Shown here one piece after another: positions 1-64,000 of a DNA stretch of 64,000 nucleotides (positions within the stretch are counted from its first letter, which is position 1; each line of letters opens with the position of its first letter). The DNA is taken from the NCBI GenBank assembly GCA_021234155.1, contig JAJEKV010000083.1, forward strand, positions 3,810,573 through 3,874,572, given 5' to 3'. Position numbers and translations under genes: made by a program. A model generated the notes under the pieces. It saw only the letters and a list, made by a program, of their open reading frames with translations, ran no database searches and was not told where the DNA came from. The stretch comes from Isoetes taiwanensis. Lineage: Eukaryota; Streptophyta; Lycopodiopsida; Isoetales; Isoetaceae.

Positions 1-75
1 GGGACTTGAACCTCTACCAAAAAAATCTAATGCCATAATAAGAATGCTTTGATAACATGATCGTTTCTTGTACTG
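1..75 (-). repeat. tRNA-derived SINE fragment cut by the window edge
   Basis: On the minus strand this stretch ends in a B-box-like motif (GGTAGAGGTTCAAGTCCC). About 50 bp match the plus-strand copy at 2535-2610, with roughly one difference in five. The shared parts include the TCTTATTA core and the TTTTGGTAGAGGTTC block. Two copies in opposite orientation argue for a dispersed SINE family. Only part of the unit is visible. Confidence 0.5.
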
Positions 76-309
76 GGCCTTTTTTTCTCTTTAACAACCC
101 ATTCAATTGTTTTTGTTTTAGGGGTATAGTCTATAAGAGGTAATGGTCAATTATATATCCAAATCAAATCCCTTTGGAACCCCCTCTTATTGTGCTCCAC
201 ATGGAGTCATATTTGAGTTAATAATTTTTTTTTACGACGTAGCAATGATCAACTATTGCATTATAGCCCAATATGCTTTATAGTCCAGCAATCATGGGCA
301 TTTTTTAGA

Positions 310-485
310 GTATTATATATGGAAATCTAACATCCATTCCGACTTCGTGAACAATAAGGCGGTATCTAATACAGTATCTGTGATCCGATGGTAAGAAGTG
401 TGCCATTTTGGAAAGCTTGTCGACCACCACTATCAAGGCATCAAAGCCCCTTAAGGTGTGCGGAAGCCCTATGATGAAATCCATG
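310..485 (-). mobile_element. Ty3/gypsy integrase fragment (fossil)
   Basis: The minus strand reads through the integrase start typical of chromovirus-type Ty3/gypsy elements: MDFIIGLPHTLRGFDAL, then VVVDKLSKMAHFLPS. Only about 58 codons are left and no LTRs are visible nearby, so this is an old truncated scrap. It is not part of the nest at 20.7-37 kb. Confidence 0.75.
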
Positions 486-639
486 CATGTATTCTCATTT
501 TTTCTACTGGTAACACAGAGGTCGAGGAATGTTCTACTTTATATAAATCGTTTTTCATAGCCAAATAATCTTGACATAGGTAAGTCCATCTTTCTGACCA
601 AGCCTCACTTAGAAATCTAGATGCAATAATTGCACACGA

Positions 640-860
640 CAATGTTAGCTTGGCTGTACACTGCAGGGAAAGCATGAAATGTGATGGTATTAAGCCAAAT
701 AATATCATATATCTTGCTATCCTAACTACATGCAGTCATGCAGCCCTGGTGGATGAAGCCCATGACTACCTTCATTAAATGATTGAAGGTGATGAATAAC
801 CGCTGGTATACTTCTAGGCCATTCAACATGTTTTAAAGATACAAAATAGTTATTGAAGGA
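640..860 (+). pseudogene. PPR-protein gene fragment
   Basis: The plus strand encodes a recognisable pentatricopeptide repeat: ESMKCDGIKPNNIIYLAIL, then TTCSHAALVDEAHDYLH. This is the usual plant PPR pattern (M..GI.PN.ITF..VL.ACSHAGLV.EG). Several in-frame stops follow within 25 codons (after DYLH, after EGDE and after LVYF), and no neighbouring repeats can be read cleanly. Intact PPR proteins bind organellar RNA. This piece is a host-gene relic of about 65 codons. It has no LTR or poly(A) context that would show how it arrived. Confidence 0.6.
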
Positions 861-869
861 TAATAGGCA

Positions 870-1470
870 ATCCATTGTTGTTCGTTTGATGACTCGAGTG
901 TAATTTGTCATATGAAAGATGCAAAATGACATCTTAAATATAAGGCCTAAGATATCATGGAACAAATCTAATTACGTATGTTAGATCACCAGTATTGTTC
1001 AGAGATCAGCTAGGTACACGCGAAGGGACAATTGGGTTTTTGCCTCTGAAGCTAAAGGCATAGCACACAATTTGGATATCTCCATATAGTAGAATCTGGT
1101 TTCAACAGTTTGGTTATCCTCATGGATATAGTAGAATTCAATTTTAGTTTGTGGCAGTATATAATAGTTTACAAAGAACATAACACACAGTAGTGCCATA
1201 TGATATGTTGCTCCTTTGTAGTGATCTTTGGATTAAAAGTGGCATCCTTCTGTGGGTTCTTACTTTCTCCTTTTGAATTTAGTTTTTTTCTTTTTTGGGC
1301 CATGTCTATTGAATCATGTTTTTTATCGCTTCTCTTACATTTCTATCGCATGACCAATGTGGTTCTTCTTGCTGCTCCAAGTTGGTCTGAGATTTTTATA
1401 GATAGAACTGGCAGTCGACTATTAGTTACAAGGAATGAACTCCAAATCTAGTAGACATGCTTAATCCTGT
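870..1470. other. No gene recognised
   Basis: AT-rich sequence with only short open frames in both strands and no similarity that I recognise. The region just below 1470 is the start of the internal part of the copia-like element whose LTR lies at 1484-1973. Confidence 0.5.
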
Positions 1471-1483
1471 GCTCTGATACTTA

Positions 1484-1973
1484 TGAACAATATTCCTATA
1501 GAAATATTTAAGTTACAGACTTAACAATTTCCAAGTCTCAATTAAACTCAATCAAGGTCTTATTTTTAATCAGTAATATTGCAAACTATGAAAGTTCTAT
1601 CCAATACTATGCACGCTGTGTACACCCTTGAATACTAGTTGTTTTTATCTAGGTCGATCCGGCCGCTATGCCGAATCGACATTCAAGGATTCCTTCCCTC
1701 CAGAACTCGGTCCAAACATCCCTAAGCACGCCTCCTCTTTCTATTTAAATTATTCAAGGGCTGTATTCCTTGGAGCATTCCAAATGTATGATTGAACCAT
1801 AGCATAAATTATCCATGAACTAAAACCATGTAAATTAGGTTTAATATGCAGATAAAGGCTTAGCCAGATTATTCTGCATCATGTTTGCATCTCTGTGCAA
1901 TATCTCCATATGTTCATGCAGTGAATTTAAACTCAACCAGGAACCCCAAGTTATAACATGACAATTTCCAACA
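1484..1973 (-). mobile_element. Ty1/copia LTR with adjoining primer-binding site (fossil)
   Basis: Read on the minus strand this is a 490-bp block starting TGTTGGAAATTG and ending in CA. It is followed directly (positions 1471-1480) by GTATCAGAGC, the usual copia primer-binding motif matching initiator tRNA-Met. Its first 80 bp match the LTR start that follows the copia polypurine tract at 38,258, so both belong to one family. The rest of the element is missing. Confidence 0.75.
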
Positions 1974-2534
1974 TAGTAATGGAGGGAATATTGAACTTTA
2001 TACATGTTGGACTTTAACCTTTAACTATTGGACTTTAGACTTATTACTTGTAGTTAAAATTCATTTTTAATATGTCCACCATGCGCCTTTGCTGCTTGCA
2101 TTTTGACTCGTTATATTGCATCGTTAAAATTCTATTGCTGGAAGTTTATTTATTAATGCATCTTAATTTGCATTACGTCCAAATGCATACCTATAGATAC
2201 ATGTACAATGCACTATTCAATTTTTGACGTGTTCTCGAAAATCTGTAAGTTATAATTTTGACGTGTTCTCAAAGATCTGTAAGTCTGTGATGCAAACAAA
2301 TGATTACAATTTTAAGCTTCTAAGTCCAAGTGCTTCCTTATGTATTTTGTTTAGGTTAACCATTGGATACACCAAGAAAGTATAGTGCATTGATTCTTAA
2401 ATATGTAGCAAAATAACAGGGGGTTCCAGGGGGATTTGATATAGATATAATTCTTGAAACCATAGACCATATCCCTAAAACAATTCAATGGGTTATTATA
2501 AAAAAAAACATAGATTTAAGATAAAAAATAGTCA
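1974..2534. other. Intergenic sequence downstream of the phototropin gene
   Basis: AT-rich sequence. A short imperfect direct repeat (TTTTGACGTGTTCTCGAAAA and TTTTGACGTGTTCTCAAAGA, near 2223 and 2258) is the only local structure seen. No gene was recognised. Confidence 0.5.
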
Positions 2535-2610
2535 CATTAGCTCACTGGTTAGATTGGTTAAAGTAGTCTTATTAGGACATTGAGTTATTTTGGTAGAGGT
2601 TCGAATCCCC
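2535..2610 (+). repeat. tRNA-derived SINE-like unit
   Basis: This segment has RNA polymerase III promoter-like blocks about 50 bp apart: an A-box-like TAGCTCACTGGTTAGA and a B-box GAGGTTCGAATCCCC. It does not fold into a tRNA cloverleaf, and it matches the copy at the left window edge. The 3' body probably extends past 2610, but its end cannot be fixed. Confidence 0.55.
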
Positions 2611-2984
2611 GTATTTCATATTCTAAAAGCTTAAGCGAAACTGTATAGAGGCTCGATATACCATCAAAACCTTAGGCAAACTCGTATTCGACATCTTAAA
2701 ATCATAGGCGTCCCCAATCATAATTGAGCATAATCGAAACGAGAGGTGTCCAGAGGCTCCAACATACAGTCTGGGCCGTCGGATTGACAGATCCGACGAT
2801 TGTGGTAGTCCAGGGTGCACCTCGTTTAGAATATGTAGCAAAATACATGAGATGCACTCCATACAAATACACCAACTCAACTGTGCATCAACAGGTCTTT
2901 CAACGGGCGACCCATTGATGCGTTAGCATCTTGTCTTTTTTTTAAATAATAATATGCATGTTCCCTTGAATTTCAAAGGATGAG

Positions 2985-5900
2985 TTAGAACAACCCTGAT
3001 GATCCAAATATGTCCTTTTCAGCATCAACCCATCGTGCATCTTGAGTTATGTCATCAATTTTATGCACCATCTCTTTATGCGGTACCACTAGCTTAGGAG
3101 GCACCTAGAAAACATATATTTTGTCAAGCCCATATCAACTTTGTTCAACAAGATAACATAATTGTTAAAGATAGTAGTAAATAATAAATCAGTGGGAATA
3201 GAAAACCAATTTAATAGCATATACAAGAATGAGAGGTCATCAAAAATTGGGAGAGAGTTAAGACCGTGTTACGAAGTAAAGGCCAGTTAATTCCTTTGAA
3301 AAAGGAATGTTGTTTAATGTCGTAGGCACCATTCTGTGATCCGAGTCTTTTAGAAGGATCTTTTTGGAGTAGCTCATGCATCAATTCTTTTGCAGCAACA
3401 CTTACCTGCAATACCATCTGAGTGAGACTTAAGCGGTTCAAAAACTATATACCCCGACCATTAATCTTTTTCGAGTTGATTAGACAAGAAATAAGATAAA
3501 AAAGAGTTGGCTTTCACAAATGTTATCTTAACTACAAGACCAAAGATCCACATTATTGTAGTAACAAAAACAAAATTAATTGCCCACGGAATATGATTAA
3601 GATGGTCGACCTAGCAAGATAAATGTCATATACTTTCATATCAATGTTAAAAGCAACTTAATAATGAAAAACTTTAATTACCGGTACATGGTTTGAAAAA
3701 GCGATTGATTTATGTAATATGTTGGAAAAGATTCGTTGTCTATTCTTTCCGCGAAATGGAGTGTGACCATACAACATTTCATATAAAAGAATACCTGAAA
3801 AAATTTAGTAAAAGAAACTGAGATTGTTGAATCACATTTTTATATTAAGAAGAAATTAGGGGGCCAATAGTGGACCATGGCCAAATTGTGCACCATCATA
3901 AAATAGATAAATCAACACAACTATTGTCTCAATTTAAACCATTGATCGAACGAAGTGGGTGAAAAATTAGGTTTAATCGTAATTATTCCATCTTGATCCA
4001 CAATAAGGTATTTAAATTTGATCCACAATAAAGTATTCATATTATCCTCTATATTTATAGATAGATCGATTTGGCGAGGGAAATTATGCATCAACTTTTT
4101 TCAAATAAAATATACATAACTAAAAACCAAGCCCAACATTGCTAGGCTATAAGTCGTTTATATTCGACCCTCTTTCCTAGCAAACCATACCCAACGTTGC
4201 TAGATATAAAGGTTTTGTATGCATTTGACCATAGATGGTTTGATACGTGTATCTAACAGCTGGTTACCAAACATTCGTGTTGTACCATATTTGATGTATT
4301 TTTTGGTTAAATACGTGCACTTTAAAAAAAAAAAAAAAAAAACGTTGATTTTCCCCTTTTTGTGCCTTTCCCCTTCCATGACTTTGTGGCCATCTCTGCG
4401 GCACTGAAATCTGCACTCAATTGATCGAATCTCTTCATTTTTATGCTTGTAATCACTCTGAAGGATTCGATATTGCTGCCTTGTTTTGTTTGAACATCAT
4501 GGAAGGAAATACATAGCAAAATAGGGAAGCACGACATTCAGCCAGATCTCAAATACCCTTGTCCTGCTTCAAAATTGCCTAAAATTGCAAAAGATGCTGC
4601 CGAAATTACCGCTCCAAGAGGAATAAGATGATCCAATGAAGTAAGATAAGCAGTATTATGGTCTGCTGTTAGTTTTATTGTTAGTCTATCGCAGGAGCTC
4701 AAAGGTTGAGACCAATCTGGGAAAGCGACAGCTTTTTCTTCCAACTCCAAATGGCAAAAACCTAAAATCATTTCTGTAACAGACCCATGGAGGCCGCTCG
4801 AGTAGATCTGGGTGTCGCATTCCCGAGACACCAGCATAAATGGGTAGAAGCCACTACTCATAAACGTCTAGATGGTTTTGCCCAGTTGGTTAAGGGCATG
4901 TCGATTAGGAACGTTACATTTGGTATCAAAGCATGGCTCGAGTTCGACTCTCCATGAGGCAAGCATGACCCGTAATACCGTTAGACAGTAGTCATGACTT
5001 GGTCTTGGACACCATGGGATGGTGTGGTCTATGGTCTTGTGATGCTCGAGGACGAGCGTAGTTCTAGTGGCAGAGATTGTAACAGACCCATGGAGGCCAC
5101 TCGAGTAGATCTGAGTGTCGCATTCCCTAGACACCGACATAAATGGATAGAAGCGACTACTCATAAATGTCTAAGCGGTTTTGCCCAGTTGGTTAAGGGC
5201 ATGTCGGTTAGGAACGTTACAATTTCCACCTGCTCTAATTTTTCCATCCATGAACCTGTTAGGATTGAACACTTCTTAGTTGTCCCACTTTGCATGATTA
5301 TTTGTTAACCAGCAAGCATTCACTAAAATTTGGCTCTCTGCTGGAATGTCATGGCCTGCTAATTTTGCCTGATGCAGGTTCATGTGTGGCAGTAGCAATG
5401 GAATTGCCACATGTAGCCTCAAGCTTTTTCTTATCACTGCACTTAGATATGGAAGCTCAAAAATGTCTGGTTTTGTTATCAGATTGTCTAATATATTTTG
5501 TCATTAGCTAATATTGGCTCTAAATGCTGCAAATTTTTAATTTATAAATTTATGTGACATATCTAAAGTATCTTAAAAAATGTTAGATTCTTTAGATACT
5601 TAGATCCCTTAGATAATCGTATGTAAGAATAGATACTTTTGAACTATGCATTTGACTTATTTCCCTTTCCTTTTTGCCCTTTCCTCGTTTATTCTCCTTT
5701 TTCCTTTTTTTTTATTCATGTTTGCTTTTTCCATTTTCTTATTCCTCTCCTTTTTTTCTCTCTTTCTTTATTTTCCCCTCCTATTTTTCCTCCCTCTTCT
5801 TCTCATTTTACCCTTTTTTTTTCCATTTTTCTATTTTCCCTCCCTTTTCTATTTTCTACTTTTTCCCTTTCCCTCTTCCTCTTCCCCTTCCTCTTCCTTT

Positions 5901-8900
5901 CCCCTCCTTTTTTTCTCGTCTCTTTTTTGCCCTTTCCATTTTCCCTTCCCCGTTTGACCGTGGGATTTTAGCGAGTGGATCTCGGCCATGAATTAAAGCA
6001 TTTACAATTCTTGGGTTGACAATGAAGCAACGATCAAGATGTAATTTTGGTTCAAGACACCTACGCAAACCACTATAACACACTATAACTTCATACTATA
6101 AGAAGATACCTCTATATAGCTTGTTCACACACACTAAAACCTTATAATATAAGAAGATACCTCTCTATAGCTTCCTTGCTGGTGCAATTCTTAAATTGTC
6201 CACTATAGGCTGAATGAATGAACGAGGCAATTTGTGTGTAGATAAAAACCCTAGTTTGCAAGGAATGCATGCATTGGAGAAGAGTTTATGCCCCTGATAC
6301 ATGACAAGTTCTTTGGTAGATAGGAATGAACGAACGGTTTGGATTGGCTTCTTTCAATTTAATTTGAATCCATTGCACGGGAACAGATTTCATTGCGAGA
6401 CATTATTACAAAAAACATTTTGCACAATTGGACAGAACGTACCTAATGCCCACCAATCCACCGCACTACTATGACCCAATCCACTTATCACTTCCTGCAT
6501 GATGTTCATTGTTTTAAGCGATGTAGACTTGTACGTGTAGACTAATGATAATGTGCTAAAGAATAAATCATTTGCTAAGCAGCTTACCGGTGCAATGTAC
6601 TCCTCTGTACCAACAAATGAGTTTGATCTTGCAACGGGTTCAGCAAAGAATGTTGGTGCTGGAATTGTAGCATGCTTTCCTATCTCATTCGGCTTTCTGT
6701 GCACTACCTAGGACAAGAATTAGAAAGACGACTATTATGTAGATACAACCAGAAGAGTAAACAACAAACAAAAGTACAGAAGACAATACAAAATAGAACA
6801 ATAAACATTTTCGGAGAAATAAACCTTGAAACTTGTTATTGTTTTGCAATTATCACGGCGAGTAAAATGCTGTTATATTTTGAACTTGCACAAAAAATTG
6901 CTCGAGGATAGATACAAAGTGAAAACATGCATCACATTAATGTAAGTAATAGTGATCCTATGCAGGAGCCATCCGCTCATACACTCATGTCCTGTCTATA
7001 TGGAGAGAGAGTCAGGACTCGTTCCAAAATCATCAGGCTAATTATAATATCAGAATGAAATTCTTAATAATTTCCTTGGCTAGTAATAACATGCTATAAT
7101 GGCCCGGTAAAGGAAATCCTTCGATATTAAGGCAGCGTAAGGTATAATTTCCATTATCCATTCCATAAACAATTTATTCATCAACCCATCTTTCCAGAAG
7201 TATTTCCATCCTAACAGACAAAAAGTAAATTGATGTGCGCAAACAAAATATCCTAACCCCACCTATTGTGTATCATAACAACTTTCGTGTCCATGTAATA
7301 TATTTTAAGTTGTTCTTTTCTCAATCTTGGCTATTTACTGCATTATTTGCACTAATGTTTATGTTATAAAAGACTTCAAAACAGTATTTTGTCATTGATC
7401 ATTGAATATAGTTATTGCTTTTAAAGGGAAAAAAGAGTCGGAGGAAGGGCATACTTGGGGATTTGGAGGAGCTAACAATGATAAATCAAAGTCGGTCAGT
7501 TGCACATGACCATCACTTTGAATAAGAATGTTTTCAGGTTTCAAGTCTCTGTAAACAACACCTGGACAGTGAATACCAGTTAATGCGTCTATTATTCTGA
7601 ACAAATACTTGATCGAGAACTTAAACCAAAACTATTATAAAAAGTGGAGGCACCTTTTTATCTTTCTTCATTATGTGCCAATGACACAACTAAGAATGTA
7701 TTTTCTCATGATAAGGTTTAAGATTACTTAGATAACCACTAAGAAAAAGATAAGTAAAGAACTATCAACTGCAACATTCATATGAGTTCAAAATGCACAG
7801 GGAGCTGCAGCTTTTCTTTCTCGACCTGATTTTCGCCTCTATTATCTCAATATATGGACTGGTTGTTCCAAATAAATCGACTAATCTTAAAACTCATCAA
7901 AAGCATTCAACTGCTTCTCGAATTCGCATCAAAGACATTTTTTACCAACGATAATGCTGTTGAATGTGTCAACAAGTTTTTTTAGCTCTCGTCACACAGC
8001 TCCTATCTTTCATGTAATGGTTTCTACGACATTCGTTGAAAATTAGAATATAATGGTTGCTGAGTCAGAATCCTTTGGAGAAGACTTATCATGAGTAAGA
8101 TCGTGTCTTAACAAATACATCAAATTCTCATAGAGACAAACTGTCAACATGCAAAGATTCTGGGTCCCTCCTTCAGTTCGTCGAACACAGTTCAACCAAC
8201 TGCCCTTTGCAAAGACAAATCTCTCTTCCTGGCAAATTTGAACAAACTCTCTTCTGGGACAATGCTGATGGACGATGCCACACATTTAATTTGCAGGTTG
8301 GCATATATTATCTTCACCACCAGTCTAAGCCACCCGTTAATGTGCAAACTTTTAATATGAGCCTTTGGGTTTCGGGGCTTACAGTAACAAGTGTGGTTAA
8401 GAATTTCATATCAGAGTATTCTAAAAATCTGTGACACATAGATGAGTAGACATGGAAGAGTACATTACCCATGTAATGTAGATATTCCAGAGCAATCACT
8501 ACCTCAGCTGCATAAAATCTGTAGTTGAAAATGTTATTTGATACCAGTAATAGATATAGCTGTGCCTTTTCGAATTTCAAAAAAGAAGAACAAAGTCTAG
8601 ACAAAAGGATATCTAATTGTTAGCCATGGAAGGTTGTTTCTAACTCTGCAACAGCCCACTCTACATCTTCCCAATTGAAGGAAATATCCAAACTAATGAG
8701 AAAAGATAGCATTTGGGCCTACTTTATTAAGAATGTTCTATAATTAATAGACGTACCGAGCTGCTTTTTCTTGAAAGACTTTAGATGGTTGCTTGTCTAG
8801 TAGATGAAAAAGTTCTCCTCCAGAACAATAATCAGTGATAAGACAAATATGATCTGTTGTCTAAACCAGAGAGTAATCTGTTTTAGTTCTATGATCTTAT

Positions 8901-11900
8901 ATCATAGATAAATGAGAAATGATGCACAGTAGATGAAGCAACAACAAGCAGCTCCTATATCTGTACAACCATTCAAAACCAAAAATAACGCTTGCTGACT
9001 CGACAAGCCCAGCCCCTACTGTACTTTAACGAAGAATACCTGGAAAGTGGCATACAGCGTCGGTAAAAAAGGATGGTCCATCATGTTTAATATCTCCCTT
9101 TCAGCACATGCACGATGTACCTGTTATGAGATTCATTAGCATTGAAACATCTTGTAAAGGCATTTGACATAGACATAAAGGGAGAAACTTGTGTATCAGA
9201 ATGAGTAATATGGCTGGTTACTCTTGGCTTTTCCAGAATTTGTGCTATTTCACCTGTTGCAGTTTGGCCCATGGCTGGTCTTAGTGCACCAATGTGTATA
9301 TCGAAAACATTCTAGAATTCAACTTGCAGAGCATATTGAACCAGAACCCAGTTTCACATTGTTGTTGATGAGAGAGTGAATGCGAGGGGAACTCTACATA
9401 ATTGCCAATTAGGTGAATCCTTTTAGAAGATGAGGATTCAGGCTGAGCTTCAAAGACCCTTTGTAGTCAAGGCAAATGCACTCAGGCCCATACCAAGCTC
9501 AAATCCAACTCAAGTAACTCCAAGCACTGTGACGTTCTGGAAGCACTTTGGTTGAGTTACTTGATCTCAGGCGCATGCTAGTATGCCAACCTTTTCAAAA
9601 CCATAGCACCTAATGTGTGTTAAAGATTGGACACAAATTCTACTCATCTTATGAAGGGTTTTATTACTCGCAACTCCTGAGAGAAGACACTGATCTTATA
9701 AATTGTTTTATCACTTGAACAATGATTGTACCTTGTTGTCGTGTCTTAATATTAATATTTGAGTACCTTGTGTCATTTGTAACTCTTTGACCTGCTGTAT
9801 CTGGGAGTACTTGGGACTTTTGCTTGTGCTTGGACTGTTAATCTTATGAATGGGAAGAAGGAGGCCCTGGTCCTCTTATACTGGTCATCCAATTTTAATT
9901 GTAACTTTCCAATCAATCAATACCTTCACGTTTGAATGAAAGATATTGTACGCCCTATAGAAGTAAATATGAACCCACATTTCTATACACAATCAAAACA
10001 TATATCAGAAATATCAAAATTGACCTTGTTACGCTGCAAAAGCAATTCCTTCTTCATGGCTTTTAAAGCAAACATTTCACCTGCCCCATCAAGTTCCACC
10101 AAGTGCACACTAGAGATTTAACAAAGGTTACAATGGTTAGGTAATTGCGCAAAGAAGGCAACTTAAGATAATTTTGCATATGTGAAACAAGAACTCCTAA
10201 CTATTAAGCGTACTTTCTCAAACCTCTCTTACATTTTAACCCATAATACCAACCAACCTAACAAAAAGGGCTGATCCTTAGTGAGCCCAACTGCTCCAAG
10301 GTTCTATTCCATGTCTTGACATGTGGTTCAGAATTTAAATTTCTACATTGTTCTTTCACCATTGTAATCACAAAAATGCTTTATGAATTTTATTGCCCCC
10401 AAGACCAGATTGGCCAATGGGACTAGTAGATACCAATATACAATTCTAGGTCCTTAAGAACTAGCAAGCTATAGCTCCCTGTTCCTACATTCTAACCAAC
10501 TGGACATGTCCAATCTATAGTACTTACATTCCAGTATCACCAGAACCAAGAGGCTTGATATGTCGAAATCGTTTCCCATTATGATTTTTTCCATCACATC
10601 CCTAAGGGACAACATAATGTTTATAATATTCAACTGATATGCATAAAAATAAATGGGTTCAAGGAATTTAAACATGTATTTAAATATCATCTTTTAAAAA
10701 AAAAAAAAAGGACGAGTTTATTATCAAGACACTTTATGTTTGCATGTAAATTACCTTCCATAAGACATATATAAAAGAAGTTTCTTATCAAGACAACGTA
10801 GTAGTAACAGATATACATGGCATTAGCATTACGCGGTTACAGTTGTAAACTATTTCGTATTGAAGATAAAATTTAGCAGTTTAGTTACCTTAGCAATTGC
10901 CTTCCAGGAAGGCGAATGTAGCTTGTGAGGCTTGGGGACTACAGATTTTGAATATTGGAACCAAAGATCATTAGGCCTCTGCATCAACAACAAGTAGTAA
11001 TGTAAAGCTGATAGATGTAACACCCTTGTCCTATATTCTTTGAAAAGGAAAAGTAAATGATGCTTTTTCCAACCACGTTTTGTCAGTTATAAAATCTGCA
11101 TGTATACTCATCTCAAGATTTTTTTGGTCTTGTTGGTTATCCAAGTTCAGACTTATGGCTCTTAGGATCCCACACATAATTGCACGCAGCATTGTCATTA
11201 GCTGGCCTTATGGTTCGGATCCTCTGGCGCTATTAGGCATTCTCATGTGAATGTAAAGCTTGGATATAATTGGGCGTTAGCTTAAGGTCCTACTCTTAGA
11301 TGACTCCTTTGACAGAATATAAATGGAAAAGGAACAACCTTTTACAACGAAGTGAATTAGTCCAAGAAGATACTAACCATATTTGCATCTGGAAGCTCCT
11401 TCAATGCTTCATTAACATTTACTGCTGTAGATTGTACCTGAAGACTGAAATTAATTTTGCATGCTATATTGAAAGCAGAAAAAATGAACTCTTTCCAAGG
11501 TGGACAACATAAACTTCAAATCCAAGGAGAAAAACAAAGAATGTGAGTGAAGCTCCAAGTTTTTACCAATGGAGCATTTTGGTTCACTACTTGATTTGGA
11601 ATTTGTTTTCGATTCGGATCAAAATGTGCACTTCCATCCAGTTGAACACCAATGAAGTATTGCAGCTCTCCCTGCAAAATAGATCGTAAAAGTTAGCATT
11701 AGAGTTAGAATTAAAACTAGAAGGAAAAATATAACCTAACAATATTATGATCATCAGAGGAACACAATCAACTGGCAGGGCTTCAAGTTTACTATTAGTT
11801 CGAGCACATATAGTCCCCACAGAAAAAAACACCACGAAGTATAAAATCACAATGTTAATTCGATTTGAGAATAGTGGGAATTTACACGAAGTATGCTTTC

Positions 11901-14900
11901 AATGCATGCACTAGTGATAGGGTAGTCTACAGTGCATGTAATAATAGTAGTAGTGCTGCAACCTTGCAAGAGTCGCAGCCTTCCTACCACTTTGAGAGCA
12001 TAGGTTGACCAGCAAATTCTAGGCACTGTTTAATTCAGATGTAAGAAGAACAATTTTATATACCTTACTATCTCGCATAGCCTGCAGATGAAATATGTTC
12101 CAGAATGGCTTTCCTGAAACATGAAATGTGAAAATGAGATATGTGTGGACCAACCTAAATAAATAGATAATTTAAGGGAAGAAATAAAGACCCCATAGAA
12201 CTGGTGGGAGATAACCAATTTGAAAGCCAAAGGAGCTGATCAATCTCAAAGCTTTAAAAACTAGCCTATCTCTCCGTTCTCAACTATTTGACCAGTTATA
12301 GGAGATAACTTAGCACGGTATGTTGCATGGGTTTATACAGCTCATTCTACTTGGGCTATATGCTTTTAACAGAAATTCATAACAGTAGTACAAAAGTATG
12401 ATGACGAAAACTTGCCACTTTTTGTATAATTTAAAATTTGCACTGTTATGTTCTTCTGCTCTCTTATCGCATCACGTATCTCTTGCACAGTTTCAGGATC
12501 TGTGCCAGGTCCCTGTAGAAACCTGCCATTTGCAGAATGATGTTAAATTAAATAGTAATACAAACATTGATAATTAGCTATTTTCAAAAACCAGATTTAT
12601 GTTATGCATCTGCCTGCACATGCATGCATTGTGTAACTAGTGGATCCGTTCGGATAGACTTTAGGACTTGTTACAAGGTTGTTATGGACATTCTCGTCCT
12701 GTAAAACATGTAGTCGACTCTTTCTTTTAATCATTTTAGCTGCTCTCTTGCCCTTTTCACATTCCTTCTTGCTTCTTGCCCTGTGTGTTTGAGCTTCTTG
12801 CTCTTCACAGGTTCAACATCTTAAGATATATATGTGGCATGCATTCGAAGAGGTTTAATGAAGATCTCAGCCAGCTGATTCTCACATATATACACCAAAA
12901 TCATGTGGATTTCTAACAGTCTCATGCCTTGATGAGCTTTTTTCCCATCCAGCCTGAGCTTCCTGCTGACCGCAGGCCACTCTTCTTTGAACTTAAGACA
13001 AATGCCCTTGAGGACCACACATTTCAAGAGTCATTTGACAAATGTCCTTGAGGCCATGCATTAGATCGAATCTATAGCAGTTCTTGTTGTCTTTGGACAC
13101 CATCTCTCCTTGCTTTGGCGGGTTAACAGGGGTTAAAGTGCACGGAATAGATGCCAAATCTGCTTCTCTAAATGTTCAACAGAATAGGGTGTACATGGTT
13201 CAACCACAGGGATTTAAAGAGAAAAGCATAAGCTAAGAGATTCCAAGCTCAGTCATTGTTGGCTAAAACAAAGATGAAGGTGCTCGAACGTAACTCAAAT
13301 ATCAAGGGTATGTTCTTTTCTGCTGCAGATCCTAGCCTTTATAGCAAGTTTGAAGGTGAAGAAATTGCAATTGTAGTTGCAGCAACAGCACAGTATACCT
13401 TATAGCCGTGGCAACAACTGTACTAAATCAGCGAGCAAGCACCAAGTTCAGTAATCTGTAGAGCATTGTCGAGCACTAATAACCTCTGCACTTATTCAGT
13501 TAGTAAAGTTATTGGATTGGTCAGAATACAGGTACTCCGGCCTTAAGGGGCACGACCAAATTTAGTTTTCCATGCATGCATTATATTACATATTTGTTCC
13601 AATACCAAACGACAATGGCCATGCTCTTAGCTAGTTTTCTTATGGCATGTGCCTTATTGGCATCTTTGACAACAACTGATGATCTTCTATTGTCCCAGCG
13701 ACAGCAATAAGTGTCATTCTAAAGGCCTGCATCTTCTTCAGCCTTGTTATCAAGGACAATTGGTTCAAGAATACCTTTAGCATGATCTACTGAAACTTTA
13801 AGCGTACACAACGAGAAGCTTCAATACTTACAAAGTATTGGGTGCTCCAGAAAATTTCAGGCTAGTCGTTTACCAAGAGAGGAAGCAAATCCGAAGTGTT
13901 AGATTACCTATAACTACACTCTAAAGTTTTATAGGAACAAGGGGCCTCCTAGAACTAACGGAATCCTTTCTTTTATACAAAGTTTCCACTATTCCAGGAT
14001 AAGGGACCTTCAAGTATATATTTCTCTTTCCAAAGATATAGAAATCGGGACATGGGTTATGCTTACCGACAATTTCTCCCCAGGATCTCTTCACGTGTAT
14101 ACTCAGTCAGTTCCAAAAAAGAATCTGATGCAAATATCTGCAAAAATGCATGAAAATTGCCAGAACTGAGAGAACTTAAAATTCTATGGAGATCAACAAA
14201 AAGGAAAATGTTTTTAGCTGTCACACAAAAGAACATAATGATCTGCTCAGATCTGATGAAGTCGTGGACACCTACAGATTCTATTTCAATTTGCTTGGCC
14301 ATTCATCAGCAACGTATCTCAAAATCTGACTATAACCACTTGCTTTCCATGATTTATAAGAATATCATGACTAGAAATAGAGCAAATCTCAAGAGAAAAA
14401 ATATCAGAACAGGAGAAAAAGAATAACAATGTCAAAATTAGCCAGCTCAAATTGCAAAAACTTAAGACAGTTGTGAAGGAGAAACAAGGAGAAACCAACA
14501 GATGGTGGGTGGAAGTGGTTAAAGCCAGCAGAACAAGTCGATGATGTAAAAACCACTATCTCTGCCACCCTCACCTCAAGAAAAAAAACGTGAAAAACAA
14601 AGGACATTGGAAAAATATGAACACTTATCAAATCTAAGTATAGATCAACTAGGCCCTTCAAAAGTATTCGTCCAAAATAATTTGGATATTCAAGATCGTG
14701 GCATTTACAGATTCTGGCATTAAACAATGGATGTGGCAGCCTGGCCCTAATTATCCATTAGCAGCAACATTGCAGGGTCTTAAAGGAAGGAGGGGTTTAC
14801 AAATATTCCGACACTTGTTCATGGATGAAGATTGAACCATTAACACAAGAGAAGATGCTGAAGTTGCCAAAGTGGGAAAAATCAAGATGGTCAGGTAGCA

Positions 14901-17900
14901 ATTTTATCATGATCAGATTGATTTTAAACTTCCTATATCCCCAGATCGAGATCTATTCTGCATCACTTCGAGCAGCTTTATGTCTCAAACACTTGGCTAA
15001 GCTCTGCCGCTGCCCATTGAAAGAAGATTGAATTTGGACAAATGCTTTGCTCATGGCTTTATTGTGAGACCTGGCTACTTACATGTTGGCTGCCCAATAG
15101 TGCGAGGTTTTCAATAGGACAATTTAGAGTGCCTTCCCACCATGGAGAGGCTAGGCATATTAATTGCGAACAAAAAGCGTCCCATGATCTTGATTTGATT
15201 GTGCAACTTTGGAAGATAAAACTGCCTCTTTAAAGATCTAATAACCTTGCAGAAGATCAAGCAGAACGCATGGCTCTATTAGTCATGAACTCTCCAAACA
15301 ACAAAGGAGCGTATTCCAAAAAAAGAAAAAAACGGAGAAATGATGAGGACAAAAGGTCCAAGACAACCAGAGATAACTTTCTTCACTGTTAAAAGACCAT
15401 CCGTGCTGACAAAGAGATGGTATAAGCAAGGACTCACTGAGAAAAAGAAGTTTTGAGCCCAAGGGAGAAACATTAGCAGTTTTTACAAGAATAAAATAAT
15501 CAATAATGCAAAAACACAAGTCGTCATTGCTGAAGAGGAAGTCTAATAGGCAACAAAGGGACCAAGTGCTAACATAAGGACTTATTTTAGGGTGACCAAT
15601 AGGGCCATCCCTGCAAGGCTGAAGATTTTCTATCCTTTGTCATAGTTACATTGAGGAGGATCATCTCCCAGCAGGTCCAAACTTTGTACGTATGCGGCCT
15701 CAAAACCCTATGGATCTGCAGCAGATGTTATTTAAATTCTTTCTTTCTTTTTTCTTCTTTCTTCCCTTCTTTGTTTCTTGTTGTCTATAATCTCGCTCTT
15801 GGAAGTCTCTAGAAAGAAAAAGCAGGCAGCCAAAAAACGCATAAACGGTCATTTAAGGGAGAGAACAAAACCCATCATTCTTGGACCAGCATCTAAGAAA
15901 AAGACAAAAATTTCTTAAAGTTCTAACGTGCTTTTTTTTTTTTTTTTGGTGGGTAAATTCTAGGTGGTCACAATGAACCCCTAGCTGTTCAGGAACTGAT
16001 GTAATAATTGGTCACATACACATCTTCCCCAGATGTTAATATAATCTTTCTTTCGTATACAGCCATATGCAGAAAGCACAAAGCACTAAGATGAGAAGAT
16101 AGAACTCACTATAGGATTATCTGGTAACCTTGGATCTGTAATTACAAAATTCTTCTCAATACGTTCAAGTGTGGTTGCTAAGTCTATGCCTTTCCTCACT
16201 TCCTTTACACGCTCCATATGATCAGCTTCATCAAGTGTTTCCAAACCAGGAAACTTGGTAGTGCTTGGCTTCCTTGCCAATACAAAGCAATCAATAATTA
16301 ATCTAATTGCATCAAAATGCCAGATATAAATGCCTTCTAGCAGGGAAAATGAAATTACAATTACCCAAACAATGAGAAGAAACCTGAACGTCTTCGACCA
16401 CGTTTCATCTCTTCTTTCGCAATAGGAGCAGCTTCAGAGATCTCCTTAAGCCCACTCTTGTAATCTTTGGTAACATTTCCCCCAAAAACAATGTAGGAAT
16501 TTAGAACTTATAACCTCCACAAAAATCTTAAGAAATACCTGTTCTTGATTTCTTAGTTGAAAAAAGGCCCTGAACATCATCCAATAGTTCTGAAAGTGAA
16601 CTAGTTACTTTGTCCTTCTGCCGTGCTGTAATTCACATTTGTAATTTCCATGGCCTTTTATGAGTTTGATTTGAATATCTGTCAGTAAACATTCTCTTTT
16701 CTTTTTCAACTGTTTACCATCATATTTGATAAGAGATTCTGAAAGACCATTTGGACGCAATGCTCTATCCTTCCCTCCTTCAGTGTATTTGCTTACTTCA
16801 ACCAGCATACTGCATAGTTGAAACATGAAAGAAATGAACATTAAGTAAGTGGTAGATGGGACAGTGTGTTTATGTGGGAAATAGATCATTCTAGTCTCAT
16901 AGATACAAGCAGACTCCTGAAGACGATAATAAACCTTTCACTCTTCATCCTTCCATAAAAGCATGCAATACTCCCCAATGCCTTCATGGACATATCACTT
17001 ACCCAATGAACTTTAAAAGTTTTCCAGATTCGTCTTTAATTGGTGCCACCGTAAGAAGATTCCAGAATGCAGTTCCATTCTTCTTGTAGTTAAGCAATCG
17101 TCCACAAAAAGGTTCTCCTGCATTCAATGCAGCTCGGATCTTTGCAACTTCAACCGGGTCTGTATCGGCTCCCTGAAGAAACCGGCTGTAAAGAAATGCA
17201 AGCAGAATGGTAAATATAAGCATGACCACACTGAATATACTTCCACATGCACTTTCATCAGTTTTGATGCAACATATGCCTTCTTGACTTGAACTTTGGG
17301 AAAAAAAATTCATGCAGACTCATCAGTCCGAGATGCAAATTTACAACTGCTTCTGCAAATGCAACACATGTCTTTTTAAAGTAGCTACATGCCACTATTA
17401 AAAGAAATAGTTTGTTTAGACAAGAACGAACCAGTTTTTTCCAATTACTTGGTTTGGAGTATAGCCCGTCATGGTGAAGAAGCCCGCGCTTGCATAAAGA
17501 ACGGGATGGTTTGGATCAAGTGCATCTGCAACGACAAACGTTTGCTCAAAAGAAGAGAGGACGTCTTTCAGTTCTTTGGATAATCGAGGTATACGCTTGT
17601 AATCATCTACTTCATTTCCAGTATCAGAATCGCCAGAAGTTCTTGAAGCTCCTAGGGCATTATTTGGCTTATCTTCTCTAGAACGCCGTGCTTCTACGCC
17701 CGTTATGGTGGTTGATCCTGCATCTGCTTTCAAAATTAATCCCCATTCTGCAGCTCTTTTTGCCGCTGCTTCCACTTCCTTTGCTGCCCCTATTTTTTTC
17801 TCAATTTTAGAAGGATTTCTATTCTTTTCATCGTCTTCCAATTCCTTTTTTCGTAATTCCACGTTTCCTTCATCTTGATCTTCTGATTTTTCTTCGAAAC

Positions 17901-18069
17901 GCACAGATGAAGGACCAGCAATTGTCTTGATTGTTTTTCTGCTTGGATCAAACACTTCAAGCGAACCTCGAGCATCTCTTGTCAATTGTGTTTGCACACG
18001 GTTTTCTATGCCAAGCTGTGCTAGTAGTGCACGTAGATCTTTTTCTCTGCCTGCTGAATCTGCAGCCAT
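2985..18069 (-). CDS. PHOT: Phototropin, blue-light receptor kinase (complete, 930 aa)
   Basis: This gene encodes a plasma-membrane-associated blue-light receptor. Two LOV domains bind FMN, and light-driven adduct formation on LOV2 releases the C-terminal AGC-VIII kinase; the family drives phototropism, chloroplast movement and stomatal opening. The sequence shows LOV1 at about residues 178-280 with GKNCRFLQ (Cys213), and LOV2 at about 408-510 with GRNCRFLQ (Cys444). The kinase has a GSGDTG loop at 601-606, Lys623 in [14 protein letters not shown] with Asp719, and the family's DFD in place of DFG at 737-739. The long activation segment ends in GTEEYIAPE, and the protein ends in GSSGLF. Length is within the usual 900-1000. 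All 23 exons join in phase without a stop. The ATG at 18,069 sits in AACAATGGC; an upstream open frame has no ATG. PHOT1 versus PHOT2 cannot be decided. Confidence 0.97.
4775..5221. mobile_element. TRIM element (miniature LTR retrotransposon) inside a phototropin intron
   Basis: Two direct 144-bp terminal repeats (4775-4918 and 5078-5221) both start TGTAACAGACCC and end AACGTTACA. The 5-bp target duplication ATTTC lies outside each end (4770-4774 and 5222-5226). A copia-type primer-binding site TGGTATCAAAGC follows the first repeat by 2 bp (4921-4932). The 159-bp interior has no coding capacity, which defines a TRIM. The two repeats differ at about a dozen sites, so the insertion is old. It sits in the 2.65-kb intron between coding exons 20 and 21. 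Confidence 0.88.
5648..5955 (+). repeat. 300-bp polypyrimidine tract in a phototropin intron
   Basis: The plus strand is almost pure C and T, with irregular TTCC, CCTTT and TCTTCC runs, so the transcribed RNA carries a 300-nt purine tract. It is low-complexity and not a simple microsatellite. Three overlapping open frames across it are composition artefacts. Mirror-symmetric runs could form triplex DNA, which is inference only. Confidence 0.8.
12114..12415 (-). other. GC-AG intron of the phototropin gene
   Basis: Coding exon 8 ends ...TACACAAAAAGTG and is followed by the donor GCAAGT; exon 9 begins after TTTCAG. Only this GC donor keeps the reading frame through NYTKSGKPFWN, the conserved LOV2 strand. 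The nearby GT in AAAAGTGG breaks the frame. GCAAGT is the usual consensus of the rare GC-AG class. The intron is 302 nt long. Confidence 0.85.
12829..13010 (-). mobile_element. Ty1/copia C-terminal scrap in a phototropin intron (fossil)
   Basis: The minus strand reads [14 protein letters not shown], the end of copia pol (usual form: TNDQLADIFTKPL). The scrap is short, has no LTRs recognised beside it, and is old. It lies in the intron between coding exons 7 and 8. Confidence 0.5.
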
Positions 18070-18116
18070 TGTTTTTGAATCAAACAAGGTAAGGTATATA
18101 CGCTTCACAATGTAGT

Positions 18117-18198
18117 CTGCAAATTCAATTTCATGGCTTCAGTTCAGAATACAGAATCATAAAAATTTGAAAACCCCGAAATCTCAAAAAAATCTTAC
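18117..18198 (-). other. Probable 5'-UTR intron of the phototropin gene
   Basis: Upstream of the start codon the minus strand has a strong donor (TTTCAAG then GTAAGATT at 18,198) and an acceptor (AATTTGCAG ending at 18,117). Together they define an 82-nt leader intron that ends 47 nt before the ATG. This is inference from splice-site quality only; transcript data would settle it. Confidence 0.55.
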
Positions 18199-18622
18199 CT
18201 TGAAACTTGAGCTAGAATCTGAGCACAATGGAACAGGAAAAAGGTGTTTAAACGATTGATTAAGCTGAGTTAGTTACGTTTCAACTGATCATGGACAAAA
18301 TAAAGGATGCATTTGTAGATATATTAGATACCTTTCCGCCGGATGTCTACAAAGCTGCCAGCATCTGACAGAAATGCTGGGAAAAATGTTGACACAGAGA
18401 TTATGTTCAGCCATTCTTCTGCAGGCAAGGTTATTTACAGCACAGATTATGAGGCTCAAATCAGGAGGGTGGTGGTCGTGTGGTACCACAATACAAAAGA
18501 AGATGGAGATGCCGCAGGACTCATAAAGGACCTTTAATGTATTAGTGCAACTATCTTAAAGTAGCTATGGTCCGTTTATCTACTTGTCATGTTGCTCTTC
18601 CTTCCTTTATCAAATAGACTAA
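18199..18622 (-). promoter_or_regulatory. Upstream region of the phototropin gene
   Basis: No gene is seen here. On the minus strand a TATA-like stretch (CTAATATATCTAC, about 18,316-18,330) lies roughly 250 nt above the ATG, at a plausible distance for a leader with one small intron. It is a weak guess, since AT-rich DNA gives such matches by chance. Confidence 0.3.
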
Positions 18623-18827
18623 TGGGCCGTTCACATTATCGCATTTTGGGTCAGCGAATGTAAGCAGCTGATTCCGTGCTGCTTCAAATATCTCCGGCTG
18701 AATCAGCCACGCGGGATGCTACCCGCGACAGCTGAATCCTCATAACGGGCTGAATTTTTTTTGGCTCAGCTCGAGTTCAGCAAGGACTCAGCCGTCCCAC
18801 CCGCAATCTGTCCATGTGAACCCAGCA
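18623..18827. mobile_element. Tourist-like MITE (PIF/Harbinger type)
   Basis: This 205-bp element has 14-bp imperfect inverted ends (left TGGGCCGTTCACAT; right end read inward TGCTGGGTTCACAT). It is flanked on both sides by TAA (18,620-18,622 and 18,828-18,830), the TWA target duplication of Tourist/Harbinger elements. The interior repeats GCTGAATC-type motifs and has no coding capacity. It lies about 0.55 kb upstream of the phototropin start codon. Confidence 0.7.
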
Positions 18828-18933
18828 TAAAAAAGTATTGTGCTTTCTCTGGCCCGGTGACTGTGATAGTTGGTGGGGGTCTTCTCCTAGTTTGATTTGG
18901 GCTAAATGCCCTTGTTTCCTATGCCGTACGTTA

Positions 18934-19961
18934 GAGCCTGTTCACATGGAGTGAAGGCGCCTTAAACCTCGGTCCTCGGAGATTCTACAAATCCAACCAG
19001 TCTCGACCATTGGATCCAGAGAGGTTATTTCGCATAATGTCTCCGAGTATTCCTTTTTCAAGTATATTCTAGTGATTATCGTAATAACTTCCCGGATATT
19101 CGTTGACAGAAGAATATTCGTACCTTCACGTTCTGCCTTCGCCACCATAGCATGCCCATACACAGCTTCTGTGGACGTTTCTAGGGTCTGGGTGCGATGC
19201 TTATCCAAAACGAAGTCTTGAACATAGTATGAAAAGCACAAACACCATCAGCCTCCTCCTGCCATAGCCGACTGTTTATGCCAGAAAAGCCTTTCTTAGA
19301 GCTAAAAATAATACAGTTTTGCATCCAAAGTTTTGGAGAGCTATTCAAGCATTAGGTGGAAGATTGTGGAGTCCATGCAAACTCCTGAATGACGGAATTA
19401 CTTCTCTGCTTCCTTTCAGAGGACAATCATTGCTTTTGATGATTTGGTTCTTGTCTTAAGACATAGCAGGCCTTTTAACAGCCCAGCTTAATTTCAAGGC
19501 CACGAGAAAGGAAGGAAAATTTGGAAACAAGGGAGCCGGAATTCGAAGGCTCAGAAAGCGCAGTTTAGCTCCAAAATTAAAATTACTTAAAAGAAAGCTT
19601 GGGTTCTCTGTTTTCTGGCAAAGAAGCCATAACTGCAGAGGAGAAGGAAGGGTTGGATTTAATGTGTTTATGATGCAGATTCGTCTACAATGCATGAAGT
19701 ATGCCTTCCTCCAACCATTTACCATTGATTTCTTTCTCAAGATCCACAGTATTCAAGAAGAGCAAGCATTAGACTGCCTTGCCCTTTACATCCAGTTCCA
19801 GTTCGTCTATGAAGCTGTGAAGCTATGAAGCAGAGTGTGACAAAAGAACCTCCTCGGACCGAGGTTTAAGGGAGGTCAACCCTCCCCTCTCGCGGGTCAT
19901 GGCAACATAACCCGCTCGAGATGAGGGTTAACCTCCTCTTCACCTTCATGTAAAAAGGCTC
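18934..19961. mobile_element. 1-kb inverted-repeat DNA element related to the neighbouring MITE
   Basis: The left end GAGCCTGTTCACATGG pairs with a right end that reads inward GAGCCTTTTTACATGAAGG. Further in, CCTTAAACCTCGGTCCTCGG pairs with its complement at about 19,854-19,873. The GTTCACAT core resembles the MITE at 18,623. TTA precedes the left end, but the right flank has TTA only after four extra bases, so the target duplication is unproven. No transposase was recognised. Confidence 0.55.
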
Positions 19962-20760
19962 ACCCTTATACATGGGCCATCACCTGCCATCGCCAATTAG
20001 CACAGGGCAAAACAGGGCCGATTCAATCTTTCTAAATAACTAAGTAATATAGGCCATCAAAAACATTACATTTTTTGTTACGAAGCAAACCCAGGTTGAT
20101 GTGTTTTTCATTGATTGGCCCAACACAGATTTTCCTGAAGGACACTAGTATTTCTGTAGTTCTAACAATCTTTCAGCCAGAGCTTTAACCATTTTTTGGT
20201 CGAGCTTTGTTGCTGCAATGATTCCATGTCCATTATTGGTCCTTATATTATTTGATTTGCAGCCAAGGGTCTACTATAAGTAGTGGGTTCATTTTTAAAT
20301 TATTTTCTCGCGGTACTTACCTTGGTTATGGTGGAGGTGGATTATTATAAAATGTTCTATCATAGTTAGTACCGCAATTGAGGAAGTTGATGTGTTTTTT
20401 ACTGATCGGTCCAACGCAGATTTTATTGAGTTCCACTAATATTGTTGTAATTCGAAAAATATTTCAGCATATATTGTCTTTACCAAGGATCCAAAACTTT
20501 AACATCCAAGTTCACCTATTTTTCCAGTAGAGTTTTGTTGCCGCATCGGTTCGACGTCCATGATTGGGCCTTATGTTATTCAACTTGCAGCTTGATTTTT
20601 AGATTCTTTTCCAGTGGTGCTTACTTGGAGGATCACCATATGTATGGGCTAAAGTTTCATCAGATAGGTTCGAAATTCAGAACTATATGGTATAAGTGTT
20701 GATCGGTTGTTTTTACAATCCTCGAAGTAATGGGTGTAAGTTCTAATGTATTAGGTATTG
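19962..20760. repeat. Diverged direct duplication (units at 20,095-20,330 and 20,388-20,625)
   Basis: Two adjacent units of about 235 bp share ordered blocks: GTTGATGTGTTTTT, then GATTGGCCCAAC or GATCGGTCCAAC, TTTGTTGC, and CCTTATATTATTTGA or CCTTATGTTATTCAA. They end near GGTACTTAC or GGTGCTTAC. Identity looks like roughly 70-75 percent by eye. The units have no coding sequence and lie directly upstream of the gypsy integrase piece. Confidence 0.6.
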
Positions 20761-20764
20761 TAGG

Positions 20765-21076
20765 CCATACTGCTTCATGGGATGCCCCGCACCATTATTT
20801 CAAACTGGGCCCCTAAGTTTGTTAGTGCATTTTGGAGGGATTTCTTTACCACTATTCAAACTAAGCTTGCTATGAGCACAATTTACCACCCACAGACGGA
20901 TGGCCAAACAAAGCGTACCAATCGCATAATCGAAGATATGCTACGTAACTACGTCTGGAACAAGCAATTCCAATGGGCAGATTATATCCACTTGGTGGAG
21001 TTTGCATATAGCAGTTCTAGGCAGGAGTCTTCGAGGATGTCTCGTTTTATGATCAATTATAGAGTGAAAGCATGAT
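20765..21076 (+). mobile_element. Chromovirus-type Ty3/gypsy integrase core, outer element of a nest (fossil)
   Basis: Readable integrase motifs are MPRTIISNWAPKF, FWRDFF, STIYHPQTDGQTKRTN and WADYIHLVEFAY, typical of plant chromoviruses. The element is interrupted at 21,076 by the hAT-like insertion. Same-strand gypsy sequence resumes after it at 26,392, where the matching target duplication lies. It is old and broken in several places. Confidence 0.85.
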
Positions 21077-21499
21077 AGGGTATACAATAAAAATTTATCT
21101 AACAGGTACCTTTCTGTGTACTTCTGTAGAAGTATACAAATGTATATTAGAGTAACTAAATTGTATACTCATCCAAAACCAGTTGTACTAAGATTAAGTG
21201 TAACAAGTAGACAATGTTCTAAGGTACTTCTTAACACTAACAAGATCTACAAAAACTAAGCTACATCATCATCTTTGAGTATCCAGACTAGAGGTACTTC
21301 TGGTAACACATCAAAAATGATGCCCACATCCTCCTTAAAATCCCCCGTAAAAACCCCCTCAAAATCCCCCTTTTCTTGGAATAGCACTGATTTTCAGAAA
21401 CGGGGTATTTGGCCACATTCCCCCCCTTTGTGATTTTGTAGATTAGTATCCTCTTATTTGAAGTTTTTTTTATATCCCCTATTGTCATATGTAATGTTC

Positions 21500-22030
21500 A
21501 TACCCCATTTCTAACAATTAATGTTCATACCCTTTTCTAACAACTATCCCCCTTTGTGATTTTGTAGTTTAATGTACCCTTATTCCGTTCATACCCCTCT
21601 TCTCAACCATCCTTCTTTTATGTTTTCATACCCCTTTCTAGGAACAATCCCCCTTTGTGATTTTGTAGTTTAATATACCCTTATTCCGTTCATACCCCTC
21701 TTCTCAACTATCCTCCTCTTCTGTTTAATATCCCCTTATTCCGTTCATACCCCTTTTATGTTTATACTCCTTTTCCGTTCATACTCCTTTTATGTTTAAT
21801 ATCCCCTTATTCCGTTCATACCCCTCTTCTCAACCATCCTCATTTGTAATTTAATATCCCAGACTGTTAATACCCTTTTCTCAAAAATCCCCCCTTTGTG
21901 ATTTTTTGTTTAATATCCCCTTATTCCATTCATACCCCTCTTCTCAACCATCCCCCTTTTGTGACCTTGTATTTAATATCCCGTATTTACTTAATACCCT
22001 TTTCTCAACAATCCCCCTTTTTTATTTTGT
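21500..22030 (+). repeat. Degenerate C/T-rich satellite near the left end of the hAT-like element
   Basis: Irregular units are built from blocks such as TTATTCCGTTCATACCCC, CTTCTCAACCATCC and CCCCCTTTGTGATTTTGTAG. They repeat about every 60-100 bp with much divergence. The array is non-coding. Confidence 0.7.
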
Positions 22031-22687
22031 AGTTTTATTTTGTAGTTTACTTAGATAAGATAATAAAGCATATGAAGATGTAGATTTGATTGCAGATAGG
22101 ACGGAATTGGATGTGGATTCTATAAAACAAATTATATTCCATAAAAAAAAAAGAGAAACTGAAAATTATATGCAATTTCTTAAGACCAAGACCATGAATA
22201 TAGAAAGAACAAGTCAGTAAATCAGTCTATTAAGAGATGAAAGATCAGTACATTAGTCATTCCTTATAGCCTGCCAACTATGAGCTGACATCGAAAAACA
22301 AATCAAAAACAAATCAGATACACAAAACCCCACTTGGTGAGCATTTTTTTGGCAGCCAACCCAGAATTTTGCTCTAGTAAGTGCTTTACTACTAGATCTA
22401 GCTTCTCTAATTGACTGATAATTACAATACATACCATTCAACGTGGCCAATAACACCAGCTCGCTGGCCTATCTCTAGAAATAAGGAGCACGCGAGATCC
22501 ACAGAAGTCAAAAGATGGATAGTACAAATCATCAGTTCCAATAACGTCAGGTTCTTGAAAGAAACTTGATGACACTTATATTTGCCAAGGTCAAAGGAAA
22601 TTCCATCAGAGTAGCCAATGAAAATGTGATTTGCTTACCATTCTGAATGTAAATCAGAGCACATTTAATAAAAACAGAGTAGAAATT

Positions 22688-22868
22688 TCAGGAAACATAC
22701 TGCAGCAATCTTTGTTGTAACAACCCATTATCCAAAGCTTGAAAGCATAATTTGGAGGAGTGAAATAGGTTACCTGCAGTAAACCATGCATCGATTAGCC
22801 ATATGCTGGGTAATGATACAAGCACTGACAGGTAAGCAATAATTTCACTCGGCTCTTCGCCCTTCACC
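22688..22868 (-). pseudogene. Exon-like segment of an unidentified membrane protein, captured in the hAT-like element
   Basis: The minus strand has an open segment after a TTTGGTGAAG boundary. It encodes a hydrophilic KGEEPSE start and then a hydrophobic run (IIAYLSVLVSLPSIWLI), and it ends in ACTGCAG before GTAACC. The same layout (KGEKP, then AYLSSLV, LPSLLLI, then GCAG before GTAACC) recurs at about 39,731-39,822 with clear nucleotide similarity, but with two stops. The family is not recognised. A shared exon-like block suggests that this element picked up host sequence. Confidence 0.45.
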
Positions 22869-25630
22869 AAACATTAACTTAAACCAGAATATATAGATAA
22901 TTAGCAAGACATTTTTAAAGATTTCAAGAATATGCTAGGAAATAAAAGTGTGCCAGCTCCAAATAGAAGCTATGCAAAGGACCTGATTAGGCTCGAAGGA
23001 GAAAATTTAAATTCGGCACCAGACTACATCTAGATTGTTGTCATTGTTTTCTTGAACTTCGTGAGTGTCGACAATACTAGTAATCTCGAGGCGAATGGTA
23101 ACTGTTTGGTTCCATCCACGGCACTAGGAAAAAATATTTAACACCAAGGGAAGAAGTAGATCCGAGATTGCTTTTGATTCTTTGGTAAAGGTCTTGGGCG
23201 CACCAAATGATATTTCTCCACAATCTTTTCCAAAAACAACTTAGTGGGCTGAACAAAGCTTTCCCCTTCCATTCGCAAAAGCGGCGGATCAAGGCACGCT
23301 CTCTTCATCAAATCCAAGAGCTTAGATCTTGTAAAGCCCTTGTTGGTCGCACCTTCGTTTTACCCATCGAAAAGCACGGAGGTGACATAAAAACTAAGAG
23401 CAAATGCAAAGCAAGTCTAAGCGGGGCTAATGTCGCCTGGTATGATAAGCAAATAAGCGAGAAAAGGAACACATCCTATTCATACACAATCGGATCGGAA
23501 AGATCAATCTGTAAACGAATCCGCAAGTATTTTCGAAATTAGTGGAAAGAGAAACTCGCTTTCATTTTGCATGCACGACCAGCCCATAACAAAGGAGGAT
23601 ATTTACGGAAAATAACCTCCACTAAAGATCTTCACCATAGAATACAACCGTGATAGGGCGGGAGCCGATCGAAAGCCGACAATCCGTCCAGCTAAAGATA
23701 ACTGTAAAAAAGGAAACCCTAGGGTACGAAAAGCCATATTTCGTGCCCTATTTTTGCAGAAATGTTCTTCTTTCTTTCTTGCTTCTTTCTGCTATCAAAA
23801 CAGAGCCTGCAGCCTGCTTCCCCTGATCATGATGCATTGCAGATTGGGATCGGTGTGGTACTTGCACCCTTATGAGATTGATGGTGCCGCCTTGGAGGTC
23901 CGATCCTACAAAGAAATGGTATGGAGGCTTTGCTCTCTCACCTCTGTGCGAGTTACTTCTTGGAACCTCTGCTCCTGATCAACATTCCGTGGACTGTCCT
24001 CTGCCAAAGTGTTGCCCACTTCCTTGTCTCCCTTTTTTATGGTGCCAGATAATAGTAGATGCTTCCATCTTTGGAATCGCTTCCTGGGTCCTGTCTGACA
24101 GGCCCAACCATGATCTGGCAGATCGCTGTTGCCCCAGCATCATCGGCGTGAGTAATCGGCTGGGATCGGCCCGGATTTCGCCCGTAGGAAAAGCTCTGCG
24201 GGCCTATCGGTACAACAGGCGACGGCTCGTGTATGCTTGTATTGCTTTTTTGTTCTTCATGCTTTTGTATGTTGGTATACCATTTGGTAGCCCTGATGCT
24301 TACACTATCTCCAAATGTCATAAGACTCATTCTGTCACTTACCTCATGTGTGCCAATTATTTCATTGGCTTTTATGTCTTATTCCTATTTCTCTAGGGTT
24401 TTTATGGTGGCGCCATGACCCTATTCCCTAGAAAACCATTGAAACTTGCAAGCTTATGGGAGAATGAGCCAACGAAGGCCTATGCCAAAGAAGATCTAAG
24501 CCATATGAGGATTGGATCCAGAAAAAGAATTAGCACCTAAATTGGCATTCCTTTTCCTAGAATGATGGTTTTCTTCTATATAAGAAGAGAATGATAGCAT
24601 TCTAGGGAAAGGTCCTTATGCGCAAATATCAACATTCGACGAAAAAGAAACCCTCTCGAATTTACAGATGGAGGCTATGGAAGACCACTGGGAGGAAGGA
24701 CACCTTTCGACATACTTGAGCCGAAACTGGACGCCAAATAGATGAAGGAGAGAAGTGGAGCCATATAACTAGGTGGGAAGGTCATGTAATATGGTAGCGT
24801 GCCTCTACACCAGTGTCCCGGCAGTGGCTAGCAAATTGTAACTGGAATAAAGCAAAATAATTCACGCAAAGTGGAGGGTTACAGATATACCGATGCTGAG
24901 AACAAGACATGAAGCGGAGACATTAGCGCCAGGGACTGACAAATGGATGGCAGGGCATGATGAGGTGGTACTGATATAAAGGAGGTCAGCAAATGGCAAA
25001 CTAAAGCAACAGTAATCGGGGGTTATCAAAAAATGTAAAAAAAAAAAACCATTACTAATGCCTCGAATGACTTTCATTTAGATTTTCTAGTCTAGCAAAC
25101 AAGATTTTGGAACTATGAGCGGCCGCATGCATGTAGAAACATGCGGAATGCATGTAGAACCAGGGTTTTGGTTTTTTGCTCAATGAAAGAAAGGTTTTTA
25201 CTGCACCATGCAAACCAGGAAACAGTTCTTGCGCCAATCCAAAACCAGTCGACCAAGGTAACTTTTCCATTCTTCTTCTTTTACAACTAATTTTATTTCG
25301 ATTCTTTTTTTTCTATATTGCTTCTGAAGATCTTACTACCATAAGTGATAAATAGAAGCAGGAAGTGAACCAAAACCGTTCCAAAGGTATAGCTGCTTCA
25401 AATAATTCTTTTTTACCTATATTCATTTCTCTTCTATCTACCTCTAGTATGATAATTATGTTAGTTGTTATATTATTAAGTTAACGTATTCTAAGATTTT
25501 AAAAACCAAAAATAAAAAACTTAAAAAAAACTTAAAAAACGTATGCTACCCGTATGGTATGCAAAGTATTTAACAACATTGAGCAACACCCACTTTCTAA
25601 AGCAAGAATCACTGAAATATTAACTTAAAT
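22869..25630. other. Interior of the hAT-like element, no gene recognised
   Basis: Moderately GC-rich sequence at 23.6-24.4 kb holds overlapping open frames up to 174 codons. None has a recognisable domain. One frame near 23.95 kb reads as a short hydrophobic stretch (PLLLINIPWTVLCQSVAH) that could be captured coding sequence. A (GCATGC)-rich patch and a poly(A) stretch lie near 25.0-25.15 kb. Confidence 0.4.
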
Positions 25631-25639
25631 ATAATCCTC

Positions 25640-26310
25640 ATCCTCCCTTTCCTTCATTCCCTTTTCATGTGAATTCCCATTTCTCCTCATCCCCATTCTC
25701 CTCACCCCCCCATTCTAAATTGCAATTCCCCCATTAGGCCCTCATTACCCTTACTAATCTTATCCCCCATTCTAAATTGCAATTCCCCATTGTAAATTGC
25801 AATCCTTCATTGCTCTCTCATTACCCCTACTAACCCTGGCTACCCCATTTCTCGTCGTCCCCCATTCGTCATTTTTTTAGTAAAAATCCATATATTCTAA
25901 ATTGCAATCCTCCTATTACTCCTTCATTACCCCGGTAGCCACGACTACCCCATTTCTCCGCATCCCCATTCTTCATCTCTTCTGAGAAAAATCCCCGTTC
26001 TAAATTGAAATCCCCCATTACTCCTCATTACCCCTACTAACCCTAACTACCCCGTTTCTCCTCATCCCCTATTCTTAATTTTTTTTTTTTAAGGAATCCC
26101 CATGTTCTAAATTGCAATCCCCTTATTACTCCATCATTACCCCTAGTACCCCTGACTACCCCATTTCTCCTCATCCTCCATTCTTCATTTTTTGTAGAAA
26201 ATCCCCATGTTATAAATTGCAATCCCCCTATTACTCCCTCAGTACCCCTAACATAGAACTAAAATCCTCTTCTCCTCAAAAAGTTATCCTTTGCTCGTCA
26301 ATCCCCCATT
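25640..26310 (+). repeat. C-rich satellite near the right end of the hAT-like element
   Basis: About six to seven degenerate units of roughly 100 bp contain TTCTAAATTGCAATCCCC, CATTACCCCTACTAACCCT and CCCATTTCTCCTCATCCCC. The array is C-rich on the plus strand, like the left-end array but with different units. It is non-coding. Confidence 0.75.
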
Positions 26311-26391
26311 TCCAAAAGGGAGTATTTTAAGGAGGATGTGGGCATCATTTTTGATGTGTAATGTCCCGATTCATGTATACCCTAGCTTGAT

Positions 26392-26984
26392 TTCACCCTA
26401 TGGCTATCAATGCCTTTCCCCCAGACACGTGGCATAATCCGGTTTCCAAGGTGGAAGTCTCTCAACAATTGCTTACAGATATGTAGGCCCCTAGTCGAAG
26501 AAGTTCGAGGGTATTTGTTAGCCGCCAGAGCCCAGCAAAAGAGCCTTGCCGATCAGCATCGGACACCATGGGAATTTCAAGTTGGTGAGTCCATATGGCT
26601 AAAGATCAAAGTGAAGCAAGCCAAACTCAAAATTGGCAATTGCAAGAAGCTTGCACCTAAATGGGCGGGACACTTTGAGATAACCGGGAGGATAGGTTCT
26701 CAGGCCTACCGGTTGAATCTACTCGCGCATTTGAAGGTCCATAAAATCTTCCGTGTGAGCCTTTTCAAGAAGCATAACCCCGATCTAGAAGAGATCCTTG
26801 ATAGACCGACACTTTTGGAGATGACGGAAGATCGATTGGAGATTGCGCCTGAGACTCTCCATGTTCGTGCATACAAGCAAACTCGCAGAACTCAAATCTT
26901 GCAGTATTTGGTTAAGTGGAAACACTTGCCGACTGAGGATGCAACGTGGGTTCTTAAAGCGGATTTGGACAAGATTTACCCAGA
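26392..26984 (+). mobile_element. Chromovirus integrase C-terminus and chromodomain (outer element, fossil)
   Basis: The plus strand carries the segment after the integrase core (QQKSLADQHRTPWEFQVGE, KKLAPKWAGHFEI, LKVHKIFRVSLFKKH). It is followed by a chromodomain-like tail (LQYLVKWKHLPTEDATWV). The order and strand match the piece at 20,765-21,076. The element is interrupted again at 26,984 by the next insertion. Confidence 0.88.
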
Positions 26985-27367
26985 TGTTAGAGCCTGAACT
27001 CTAACCTTGCAAGAAGGATGAAAAACCCAACAATCCAAGCTCAATCTATCAGATCAAGGCAATGCACAACACAAAGAATCATCATCTCCATAGCTAGATC
27101 AAGTAAAACACTCTCTCCCAATACACCATCTCTCTGTTCTTCTTTCTCTGCTCAGACAATACTCTCATGATCATCCCACAATGCATACGTGCAAATATAC
27201 TGCACGCGTGCATGTGCGTATCTCCCTCCATATACGGTATACAATCTCCTATACCACCTCAATAATGGTGAGTGTGGTGAGTGGTGATGAGTGTGGTGAT
27301 GAGTGTGGTGAGTGGTGACAAGTGTGGTGAGTGGTGACGAGTGTGGTGAGTGGTGACCACCCCAACA
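26985..27367 (-). repeat. 3' LTR of the Tat-like element
   Basis: This 383-bp copy contains a minisatellite of GTGGTGAGTGGTGAC-type units at 27,270-27,355. The 5' LTR of the same element is almost three times longer because an internal segment is repeated there. Confidence 0.85.
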
Positions 27368-27897
27368 GTGGCGACCACAGTGGGAAAATGTGCCACTCCG
27401 TGGCGGAGAACCCGGTCCTTGGGACATGTCCCCAAATGACACATTTACATGTATGTTTAGAATGAAAATACCCTCCTCAAATCCAAATGACTAATACAAA
27501 CAAACTGGTCCAAAATGACAGTGACGAAACAGAGCCTCTGTAACTGTGGCAAACTTTGAAAGCTGATATCTTGAGTTCCAGACCTCCGTTTGACCTGCAC
27601 CATAGCTCGTTGGATTCGTATCGCCGAAACACATCTTTTGATGTAGGATAGATGAAGCATTACTGAACTGTCACCATCTGTTTTTACAGAAAAACGACCT
27701 GCTGTAACTCAAAAATTCTCCACAAATTCTCTGTAATTGGGGCTCTGCCAAGTCTGAATCCCTTAGAATAGCACTTCTCTTTCAAAATAAGGCCTGAGAT
27801 CCTTGCCATTTCTGGGATTAGGCAACAATTCCCCTTCTGGAGTCATCAAGTAGAAAGCCCCACCTGGTACCTCTTTATCAATCAGAAATGGGCCTTC

Positions 27898-29862
27898 TCA
27901 TGGGCTTTGAAATTTAGATAGATGCTGCTTAGTGGTCCTGCACAACACCAACTGCCCTTCCTCAAATGGATTGACAACCTGTAACTTGTCTTTGATAAGC
28001 TTTACTTTCTGTTTATGCCTCATATTGAAGTCTGCTGCTTCTTGTCTCATCTCTTGCAATTGCAACAAATCATCCATCCTATTATGCACTTGATTTGGAG
28101 TTGGAACTTCTCCTAACTTCTCATAATAAGGTAGCTCCACAAATGAACACAAAGGAATGTCCAAATGAATAGGCATCACAGCTTGCACTCCATAAACCAA
28201 TTCAAATGGTGTAAATCCTGTAGCCAACTTGTAAGTGCACCTGAAACTCCATAAGGCACCTGTTAAGGCTTCATGCCAATTTCTTTGATTATCCTTCGCT
28301 GTTTTAGCCAAGATAGCTTTCAAAATTTTGTTAGTAGACTCAGCTTGCCCATTTCCCTGTGGATAATAAGCAGAAGCTTGCACATGTTGAACACCAATCT
28401 TTTCTGTTAACTGAGCTACTACTTTCCCCATGAAATGAGTTCCCCGATCAGACAAAAGAATGGTTGGAACACCAAACCGAGAAATCAAATTGTGATAAAG
28501 AAAGTTTACTGTGGTATTTTCTGTAGCATGCTTTGCTGGAATTGCCTCTACCCACTTCGTAAACATGCATGTGGCTGCCAAGATATACTTATGACCTTTG
28601 GAAGATGGAGGATTGATAGGCCCAATGTAGTCCAATCCCCACATATGAAACGGACCAACACTCAAAATAGGATGGAATGGCATATTATTGTGGCCTGTCA
28701 ATTGTTTATGCCTTTGACACTTCTCACATTTGCTAACAAAGTCTCTAGTATCTCTGTAAAGAGTTGGCCAATAATATCCCCAATGAAGGATCTTCCTAGC
28801 TGTGGTTCTGGCTGCAAAATGCCCCTGACAATCATGTGCTTGCTGCAACAAATCATGAGTTTGCTGACCAGCAACACACCTTAATAAGAGACCTTCCATA
28901 GTCCTCTTATAAAGAATAGCCTTGTGCACCACATAACTAGCTGCTTGTACTCTAAGAGCATGCTTTTGTTGCTTTGAAAATGATGAAGGATAAGTCTGAT
29001 CTTGTAAGTACCTGTATATATTGGCATACCAAAGATCCACGGTCTCAATGAACCCTTGTAATACTCCATTATCCTGAAATGCTACTTGCTGGTCTGTTTC
29101 CTCTTCTATTTCAACACCACTACTCAAATAGGCACTTGGATTATGAGCTCCTTGAGCCATCTTAACATACTTCAACTCAAATTCTTGTATGATAAGAGCC
29201 CATCTTGTAAACTTAGGATCTTGGACAGTCTTGTTGTAAATGCATGGCAACGGGTTCACATCCATATGAATGTAAACATACTGTACATTTGCTGAATTCC
29301 ATTGTGGAGGAAGAAGATAATGTCTAAATTTGTTCAAGGCCCACTTCAATGCTAACCCAAGATGCTCCACATGAGGCCATTTCTGCTCTTGTGGAGTTAG
29401 CACCCTGCTAGCATAGTAATTCACATCATAATGCTTTTGCTGATTTTTCTGACATAGTGTGACAACCAAAGCTTGCTCCCAAGCTGTAAAGAATAAATGA
29501 AATGGCTCACTCATTCTTGGAGGAATCAGCAAAGTTCTCTCTTTTAATTGTGCAAGGCACCATTCAAATGCTTCTTGAGCATCTTCCTTCCATCTAAAAT
29601 GCTGCCCTGGCTTCATACAATCCACAAGTGGCTGGGTTACTTTAGCAAAATTATGCAAATACCTCCTATTAAAACTGAGTTGGCCATATAAGCTTCTCAC
29701 TTGGGATACATTTGTAGGTGGTTTGACCTTCTCCAAGGCTGCAATCTTACCATGATCCACTTGTAATCCCTTTTCTGAAACATAATTGCCCAATAGTTTT
29801 CCTCCTCTAGTGAAGAAAAATACACTTAGCGAGGATTCAAACTTATACCATACAGCCGGCAT
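27898..29862 (-). mobile_element. Tat-like element: RNase H and integrase region (fossil)
   Basis: The minus strand encodes the RT connection and RNase H-like region (VRSLYGQLSFNRRYLHNF, VYIHMDVNPLPCIYNKTVQD). The integrase follows with a zinc-binding region (HFAART...CEKCQRHK), the core MWGLDYIGPINPPSSKGH, SDRGTHFMGKV and SAYYPQGNGQAESTNK. The C-terminus has the ELVYGVQAVMP motif. The integrase fragment at 38,336-39,103 is from a related element. Confidence 0.9.
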
Positions 29863-30101
29863 CTTTCAAGAACTTTTCTGAGATGATCCAAGTGATCCTT
29901 TCTTGGATTAGAAAATACTTTTTAAGTCATCTATAAAGACTCTCAAAAAGTCTAAAATATCATGAAAAGCATATGTCATAGCTTCATTTGAAATGCGGTG
30001 GAGCATTTGTAAGGCCAAAAGGTAATACCTTATAAGCATAGATGCCAAGCGGTGTTCGAAAAGCCGTCATTGCTTGATGTGGTGGATAGATTTGGATCTG
30101 A

Positions 30102-30830
30102 TTATATCCCGAGTAACCATCCAAGAAAGAATAGGCCTGATTTCACGCAACAATATCCAAAGAAAGTGTCTATGAATGGTGTAGGAAAATGATCTCTTTT
30201 GGTAGCTTTGTTGAGATCCCTGTAATCAATGCATACTCGGATTGGGTTATTTGGCTTTCTCACTGGTACAATAGAACTGATCCAATCTGAATTTGGCACT
30301 GGTACAATAAATCCTGCCTCCAAAAGCTTCATGACTTCAACCTTTACTTGCTCCTCTATTGCTGGACTCATTCTCCTTTGAGCTTGTTGGACTGGTTTTG
30401 ATCCTTGTTTCAAATCAATGGTATGAACCACAACCTCCGGTGGAATGCCTTTCAATTCTTTGTAATTTCTTGCCAAAACATCCCTGAATTCTCTTATCAA
30501 AGATATCAAATCACGTTCCTCCTCTTGAGTAAGATCGCCTCCAATAGTAACCAATTCTTCTTGATTGCCTTGAGAAATATTGATATTCTTGACTGAATGT
30601 GGTGACTGTAATGAATGTGGTGAGTGTGGTGACAATGACGAATGTGGTGAATGTGGTGACTGTGGTGAATGTGGTGACAGTGATGAATGTGGTGAATGTG
30701 ATGACAGTGATGAATGTGGTGACTGTGGTGAATGTGATGACGGTAGTGAATGTGGTGTAGGTGATGACTGTGGTGAATGTGGTGGTGACTGTGATGAACA
30801 TGGACTGATATGATTTACCTCTCCAAAATG
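30102..30830 (-). mobile_element. Tat-like element: Ser/Pro/His-rich linker and reverse transcriptase start (fossil)
   Basis: A repeat-encoded tract of SPHSPQS-type units (30,590-30,800) leads into the reverse transcriptase N-terminus (EFRDVLARNYKELKGIP, EAGFIVPVPNSDWISSIVPV, VCIDYRDLNKATKRDHFP). The linker arises from a 9/18-bp minisatellite in the DNA. Confidence 0.85.
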
Positions 30831-30839
30831 TGCGCATGC

Positions 30840-32470
30840 CACCAAGCTGCTTGCACCATTGCCGATTGTGCTAAAGCATCCGCCACACTGTTTTGTTCCC
30901 TTGGAACATGTATCACAATGCATTGCTGAAAACATGACTTCAAATCCATGGCTTGTTGATGTAAGCCTCTCAAATTAGCATTTAAAACCTCCATAAGTTG
31001 TTGACACACCAACAAAGAGTCTCCAAAAATAGTCAAACAATCAACATGCTTCTTTTTTGCCAAAGTCATCCCTTGAATAAGTGCATGATATTCAGCCTCA
31101 TTATTACTACTTGCATTGCATGGTATACTCAATGTAACAATCTCCTTCTTATGCCCATATATCAGAAATACTCCTACACCTCCATAATTCTTGAGTTTAG
31201 AGAATGCACCATCAAAATACATTTGTCCTTCCATAGTGGGCTGATTTCTGCTGACCCCATCCATGCTTGATGTCAAAATCAACATCTCTACTTGATCTTG
31301 ATCAATACCTTGCTGAAATAAAGTCTCCCCAATGGGTCTTTGAATGGACTCCTCCTGTATGTTTACAAGAGTCTCTTGTAACTCATCTTCACCAATACTT
31401 TCAAGTCGTTGGATATACTTATCTGCAACTTGCTGCTGTAAATGACATATTTCTGAATTTTGGGTACCTTTTAACCACTTGTACAAAGTCTTATCTTCCC
31501 TGTCACCCACTTTCAAGACATGAAAACAACTAAGACCTTGCTGCCCTGACACCATAGCATTCTCTTTGCTGATTTCTAACTGCGGGCTGCTCAAAGAAGG
31601 ATTGCAAAGAAAAGGACCTTTTGCTGATTTCAGAGGATGATCTATAGTAACCTTGTGTTCTCCTTGAAAGATGTTCATTTCACGCTTTCTCCATGAAGTC
31701 TCAGCTTGTACGACATCTAACCACGTACGACTCAGCAACAAAGTATAAGTTTCAGCATGTACACTCTCTGGAAATTTCAAAACCATGAAATCCAAGATTG
31801 CTTCCACCTCATAGACCTTGCATAAGACATTTCTTATGACTCCCATAGGCTGCACCTTCATTTGATTGAATGCTTTGAGCATCATAGTTGTCGGTTTCAT
31901 CATTTTCAATCCAACTTGAAGCATTATATGGTAAGGCATTACATTCACTCCGCTGCCAGTATCTATGTTGGCGTCTTTGATTAAATATCCATTAATACTC
32001 ACATCACAAAGAAATGGCCCTGGATCCTTGGATTGCCGGGCTGGTGGCCCCATTCTACTCTTATTGGTATCATTTGAGATGATTTGTTGGACTGAAATTT
32101 CTGATTTTGTTCTTCCCCCTAACTCTTGCAACAAATTTGGAGAATAATGCATCAATTGCTCAAGAGTAAGTGTAACTTTAGTGGCCAAAACTTGGCTGAT
32201 CACATCATCTTCATTTTGAATTTCCTCATCCACCATCGGAGGCATCACTATGGGCTGATTTTCTTCTATAGACTGAAACTGTTCTGTGGGCAACACATTG
32301 AATTGCACCTTCTTAGGTGCTGATACCTGTCCCTTCAAAGCCTTTGGAAAAGAGGTCTTAGTCTTCTCCGCAATTGGCACTACTCTTGGTTCTTGCACCA
32401 CCTTTTGTGATCTTGTAACCGCATTTACTTCTCCAATCTCTTCTTCTTGCTGAAATGGGTCATTCTCCAC
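30840..32470 (-). mobile_element. Tat-like element: protease and additional RNase H upstream of RT (fossil)
   Basis: A retropepsin-like site (DANIDTGSGVNVMPYHIML) is followed by an RNase H fold of the archaeal/plant type. Its motifs are YFDGAFS, GGVGVFLI, NEAEYHALIQG, FGDSLLVCQQL and REQNSVADALAQSAM. This RNase H is separate from the one behind the reverse transcriptase. It is unusual in lying between protease and RT. Confidence 0.85.
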
Positions 32471-32562
32471 CTCAACAAATCCACAATTTACTACTGATTT
32501 TGCCTTCTCTTGTTTCTTAAGCTCCTCAATAAGAGCCTTAACTTGAGGATTATCAATGTACT

Positions 32563-33906
32563 TTACATCTTGAATGCGAACATCATTATTAGGAAGAGGT
32601 ACTGATTCAAATACTTGCTACTTTGGTGGATACTTTTGGTTGCCCATTCTGGTTTCCCATGGATTTTCCAACAAGTAGTCTCATCATGCTTGAATTTATC
32701 ACATAGCTTGCAATATAAATGAGCCTTACTTGGATACCATCCCTGTTTTGGCTGCACCATTGATGTGGAACCCATTGGAACTTGTTGGGCAATTGGAGCT
32801 TGTGGCATCATTGGAACTTGTGGTATGATAGGTGCTGCCTGCATTGGTTGAATAGGAATAGGTGGTGCTTGTTGCATAACAGCAAATACCGGATTGGCCC
32901 TCTCAAAGAATCTCTTCTCCCTACATTCTTGATCATTATGGCCCTTGATTTGGCATCTTGAGCAGAATTTCAGCAATCTACATGTAGTATCAGAATGTCC
33001 AATAGACCCACAATACTCACAAGTAATAAACTGCACCTCCCTTGGCTTCTCACCAATTGTGAGCTTAGAAATCTTGGCTGCAATATCCTCTGTTTTATGC
33101 TCTGGAGCAGCAACTTCATGAATGTATCCCAGCTTATCTTCAGCCTTGAGAGCATACTTTTGTGCCTCTAGTAATGTTGTAGGCTGTTTGGCCTTCACCT
33201 TATTAGCAATAGCTCGTTTCAGTCCCTTCACATACCATTGAATATCCATTTCATCATTCCTTGCAATCTTCCAATGAACCACGGCTTTGAGAACCGCAAT
33301 GTACCTTTGATTATACTCTCTAATTGATTCATCTTCCTTTTGTGTAAAATTTGTCCACCTTTCCATAGTCTTATCCTTACCATGGACTTCTTGATAATTA
33401 GCAATAAATGCTTCCTTTAATTCCTGATACGTCATGGTATCTAGCTGGGTTTGTGCCCATTCTTCCACTGAATCTTGCAAAGAACTATGAAACCAAAGCA
33501 AATAATCACCAGCCGATAACTTACATTGCTGGCAATACCTCTCAAACTTTACAATATGCTTCAAAGGATCCTGATCTACCAGATCATCAAACTTTGGAAT
33601 CCCCATTGTCTGAAAACCCCATACCATAGGTGGTAATACAGCCATCTCTGCCTCTTCTTGGGTTTCTTCAAATTGGAAAAACGACATTGAATCTCCCTTC
33701 AATTTGAAAAACGAAATTGGATTACCTTCTAGATCGGTAAATGGAATCAAAACCTCCTGGATCTGAGAACTAGACCCCAGATCTGCTCCAATATCTGAAA
33801 ACAAAATTGAATCTTGATGCAATTTTGAGCCCAAAGATTGACTCACCGGTCCCCTTCTTGTTACGATGGAGCTTAGTGGGATCTCCTTCTTACTTCTCTT
33901 GGGCAT
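32563..33906 (-). mobile_element. Tat-like element: gag (fossil)
   Basis: This is a 447-codon gag region with the capsid-like segment WFHSSLQDSVEEW and FTQKEDESIREYNQRY. Two zinc knuckles follow (CEYCGSIGHSDTTC, then CSRCQIKGHNDQEC), and a third CxxC...H...C group near the end. The ATG lies about 190 bp inside the 5' LTR boundary. Confidence 0.9.
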
Positions 33907-34096
33907 AAAACTATGCTCCCCTTGTCAAATTTACCCCACAAATCAATTACGGCAAAATCCCCTTCACCCAAAAAAATTGCTCCTTCCTCAATGGTGTCGT
34001 TCTTTACCGACGATCACCAATACCAATGGTAACAACTCCTTTTTCAATGGAAATTCTTGCCGATCACTGGTCTGTCGAGCACCGTGGTCGCCAAAT

Positions 34097-35133
34097 TGTT
34101 AGAGCCTGAACTCTAACCTTGCAAGAAGGATGAAAAACCCAACAATCCAAGCTCAATCTATCAGATCAAGGCAATACACAACACAAAGAATCATCATCTC
34201 CATAGCTAGATCAAGTAAAACACTCTCTCCCAATACACCGTCTCTCTATTCTTCTCTCTCTGCTCAGACAATACTCTCATGATCATCCCACAATGCATAC
34301 GTGCAAATATCCTGCACGCGTGCATGTGCGTATCTCCCTCCATATACGGTATACAATCTCCTATACCACCTCAATAATGGTGAGTGTGGTGAGTGGTGAC
34401 GAGTGTGGTGATGAGTGTGGTGAGTGGTGACAAGTGTGGTGAGTGGTGACGAGTGTGGTGAGTGGTGAGTGGTGACAAGTATGCACAACACAAAGAATCA
34501 TCATCTCCATAGCTAGATCAAGTAAAACACTCTCTCCCAATACACCGTCTCTCTGTTCTTCTCTCTCTGCTCAGACAATACTCTCATGATCATCCCACAA
34601 TGCATACGTGCAAATATCCTGCACGCATGCATGTGCGTATCTCCCTCCATATATATACGGTATACAATCTCCTATACCACCTCAATAATGGTGAGTGTGG
34701 TGAGTGGTGACGAGTGTGGTGATGGGTGTGGTGAGTGGTGACAAGTGTGGTGAGTGGTGACGAGTGTGGTGAGTGGTGAGTGGTGACACAAAGAATCATC
34801 ATCTCCATAGCTAGATCAAGTAAAACACTCTCTCCCAATACATCGTCTCTCTGTTCTTCTCTCTCTGCTCAGACAATACTCTCATGATCATCCCACAATG
34901 CATACGTGCAAATATCCTTGCGATGCATGTCGCGACATCTCCCTCCATATATATACGGTATACAATCTCCTATACCACCTCAATAATGGTGAGTGTGGTG
35001 AGTGGTGACGAGTGTGGTGATGAGTGTGGTGAGTGGTGACAAGTGTGGTGAGTGGTGACGAGTGTGGTGAGTGGTGAGTGGTGACAAGTGTGGTGAGTGG
35101 TGACGAGTGTGGTGAGTGGTGACCACCCCAACA
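34097..35133 (-). repeat. 5' LTR of the Tat-like element with internal triplication
   Basis: The LTR is 1,037 bp against 383 bp for its partner. The excess comes from three tandem copies of a segment of about 300-310 bp, starting near 34,176, 34,486 and 34,789. Each copy carries CACAAAGAATCATCATCTCC, TATACGGTATACAATCTCC and the GTGGTGAGTGGTGACGAG minisatellite. Confidence 0.85.
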
Positions 35134-37180
35134 CCAGACTTTATACGTGATGCCAGGACCGAACCATTCAGGATGCGATCAACTCCAACCCTAATGGTAA
35201 GCATTGTGTTATGAGTCCGGCAGGGATCATATGAGAGTTGATCCGACAAGGATGATTTTAGGGATTGGGTTACATGGAAATTGGGCATATAGGCATTCAT
35301 GATAGAACGCATTCGTCTACGACTATAATGGGAACATTGCCATTCCCTGAGACGAAATGCAAGCCTTAGGCATGATAGGATTTCCTTCATTCATATTTAT
35401 TTTTCTTAAAGGGGTGGTCCCTTCAACCACACTATTTTAATTATTTCATAGGTACTGATGTACTATAATTCTGCAGGCCAGTAGAGCATACTGACGTACT
35501 TCAGAAGATCCTAGGCCTCAGTCTGGGGCCATTTCTTGTTATTTACCTGTTATTTTATATATGTGCCCCTATCTAGACTTTCGTGAGATGGTATTTATTT
35601 TCAATTGTCAGGGAACTTTGCTTCTTGCATAACTTTATGTAATCATGTATTACTTTAGCAAATAAAATTATCTTTTATGACTTAATTGTTTTTATTTCTA
35701 AGTAAACTAACCCCAATGCTGAGGACAATATTATTTCAAGGGGGGAGAATGTGACATTCTACATATTTATACGGTGTATGTATACATATTATGACACGTC
35801 ACCAGACCCTTATGGGTCGATAGGGGATAACTTGGGCTAATCTAAAAGGGTTTTTATTAGCTATGCTAAAATATTAGTGAATAAGTAACCTAATTAGGCT
35901 AATTAGGTTATTAATTAGTAAAGTCAACTAATAGGGCAGTGCCACCTGGCCTAAATTGATTGGCCAAGAAGAACTTGCCAAGTTTGGAGGGCAAATTGGG
36001 GCCCTACCCCTAATTCTACCCCAAATCGATTTGGGAAGAGTTGGAGGAAGGAGGAGCTACCAGCTGTTGTGCCCAGACTTGAAGAATGGAAGCCTTTTGT
36101 GACAATGGCTCTAGCCAAGAGACCGCTTAGTCCCTAGATAGTCTGTGCTTCAGCTAACCCTTCTCTAATTAGATGGAATGGTTAATTTCTCTTTTATGTG
36201 TTACTAGGATGATGATGGATACTTTGATTATGATTATGTTCTCTCTTTCTGTTCTCCTGTATGTCTGGGTTAAGGAGGGTAGAGACCTGAAAGCTTCCTA
36301 GAAGTAGAGATGCCTCTAGCTAGAACCCTTAAGACCCAGTAAATGTGGCATGTACAAGAGCCTACCTGGCTGTGGATGTTATGATATGATTCAACACTAG
36401 ACAACGGGTATGATGGTGAAGCAGTGGTGGGGTCTTGTCTAGCATGGCTACAAGACTTCTACAATGTGCTATGCTTATAATCGGTCACTGAATGTGGGCC
36501 GTGTATGGGTCTGACACTCCCTGGGTCCAAGATGAGTGCCTGTATGGATGTCTTAGGCTCGAACGGGCAGGTGAGACGACCTTTAGATTTAGGGAAGTAA
36601 GTCCGATACGGATGCGGGGGTCACTGATGTGGCACGTGTTCTCTAGCACACCCAGGGATCCATCATGCCCCGGGAGACGTGCCTCGTCGGATCGGGGAGA
36701 TGTAACCTAGAGTAGTCTCAGAGGGTGATTCCATGAAATTTCATCTCTGGAAGGCTACAATCACGCCGTAGCATGTTTCAGCCTATCTGCAAAGTATGCA
36801 CAGGAGCGACGGATGAAGTGGACTACCCTAGCCATTGTTCTATACTAGCCAACTCCATGTTATACCTCTCTCTGCTGTTATCTTGAGGCCTTGACCGTCA
36901 GTCAGCCCCATGGAGTCTGAGCCCAGGATAGAGTTCTTATTTATGGTATATTGCTTATGTTGTATTGTACTTGTGTGACCATGTAGATGATGATGATGGA
37001 TGGACCACCCTTCGTGGTGGTATATTATTTTGAGCGTGTGCTAACATGTATGTACGCTTTTACTGTATAGGATTCCCATAGAGGACGTGGGACGAATGAC
37101 ACCACCGTGTTCCTCGCCCGAGATGGAGGGCCCTTCCATGGTGATGTAGTAGCCACGAGAGGGGAATTCCCGTATTTATA
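35134..37180 (+). mobile_element. Chromovirus 3' end: polypurine tract and LTR region (outer element, fossil)
   Basis: After the second target copy the plus-strand chromovirus sequence goes on. A purine tract (AAGGGGGGAGAA) ends at 35,749, and TGTGACATTCTAC starts a probable LTR at 35,750. No second LTR copy lies in the window, so its right end, somewhere before 37,180, cannot be fixed. Short open frames at 35-37 kb look non-coding. Confidence 0.6.
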
Positions 37181-37184
37181 TGAT

Positions 37185-38257
37185 GGGAGCATCGTATAGA
37201 TTTAGGGAGCGTCACATGAAGAATGATGGTAACTTGTACAAGTATCAAGATGGAGAAGGATGGTGCATAATTGCACTATATGTCAATGATAATATAATGG
37301 TTGCAAAAGGTACAAGGGTCTTGGAAAACTGCAAAAGTATACTAAATAAAAGATTTAAGCTGTCAGATTTGGGTGAGCTACAAAACTTCCTAGGAATTGA
37401 AGTGCATAGGGATAGGAAGAGTAAGACTTTGACTCTTACTCAAAGAGGACAGATTGAAGGAATGCTAAAACAATTTAAAATGCAAAGCTGCAACTCAAGC
37501 AAAATCTCTGCTATATTGGGCTGTAAGATTTCAGAGAAGTTATGTCCTTAAGGATGATAATGAAAGGGAAGAAATGAGAATGACGCCTATAGATCATTGG
37601 TGGGATGCCTCTTTTATGTAGCAAACTGCACAAGACCTGATATAGCACACATTGTTAACTTGTTAAGCACGTACAACCATGATCCAGGCAAAGAACACTG
37701 GACTGCAACAAAGAGAGTTTTTAAGTACCTTAAAGGTATAATAAAAGATGGCATTACGTATTGTTCAGAAAATCTAGAACTAAAGGCCTATTATGATGCG
37801 GATTGGGGATGGGATCTAGACAAGAAAAGTCCACTTCAGGTTATTTCATGTTCTTGGGAGCAGGACCTATAGCTTGGAAGTGCAAAAAACAGAGTTCTGT
37901 TGCAATGTCCAGTGCAGAGGCTGAATATGCATCTGCTACATTATGTGCTAAGGAGTTGATTTGGGAGAGAAGGTTGATGATAGAATTGGGGTTTGAACAA
38001 CCAAGTGCTACTGAAATGGACTGTGATAGCACGAGCTACATAGCAATGTCAAAGGATCCTGTTCTACATGAAAGGTCAAAACACATTGAATTAGAATTAC
38101 ATTTTATCAGAGAAGCAGTTGGGAAAGGATTGATTAAAATAATATACATAAACACTTCATTTCAATTAGCTAATATCTTAACTAAAGTAGTACTAGAAAG
38201 AAGGTTTATAGAGCTAAAGAAGTTGATTCAGTGCACGGTTATAATATGAAGGGGAAA
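37185..38257 (+). mobile_element. Ty1/copia RT-RNase H fragment with polypurine tract (fossil)
   Basis: Motifs of the copia pol end are WCIIALYVNDNIMVAKG, LSDLGELQNFLGIEV, YVANCTRPDIAHIVNLLS, YYDADWGWD, SVAMSSAEAEYASATLCAKE and ILTKVV. A polypurine tract (GAAGGGGAAA) lies directly before the LTR at 38,258. It is truncated at the 5' side and broken. Confidence 0.9.
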
Positions 38258-38335
38258 TGTTGGAAATTATCGTGTTGTAACTTGGGGTTTCTAGTTGAGT
38301 TTAAATTCACTGCATAAACATATGGAGATACTGCA
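38258..38335 (+). repeat. Start of a copia LTR, truncated
   Basis: TGTTGGAAATTATCG and the following 78 bp match the copia LTR at 1484-1973 (other strand), then stop at a junction with gypsy integrase sequence at about 38,336. Confidence 0.75.
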
Positions 38336-39103
38336 AATGCCTTGACCACTGCAAGGTTCATATACGAGAATATTTGTGCTAGTTTTGGCATTTCCCTCAA
38401 ACTTGTGTCAGATAGAAGAAACCAATTTATGAATGAGGTCATTGCTGCTCTTTTGTCTACTTTAAGAGTAAAACACACAAAGAGCTCAGCTTATTATCCC
38501 CAAGGGAATGGTCAAGCTGAGTCTACAAACAAAGTGCTCAAAACAATTTTGAAGAAGACTGTCAGCATTTGTAAGAAAGATTGGCATGTGAAACTCCATG
38601 ATGCTCTGTGGGCATACAAGACCACTATCAAGACAACAACTAAGCACACACCCTTCAGTTTAGTTTATGGGATTGAATCTGTTGTTCCAGTGGAATTGCA
38701 GCTGCCATCTTTGAGATTAGCATACAAACTCAACTTGGAAATGGAAGAGGCACTCAAGGAAAGATGTGTGAGACTGATGCAATTAGAAGAACACATATTT
38801 GAAGTTGAGAATGCTATACTAATTAAAAAAGCCAAGGATGTGGCAGCCTTCAAAGCTGCTCATAAGCTGCAAGAAACACTCAAGGAAGGGGAATTGGTCC
38901 TGAAGTGGAACAATGCAAGGGAGGATAATGCAACTAAATTTGAGAACCTGTGGGAGGGACCATTTGAAGTGATTGGAATTGTAGGTAGAGATTCATACTG
39001 GCTGAGATCTGTTGTTGAAGATAGGGAGCTTCCAACTTCCATCAACATACTGCATCTCAAAAGGTACTGGCAACATCATGTTGCCTTAAGCCTGTTTAGT
39101 TAA
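38336..39103 (+). mobile_element. Ty3/gypsy integrase C-terminal fragment (fossil)
   Basis: An open stretch of about 250 codons carries FGISLKLVSDRRNQFMNEV, SSAYYPQGNGQAESTNKVL, WHVKLHDALWAYKTT, PFSLVYGIESVVPVEL and the C-terminal LWEGPFEVIGIVGRDSYWL. It resembles the integrase of the 26,985-35,133 element but is a different copy. No LTR is seen. Confidence 0.9.
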
Positions 39104-39730
39104 CATCTATTAAGAATTTGTAGGCAGGCTAGTGTAGTTTGCTTTTGAAGTGCAAAACATTTAAAAAAAAAAAAGGGGGGCCCAAACTAGCTTCAGACAA
39201 AAGCCATACTAGCATGACCATCTACCTCGGTCAATCCCTTGGTAGACTTATCCAGCCATCCATGGACTAGGCTAATCCAAGATGGTACTCCACATCCATG
39301 GTCCATGATATTTATCAAGGCATACAAAACTAGCCTAATCTTATAAGCCTTGAACAGCAAAAATGACTCTTTTATGAATTAAAAGACCAAAATAATAAAT
39401 TTAATAAAGACTTTTAGTATGTTTTTACAGAACTGTGCCTGTTCATACAGGTCAATACATGTTTTAAACTATTTCTTCGCAAGTACATCATTAGCCCACA
39501 AACCATGCAGGCTTATCATTCAAGCATCAACCTAAAACTATGCAGGCTAATCATTTAAACATGTGTCTAAGTTTTACTTCAACCGAATGCCTTTTATATA
39601 TGTATAATCCAAACAGGAAGGATCTCACCAATATGTAAATCCTCCACAAAGTATAAGAGTGATTGTCTATAATCGTATCTTCAAGTCATCAATTTTGAAA
39701 TAATACTTCTAAGAGATGAAGTCTTGGTTA

Positions 39731-39822
39731 CCTGCACCCAAACATGCCAAAATTAGCAATAAACTCGGTAACTAGACAAGGGATGATAGGTAAGCAGTAA
39801 GACTTCATGGCTTTTCGCCCTT
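39731..39822 (-). pseudogene. Exon-like segment, paralogue of the block at 22.7-22.9 kb
   Basis: The minus strand begins after TTTTAG with GTGAAGGGCGAAAAGCC and ends GGTGCAG before GTAACC. It is similar to the segment inside the hAT-like element at about 70 percent by eye. This copy has two in-frame stops, so it is a relic. The encoded protein is unknown; a KGE(K/E)P start followed by a hydrophobic helix is all that can be seen. Confidence 0.45.
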
Positions 39823-40683
39823 CACCTAAAAGATATTGTAAAAGTATCAATGAGGAAGACCACAAGGGTCTAAGAAATGTTACAGATTAGACAATGCATT
39901 TCATATGACAATGCATTTCTCATGAAATTTTGTTTGACTATTGCAATGTTAACAGGCACATAAAGTATCTTTGTTCAAAACAAACCACAGTCCAACCTGA
40001 TCACACATACATGGTTTTTTTACAGATGCGGGATTCTAAAAATATTTCCAACATGGCTAATCGTGCACAATATGTTTAGAATACATAAAAAAACTATTTT
40101 TTGGCCATTCCAGGATGGATAAGACAGATTCTAGAATGTCACTAGTCAGGATCTTTTCATAATAGATGTCTATTGGTTTGCTCCAAGAGAGCATTTTAGA
40201 ATAATGATCTTCTTATATCAAACATGAAAAAACTTGATATGGCGGGTGCTCCATGTGATTATTTGCAGCTCCATTGCTGAGGTTGAACAAATCCCATGAG
40301 AAATACACAAACTCTGACCATGCCTTCGTCTGCTCCATCATTTGTGTTCATGTATCAAATGAAGACGCAAGTTGGCTTCTCTTTATATTAAATATGCTGC
40401 AGACGAATTCTAAAAGCATGTCTTTGTTACTACAAGCTGAAGAATAGCTGAATGATATAATGCTATGATTCCATGCTTCTAAATCATACAGAAAATCAAC
40501 ACCTCTCTTCCTTTTCAAACTGGCTAAAAGGATGGAGACATCGGTTTGCAGATGGAAGCGGCACTACATCTATACTGGCCATGGCCGCAATGCTGACCTG
40601 GTCGCAAAATGGAAACCCTATACTGCCAAAAGATAACTGGCTGATAACAACCTCCGTTATCAGCTGCTTATAAAGAATAGATT

Positions 40684-40790
40684 TTAACTTTTTGAACTAG
40701 TTGTTCTTATACAGATTTGAACCTTTGAACTTGTGCAAATATAACATTATTCTTACACCAAAGCTCTTAACCATAAGGCCTAGAAACCAT
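40684..40790 (-). repeat. SINE-like tRNA-derived unit
   Basis: The minus strand has an A-box-like TGGTTAAGAGCTTTGGTG and a B-box-like GGTTCAAATC about 50 bp apart. It is a different family from the copies at 1-75 and 2535-2610. Confidence 0.45.
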
Positions 40791-43239
40791 AATGATATTC
40801 ATTGTTTTATAAAAGATCCTTATGCAACATGCATTTTAATAATGTTTTCAAGCCTAAATACTTGTGGATCATAAGAGCTATTCTTTACATCATGGAATGT
40901 CATTTAATCACAATAAGAGCCATCTTGGGATATCATTTAATCACAATTAAAAAAAAAAAAGGAAAAAAAAAGTAGAAGAAGAAAAGACAAAAAATAAATA
41001 CAGGAGTACTTGGAGAAATAATTTGAATTCTTAGATTAAAGTAGTCATTTAGTTAGAATTGTTCATGCTCGAGAATTCCACTACTGAAACTAATGCAAAG
41101 ACAGGGAGATTCATGCAGGTGCCAGCTCGTGCAAGGCTCAAATTCTGTATTTTTATTGTTGAAGTTCTCGATTTCCATGCAGGAGCGTCTGAATTTTCAC
41201 TCATACATATCATATTCACACATTCTCTTCCATATTTTTCCATATTTGTTGTTGCTGCCATTCCTGCCATAACAGCAGCAGCTTGTCACATGCAGGATCA
41301 TTCTTCACACATTCATTCTATAATAATTTGCTCAAGAGTTGCCCTTGATCCACCTGAGACACCTCAATTTAATGATTTTCCATCAAATTCATCACACTAC
41401 TGTCATATCTCCATCCATCAGTTCTATTTTTCTAATAACACTCACATTTGTCATGCAGGTTCACCTGTCCTATATACTCATAATCATATACACATCATCT
41501 GGACCACTTGTCAACGCTATTTTTTCTTTCATCCATTGCAGGATCACAAAGTTGCCAACCATATTCCCACATTGGCAGCTGACAGGTACTTCACTTGAAT
41601 CATTTACAAAATACAGAGGCTGGGGGACCATCCTATTCTTTTTGTTTGGCATGATGCTGCCATGCCATGGCAACATAGAAGAGCATGGTACATGTTGATA
41701 TACTTATGCCTGCCCTGTTGCGCCAAGATCCGTCTGATTGCCTGGAATTAACTGCCAAATCATCATGAAATACGCTCGGATCTGCTTATATTATGCCAAG
41801 CACCACTTAATTAAGCAAAAAAGACAATATAGGCCAAAATCATCAAGAACAGGCCGGAAGAGAGCAAATTTAAAAGTGAAAATGATCACAGAAGAACTTT
41901 GAGGACTTTGGGCGTGATATTCGATCGAGACTTCTCTTTTTGAGATCGGTTATGAAGATTTGTGCTTGAATCTACCTTCCAAGCTTCAGAAATTGATGGA
42001 TTACCTGATGCTACCATTATATTTGCTGATTTGAAGACTGACTTAATCCTGTACCCAACACTATAAAGCTTGGGAGACTGTTCAATGAATGTGTGATTTT
42101 GAAGTGAATGAAAATCTAACCCTTGGTGACATATCTGAGTATAATTTTCTCTCAACTTCCTGTAAATTAGATCTCAATATATCCCACTATACAGGTTAAA
42201 GTTCCATATCACAAGTAGATCAAATTGCATTCAGAATATATCAGGACTCATTTTTATAGGTTCTTTTTGTGTTTGTAAACAGGTTAAGTGTATTTGTAGA
42301 GTATATCTCATGTAGATAAGAGCATATAAGCTGAAAAAACTACAAAATAAAAAAAGAGTATTCATATCCAGCCTGCCAATAGCAATCTATTTTATTTTTG
42401 CACTCTCAAGAAAAAAAATTGGCATATTTAGACCTATAGCTACATTTCTGGCCAAGTAAACAGTCTTCCTTTGCCCATAGATCATAAGAAATTTTAGAAT
42501 ACATCACAATCCAGAAAAGATCCTCAAAAAGTTGATTTGTCAAAACTCTGCTTGCTGTTTTCTATCTGTGACAGTCTGTCAGGCCAAATTCTGAGATTTC
42601 AAGATATTTTGCACAAAATTTTTGCAAAAAGTATGTTTGATCCTTGTGTGCAGACATATCAGAAGGAGATCCAAGCTTTGAAACACAAAAAGAACTCGTA
42701 TCTTTCAATCTGCAAAAAATTGCTCTCTGCCAGGGATATTGACCAAATTTTGACCCAGTCAGGAGTGCATATTTGAGTAATTTGTGCTATTCATTTGGTA
42801 TCTGACTTTTGGTCTAAGAACCTTGAGTAGCTGTGACATTTGAAATCAGGATTAAATCTCTGTTTGCTTGCAAATAGCATCATTCTTTCAGAGGCAGACT
42901 TGTGTCTGATTTGGGAAAGTAGTTCTAAATCTGTGTTCAAGCTTTATTCTTGGAATTTTCTTACATAGATTGGTTGCCTCAAGCAACCTGGAGGTTCTAA
43001 ACCATTGAAGTTGAGGGTTTTTCCAAGAACATCTTCAACAAGTTGCACATTGTAGGAGATTTAATATGTTCCTAGGCTTCAGGCTATTGAATGAACATTG
43101 GATAAATATACACTGACAGAATGATGCTTAACGTTCTCTTCTCTACTTTTTCATTTCCAAGGTACAATGTTGTTGAACTTTACAATGCAATTCTTTATAA
43201 GTATTTGGGCATTGAGTTTTCTACTACCACACACCGATG

Positions 43240-44445
43240 CATCCATCGGATTCTGGGTCATCGCTTGGTGGAAAGCCACGTATGCAATGCAAAACAACAA
43301 TCCAAGGCGGTATGTATGCATGGGGTCACCGGGCACACTTGTTCGGGGGCCTTGGTTGAACCGGTCCTCCTCTATGGGGCAAGTGTGGGGGCCGGTGATA
43401 TCCCTCACCACTTGGAGCGATCTAGACCAGTGCAGAAGGCCTTCTTGGCCCCCACCTTTGGGAGTGAAGTCCGCGGTCCCATATCGAGATCTTGCTCCGG
43501 GAGACGGGCTTCCTTCCATTATAGAGGGCTGCTTGTTTGAACGTCACATTATTTACTTCGAGGAAGGTGGTGGCTATGGATGAAGCCCGGCTGCCCAACC
43601 TTGCTTTGGCGGTGGCGATGGGCCCACGACCGACTCAAAAGCCTCGGCCGGAAAGACAAGCAAGCCCAGTGGTTCTAAGCTATGGAATGTGCGAGGCACC
43701 TGAGATGTGGACTGTGCATACACCGAAGAACGCTGTGCTGCCTTGAAGCGAAGCTTGGATGCTTGCTTCATGGCCAAGCTTTGGGATCTGAGAGGCCTGT
43801 CACATGTCAAGGTGGCAAATTATCGGCGGCGAGGTTAATCCCATGCTCACGAGGGGCCCACACCACTATCTGCGCACCCATCTACCCATGAAAAGCGCAG
43901 AGTGATTGCTTCCATTCATGCGGTGCACACCACCTCCACATTGAGACGGGGGAGATGGATTCCGGGCAGCGTGAGGGCCAGTGAGTCTGTCGATCTTTGT
44001 CAGCGAGCCATTGAGGATGAAAGTCACGCCCTCCGGACTGTCCGTACCCGGCATATCCGGGGCTCGGTATGCTTTCGGTTAGTTGTGTCCCATCCCGGGC
44101 CTTGCATGAGCTCGCGAGCCCGAGGGATGCACCTATTGGCCTCTGTAGGCTTGTTGGGATCAATTTTTCGAAAACCTCAGGAGGTAATGGATCTGTATAT
44201 GACTTCGGTTATGCCCCCTCACTCCATGGACATTAACCTCGGTACTTGTGATTATGTATATAAGCGTGCGGTATGTCGGCATCCTTATTGCTACTAAGGT
44301 TTTCCCAGAAAACCCTTGAGTGGGGGTTTTAATCCCCGGTAGTAATCCTTTCTTGCTCTCTCTTTGTACTTGGGTCCCATAGGCCAGTTGGTCTCCATGG
44401 ACGATAAAATCATATTCTATTCTATTCTATTCTTTCTATTCATCA
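43240..44445 (+). mobile_element. Non-LTR (LINE) element, 3' part, GC-rich and decayed
   Basis: The plus strand, in two frames, carries the end of a LINE reverse transcriptase: PVLLYGASV, then ISLTTWSDLDQ, LGVKSAVPYR and SFHYRGL. The usual pattern is LLYGAEVWG...S...W..IE..QK.FL...LGVKS.VPY. The reading frame changes within the QVWG/LLYG region and again in the LGVKS region, and stops follow, so it is dead. The block is clearly richer in G and C than its surroundings. It ends near a (TATTC)n tail at 44,415-44,440, a common LINE 3' terminus. Confidence 0.65.
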
Positions 44446-45669
44446 ATTGGTAGAGTGTTTATCAATTGGTAGAGAGTGCATATGAGTGTATGGTATTGTG
44501 ATGAGGCTCTCTATGATATTTGGTCCACAACTGTTAGCTAGTTACTCCTACATGTGCTTCTCTGTGGCTGAATATGAATCTCAGCAATTGGCAGAGGAAT
44601 TTGAGCAAAATGTTTCTTCTTCTTAATATGGTAGCACTAGGCAGAAGAGTTCTAGCAAAACCTTTTTGCTTTGAATGTCAATACCCTATTCATGTATTAA
44701 TTCTTTGGGCTTACTTATGAGATTTCATTTCATTTCATTTGTGGAGATAAATCAAACAATCAATGAAGACCATGCATAGTTATGACACATGCAAATTAGC
44801 GATTATGGAAAAGGCTTCGCTTGAGGAGGAATTTGGGTAGGCCAAACATAGAGCAATCAAGACTATTATTGTGGTTAATGTGCATTTTCTGCAAGCAATC
44901 TATTAGAATGTTGATAGAAAGAAAACATAATTACTTACAGGACATGATAATAGAGCGGGTAGGTTTCTTAACAAGGCAAGTTTACGCAATCAACTAGTAG
45001 GCAATAAAAATGGGGTTTCTAACTTTAGGTAAGTTGCAACTTCCTTTTTCTTTCTTTTGCAAAACTGAAAAACATGTTTAATTTGGAAGTTGCTTTGATG
45101 GATTGATCTCACCATAGGTAGAAGGGTAGGAGTTATAATAGAAAATTTGACAGACTAGGGGTGTTGGAAGAATTTTATTCCTTCTTTAGGTGCCATTGGC
45201 TCACCAAAGATGGGATGGAGGAAAATGATGCCGACAATGTTGCTGCAAGTGTGGCAGGTATTCAATGTTAACTATATCAAGTATCAAATGGAGGTTCTAG
45301 GTGTGGAAAAGGAGTTGTCTTTCTCTGTAGTACCTGCCCTCTGGAGAAGATTGGTGATCCCCCATATAGTACCCACATGGTAGGGGAATTGATATAAGGC
45401 AAGGACAACAGTAATACGTATGATTTAGCCAAATACGAAAAGCACTTTGCATACGGTAAAAACACTTATAACAAAGATTTTCCCATTACTTCTAAGATAG
45501 CATCGGTGTAAGCGCGTGATAATTTGCTAGGATGCGTGTGAAGGAACATAAGATGTACAAAAAGCATGTGTGATACATACAAATGATAGAAGACATAGCA
45601 TATGATCCATTGTAAATCATGCAGAAAAAACTCACCATTTATCTGCAACTCAGGATTACCTTGCAAACC
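44446..45669. other. Spacer downstream of the kinase-GH18 gene
   Basis: AT-rich, no gene recognised. The minus strand below 45,670 would be the 3' UTR of the kinase-GH18 gene; no clear AATAAA signal was picked out. Confidence 0.5.
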
Positions 45670-48423
45670 TTATGCCTGATTATTGGTATTGGGAAGAGTT
45701 CCATGGGTGAGATGATCATGAACCGTTTTAAACAGGGAGCAGTGAGCAGGACGATGGTGGATGTAAATGCCTCCCAAGTTATTGAGCTTGATATATTCTG
45801 CTTTCTCTTTGATAGACCGAGCATTATCATAAAAACAAATCAGCTTTCTCTCTGAATGATAAGCATATGATGCTTTAGCCTCGTCGTCCCACCTTTCCTC
45901 GAATCCATGGCCGACCAATTCGCTGTGACAAAGGCCCGTCATGTTATCCGGCAGGCCTGGTTTTGCAGGCTGGCCAATCTCATCAGCATTGGAAAATCCC
46001 AAAGCATAATCTCCAACGCCTAAAAAGAGTTTAGAGGATTCAACCCCTCTAGATGTGTAGTATTTAACAGCTTCATCAAAACTGGTATCTTGATGGGAAC
46101 TTGAATACAAATTATATCTATGGCTAGCTGATTCCTCGCCTGGGCTAAAATGGTGAGCTGTTTCTCCGCCTGGGCTAGGATCGTAGTAGTACAACTGGAT
46201 TTGATCAATTAGATCGGAAGTCCTTTTGTCGATTGGGCATTTGTTTTTTGTTGGTTTTCTAGAAGCAGTAATACCAATTACAAAAGGTCGAGGTAATACA
46301 GATCGCAGCTGCTCTAGCACAAGTACAAAGTTTTTTGCATCTTCATGTCTAACGCTATTGCCAGTCTTGCCATAATTCACCCCATCGTTGCTCCAAAACG
46401 TCCAGTCAATTGCAAGCCCATTGAAAATTGGATATGCTCTGCACAATTCTAACACAGAGTTGATAAACCTAGTGCGATTTTCATCCGTGGAGAATGCATC
46501 TGAAAAGTTATTTGAATTGTTCCATCCTCCTATAGAAAAGGAGATATTAAGCTTCTTCCCTTGATCTACAACTAGCTTTTTGAACTGTCCAAAAATTCCC
46601 AAATCCTGCTGAAGATTTCCAGACAAATGGTTTTGAGGTTCAATGCCTGTATCAAAAAAAGGGTTGCCAAGACTAGCAAAAGGCTGCTTGAATTTTATCT
46701 GCCCAGAGGATTCAATACTCAGACCACACAATTCAATGTCGACCAGACTATCTATGGGTAAATGTCGAACTCCGTCCCAAAAAAACCTTCCCCAAAAACA
46801 GTAAATTGCTCTTTTTCCTGTGGGGGTCTTATTAAAGATCGGAGGCATCACTTTCTGACATTCTTCACCAAGTGTTTCTGTGTACTTTCTGAAATTTAAC
46901 AGTACTCTCTCATCAATGTAACTTGGCATTTCATCTTGTCTGATCAAAATGCTTTCCTTAAAATTCCATAAATGGCCACAAATTTCCTCAAAGCTAGAAC
47001 GTTTATTCTTGTCTAGTTGTAGGCAATTAGATATGATCGTGTAGAGAGGGATAGGGATGCCTTTAAGACAAGAAGGCATTTGGCCGTTCTTCAAACCTTC
47101 CTGCATATCTGAGTTGGGGGGTTCTCCAGTAAGGATCTCCATGCAGACAAGGCCATAGCTAAACACGTCAATCTTCCTAGAGTAGTTGTCTTCATCTGCC
47201 ATCTCAGGGGCCATGTACAATTTTGTACCTCTCATTTTTGTGTTGTCATCTTTGGTTTTAAAGTCTGCTTTACTTATACCAAAATCAGATAATTTGACAG
47301 TCAAACTTCCATCCTCTTTATACTCCTTTATTAAGATATTTGAGGTCTTTACATCTCTGTGAATCACATCACCTTTATGTAAATCCCTCATTCCCTTGGC
47401 AATTTGAAGCATGAGATCTGTTGATTCATAGAGGGAAAATGGAGGGGTCGCTTTCTTTTTATTCTGCTCTATAAGCTTTTGTAAATCCATGTCCATAAGC
47501 TCCATAACAAGGGTCTTCCTGATGCCACTACCACTGTGCCCAAAAATCTGTACTATGTGGGAGTAATTTGTGCTCATCAACTTCATAAATATTTTAAGTT
47601 CATATGCAAAGTGTGGATCGCGGAAGAACTCTTTTACAGCTACTGGTTGTTCACACCAATGTGCTTTCCTCACAACTCCATAAGTGCCCATTCCCAAAGG
47701 TGTATCTGGTATTAAAACACTATCCGCAATGCTAACTTGATGCATGCGTCCCTCCAACAGTCCAATCAAGCCAGAAAGATTATAACGTTTGGAAAGACTA
47801 TTATTCCTTGTCTCCCATGGCTTATTAAACCAGCTAGAACTACGAGTAAGTGCATTCCTGTGCTCCTTTAGGTCCTTTATAAGTGCATTTCTGTCTTGTT
47901 TATGAGCTGATGTAAGGGCATTTTGCAGCATGCTACAATCTAACTCTACTTTATCGAGGAGTTGCTTAATAAGTTCCTCTTTATCTGGATTATGATCTGG
48001 GTCAAACTTCACAATACGTTCTATCATCCTATTCATCATTTGACAATATCTTTTTACATCATCAACGATTTCACAAAACTCACCTGCATTGCCAAGAATG
48101 ATAACTGATTTTGCATAGTCTTCCTTTTCACATTGCTCAAGCAGTCGTTTACCCCTTTTCACAACGCCAAGCAGCTTTTCCCCTACTGCTGCTGCAGACT
48201 TTGTATTTACTTCTTCTCCAAATCCACCAATCCACCATAGTTGCACATATTGTGCTGTACAATCTATAAGGAATTTCATAACAGCACATTTATTTTCATT
48301 AAAAAGTTTGCTGCTGCTAGATTTCTTGCTGCTGAATGTTTTACTCTTTTCGTGATAGAGAGCAAGGATATCAGTACAGAGAGCAAGGATATCAGTAGCC
48401 CAATTAGCTTGGATCTGCTCCAT
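45670..48423 (-). CDS. Serine/threonine kinase fused to a C-terminal GH18 chitinase-like domain (917 aa, intronless)
   Basis: One uninterrupted ATG-to-TAA frame. Residues 1-230 are predicted helical and charged (LLEQCEKEDYAK, VDDVKRYCQMMNRMIE), loosely like the N-terminal bundle of plant MLKL-type kinases. Residues 240-490 are a full TKL-like kinase: GMGTYG loop 244-249, Lys264 in VAVKEF, Glu275, HRDVKTSN at 355-362, DFG 380-382, APE 405-407. Residues 538-900 are a GH18 fold: the start YCFWGRFFWDG, the SIGG motif at 630-633, and FNGLAIDWTF at 667-676 where active chitinases have DGxDxDxE. The catalytic Glu is Thr675 and two Asp positions are Asn668 and Ala671, so hydrolysis is unlikely. No signal peptide or membrane helix is seen, so it probably acts in the cytoplasm. 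The role is unknown; sensing or defence is inference. Confidence 0.88.
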   Translation of the reverse strand: MEQIQANWATDILALCTDILALYHEKSKTFSSKKSSSSKLFNENKCAVMKFLIDCTAQYVQLWWIGGFGEEVNTKSAAAVGEKLLGVVKRGKRLLEQCEKEDYAKSVIILGNAGEFCEIVDDVKRYCQMMNRMIERIVKFDPDHNPDKEELIKQLLDKVELDCSMLQNALTSAHKQDRNALIKDLKEHRNALTRSSSWFNKPWETRNNSLSKRYNLSGLIGLLEGRMHQVSIADSVLIPDTPLGMGTYGVVRKAHWCEQPVAVKEFFRDPHFAYELKIFMKLMSTNYSHIVQIFGHSGSGIRKTLVMELMDMDLQKLIEQNKKKATPPFSLYESTDLMLQIAKGMRDLHKGDVIHRDVKTSNILIKEYKEDGSLTVKLSDFGISKADFKTKDDNTKMRGTKLYMAPEMADEDNYSRKIDVFSYGLVCMEILTGEPPNSDMQEGLKNGQMPSCLKGIPIPLYTIISNCLQLDKNKRSSFEEICGHLWNFKESILIRQDEMPSYIDERVLLNFRKYTETLGEECQKVMPPIFNKTPTGKRAIYCFWGRFFWDGVRHLPIDSLVDIELCGLSIESSGQIKFKQPFASLGNPFFDTGIEPQNHLSGNLQQDLGIFGQFKKLVVDQGKKLNISFSIGGWNNSNNFSDAFSTDENRTRFINSVLELCRAYPIFNGLAIDWTFWSNDGVNYGKTGNSVRHEDAKNFVLVLEQLRSVLPRPFVIGITASRKPTKNKCPIDKRTSDLIDQIQLYYYDPSPGGETAHHFSPGEESASHRYNLYSSSHQDTSFDEAVKYYTSRGVESSKLFLGVGDYALGFSNADEIGQPAKPGLPDNMTGLCHSELVGHGFEERWDDEAKASYAYHSERKLICFYDNARSIKEKAEYIKLNNLGGIYIHHRPAHCSLFKTVHDHLTHGTLPNTNNQA
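48356..48400 (-). repeat. 21-bp tandem duplication within the kinase-GH18 N-terminus
   Basis: GAGAGCAAGGATATCAGTA occurs twice in a row, giving the repeated peptide TDILALCTDILALY near residues 10-23. It is in frame, so it lengthens the first helix by seven residues. Confidence 0.75.
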
Positions 48424-48570
48424 TGATGTAAACTTCCTTGAAATGATAAGCTGCTAAGTAGTAAGTAAGCTTTAACAAGAAGCAAACAATAAATGGGCGA
48501 TTCACAGGCGATAATGATGGACCACGCTAGAGCTGAGGCTAAACACGGCAAATTATCAGTTGGCCCTTAA
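48424..48570 (-). promoter_or_regulatory. Immediate upstream region of the kinase-GH18 gene
   Basis: The 150 bp before the ATG hold a weak TATA-like CCATTTATTG (about 48,487-48,496, minus strand). The tandem repeat array begins just beyond it, so any distal promoter would lie in the array. Confidence 0.3.
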
Positions 48571-48609
48571 GTTATTGTCCCTTGAAAAGTAACGACAGTT
48601 TGCATAAAC

Positions 48610-50120
48610 GTCTGGGTCCCGGCAACGACCAATAAAGGCTCTCAACTGGGTTATGTTAACGTACGTCAAAGCAAGTATTCATAAATCCACATGCAGCCTG
48701 TATTGTAGCTTGGGTGGGGTAAAATTTAAGCTAGGCGGAAGGAGCCTATTAAAATCCAGATTTCATCCGGAAAAATGTAACAAAAACCCATAGATTTTTT
48801 TTCCGGTCGAACATTCTTGATTTCAACAAGCACGATGCTAGATTTTTTTTCCGGTCGAACATTCTTGATTTCAACAAGCACGATGCTAGTGTTCCTAGGA
48901 ATTCGGCATACACTGATTGTAGCATGACATGTAAACCACCGGGCAAGTATTCTTAAATGCACATGCAATCTGTATTAATTAACTTCATATAAGCCACCAA
49001 GCAAGTATTTATAAATGCACATGGAGCGTGTATATACAGGCAACGACCAATAAAGGCTGTCAACTGGGTTATGTTAATGTACGTCAAAGCAAGTATTCAT
49101 AAATCCACATACAGCCTGTATTGTAGCTTGGGTGGGACAAACTCTAAAAACCTAACAAGTATATTTCCTGTAAAATTTAAACTAGGCAGGCGGAAGGAGC
49201 CCATCAAAATCCAGATTTCATCCGGAAAAATGTAACAAAAACCCATAGCTTTTTTTTTCCGGTCGAAAATTCTTGATTTCAACAAGCAGGATGCTAGTGT
49301 TCCTAGGAATTCGGCATACACTGATTGTAGCATGACATGTAAACCACCGAGCAAGTATTCTTAAATGCACATGCAATTTGTATTCATTAACATCATATAA
49401 GCCACCAAGCAAGTATTTATAAATGCACATGGAGCGTGTATATACAGGCAACGAACAATAAAGGCTGTCAACTGGGTTATGTTAATGTACGTCAAAGCAA
49501 GTATTCATAAATCCACATGCAACCTGCATTGTAGCTTGGGTGGGACAAACTCTAAAAACCTAACAAGTATATTTCCTGTAAAATTTAAGCTAGGCAGAAG
49601 GAGCCTATTAAAATCCAGATTTCATCCGGAAAAATGTAATAAAACACATAGATTTTTTTTTTCCGGTCGAAAATTCTTGATTTCAACAAGCAGGATGCTA
49701 GTGTTCCTCTGATTGTAGCATGACATGTAAACCACCGAGCAAGTATTCTTAAATGCACATGCAATCTGTATTAATTAACTTCATATAAGCCACCAAGCAA
49801 GTATTTATAAATGCACATGGAGCGTGTATACAGGCAACGACCAATAAAGGCTGTCAACTGGGTTATGTTAATGTACGTCAAAGCAAGTATTCATAAATCC
49901 ACATGCAGCCTGTATTGTAGCTTGGGTGGGACAAACTCTAAAAACCTAACAAGTATATTTCCTGTAAAATTTAAGCTAGGCAGGCAGAAGGAGCCTATTA
50001 AAATCCAGATTTCATCCGAAAAAATGTAACAAAAACCCATAGATTTTTTTTCGGTCGAAAATTCTTGATTTCTAGCAAGCCAGATGCTAGTGTTCCTAGG
50101 AATTCGGCATACACTGATTT
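48610..50120. repeat. Four-copy tandem array upstream of the kinase-GH18 gene
   Basis: The landmark GGCAACGACCAATAAAGGCT (one copy has GAACAA) recurs at about 48,618, 49,038, 49,447 and 49,832, giving periods of about 420, 409 and 385 bp. Each unit also has AGCAAGTATTCATAAATCC, AAAATCCAGATTTCATCCGG, a run of T before CCGGTCGA and GCATACACTGATTGTAGC. The copies are highly similar. Small open frames inside are shadows repeated with the unit. Confidence 0.9.
48791..48888. repeat. 48-bp duplication nested in the first array unit
   Basis: The block from the T-run through CCGGTCGAACATTCTTGATT to CACGATGCTA occurs twice head to tail only in this unit. It explains part of the length difference between units. 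Confidence 0.85.
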
Positions 50121-53100
50121 ACACATGCTCTTAGCCGGTGGGTCTTTTGGTCTAGTTGATCATAGCCATCCATTCTACCCCTATGATAGGGCAGAATTGG
50201 CTAATGTCCCATTCACATGCGCACAAATGAAATAAAGACGGTTGTAAGTGGGCATCACATCTACACAGCACTGCAAGATTTCAAGTAGCACTGCAAATTT
50301 GCAAGCCGCCTCGCGTAGACCTATGCACCGCTTGTCACGCCTACCTTTGTCACTGCTGCAAATTTTTGGGCTCATGTGAATCCTATATAAGTCTTTCGGA
50401 TTTGAGCTGACAAGCTGCGATGCCTTGAGAAACAAGTTGCCTTGCCTTGGTTTTAGCTTCGACTAGTGATAAACTAGGTGGGGGGAGCTTCGTATATCTC
50501 AAGCAGGATGTGGTTAATGTGGCCAAAACATTTGTGGTTAATGTGGCCAGGCCACAATAACTATTGGTTAATCGGGCCATCCGATATCAGTCAGGTAGTT
50601 AATAGAGCACAAAAAGTAGTTAATGTGGCAAAAAAATCAGGCTTTAAACTCCGCGGTGGAGGATATAAATTTCAATCAACTGCTTCTTTCTGCTTCATGG
50701 ACGGTTTGATTTGCTCTAAAACCCATGCCAATCTGCTCCTTTTATGCTACATTGGTGAAGGGAGGAAGAGACTTGAGGCAAAATGGAGCCAGGTCAACCA
50801 AAAAATACGCAAGAACAGTTGGTGCTATTAAACTAGGCTGGTCTATTTAAAAAAAAATGGTTAATTAATTGCAAGATATGTGGTTATTTTTGTCTAATAT
50901 GTAGGGGTGAGATAAAAAAGGTTAGAAGAATTTATACCTCTTGACATAGATAAGTGTACATAAGGTTTGACAACGAGAGTCCAAACCACCAATATCAATT
51001 GCAGGTTGCAACCACTTATTCCATTTGGAGAAGAAATTTATGAACATACGTACTAGTTACAATGCCCCGCGTTGCTGGACATCATGTGAGAACTTGTAAA
51101 TGTTGGAAACCAGTAAGTGTAAATGCTAGGCATCGTGTGACGACCTGTAAATGTTGGAGGTCTATACATATCGATGGGCATTCCTATTTATAATATCCGG
51201 AGAAGGGGCATTATGTGCGTATATCATAAGAATTTCTAATTGATGTTGTGACACTGTCTATATAGACTGTCTAAGAATTTGTTTATTTGTGATGCTATCT
51301 ATATAGAATGTCTACAATGGGAATGTCTTAGAATTTTATTTAGTTGTGACCTATCTATATAGAATATCTTAGCCATTGAATGTGTCTTGGTGTTGTGTTC
51401 AATTTAGTGGCATATAATCCTCTTTTTGTTATCCACTTTTACTCCATTATTGCGATGTCACACTAGAGATCCTAATCGTTAAATGGAATGAGATGGGATT
51501 GAAAGCCAAGTTTGGCATTCATTTCAATTCAATTGCCCTATCATAAATAAAGGGTTTTTATTGTCCATTTGTTGCTTTTCTTTTGAACAATCATGTGGCC
51601 CATAATGATCCTTTTCTATTTGCTTTTGCTTTCTTAAAGCACTATTTCATTACCTGTGGACTTTGCTTTGGTCCATTTTAATCCTAAATTACCACCATAT
51701 AGTTATAATATGCGGTTTGAAGTTGAGGAATTTTTGTGGCTAATGGCAGTTACAAACTTGCTTTGTTTGGCCACACCAAATTGGGCGATTGCCCAACCTA
51801 ATAGGTGTGCGGAGCCCTGGCAGGACGAAAACAAAGTTCCAAAAATTAATTGAAGAGAAGCGGGCAAAAAAGGTTAATGTCATTGAAGAAACGGCCAGGT
51901 TTTGGCACACAGTCATACGACATTCATACATTTAAACAATCAAACGGGCGCCCACCTAATTTGATGCAAATATTACAAAATAAATACAGGCTTAAGAACT
52001 GAAATTGGGCGAACGCCAATTTTTAAGTTCACTTCATAAACAAGGTTTCATGGCTTGGGCTGCACTTCCTTAGACTGCACCTCCGGATTACTTTTCACTT
52101 GCGCACTATTCAGGGCAGCATCCATTTTTTCTACGAACTCTGTTGAATTCAACGATGTGTTCTCACTCCTCCCGTTCTTTTGGGTTGTCTTCTTTATATT
52201 CCCCTTTGTCCTCGCCTCCCTCTTTTTGTTCCTCCCCGTTAGTCTCTTTGTCGAACGTGTTTCCCTCCTGTCCCTCGTTAAAGTTCCTATCTTGCGAGCG
52301 TGACAACCAGAACCATTGGTCCACCTTCAACAAACAACTAGAATCTAGTGCTCGCTTCAAACACATCCTACATCGAGACAACATCATGGCCCGTAAGAGC
52401 ATTGATATTGTCCTTCTTTTTCCCAAAAGCCTCGATCTCTTTCAACCCAATTCCAGAGACACCAAAAATGCTCCATAAGGCTGCCTCTACTTTGCTGGAG
52501 AGCAGATTGCAAGCTTCCCAATTCCTCCACTGAGTAGGGATGTGGTCGGGGTTTTGGCTAGTCTGTACAAGAGGTATACGATGTTTGAACTAAGGGGTAT
52601 ACGATGTTTAGAGCTTGTTTAAGGTCCATACTAGAAGATATAAACAAGGTAGTTACTTCAAGAATGCTAAAGATACAACCAAGAAATTTATTCCCAACTG
52701 CAACGAGAAGGAAGATAATGTCATCAAGTGAAGCAAACATGTGGGCTTTGGCAGGGAGGAGGCCAAGATAAAATAGAATTGATGATTCAATCAAGTGTTA
52801 GGTTCATAAATTTTGGCATGAGTCGCCAAAGGTTAGAGATATCATGAAGAGGAGAACACAAGCGATACAATACCTTGACATCTCATATGCCTTCTTTTGT
52901 AATTAAATCTATTCTCATTTGAGATTATATTCCCCTCTAAAATTATTTCATGACTTTCTTCTGTACATTCTAATGCAGTTTTCCTAGTGACCTATTAATG
53001 AATGCACATGGTTTCCATGAAATGTATTGCATCTCAATGTTTGTTACATTGTTTACATGGTAGCAGGAATCTTGCAGTCATATGATATTAGGTACTTTTT

Positions 53101-53500
53101 AGATGTAAATCCCTTTACATTTACATATCTATCTAGCTGCACTTACAAGTACTTGAATATTAGATTTACATTCGTCTATATTTAAATATGTAGCATTATA
53201 ACAGGGGTTTTTTTTGTGATTTTATACGCTTTTTGGCATGGTTTTCATATGATTTCATGGGCGTATTGCACGAGGCATACTAATCAATATATCTAGAGTG
53301 CACTCCGCATTTTTATTGTCGAAATTCCATATCCCCAATAGTTTACCCCTTTTTATTTTTATTCCTCTATTTCTTTTTAATAAGCCATACATGAATCATC
53401 GAGATGTTTCATTTTAGGGTTATTCTAGGGTTAGCTGAAGCATTCTCTGTCTCAGGTATGCAGGTGCTATGGGTTCGAGGTTCTGTGTGTTTTCTTGGTT
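50121..53500. other. No intact gene recognised
   Basis: AT-rich. Short direct repeats around CTATATAGA lie at 51,255-51,370. On the minus strand at 52.06-52.54 kb, open pieces such as EACNLLSSKVEAALWSIFG and DNINALTGHD look like decayed coding sequence of unknown family, broken by stops. A short C/T-rich run lies at 52.15-52.25 kb. Confidence 0.4.
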
Positions 53501-53519
53501 CTGTTTTCCGTGTGTTCTT

Positions 53520-53990
53520 GGGGAGAAAATTTGTGTTGGTTCACGGATCCGACCATGGCGCCTGGTGCTGGTACAAGCTCATTGATCGGCTACAACGCCA
53601 AGGCCACACCGCCATAGCGTAGATCTATATGGTTCCGGTGTTCATCAAGGCCATACATTTCATCATTCCTTTTGTGGCTGTTCTTTCTTCCTAAACCTAG
53701 GTTTCATTGCTGATTAGGTCATATTAATTAGTCACAGTATGGGCGGGTTAGCAGCGACCAAGGTCATGGAGCTTTTTCCTCAAAAATTGCTGCCTCTGTT
53801 TTTATCTGCTCTACAATGCTTCGTTCTGGAAACTACCAAACACTGGAAACAAAGTTTGCATGACAGGGTCCAATAATGGTGGTTGTTGGAGAAAACTATA
53901 CTGGGTCTGGGGCCAGATCTATATATATGAATTTCTCTTTTTTTCTGCTTCCTTCTCAACGAGTCCGAAATGTCTGACACAGCCCCGTGA
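53520..53990 (+). pseudogene. Methylesterase-like (MES, alpha/beta hydrolase) gene relic
   Basis: The plus strand shows the start of a plant MES/hydroxynitrile-lyase-type hydrolase: KFVLVHGSDHGAWCWYKLI, then QRQGHTAIA. It continues as DLYGSGVHQ in another frame. After a possible acceptor the nucleophile region follows: VILISHSMGGLAATKVMEL, then FPQKIAASVFI (Ser in SHSMGG). In the family these enzymes demethylate hormone esters such as methyl salicylate or methyl jasmonate. The segment between DLYG and VILI is shortened. The frame shifts after GHTAIA, a stop follows ETKFA, and the catalytic Asp and His parts are not seen. It is a host-gene relic unless unusual splicing rescues it. Confidence 0.65.
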
Positions 53991-54289
53991 GTATGCTATG
54001 CTGCCATTTTTGCTTGTATTTTCTTTCAGTTGTAGGATCTAGATATTTAACACTTGGATTTCTTGCAGGCCTCTCTGGAATTACGATTGCGTTCGGGTAA
54101 AGCGTGACTATCTTTGTTGACATGTGTCGAGGGACTGTGCGGTTTCAAAGGAGGAAGAATACCCATGGTTTATACCTTGTTGTCTTCACCCCGAGAATTT
54201 CACCGCTGAGTTTTGCAAGTTGAATGAAGGATTTTAACGTTCGATTTTGAAGCATAAGATAAGATTTGTTGAATTACATGCGGATATGG

Positions 54290-54820
54290 AGAGCTAGCAT
54301 AGTGGAATGCATTGCCATGGCGATCTTTGTGTTTGGCAAAGATCACAAGCATATTTGTGGGCATAGAGCGATTACCGCACGGCTCATCCCTAGCAAAGAA
54401 TAAGCATCCTGCATTTTTTCATGATTGCATTCTTGATCATGGCGGCGGTCCGGCGAGGAGGAGGCCATCTTAATCCTTGCATCACAACATTGATAATGTT
54501 GGCTGGCCGCGCGACTCCGGCCCAGGTCATCCTCCTCATAATAGGCCAATTCATAGGCTCGGTTCTGGGATCTCTATCCATCAAAGCCATAGCTCCAGAT
54601 CTAGCTCATAATCGTCTTCTTGGGGGTTGCATAATCAACACCCCTCTCTGCAGTAGATGCCCCATTTCAATTCCGACCTCTCTGGCCAAGGATTTGGGTT
54701 TCATAATAGCTAGGCTCCTTTCTACTTTTCTCACATTTCAATTTCTGCATCCTTTCACTTACTGCCCCATTTATTGCACCTATAGTAGTACCAATGGTTT
54801 GAGGAATGCTAGTATTTGAG
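54290..54820 (+). pseudogene. XIP-like aquaporin (MIP family) gene relic
   Basis: The plus strand has a recognisable N-terminal half of a membrane-intrinsic protein. An IVECIAMAIFVFG first helix (about 54,309) is followed by a second helix and the half-helix motif GGHLNPCIT (NPC in place of NPA). Helix three comes next (QVILLIIGQFIGSVLGSLS), then NRLLGGCII. The LGGC motif in loop C points to the uncharacterised X intrinsic proteins. After about 54,640 the similarity fades and the second NPA is not found. A frame change separates the first helix from the second. The family conducts water and small solutes; this copy looks dead. It lies 0.3 kb behind the methylesterase relic on the same strand. 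Confidence 0.55.
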
Positions 54821-55735
54821 GTTCATTTTTTTACTTAAAAGCAGCAACTAGTCTTTTTATTGTTGTCAATGATGCAACTAGTTTTTAAGTGTTTGTGGTC
54901 TTTAGTGTACGTTAATAAATCTTTTCTTCGGTTCCTACCTAGTCTCATAGTTCTCTTTTTATTTTGTATTAAAAGACAGGAGACTAGCTTGTGTCTTTTC
55001 TACCATTATAAATGGTTGCCTAACCCAAAGCTATATGCATGTATGGATGTATGCAACTTGGAGAACGAGGATTTAACTGTTTGCTCATTATTAATAAATT
55101 CTATTATTACATGCTACCTCAGGTATTAATATTGGTATTGGTATAATATTATATGTCTAATTCTATGCAATGTTTTCGTTTCTATAATTTGAGCACCTCT
55201 AGTTTGTTAGATTTGTGAGGCTATGATATACCATCCATCATTAGAGTATTAGGTAATGTCTTAGGTAATGTCTATATGTACACCCCTACACTATCCTTAG
55301 GACCCCGAAGGGGCCAAAAAAATTTTTAGTTAACACAAACCATTAACACACAACTAATATTATTAACATAAACCATTGCATTTGACACATTTAAATTAAA
55401 ATCCCCCTTAAACCCCCTTTGGTTTGGGTGCATATTCACACGAGGGGTTACGTAGGGCAACGAGAGCACATTAGATGTACATTGGACGTACATTTTATCT
55501 ACATCTACCTTATATATACACTAAAAATAGTAGTGGAATAGTTGGATGTACATCCGGTATACATTTCACGTACATCAAATGTACATATGTATAGAGTGTT
55601 ATTAGTACATTGGATGCATCTGGTCATTAGTTGCTACCATCTGGTTGCCAACAATCTAAAGTTTGTGTTATTGCAGTTTGAGCTTTATCTCAATAGTTTT
55701 ATCAAACTCCTAATACCAAAGTTTGTCTTCGACGG
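54821..55735. other. No gene recognised
   Basis: AT-rich sequence with short open frames only. A run of related ACATTGGATGTACAT-like motifs (GTACAT words, about 55,470-55,620) gives weak local periodicity. Confidence 0.45.
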
Positions 55736-55739
55736 TTCG

Positions 55740-56780
55740 AGTATTTGAAACTTGAATGCAGAAATTGTGAAAGAGAGAAACACATGTTGTGTCAAATATG
55801 AGCAAGCAGATCTGTACAACCTTCAATGAGATGACGAGCGCTCTACACATTAATTGCACTTGCTACTATATTGTCTGTGCATCCAGGAAATTAATGGAGT
55901 ATATCAAGCAAACAGAAAGACTTTTGATAATGATAGTAACTTGTGCAGGTCAGCAGTTTGCGAGAAATATGTGATAGATGAATGACATAAACTAAAACGT
56001 ATCAAAGGTGAATATGATGAATGTGGAGTGAAGAAAATAGAAATTTGTTCAAAAGAAGAAGATAGAACATTCATTCGGGATGTCGATTGGTAAGTGTATG
56101 CATATATCAATGAGCCTTCTAAAAAGGGTAGATTCAAAAGGCTTAGATTAGTTGATCAGACAAAGCATTTGTTTTATTAAAAAACATCATAACTTTATAG
56201 CACACTGCTAGAGCAAATGATTTAAAAAATGTACTGAGAAGCTCGGGGATAATAGTGTGTTGTCTTTTGTTGACTTTGCAGAGAATTACACATTTCAGAA
56301 ATAGAAGTGCAATCAGAGCACTGGAATTCTAATAGATTGCTATGCTGTTGCATATTTCAATCATGAAAAGAGAAGGCAAGCTAAAAAAAAACAGTGCATT
56401 TCTATGTTCCAAATGACAGGTAGCATGACACTCATTTTGTACAGCATGCTTTGAAATTACATTTGGAGTGGCTTAAGAATAATAGAGGTAGCCACATAGA
56501 CCTTCATTATGTGTGGTTGGATAGTTGTGTATCTCAATTTACATGGGCATGGGAGGAAATCTGCAGATACAATGTTGAAAACAATGTTTAAGTGATATGA
56601 AATTTCTTTGGATCTGGCTATGGGAAATGCACATATGATGGCGAGGCGGGTATAGCACAGTTGTGGATTTGAGAGCGAGCAAAGAAAACAAAATCGCATG
56701 CCAATGACAGGCGCAGAACAACTTGTGCAGTTTTAAGGACCAAGGACTCGATGTATGAGAGGATGTCCTAGAATTCTTTC
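55740..56780 (+). mobile_element. Decayed DDE transposase of the DFAENY / DxCxSQF type
   Basis: Plus-strand pieces in varying frames match a transposase-like family common in animals and found in early land plants. They are an N-terminal KYEQADLYNLQ / KRIKGEYDECGVKKIEIC region, then VDFAENYTFQ (first acidic site), then AYFNHEKRR. DLHYVWLDSCVSQFTWAW (second site, usually D.C.SQFK) and NFFGSGYGKCTYDGEAG (usually FFGSGHGK...DG) follow. Stops and frame changes run through it, including ones just after VDFAENYTFQ and before NFFGSG, so it is dead. Terminal inverted repeats were not located. It is a plain DNA transposon relic. Confidence 0.6.
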
Positions 56781-57281
56781 CCTTATTAAATTAATAGCCT
56801 TTTGCGATTTAGTTCCTTCATCTACAAAGCAAATTGGAGAAATTAAATATGCCTAGACAATCAAACTTATACGGATAAGAAAGAAGCAAAAGAAAAAAAA
56901 GAAAAAAAACAAGGTTGCTCTCCAGTGGCCCGAAAGTGTTTTCATGCTTCGTTTTTCTCGTGTTGGATCTTGTTTGTTTTGTGTGGAGTCGTGTAAATGA
57001 TATGAATGCAGGTTGTCATTTTTTTAGCTCAAGAAGGTGCTCATTGTCTATTTGGACTCGACACTTTTGTTCATAATGGTCATTCTTGCACTGCGACTCG
57101 CATGAAACCAACAACATCCCAGCTAGGCTTTTCATTCATCTCAGCAGTTTTTTCTACAATGGTAAAGGGTGGGTAGCTGCACATCGCAGGCTACCCAAAA
57201 AATGAAAACATAGGGAATATCCAGTTATAACACCTGGACCCCAAAATAAAATTGTGTGCTACAGATGTTGGCTAGTGTACC
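56781..57281. other. No gene recognised
   Basis: AT-rich spacer between the DDE transposase relic and the palindrome-rich segment. An A-rich patch lies at 56,885-56,912. Confidence 0.45.
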
Positions 57282-57362
57282 TGCCGAGAGCTTATCGCCG
57301 GGATTAAAAAACCCCGCCCTTTCGGGTTTTCGAGGAAAAACCCTAGCGATAAATTCTCGGCA
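57282..57362. repeat. Long hairpin-forming inverted repeat
   Basis: TGCCGAGA plus TTATCGC (57,282-57,298) pairs with GCGATAA plus TCTCGGCA (57,346-57,362): 15 paired bases around a 2-nt bulge on each side. A second small stem (AACCCCG with CGGGTT) lies in the loop. It is non-coding and could be a folded RNA or an element end. Confidence 0.7.
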
Positions 57363-57368
57363 AGGGGC

Positions 57369-57656
57369 TTGGACAACGCAGGGCTGCTAAACGTTCCCAC
57401 AAAAAAAACCCACGCTCCACAGAGAATACCGAAGTCGCGCATCACCCCTGGATCTGCACATCACCAACAGAAAAAACCAATAGAGAAAAAACCTCGAAAA
57501 GCGAGGGGCTGGTCACGCGTGCCACGCGGCAAAAACAACATTGACCTCGAAAAAGTGAGGGGCTGGTCACGCGTGCCACGCGACAATTATAACAAATATG
57601 AACATATTAATAACAATTTTAAGGGGGGGAAGGGTGGGAGCCATGGATACTGCTGA
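57369..57656 (+). other. Short open frame with an internal duplicated motif
   Basis: The 95-codon frame MDNAGLLNVP... contains RGWSRVPRG and RGWSRVPRD, made by a 54-56-bp tandem repeat in the DNA (57,496-57,586). That repeat includes GAGGGGCTGGTCACGCGTGC and small CCTCG...CGAGG stems. It is highly basic and matches no family. It may be a repeat product and not a gene. Confidence 0.3.
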
Positions 57657-57735
57657 GAGATGAGAAAGCGCCGATGAAACGTCGATGAAGAACTCTGCAA
57701 TAAGTAGCAAACGCCCAACCTGATGAACGACCTAA

Positions 57736-57855
57736 AACGCATGCGATGCATGCATGCGACGCATGCAATGCATGCATGCTCGTCTTGAGCAAGAATGCCG
57801 ATTCGCTACGCGAATCGATGACATTACATCATGTAATTGCGCTGAATTCGGCATT
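57736..57855. repeat. GCATGC-rich patch and three-way-junction palindrome
   Basis: GCATGC/ATGCAT words run through 57,736-57,782. Then an outer stem AATGCCG (57,794-57,800) pairs with CGGCATT (57,849-57,855) and encloses two hairpins: GATTCGC/GCGAATC (57,800-57,816) and ATTACAT/ATGTAAT (57,823-57,837). The stems are perfect. The shape recalls branched viral or transposon termini, but its role is unknown. Confidence 0.7.
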
Positions 57856-58004
57856 TCGCCAGTAAAGGCACTCTCAACGTACTCCTAGATCTAGAAGACA
57901 CCAACAACTGTGAAAACAATTCTTCAACCCAAGTAACTCATTGTCACCATCCAACATTAGCCAAAACTCTGAACAAAAAACATCTGCAAGAACAACAAAC
58001 TCAC

Positions 58005-60640
58005 CTAATTAGTATTCACAATTCGCGGCGCAATAATAGGACTTGTTGGCTTCTGAAGCGGCAACTTAGAGGATGCGCTAGGTACAAGACCTTTTCCACC
58101 AGCAGGGAAATACAGGTGATCTACAATCCTCGAATTCCATTCTCCAGTATCATCGTGAAGGGCTGGCCACCATGGAGCTGACTCCCAATGAAAAACCACC
58201 AAGGTACAGTCGGCTTTGCAGGCTCTAGCAAACGTAAAGGCTTGAAAAGTCAAGGCTGGTGGGGGGGAAGCAATAGTTATTCGCACCATTCCAAGACTGA
58301 GAGAAAGCATCTGGCGGGCAAGGATCTCCTGGTATAGGGTGCCAACAATTGAAATTAGGTAGGTGATGGTTGTCTAAATTGGCAAAACGATCCCAATCAT
58401 GGGGTCCCCAGGCTAGGTCAATGATGTGAAAAACTTCGGGTATCAAACTATAGTCATCAAAATCCCCCAGCTTAGACAAATAATCGGCCCACTAATTGAG
58501 GCCACGGGGAATCCAAGCGGGCTTCAGGATGATGTTATGACGAAGACATAAAGTGAAGATCTGAAGACACAAGCAATGGAAGGTCGAGATCTGAGAGCCC
58601 CCTTTGTTTAAAATATAGAAGCAATTTAAGGAGTCTCCATATGCAAACAGACACTTTCCAACAAAATTGACAGCATGGAGCTCAAGAAAATGGGCTAGGG
58701 CTGAAAGCTCTCTGGCTGTAGATGATAAAGATTGTTCAGTCTCATCAAAAATCCTACTAAACTCGTTACGCATAATAGAATCATGACCCCACACACCCCA
58801 CCCAGAGCCACTGGCATCATAGGATAGAGAAACCACAAGAGAAATTGGTTCCCAAATGAGGGCGTAGTTTAACAAGTCGAACCACTGTGACCATGCATTG
58901 ATCTCAACAACAGCAAGTGGGTTCAAGTGAACAAACTGGGACTATGAGGCAATGGAAGCATAAAGATTTAAAAGGTTAAAACTAAGGAGTTTACAGAAAG
59001 GGCCAAACACTATTTTGAATGAAGCAATCATACCCAGGAAAGAAGCAAGTTTACGAGCACGCACCCTAGTCTCCTTAGAAAGCGTTATGGCCAAGTTCAA
59101 AAACTTTTGTTGGCGCTGTGGTGCAATGGATAAGAGTCATGTCTTAGAATTGACCATATATCCTAGGAACCTCACTTCAAACGAGAATTCAAGTTGACAC
59201 TTATGTGGGGCAATAACAAACCCAGCAGAGTTAAAGGCTTGTAGGACAAAGGCACGTGAGGAGTAAAAATGAAGTCGTCCACATAGGGAATACAACGAAT
59301 GGAGTTGGCTCTAAAATGTTTAACAATCTGACGGATCAATTTAGTGAACACATAGCAAGCAGTGGAAAGACCAAAGGGAAGAGCCGTGAACATGTAAGAC
59401 TTGCCCTGAAATTGGAAACCCAAATAAGGCCAAGCTGAAGGATGTAGCCACATGGTGAGAGCCGAAATGAAGATCTATGGTAAATAAGCCATCACCCGTT
59501 CTCAAAACCATTGGCAACTCGTTGATGGTTTCGTATTTAATGGTCTTACACTCCAAGAACTGGTTCACATAACAGAGATCCAAGATCAAACGAAAATTTG
59601 TTACCTGCTTTGGGGACCACGCCCAGAGGAGAGCTAATGAAAGGGGTAGAGGGAGACTCAACGGCTGCATCGTCCTTAATCAAGTCCTGAATGGCAGAGT
59701 GTACAAAGGGAGAGTGGTGAGCAACAAGCTTGTGATTTGGTTTCGACCAAGGTTGTGAAGGAGGGGAATTCAGCCAAGGAAGATTATAGCCGTTCTTTAT
59801 CCAATCCAGCACTATAGGACTGTTACAAATTGATTGCCAAAATTGAAAACGATCTCTCAGGTGACTGCTAAGGCATGGGTGGAGGCAATAGAATTAGCAT
59901 CAACATCTGGACACAAATAAAACATCACAACAGGTGTCCAGAACCACTGGAAGTTAGTACTAAAAGCACAAAAATTATAGAATCAATCTAACCATAGAAA
60001 AGGATATGAAACTGAAGATAACATGGGTATGCGACATATGGAAAAACTGCCATAGAAAGAATAGGAGAAAATATTGTAGTAATAAAAGTGGATAAGACTC
60101 TCTGCCTACCCTGGCCGGAACCCCATTCAAGGGCTAGTTTGCATGCCTGTCGGAGTCTCTTATCGTTGTCCGATGCCAATGACCCGAGTTCAAAATGTTC
60201 TGCTCTATCCCTGTCCCTTATAATTACAAATTGCTTACGGTTATCAATCAAAGTGTTACCTTTATCAATGACCTGCTGCAAGGAAGGCGATAAATGCTTC
60301 TCGATCCTCAGTTTGCTCTCAATATCTGCAAAGACATCTTCAACTTCAGTAAGGAAATCGAAATATCTTATGTTGGAGTGCAGGAGTCCTGGACTTCTAG
60401 CTTTTCCTCTCAATCTCTTGCTTAGGCTGTTATCTTCGCATCCAGCTCACCCAAACGATCATCCCTATTGGAGGCCAGCCGTTGTTCCATCCCTTTGGCC
60501 CAAGCTGGAGCACGGGACTGATCAACATAGTCCACTAAAGCATCCTGCAGTAGATCAAAGGTCTACCCTAGAGGGCGTTTACCCAGCCTAATGGCTTCGG
60601 CCTTGGACATACCCTTTGGCAATTTGGGCATTGTACAGAT
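58005..60640 (-). mobile_element. DIRS-like retroelement (fossil)
   Basis: The minus strand has a first open region starting MPKLPKGMSKAEA (about 60,631). Its later part includes LSPSLQQVIDKGNTLID and FELGSLASDNDKRLRQACK. The reverse transcriptase follows (RLILDLCYVNQFLECK, GFQFQGKSYMFTALPFGLS, YVDDFIF). Then comes an RNase H with the DIRS-type tail (SLSYDASGSGWGVWGHDS, WGPHDWDRFANLDNHH, DAFSQSWNGANNYCFPP). No tyrosine recombinase or terminal repeat pair was found. It is old and broken in several places, and its full extent is uncertain. Confidence 0.8.
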
Positions 60641-61151
60641 CACAGAAAGGCTAAGAACCAGGTTTGCAAAGAATCCGAACAAAGCTAGAAGGCATGTACT
60701 CCTGAGGTTACTCCTGCCTTAAGGCTGAGAAGTAGGTCTGCCTTACAGAAACCAGCGAATTCAAACAGTCTGGGAAACAGATGTGCCTTACAGAAATAAG
60801 AGTCCTTGAACAAGACGCATTTAAAATGCTACTGCCAGACTGTGAAAGCCATGACAAAATAGAGTCTGGTTTGCGATTTTGCCTTCTAAAAGACCCCGGT
60901 TGCTTTTCTTGTGGGGTAAAAGCACGCTGTGGTGTATCAAAAACGCGCATTTTGACGCCACATTTTGGCATCATCTTTGTGGTAGAATCGAGTGGTGCAT
61001 ACTGCATACCGAAGCGGAGATTGCAGGAGTGCGAATTAATGAGCATCGGTTATTTTGAATTTTATGCCACATCATTGTCCCTCATTTTGAATTAAGAAAT
61101 AATCACCTCTTCTTCTGTTTTTTTTTGCCGCTTCTTGCCGCTTGAACTCTA
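60641..61151. other. No gene recognised
   Basis: Spacer, possibly including the upstream end of the DIRS-like element. Related words GTCTGCCTTACAGAAA and GTGCCTTACAGAAA occur near 60,735 and 60,791. One 104-codon open frame has no recognisable domain. Confidence 0.4.
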
Positions 61152-61205
61152 ATGGAGTCAGAATTGAATGCCACTGGTTACACGATGAAATCTCTCCTCA
61201 AATAA

Positions 61206-61831
61206 GAGATTGTGCCCCATGAAGATCTAAAGAAGCTTTGGGGTGACAGGGTTCCAAATAAATCTGGCTACAGGTATTTTCCCCTAAATATTTTGTTCAA
61301 ACTGAAAAATTAAGGCATATATTTTCTTGTACAGGTTGAAGAATCTGAGCAATGAACAATACAAAGAGTTCATGCAAATTTACAAAAGAATTACAGGGAA
61401 GCCACATACATGGGGTGGAATGGCTCCTGGAACCTGGGCAGTGGATTATTATCTGCATATAAAGGGGGAGGCTGTTAATTGGAAGAGCTTCTCGAATTAT
61501 TATAAAACTCCTGATGAGAAAGCAGAGGCCTGTTCTTCTAGATCCAAGAGAAAGCATAGGCAAATCCAACCTGACCAGGAGGAAAATAGTAAAAGTGGCA
61601 GGGATGATGAAGATGATAGGGAAAAAACCAAACCAGGTTCCTCTAGACCACACATTCAATCTGAACTCACAATCAAAACAGAAAAGCAGAGCAATGTTCT
61701 GAGACCAAAACATGCCATTGCAGGTATGTTCAATTATTAGTTGTGTTACAACAGAAAATAATCTCAAGCTTGACCTAAGATTGTTTCTATCAACACAGAA
61801 AAGGTAACCTCAAATCCACTTCAAGAATCAG
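61206..61831 (+). CDS. Unidentified gene, partial, three exons including a 33-nt exon
   Basis: Three pieces connect in phase through good splice sites. The first exon ends VPNKSGYR at 61,273, before GTATTT. Exon 61,335-61,723 (LKNLSNEQYKEFMQIYK, then TWGGMAPGTWAVDYYLH, then a charged Ser/Lys/Asp-rich tail with RSKRKHRQIQ) ends at GTATGT. A 33-nt exon, 61,799-61,831 (EKVTSNPLQES), is followed by another GTATGT donor. An ATG at 61,152 (MESELNATGYTMKSLLK) is in frame but meets a TAA 17 codons later. So the true start lies elsewhere, an intron is missed, or the gene is broken. The basic tail suggests a nuclear protein. The family is not recognised and the 3' end is not found. Confidence 0.45.
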
Positions 61832-61964
61832 GTATGTCTACTACCATTTTGCATCATGTTGGCTGTATTGTCATGCTGTGTCTCTATGATGCCATCTGTG
61901 GGGCATTTCGTGCAATGGATGCCAGAATGATAGATGAGGTATGTGTGGTCTAGTGAGTGGTGAG

Positions 61965-62080
61965 TTGTTGGCATCCACCATGTCCACCACACTCCACCAC
62001 CACCACACCACACCACCACACTCCACCATGTCCCACACCACAATTTTCCACCACCACACCACACCACCACCACACCTGAT
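61965..62080 (+). repeat. CACCAC-rich minisatellite
   Basis: The plus strand is built from CCACCACACTCCACCA and CACACCACA-type words, complementary in composition to the GTGGTG repeats of the Tat-like element at 27-35 kb. It lies just downstream of the unidentified gene. Confidence 0.8.
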
Positions 62081-62912
62081 ATGGGGCATGCTAGGGGGAG
62101 TGGTCCAGAAGAAAAGAATTAAGGCAATGGGGAATTAAAAACCAATGGTTACAAGATATCATGGAAAAAAAGGGGGCAAGGTATTTTACATGACCATTAA
62201 AGCAAAAGATAAGGGAGATATTTTCAAAGGAAAGGGAAATATCTTAAGGCAAATATCGAAATAGGTTTCAATGCAACTAATTATGGCATGGAACGAGAGG
62301 AGACTGAAATATAGCATGGCAGCATCTTTTTCTCCGACAAAAAGGTTCGACTTGGTTATAATAGATAGATAGATAGATAGATAGATAGTATTTTAAAGAC
62401 AACGACCAGTTCCAAAAACTCAGGAAGATCCCAGACTTCGTTCCGGCTGTCTACTCCAATCCGGCACAGAAACATTATCTGCCTTTGATTCCGGCATCAG
62501 CAACCCGGAACTTGCTTGCTTCTTTGGAAATCTGCTGTGCAATCTCCCGATTCTGTTGAAGGTCTTGCAAGCACAGGATTTCTTGTTTGTGTTGATATCT
62601 TGGTATCTCTGAAGCCCAAGACTGATTATAAACTTGGTCGGCTGTGCTGGAGCATGGCTAAGCCAGTACTGTTGTAAGATTGGGTTGATCATAAGCTGAA
62701 GTGGATAATAGGCTGTGATCAATTCCTTTCATTCTAATTCCCTTGGAAATTGCCTTAGTTCTTCTCTGGATCCGGTTGGGTGGAAGCTGGATGCCCAATC
62801 CTTTGGTTGTGGAAACCAAGCTATTTCTTCTTTAAAGATTGTTATCTTCTTTACTTTGTCTATACAATTGTGGTTCAAAGTATTTACGCCTTTAAGTTCT
62901 CTTAAAGCGTAT
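62081..62912. other. Spacer and probable 5' LTR of the terminal retroelement
   Basis: A GATA microsatellite lies at 62,362-62,388. From there to 62,912 the sequence has no gene and probably includes the 5' LTR of the retroelement whose primer-binding site is at 62,919. The LTR start cannot be set without its partner, which lies outside the window. Confidence 0.45.
62362..62388 (+). repeat. (GATA)n microsatellite
   Basis: About seven uninterrupted TAGA/GATA units. Confidence 0.9.
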
Positions 62913-64000
62913 CAAGTGGTATAAGAGCCTATCGATCCTCATATCTGATCAATGGCCCAACGCTTCAATGTTACTGAAGCACAATATCAGCAAGCTTTGT
63001 CTAATGCTGGTTACATTGCATCCCAGTTAGCATTGCCCACGCCTAGCAGTCAGCAAGAGTATGATAGGCAAGTGGAATTGCTGTCTATTCTATACCGCTT
63101 CCTTCCAGATATTTATCTGCAACCTTCGCAACCTCCTTTGCCTAATAGTCCTCCTCTAGTAATTCCTCCACCGCCACCTAAGCTGAGAAAATGGTTAGAG
63201 AAAGCGGATATGCCGTCTTTCAAAGGGGGAAAGACAAAGCCTGTCAAGGTTGTTAGTTTTATCAGCCAGTGGGAAAAGTTCTTTGAACGAGTGCAGGCAA
63301 CAGATGTGGAATGACTGCAAGCTATGGACACTTATTTGAAAGATCGAGCTCAAGCATGGTGGCAAGGCAGACGAGAATGTGATCCCAGGATCAACAATTG
63401 GGAAAGTTTCAAAATGGCATTTGAAGCACATTATTTACCCTCTAACTATCACAGTGAGTTACACAGGGAATGGGATCGTCTGAAACAGGGGGAAACTAAG
63501 AGTATTCAGTCCTACACTTCCAAATTCACTCATTTAGCGGCATTAATAAGGAATCTGGATGGAAAAGAGCTGCTGAGAAAATATGTCAGTGGATGTAGGG
63601 ATGATATTTATGCGGAAATGGAAATATTTCACCCCAAAGATTTAAATGAAGCCATAAAACTAGCATCTGCAGTGGAGCGGAAAATAGATCCAAAGTCTAG
63701 GAAGTTTGATATTTGGGATGAGGAAACTTCAGATCAAGAAGACAAAAAGAGTAGTGAAGAGAAAAACGGAAGTAAGGAATCTTCCAAGAACCTCAGGAGG
63801 AAGAGAAATAATGGCAACGGAAATGGTTCCGAAAGGAAGCGAGAGGAGGGAAGTCAAATTAGACTGCGGAAGGAAATTAAGGAACCAAAGGGAGGATGCG
63901 ATAGATGCGGAGGAAATCATTTCCTAAGGGATTGCCCGTTTGGAGAAGGGGGGATCACAAAAGTTGAACCACCTAAATCTCAAAAGGTTGTACCAATGCA
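62913..64000 (+). mobile_element. LTR retrotransposon 5' part: primer-binding site and gag, runs off the window (fossil)
   Basis: TGGTATAAGAGCC (about 62,919) is a tRNA-Met type primer site. Gag starts MAQRFNVTEAQYQQAL at 62,952. It carries a Pro-rich segment (PPLVIPPPPPKLRKW), the capsid-like core (YLKDRAQAWWQGRR, FEAHYLPSNYHSELHREW, LKQGETKSIQSYTSKF) and a zinc knuckle (CDRCGGNHFLRDC) at about 63,900-63,940. The pol region lies beyond the right edge, so gypsy is likely but not proven. It is broken. Confidence 0.85.

Follow-up and report, generated by a model that had tools for sequence, protein, structure and literature searches.

A kinase-GH18 fusion gene family in Isoetes taiwanensis whose chitinase-like barrel lacks the catalytic glutamate and varies around the former substrate cleft

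The window, a 64,000-nucleotide stretch of the genome of the lycophyte Isoetes taiwanensis, contains on its minus strand an open reading frame that joins a predicted helical module, a protein kinase domain and a GH18 chitinase-like barrel. The initial annotation had placed the kinase and GH18 domains in one intronless frame, and this was borne out by Pfam matches to Pkinase (aa 242-486, E = 1.8e-42) and Glyco_hydro_18 (aa 599-890, E = 2.6e-44) within 917 codons; in 30 mononucleotide shuffles of the window, no stop-free run exceeded 221 codons. The features of the gene are listed by window position.

45670..48423, minus strand: whole open frame, single exon, 917 aa plus stop, ATG to stop without interruption
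47749..48423, minus strand: N-terminal module (aa 1-225), helical throughout by prediction and alignable across 35 family members
46966..47703, minus strand: protein kinase domain, aa 241-486, catalytic motifs present
46849..46965, minus strand: linker between kinase and GH18, aa 487-525, which can be aligned by eye with several paralogs
46846..46848, minus strand: Met526 (MPPIFNKTPTGKRAIY), at the start position of unfused relatives
45700..46827, minus strand: GH18 barrel of the (beta/alpha)8 type, aa 533-908, catalytic Glu missing
46399..46401, minus strand: codon 675, which encodes Thr where the 14 unfused enzymes compared have the catalytic Glu
46120..46179, minus strand: a pair of direct repeats of 30 nt each (77% alike), located on the catalytic side in the loop that follows strand 6

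The two-part layout first described is correct for the kinase and the GH18 domain and overlooks the third part, the N-terminal 225 residues that align across the family. All kinase motifs (G-loop, VAVK, alpha-C Glu, HRDxKxxN, DFG and APE) were found, as the initial annotation had claimed. The GH18 fold was also correctly recognized, but the Glu of its DxxDxDxE motif is replaced by Thr675, which had gone unnoticed. In line with the earlier description, no membrane span was seen in the window protein (highest 19-residue hydropathy mean 1.23) and its start is unlike a signal peptide, both as judged by Kyte-Doolittle hydropathy and by eye. Pfam gave no NB-ARC or LRR match in the window protein, and a search of the window for a remnant of CBM5/12 gave nothing better than E = 0.17, at a site far from the gene. 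The 30-nt direct repeats occupy a site where the alignment of relatives shows a gap. The two halves of the protein were modelled separately; a joint full-length alignment misplaced the kinases. The window also carries Ty3-type elements and a gene in many pieces that we take, from its motifs, to be phototropin-like, and is therefore plant nuclear DNA.

A search of the plant's own genome (1,658,258,908 bases in 1110 pieces) yielded at least 65 matches to the family (50 of 1777 candidates scored), and all family counts given here are lower bounds. Fifty loci were taken (L064-L113) and 46 carried forward; L065 duplicates L113, L092 duplicates L103, and L088 and L101 were left out. Some of these loci overlap; together they contain 52 matching open frames, of which 16 run uninterrupted through the N-terminus, the kinase and the GH18 domain (L064, the window gene; L113, L066, L067, L068, L070, L071, L076, L078, L081, L084, L096, L097, L098, L099 and L100), with L097 ending about 60 residues before the end of GH18. 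The two parts are thus not always separate genes within this genome, in agreement with the real fusion gene proposed from the window. Eight further loci match all three parts with a truncated or degenerate GH18 (L072, L073, L080, L104, L105, L106, L109 and L110), and many copies of the family are truncated or broken. The copies are partly clustered (e.g. on C1075, C1090, C1106 and C1110) and partly dispersed. L103 and L090 have the same N-terminus and kinase followed by a second kinase in place of GH18, L112 ends after the kinase, and in L100 the kinase and GH18 are separated by a membrane-like stretch. Different C-terminal modules therefore sit behind the same kinase.

A protein with both domains was absent among 64 database matches (7991 candidates scored) and among 22 matches of a second database search (3200 candidates scored), in searches whose length limits admit proteins of the size of the window's, whose sensitivity is limited and from which records of this genome are possibly missing. 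In the titles and abstract openings of the open-licence PMC literature, we found no description of a kinase-then-GH18 fusion.

The catalytic Glu at the position of aa 675 is present in none of the 16 uninterrupted fused copies and in all 14 unfused enzymes, and ten different residues (M, T, N, R, V, H, F, L, S and Q) take its place. Adding the partial copies L077, L079, L082 and L091 gives 0/20. The near-copies L109 and L110 carry Glu at this position and stand outside these counts as their GH18 is degenerate (no Pfam GH18 match in L110; L109 not scanned); L104-L106 have a gap there. Other cleft residues that are invariant in the 14 enzymes are likewise missing from most or all of the 16 fused copies (W546, 0/16; M745, 0/16; R808, 1/16; W889, 1/16). 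The kinase Lys, alpha-C Glu and HRD Asp are each retained in 16/16 fused copies and the DFG Asp in 15/16 (all except L099), with the HRD His changed to Tyr in L076, L078, L081 and L099. Judged by these residues, chitinase catalysis has been lost in the uninterrupted fused copies and the kinase motifs retained. The loss of the catalytic Glu in 16/16 copies, together with conservation of the barrel scaffold, had not been foreseen from the window.

On a GH18 tree, the fused domains form one clade (99/98; 20 rows, comprising 14 or so uninterrupted frames and partial or degenerate ones, including the long branches L104 and L110). This clade is sister (99/99) to an unfused pair from the same genome, L094 and L095, both of which keep the catalytic Glu in DWEY; L094 combines GH18 with CBM5/12. 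The 27 family kinases placed on a kinase tree also form one clade (98/97), within which fused and unfused members are interspersed, and L090, with its second kinase, nests among fused members (82/61 and 95/89); C-terminal modules have therefore been gained, lost or exchanged. Met526 (MPPIFNKTPTGKRAIY) matches the start of unfused relatives, for example MPPFFSSPTGKHCIL in P0073 and MAPPAQVSPPSGKRAIYY in L094, and is likely a fossil of the GH18 gene's own start. It looks as if a whole GH18 gene, start codon included, had been joined to the 3' end of a kinase gene.

The 13 closest database relatives of the GH18 part, 12 environmental proteins and one fungal (Saitoella complicata), are 32-41% identical to it and come from a search that took candidates of 504-1604 aa, limits that exclude unfused plant GH18 proteins (about 400 aa). 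Many of the environmental and fungal relatives carry CBM5/12, and, of the solved structures, microbial chitinases come closest in sequence. Among the best 60 of 127 PDB matches and the structural matches listed, none is named as a hevamine-type or class V plant chitinase, which does not imply their absence. The searches did not favor a viral origin of the GH18 part (IMG/VR, 3 distant loci with 24-29% identity; best viral structural matches, from a mimivirus, a marseillevirus and Homavirus, 20-23% identical), nor a bacterial one (60 prokaryote loci, mostly 20-31% identity, with higher values in a few short segments only).

To locate the variation within GH18, we denoted as catalytic face, for each of the eight strands, its final two residues and the next six, based on predicted barrel geometry, a definition made after the motif table had been viewed. 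Mean column entropy across 20 fused copies was 1.84 bits on the catalytic face, 1.45 in strand cores, 0.93 on the opposite face and 1.07 in helices (14 enzymes: 0.91, 0.90, 1.12 and 1.35, respectively). Across the 16 uninterrupted copies, the catalytic face had 1.85 bits compared with 1.25 elsewhere. When the position set was shifted circularly, 3 of 375 shifts gave a difference as large; the 14 unfused enzymes show the reverse pattern (0.91 vs 1.16). The catalytic face is the most variable part of the fused GH18, and the barrel scaffold is conserved. Across the whole paralog set, the copies differ most at the former substrate cleft of an apparently dead enzyme. The initial annotation had suggested a sugar- or protein-binding GH18 module, and the apparent loss of catalysis and the variable cleft would fit binding.

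Codon substitution was analyzed with purpose-written likelihood models (F3x4, iqtree topology, scaled branch lengths; not codeml). In the clade of the window gene (11 sequences, some truncated or broken), omega was 1.50 on the catalytic face and 0.60 elsewhere, the former above 1 with p = 5e-5. Divided by class, omega in this clade was 1.79 on the catalytic face, 1.04 in strand cores, 0.88 in other loops, 0.44 on the opposite face and 0.39 in helices. Removal of the strand-6 loop left omega at 1.40 (p = 0.001), and 8/8 shifted position sets gave 0.41-0.85. With the seven uninterrupted copies of the clade, omega was 1.50 on the face and 0.52 elsewhere (p = 0.001), and for codons more than 2 from any gap 1.37 and 0.54 (p = 0.048).

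Comparison of models M2a and M1a on the seven uninterrupted copies gave p = 3e-16 for GH18 (8% of sites, omega of 6), p = 0.05 for the kinase and p = 0.31 for the N-terminus; the catalytic face holds 6 of the 15 selected sites vs 22 of the 273 others. The site model yielded p = 3e-35 for GH18 with 11 sequences, and p = 0.02 each for kinase and N-terminus with nine, two of them truncated (omega 1.7-1.9). For the window clade, support for positive selection is strong in GH18 and weak or lacking in the kinase and the N-terminus.

Beyond the window clade, clade 2 (four sequences) had omega of 1.47 on the face vs 0.64, with a value above 1 unsupported (LRT = 1.7), and 0.92 vs 0.47 in a six-sequence extension. 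Clade 3 (L078, L081 and L082) showed no elevation (0.41 vs 0.35), nor did the catalytic face in the closest pair, L064/L113. The codon models thus support diversification of the cleft in the window clade, are compatible with it in clade 2 and give no sign of it in clade 3. Between L068 and L071, dS is 0.044 in GH18 and 0.29 in the kinase, a mark of gene conversion, which can disturb codon models.

The N-terminal module is predicted to form helices at residues 2-30, 36-65, 74-100, 103-110, 113-140 and 146-194, resembling a four-helix bundle followed by a long helix, at low model confidence (pLDDT about 33-59). Sub-threshold Pfam matches were obtained to 24 families, including MCAfunc (0.082), RPW8 (0.11) and DUF7792 (0.044), with the best match to the unrelated PhoU (0.0024) in one member. 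We take MCAfunc, RPW8, DUF7792 and HetE-N, all weakly matched by the N-terminus, to be helical-bundle or HeLo-like families. Alignment by hhalign to eight MCAfunc stretches of the same genome scored 20.7 (reversed profile, 13.9; 30 shuffles, at most 19.4) with a probability of only 2-4%. A PDB profile search with 35 N-termini returned nothing below E = 0.18, and residues 1-242 had no database match at E = 0.001 (2057 candidates). These observations give a hint of a four-helix bundle and brace.

We propose, with a probability of roughly 55%, that this intronless plant family arose when a whole GH18 gene was gained at the 3' end of a kinase gene encoding a helical N-terminal module, that the enzyme function was then lost, and that the cleft of the remaining scaffold diversifies as the recognition surface of cytoplasmic receptor-like kinases, comparable to the kinase fusion proteins of cereals. 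The wheat kinase fusion proteins, Pm13 and the XIP-type inhibitors, dead GH18 proteins that bind fungal xylanases, offer precedents for its parts. The acquisition would have occurred once, as suggested by the GH18 tree. Following loss of the enzyme, the barrel would have been kept as a scaffold with its former substrate cleft diversifying from copy to copy. The cleft may bind changing non-self ligands, such as microbial glycans or proteins, or guarded host proteins. Through binding, the neighboring kinase and N-terminal module would change state and may then signal, perhaps to immunity or cell death. The cytoplasmic location, ligand binding, activation of the kinase, role in defence and output through a helical bundle are each inferred. 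A broader reading, which we put forward tentatively and hold to be possible rather than probable, is that of a lycophyte class of intracellular receptors in which recognition would take place at the hypervariable active-site mouth of a dead chitinase barrel, connected directly to an active kinase and a helical output module; the TIM barrel would be to these proteins what the LRR is to NLRs.

Relaxed constraint could also generate a variable active site: GH18 would have become useless after the fusion, its active site drifting as folding preserved the scaffold. The many truncated or broken copies are consistent with this, as are the flat omega values of clade 3 and of L064/L113 and the lack of support above 1 in clade 2. 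Neutral drift, however, allows omega to rise to 1 and not to the supported 1.4-1.5 of the window clade, and the site-model result for the seven uninterrupted copies and the low omega (0.39-0.44) of helices and opposite face likewise speak against it, so that we regard relaxed constraint as unlikely. That the joined frame is an artefact, with two adjacent genes or a misassembly read as one, is very improbable: the joined reading comes from genomic sequence, yet 16 frames including the window's, on several contigs, share the order, and the linker retains codon-position bias and can be aligned among paralogs.

GH18 might instead act as an integrated decoy or guarded platform, mimicking or binding a pathogen-targeted host protein, either chitinase-like or of the cell wall, with the kinase or a partner (e.g. 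an NLR) reporting tampering. Such a model has been proposed for the kinase fusion proteins of wheat (PMC10260397), and an unfused cousin enzyme is present in the same genome; a decoy is expected to resemble its target, yet the cleft departs from the unfused enzyme at the catalytic Glu in 16/16 copies, and we judge this reading improbable. The same molecular means could serve variable recognition outside immunity, of self vs non-self or of symbionts. The sequence evidence favors diversification and not any one biological role, which leaves room for such a function, to which we assign a small likelihood. The proposal of a diversifying recognition surface on a receptor-like kinase remains our preferred reading, and the family suggests a type of recognition protein not described before.

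Most of what is known of intracellular recognition in plants concerns NLRs built on LRRs, along with a small number of cereal kinase fusion proteins with integrated domains that are hard to interpret. With a kinase carrying its catalytic residues and another domain in one frame, the window protein is itself of this type, and the kinase-GH18 fusion is a further form of kinase fusion protein. It shares with Sr43, Pm4, Lr9, Yr36 and the tandem kinases an intact kinase fused to a C-terminal domain that is either unrelated or itself a kinase, its relatives here including members with a second kinase, and differs in belonging to a multigene family with one apparently dead enzyme barrel and a diversifying cleft. 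In the sections cited, GH18 is not among the partner domains named for the described kinase fusion proteins, which appear to be unique to Triticeae (PMC10260397). The Pm13-type MLKL kinases may resemble the window protein, whose N-terminal helix pattern, predicted at low confidence, would fit a four-helix HeLo bundle; Pm13 combines an N-terminal helical module with a brace and a kinase with all key residues; GH18 is not mentioned for Pm13 in the cited part of its description (PMC10951266). Bryophyte kinase-NLRs similarly join a kinase to a recognition module in non-seed plants (PMC12512272), unlike the window protein, which has no Pfam match to NB-ARC or LRR.

Chi-lectins, which are animal proteins without a kinase, also have a GH18 barrel (YKL-39 and Ym1 among the structural matches, the YKL-39 entry being titled a pseudo-chitinase). 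CHRK1-type proteins unite GH18 and a kinase in one plant protein, with a membrane span between the two. Their order is the opposite one, as the initial annotation had pointed out: GH18 is extracellular and the kinase intracellular in the cited description (PMC5485988), and here the kinase comes first, with no span found in the window protein. XIP-type proteins provide a plant example of a GH18 fold without its catalytic motif, and these bind fungal xylanases (PMC12329526). They are separate proteins of hevamine-like structure in the cited account (PMC12329526), in contrast to the kinase-fused GH18 described here, which is closest to environmental and fungal GH18 enzymes. If its function were shown, this hypervariable dead barrel would add a new type of receptor domain, and it would illustrate a route from an enzyme fold to a diversifying scaffold for putative binding. 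The family bears on recognition in lycophytes, a little-studied matter, and lets the role of an integrated domain be probed by swapping clefts between copies.

Comparison of two uninterrupted fused paralogs, L068 and L071, revealed nearly identical silent sites in their GH18 parts (dS 0.044) versus a dS of 0.29 in their kinases, a mismatch that, judged from the sequences, points to gene conversion between these copies or to a swap of modules. In one further fused paralog, L100, residues 526-544 of the protein, located between kinase and GH18, are strongly hydrophobic and membrane-like, and a duplicated GH18 start adjoins this stretch.

Other loci of the same genome carry unfused GH18 domains or a second kinase:

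L094:2950-4227 and L095:3050-4150, unfused GH18 genes, one lineage with the fused GH18 domain
L103:2273-4972 and L090:1396-3705, tandem kinase proteins (family N-terminus and first kinase, then second kinase)

The DWEY motif, with the catalytic Glu, is present in both unfused GH18 genes, and L094 combines GH18 with CBM5/12. The plant may possibly have gained this pair from a microbe. The tandem kinase architecture of L103 and L090, here in a lycophyte, also occurs in cereals.

Around the kinase-GH18 gene, the window contains the following features:

48640-50200, diverged tandem repeats (unit ~400 bp, by eye), directly upstream of the gene start
48791-48886, perfect 48-bp duplication within these repeats
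3211-18138, minus, phototropin-like gene (~15 kb, many exons)
17416-18138, minus, its LOV-like exon
near 8.3-8.6, 7.4-7.6, 6.4-6.7 and 3.2-3.4 kb, minus, its kinase pieces
27898-33924 (minus), 26386-26997 (plus) and 63315-63998 (plus), Ty3-type retroelement parts (gag, RNase H and integrase frames; chromodomain fragment; second gag frame)

We take the 3211-18138 gene to be phototropin-like from its motifs and a weak PAS_9 match below its cut-off; its many exons contrast, within one window, with the intronless kinase-GH18 gene. Short frames at 53395-54573 bear some likeness to a methylesterase-like hydrolase and an aquaporin.
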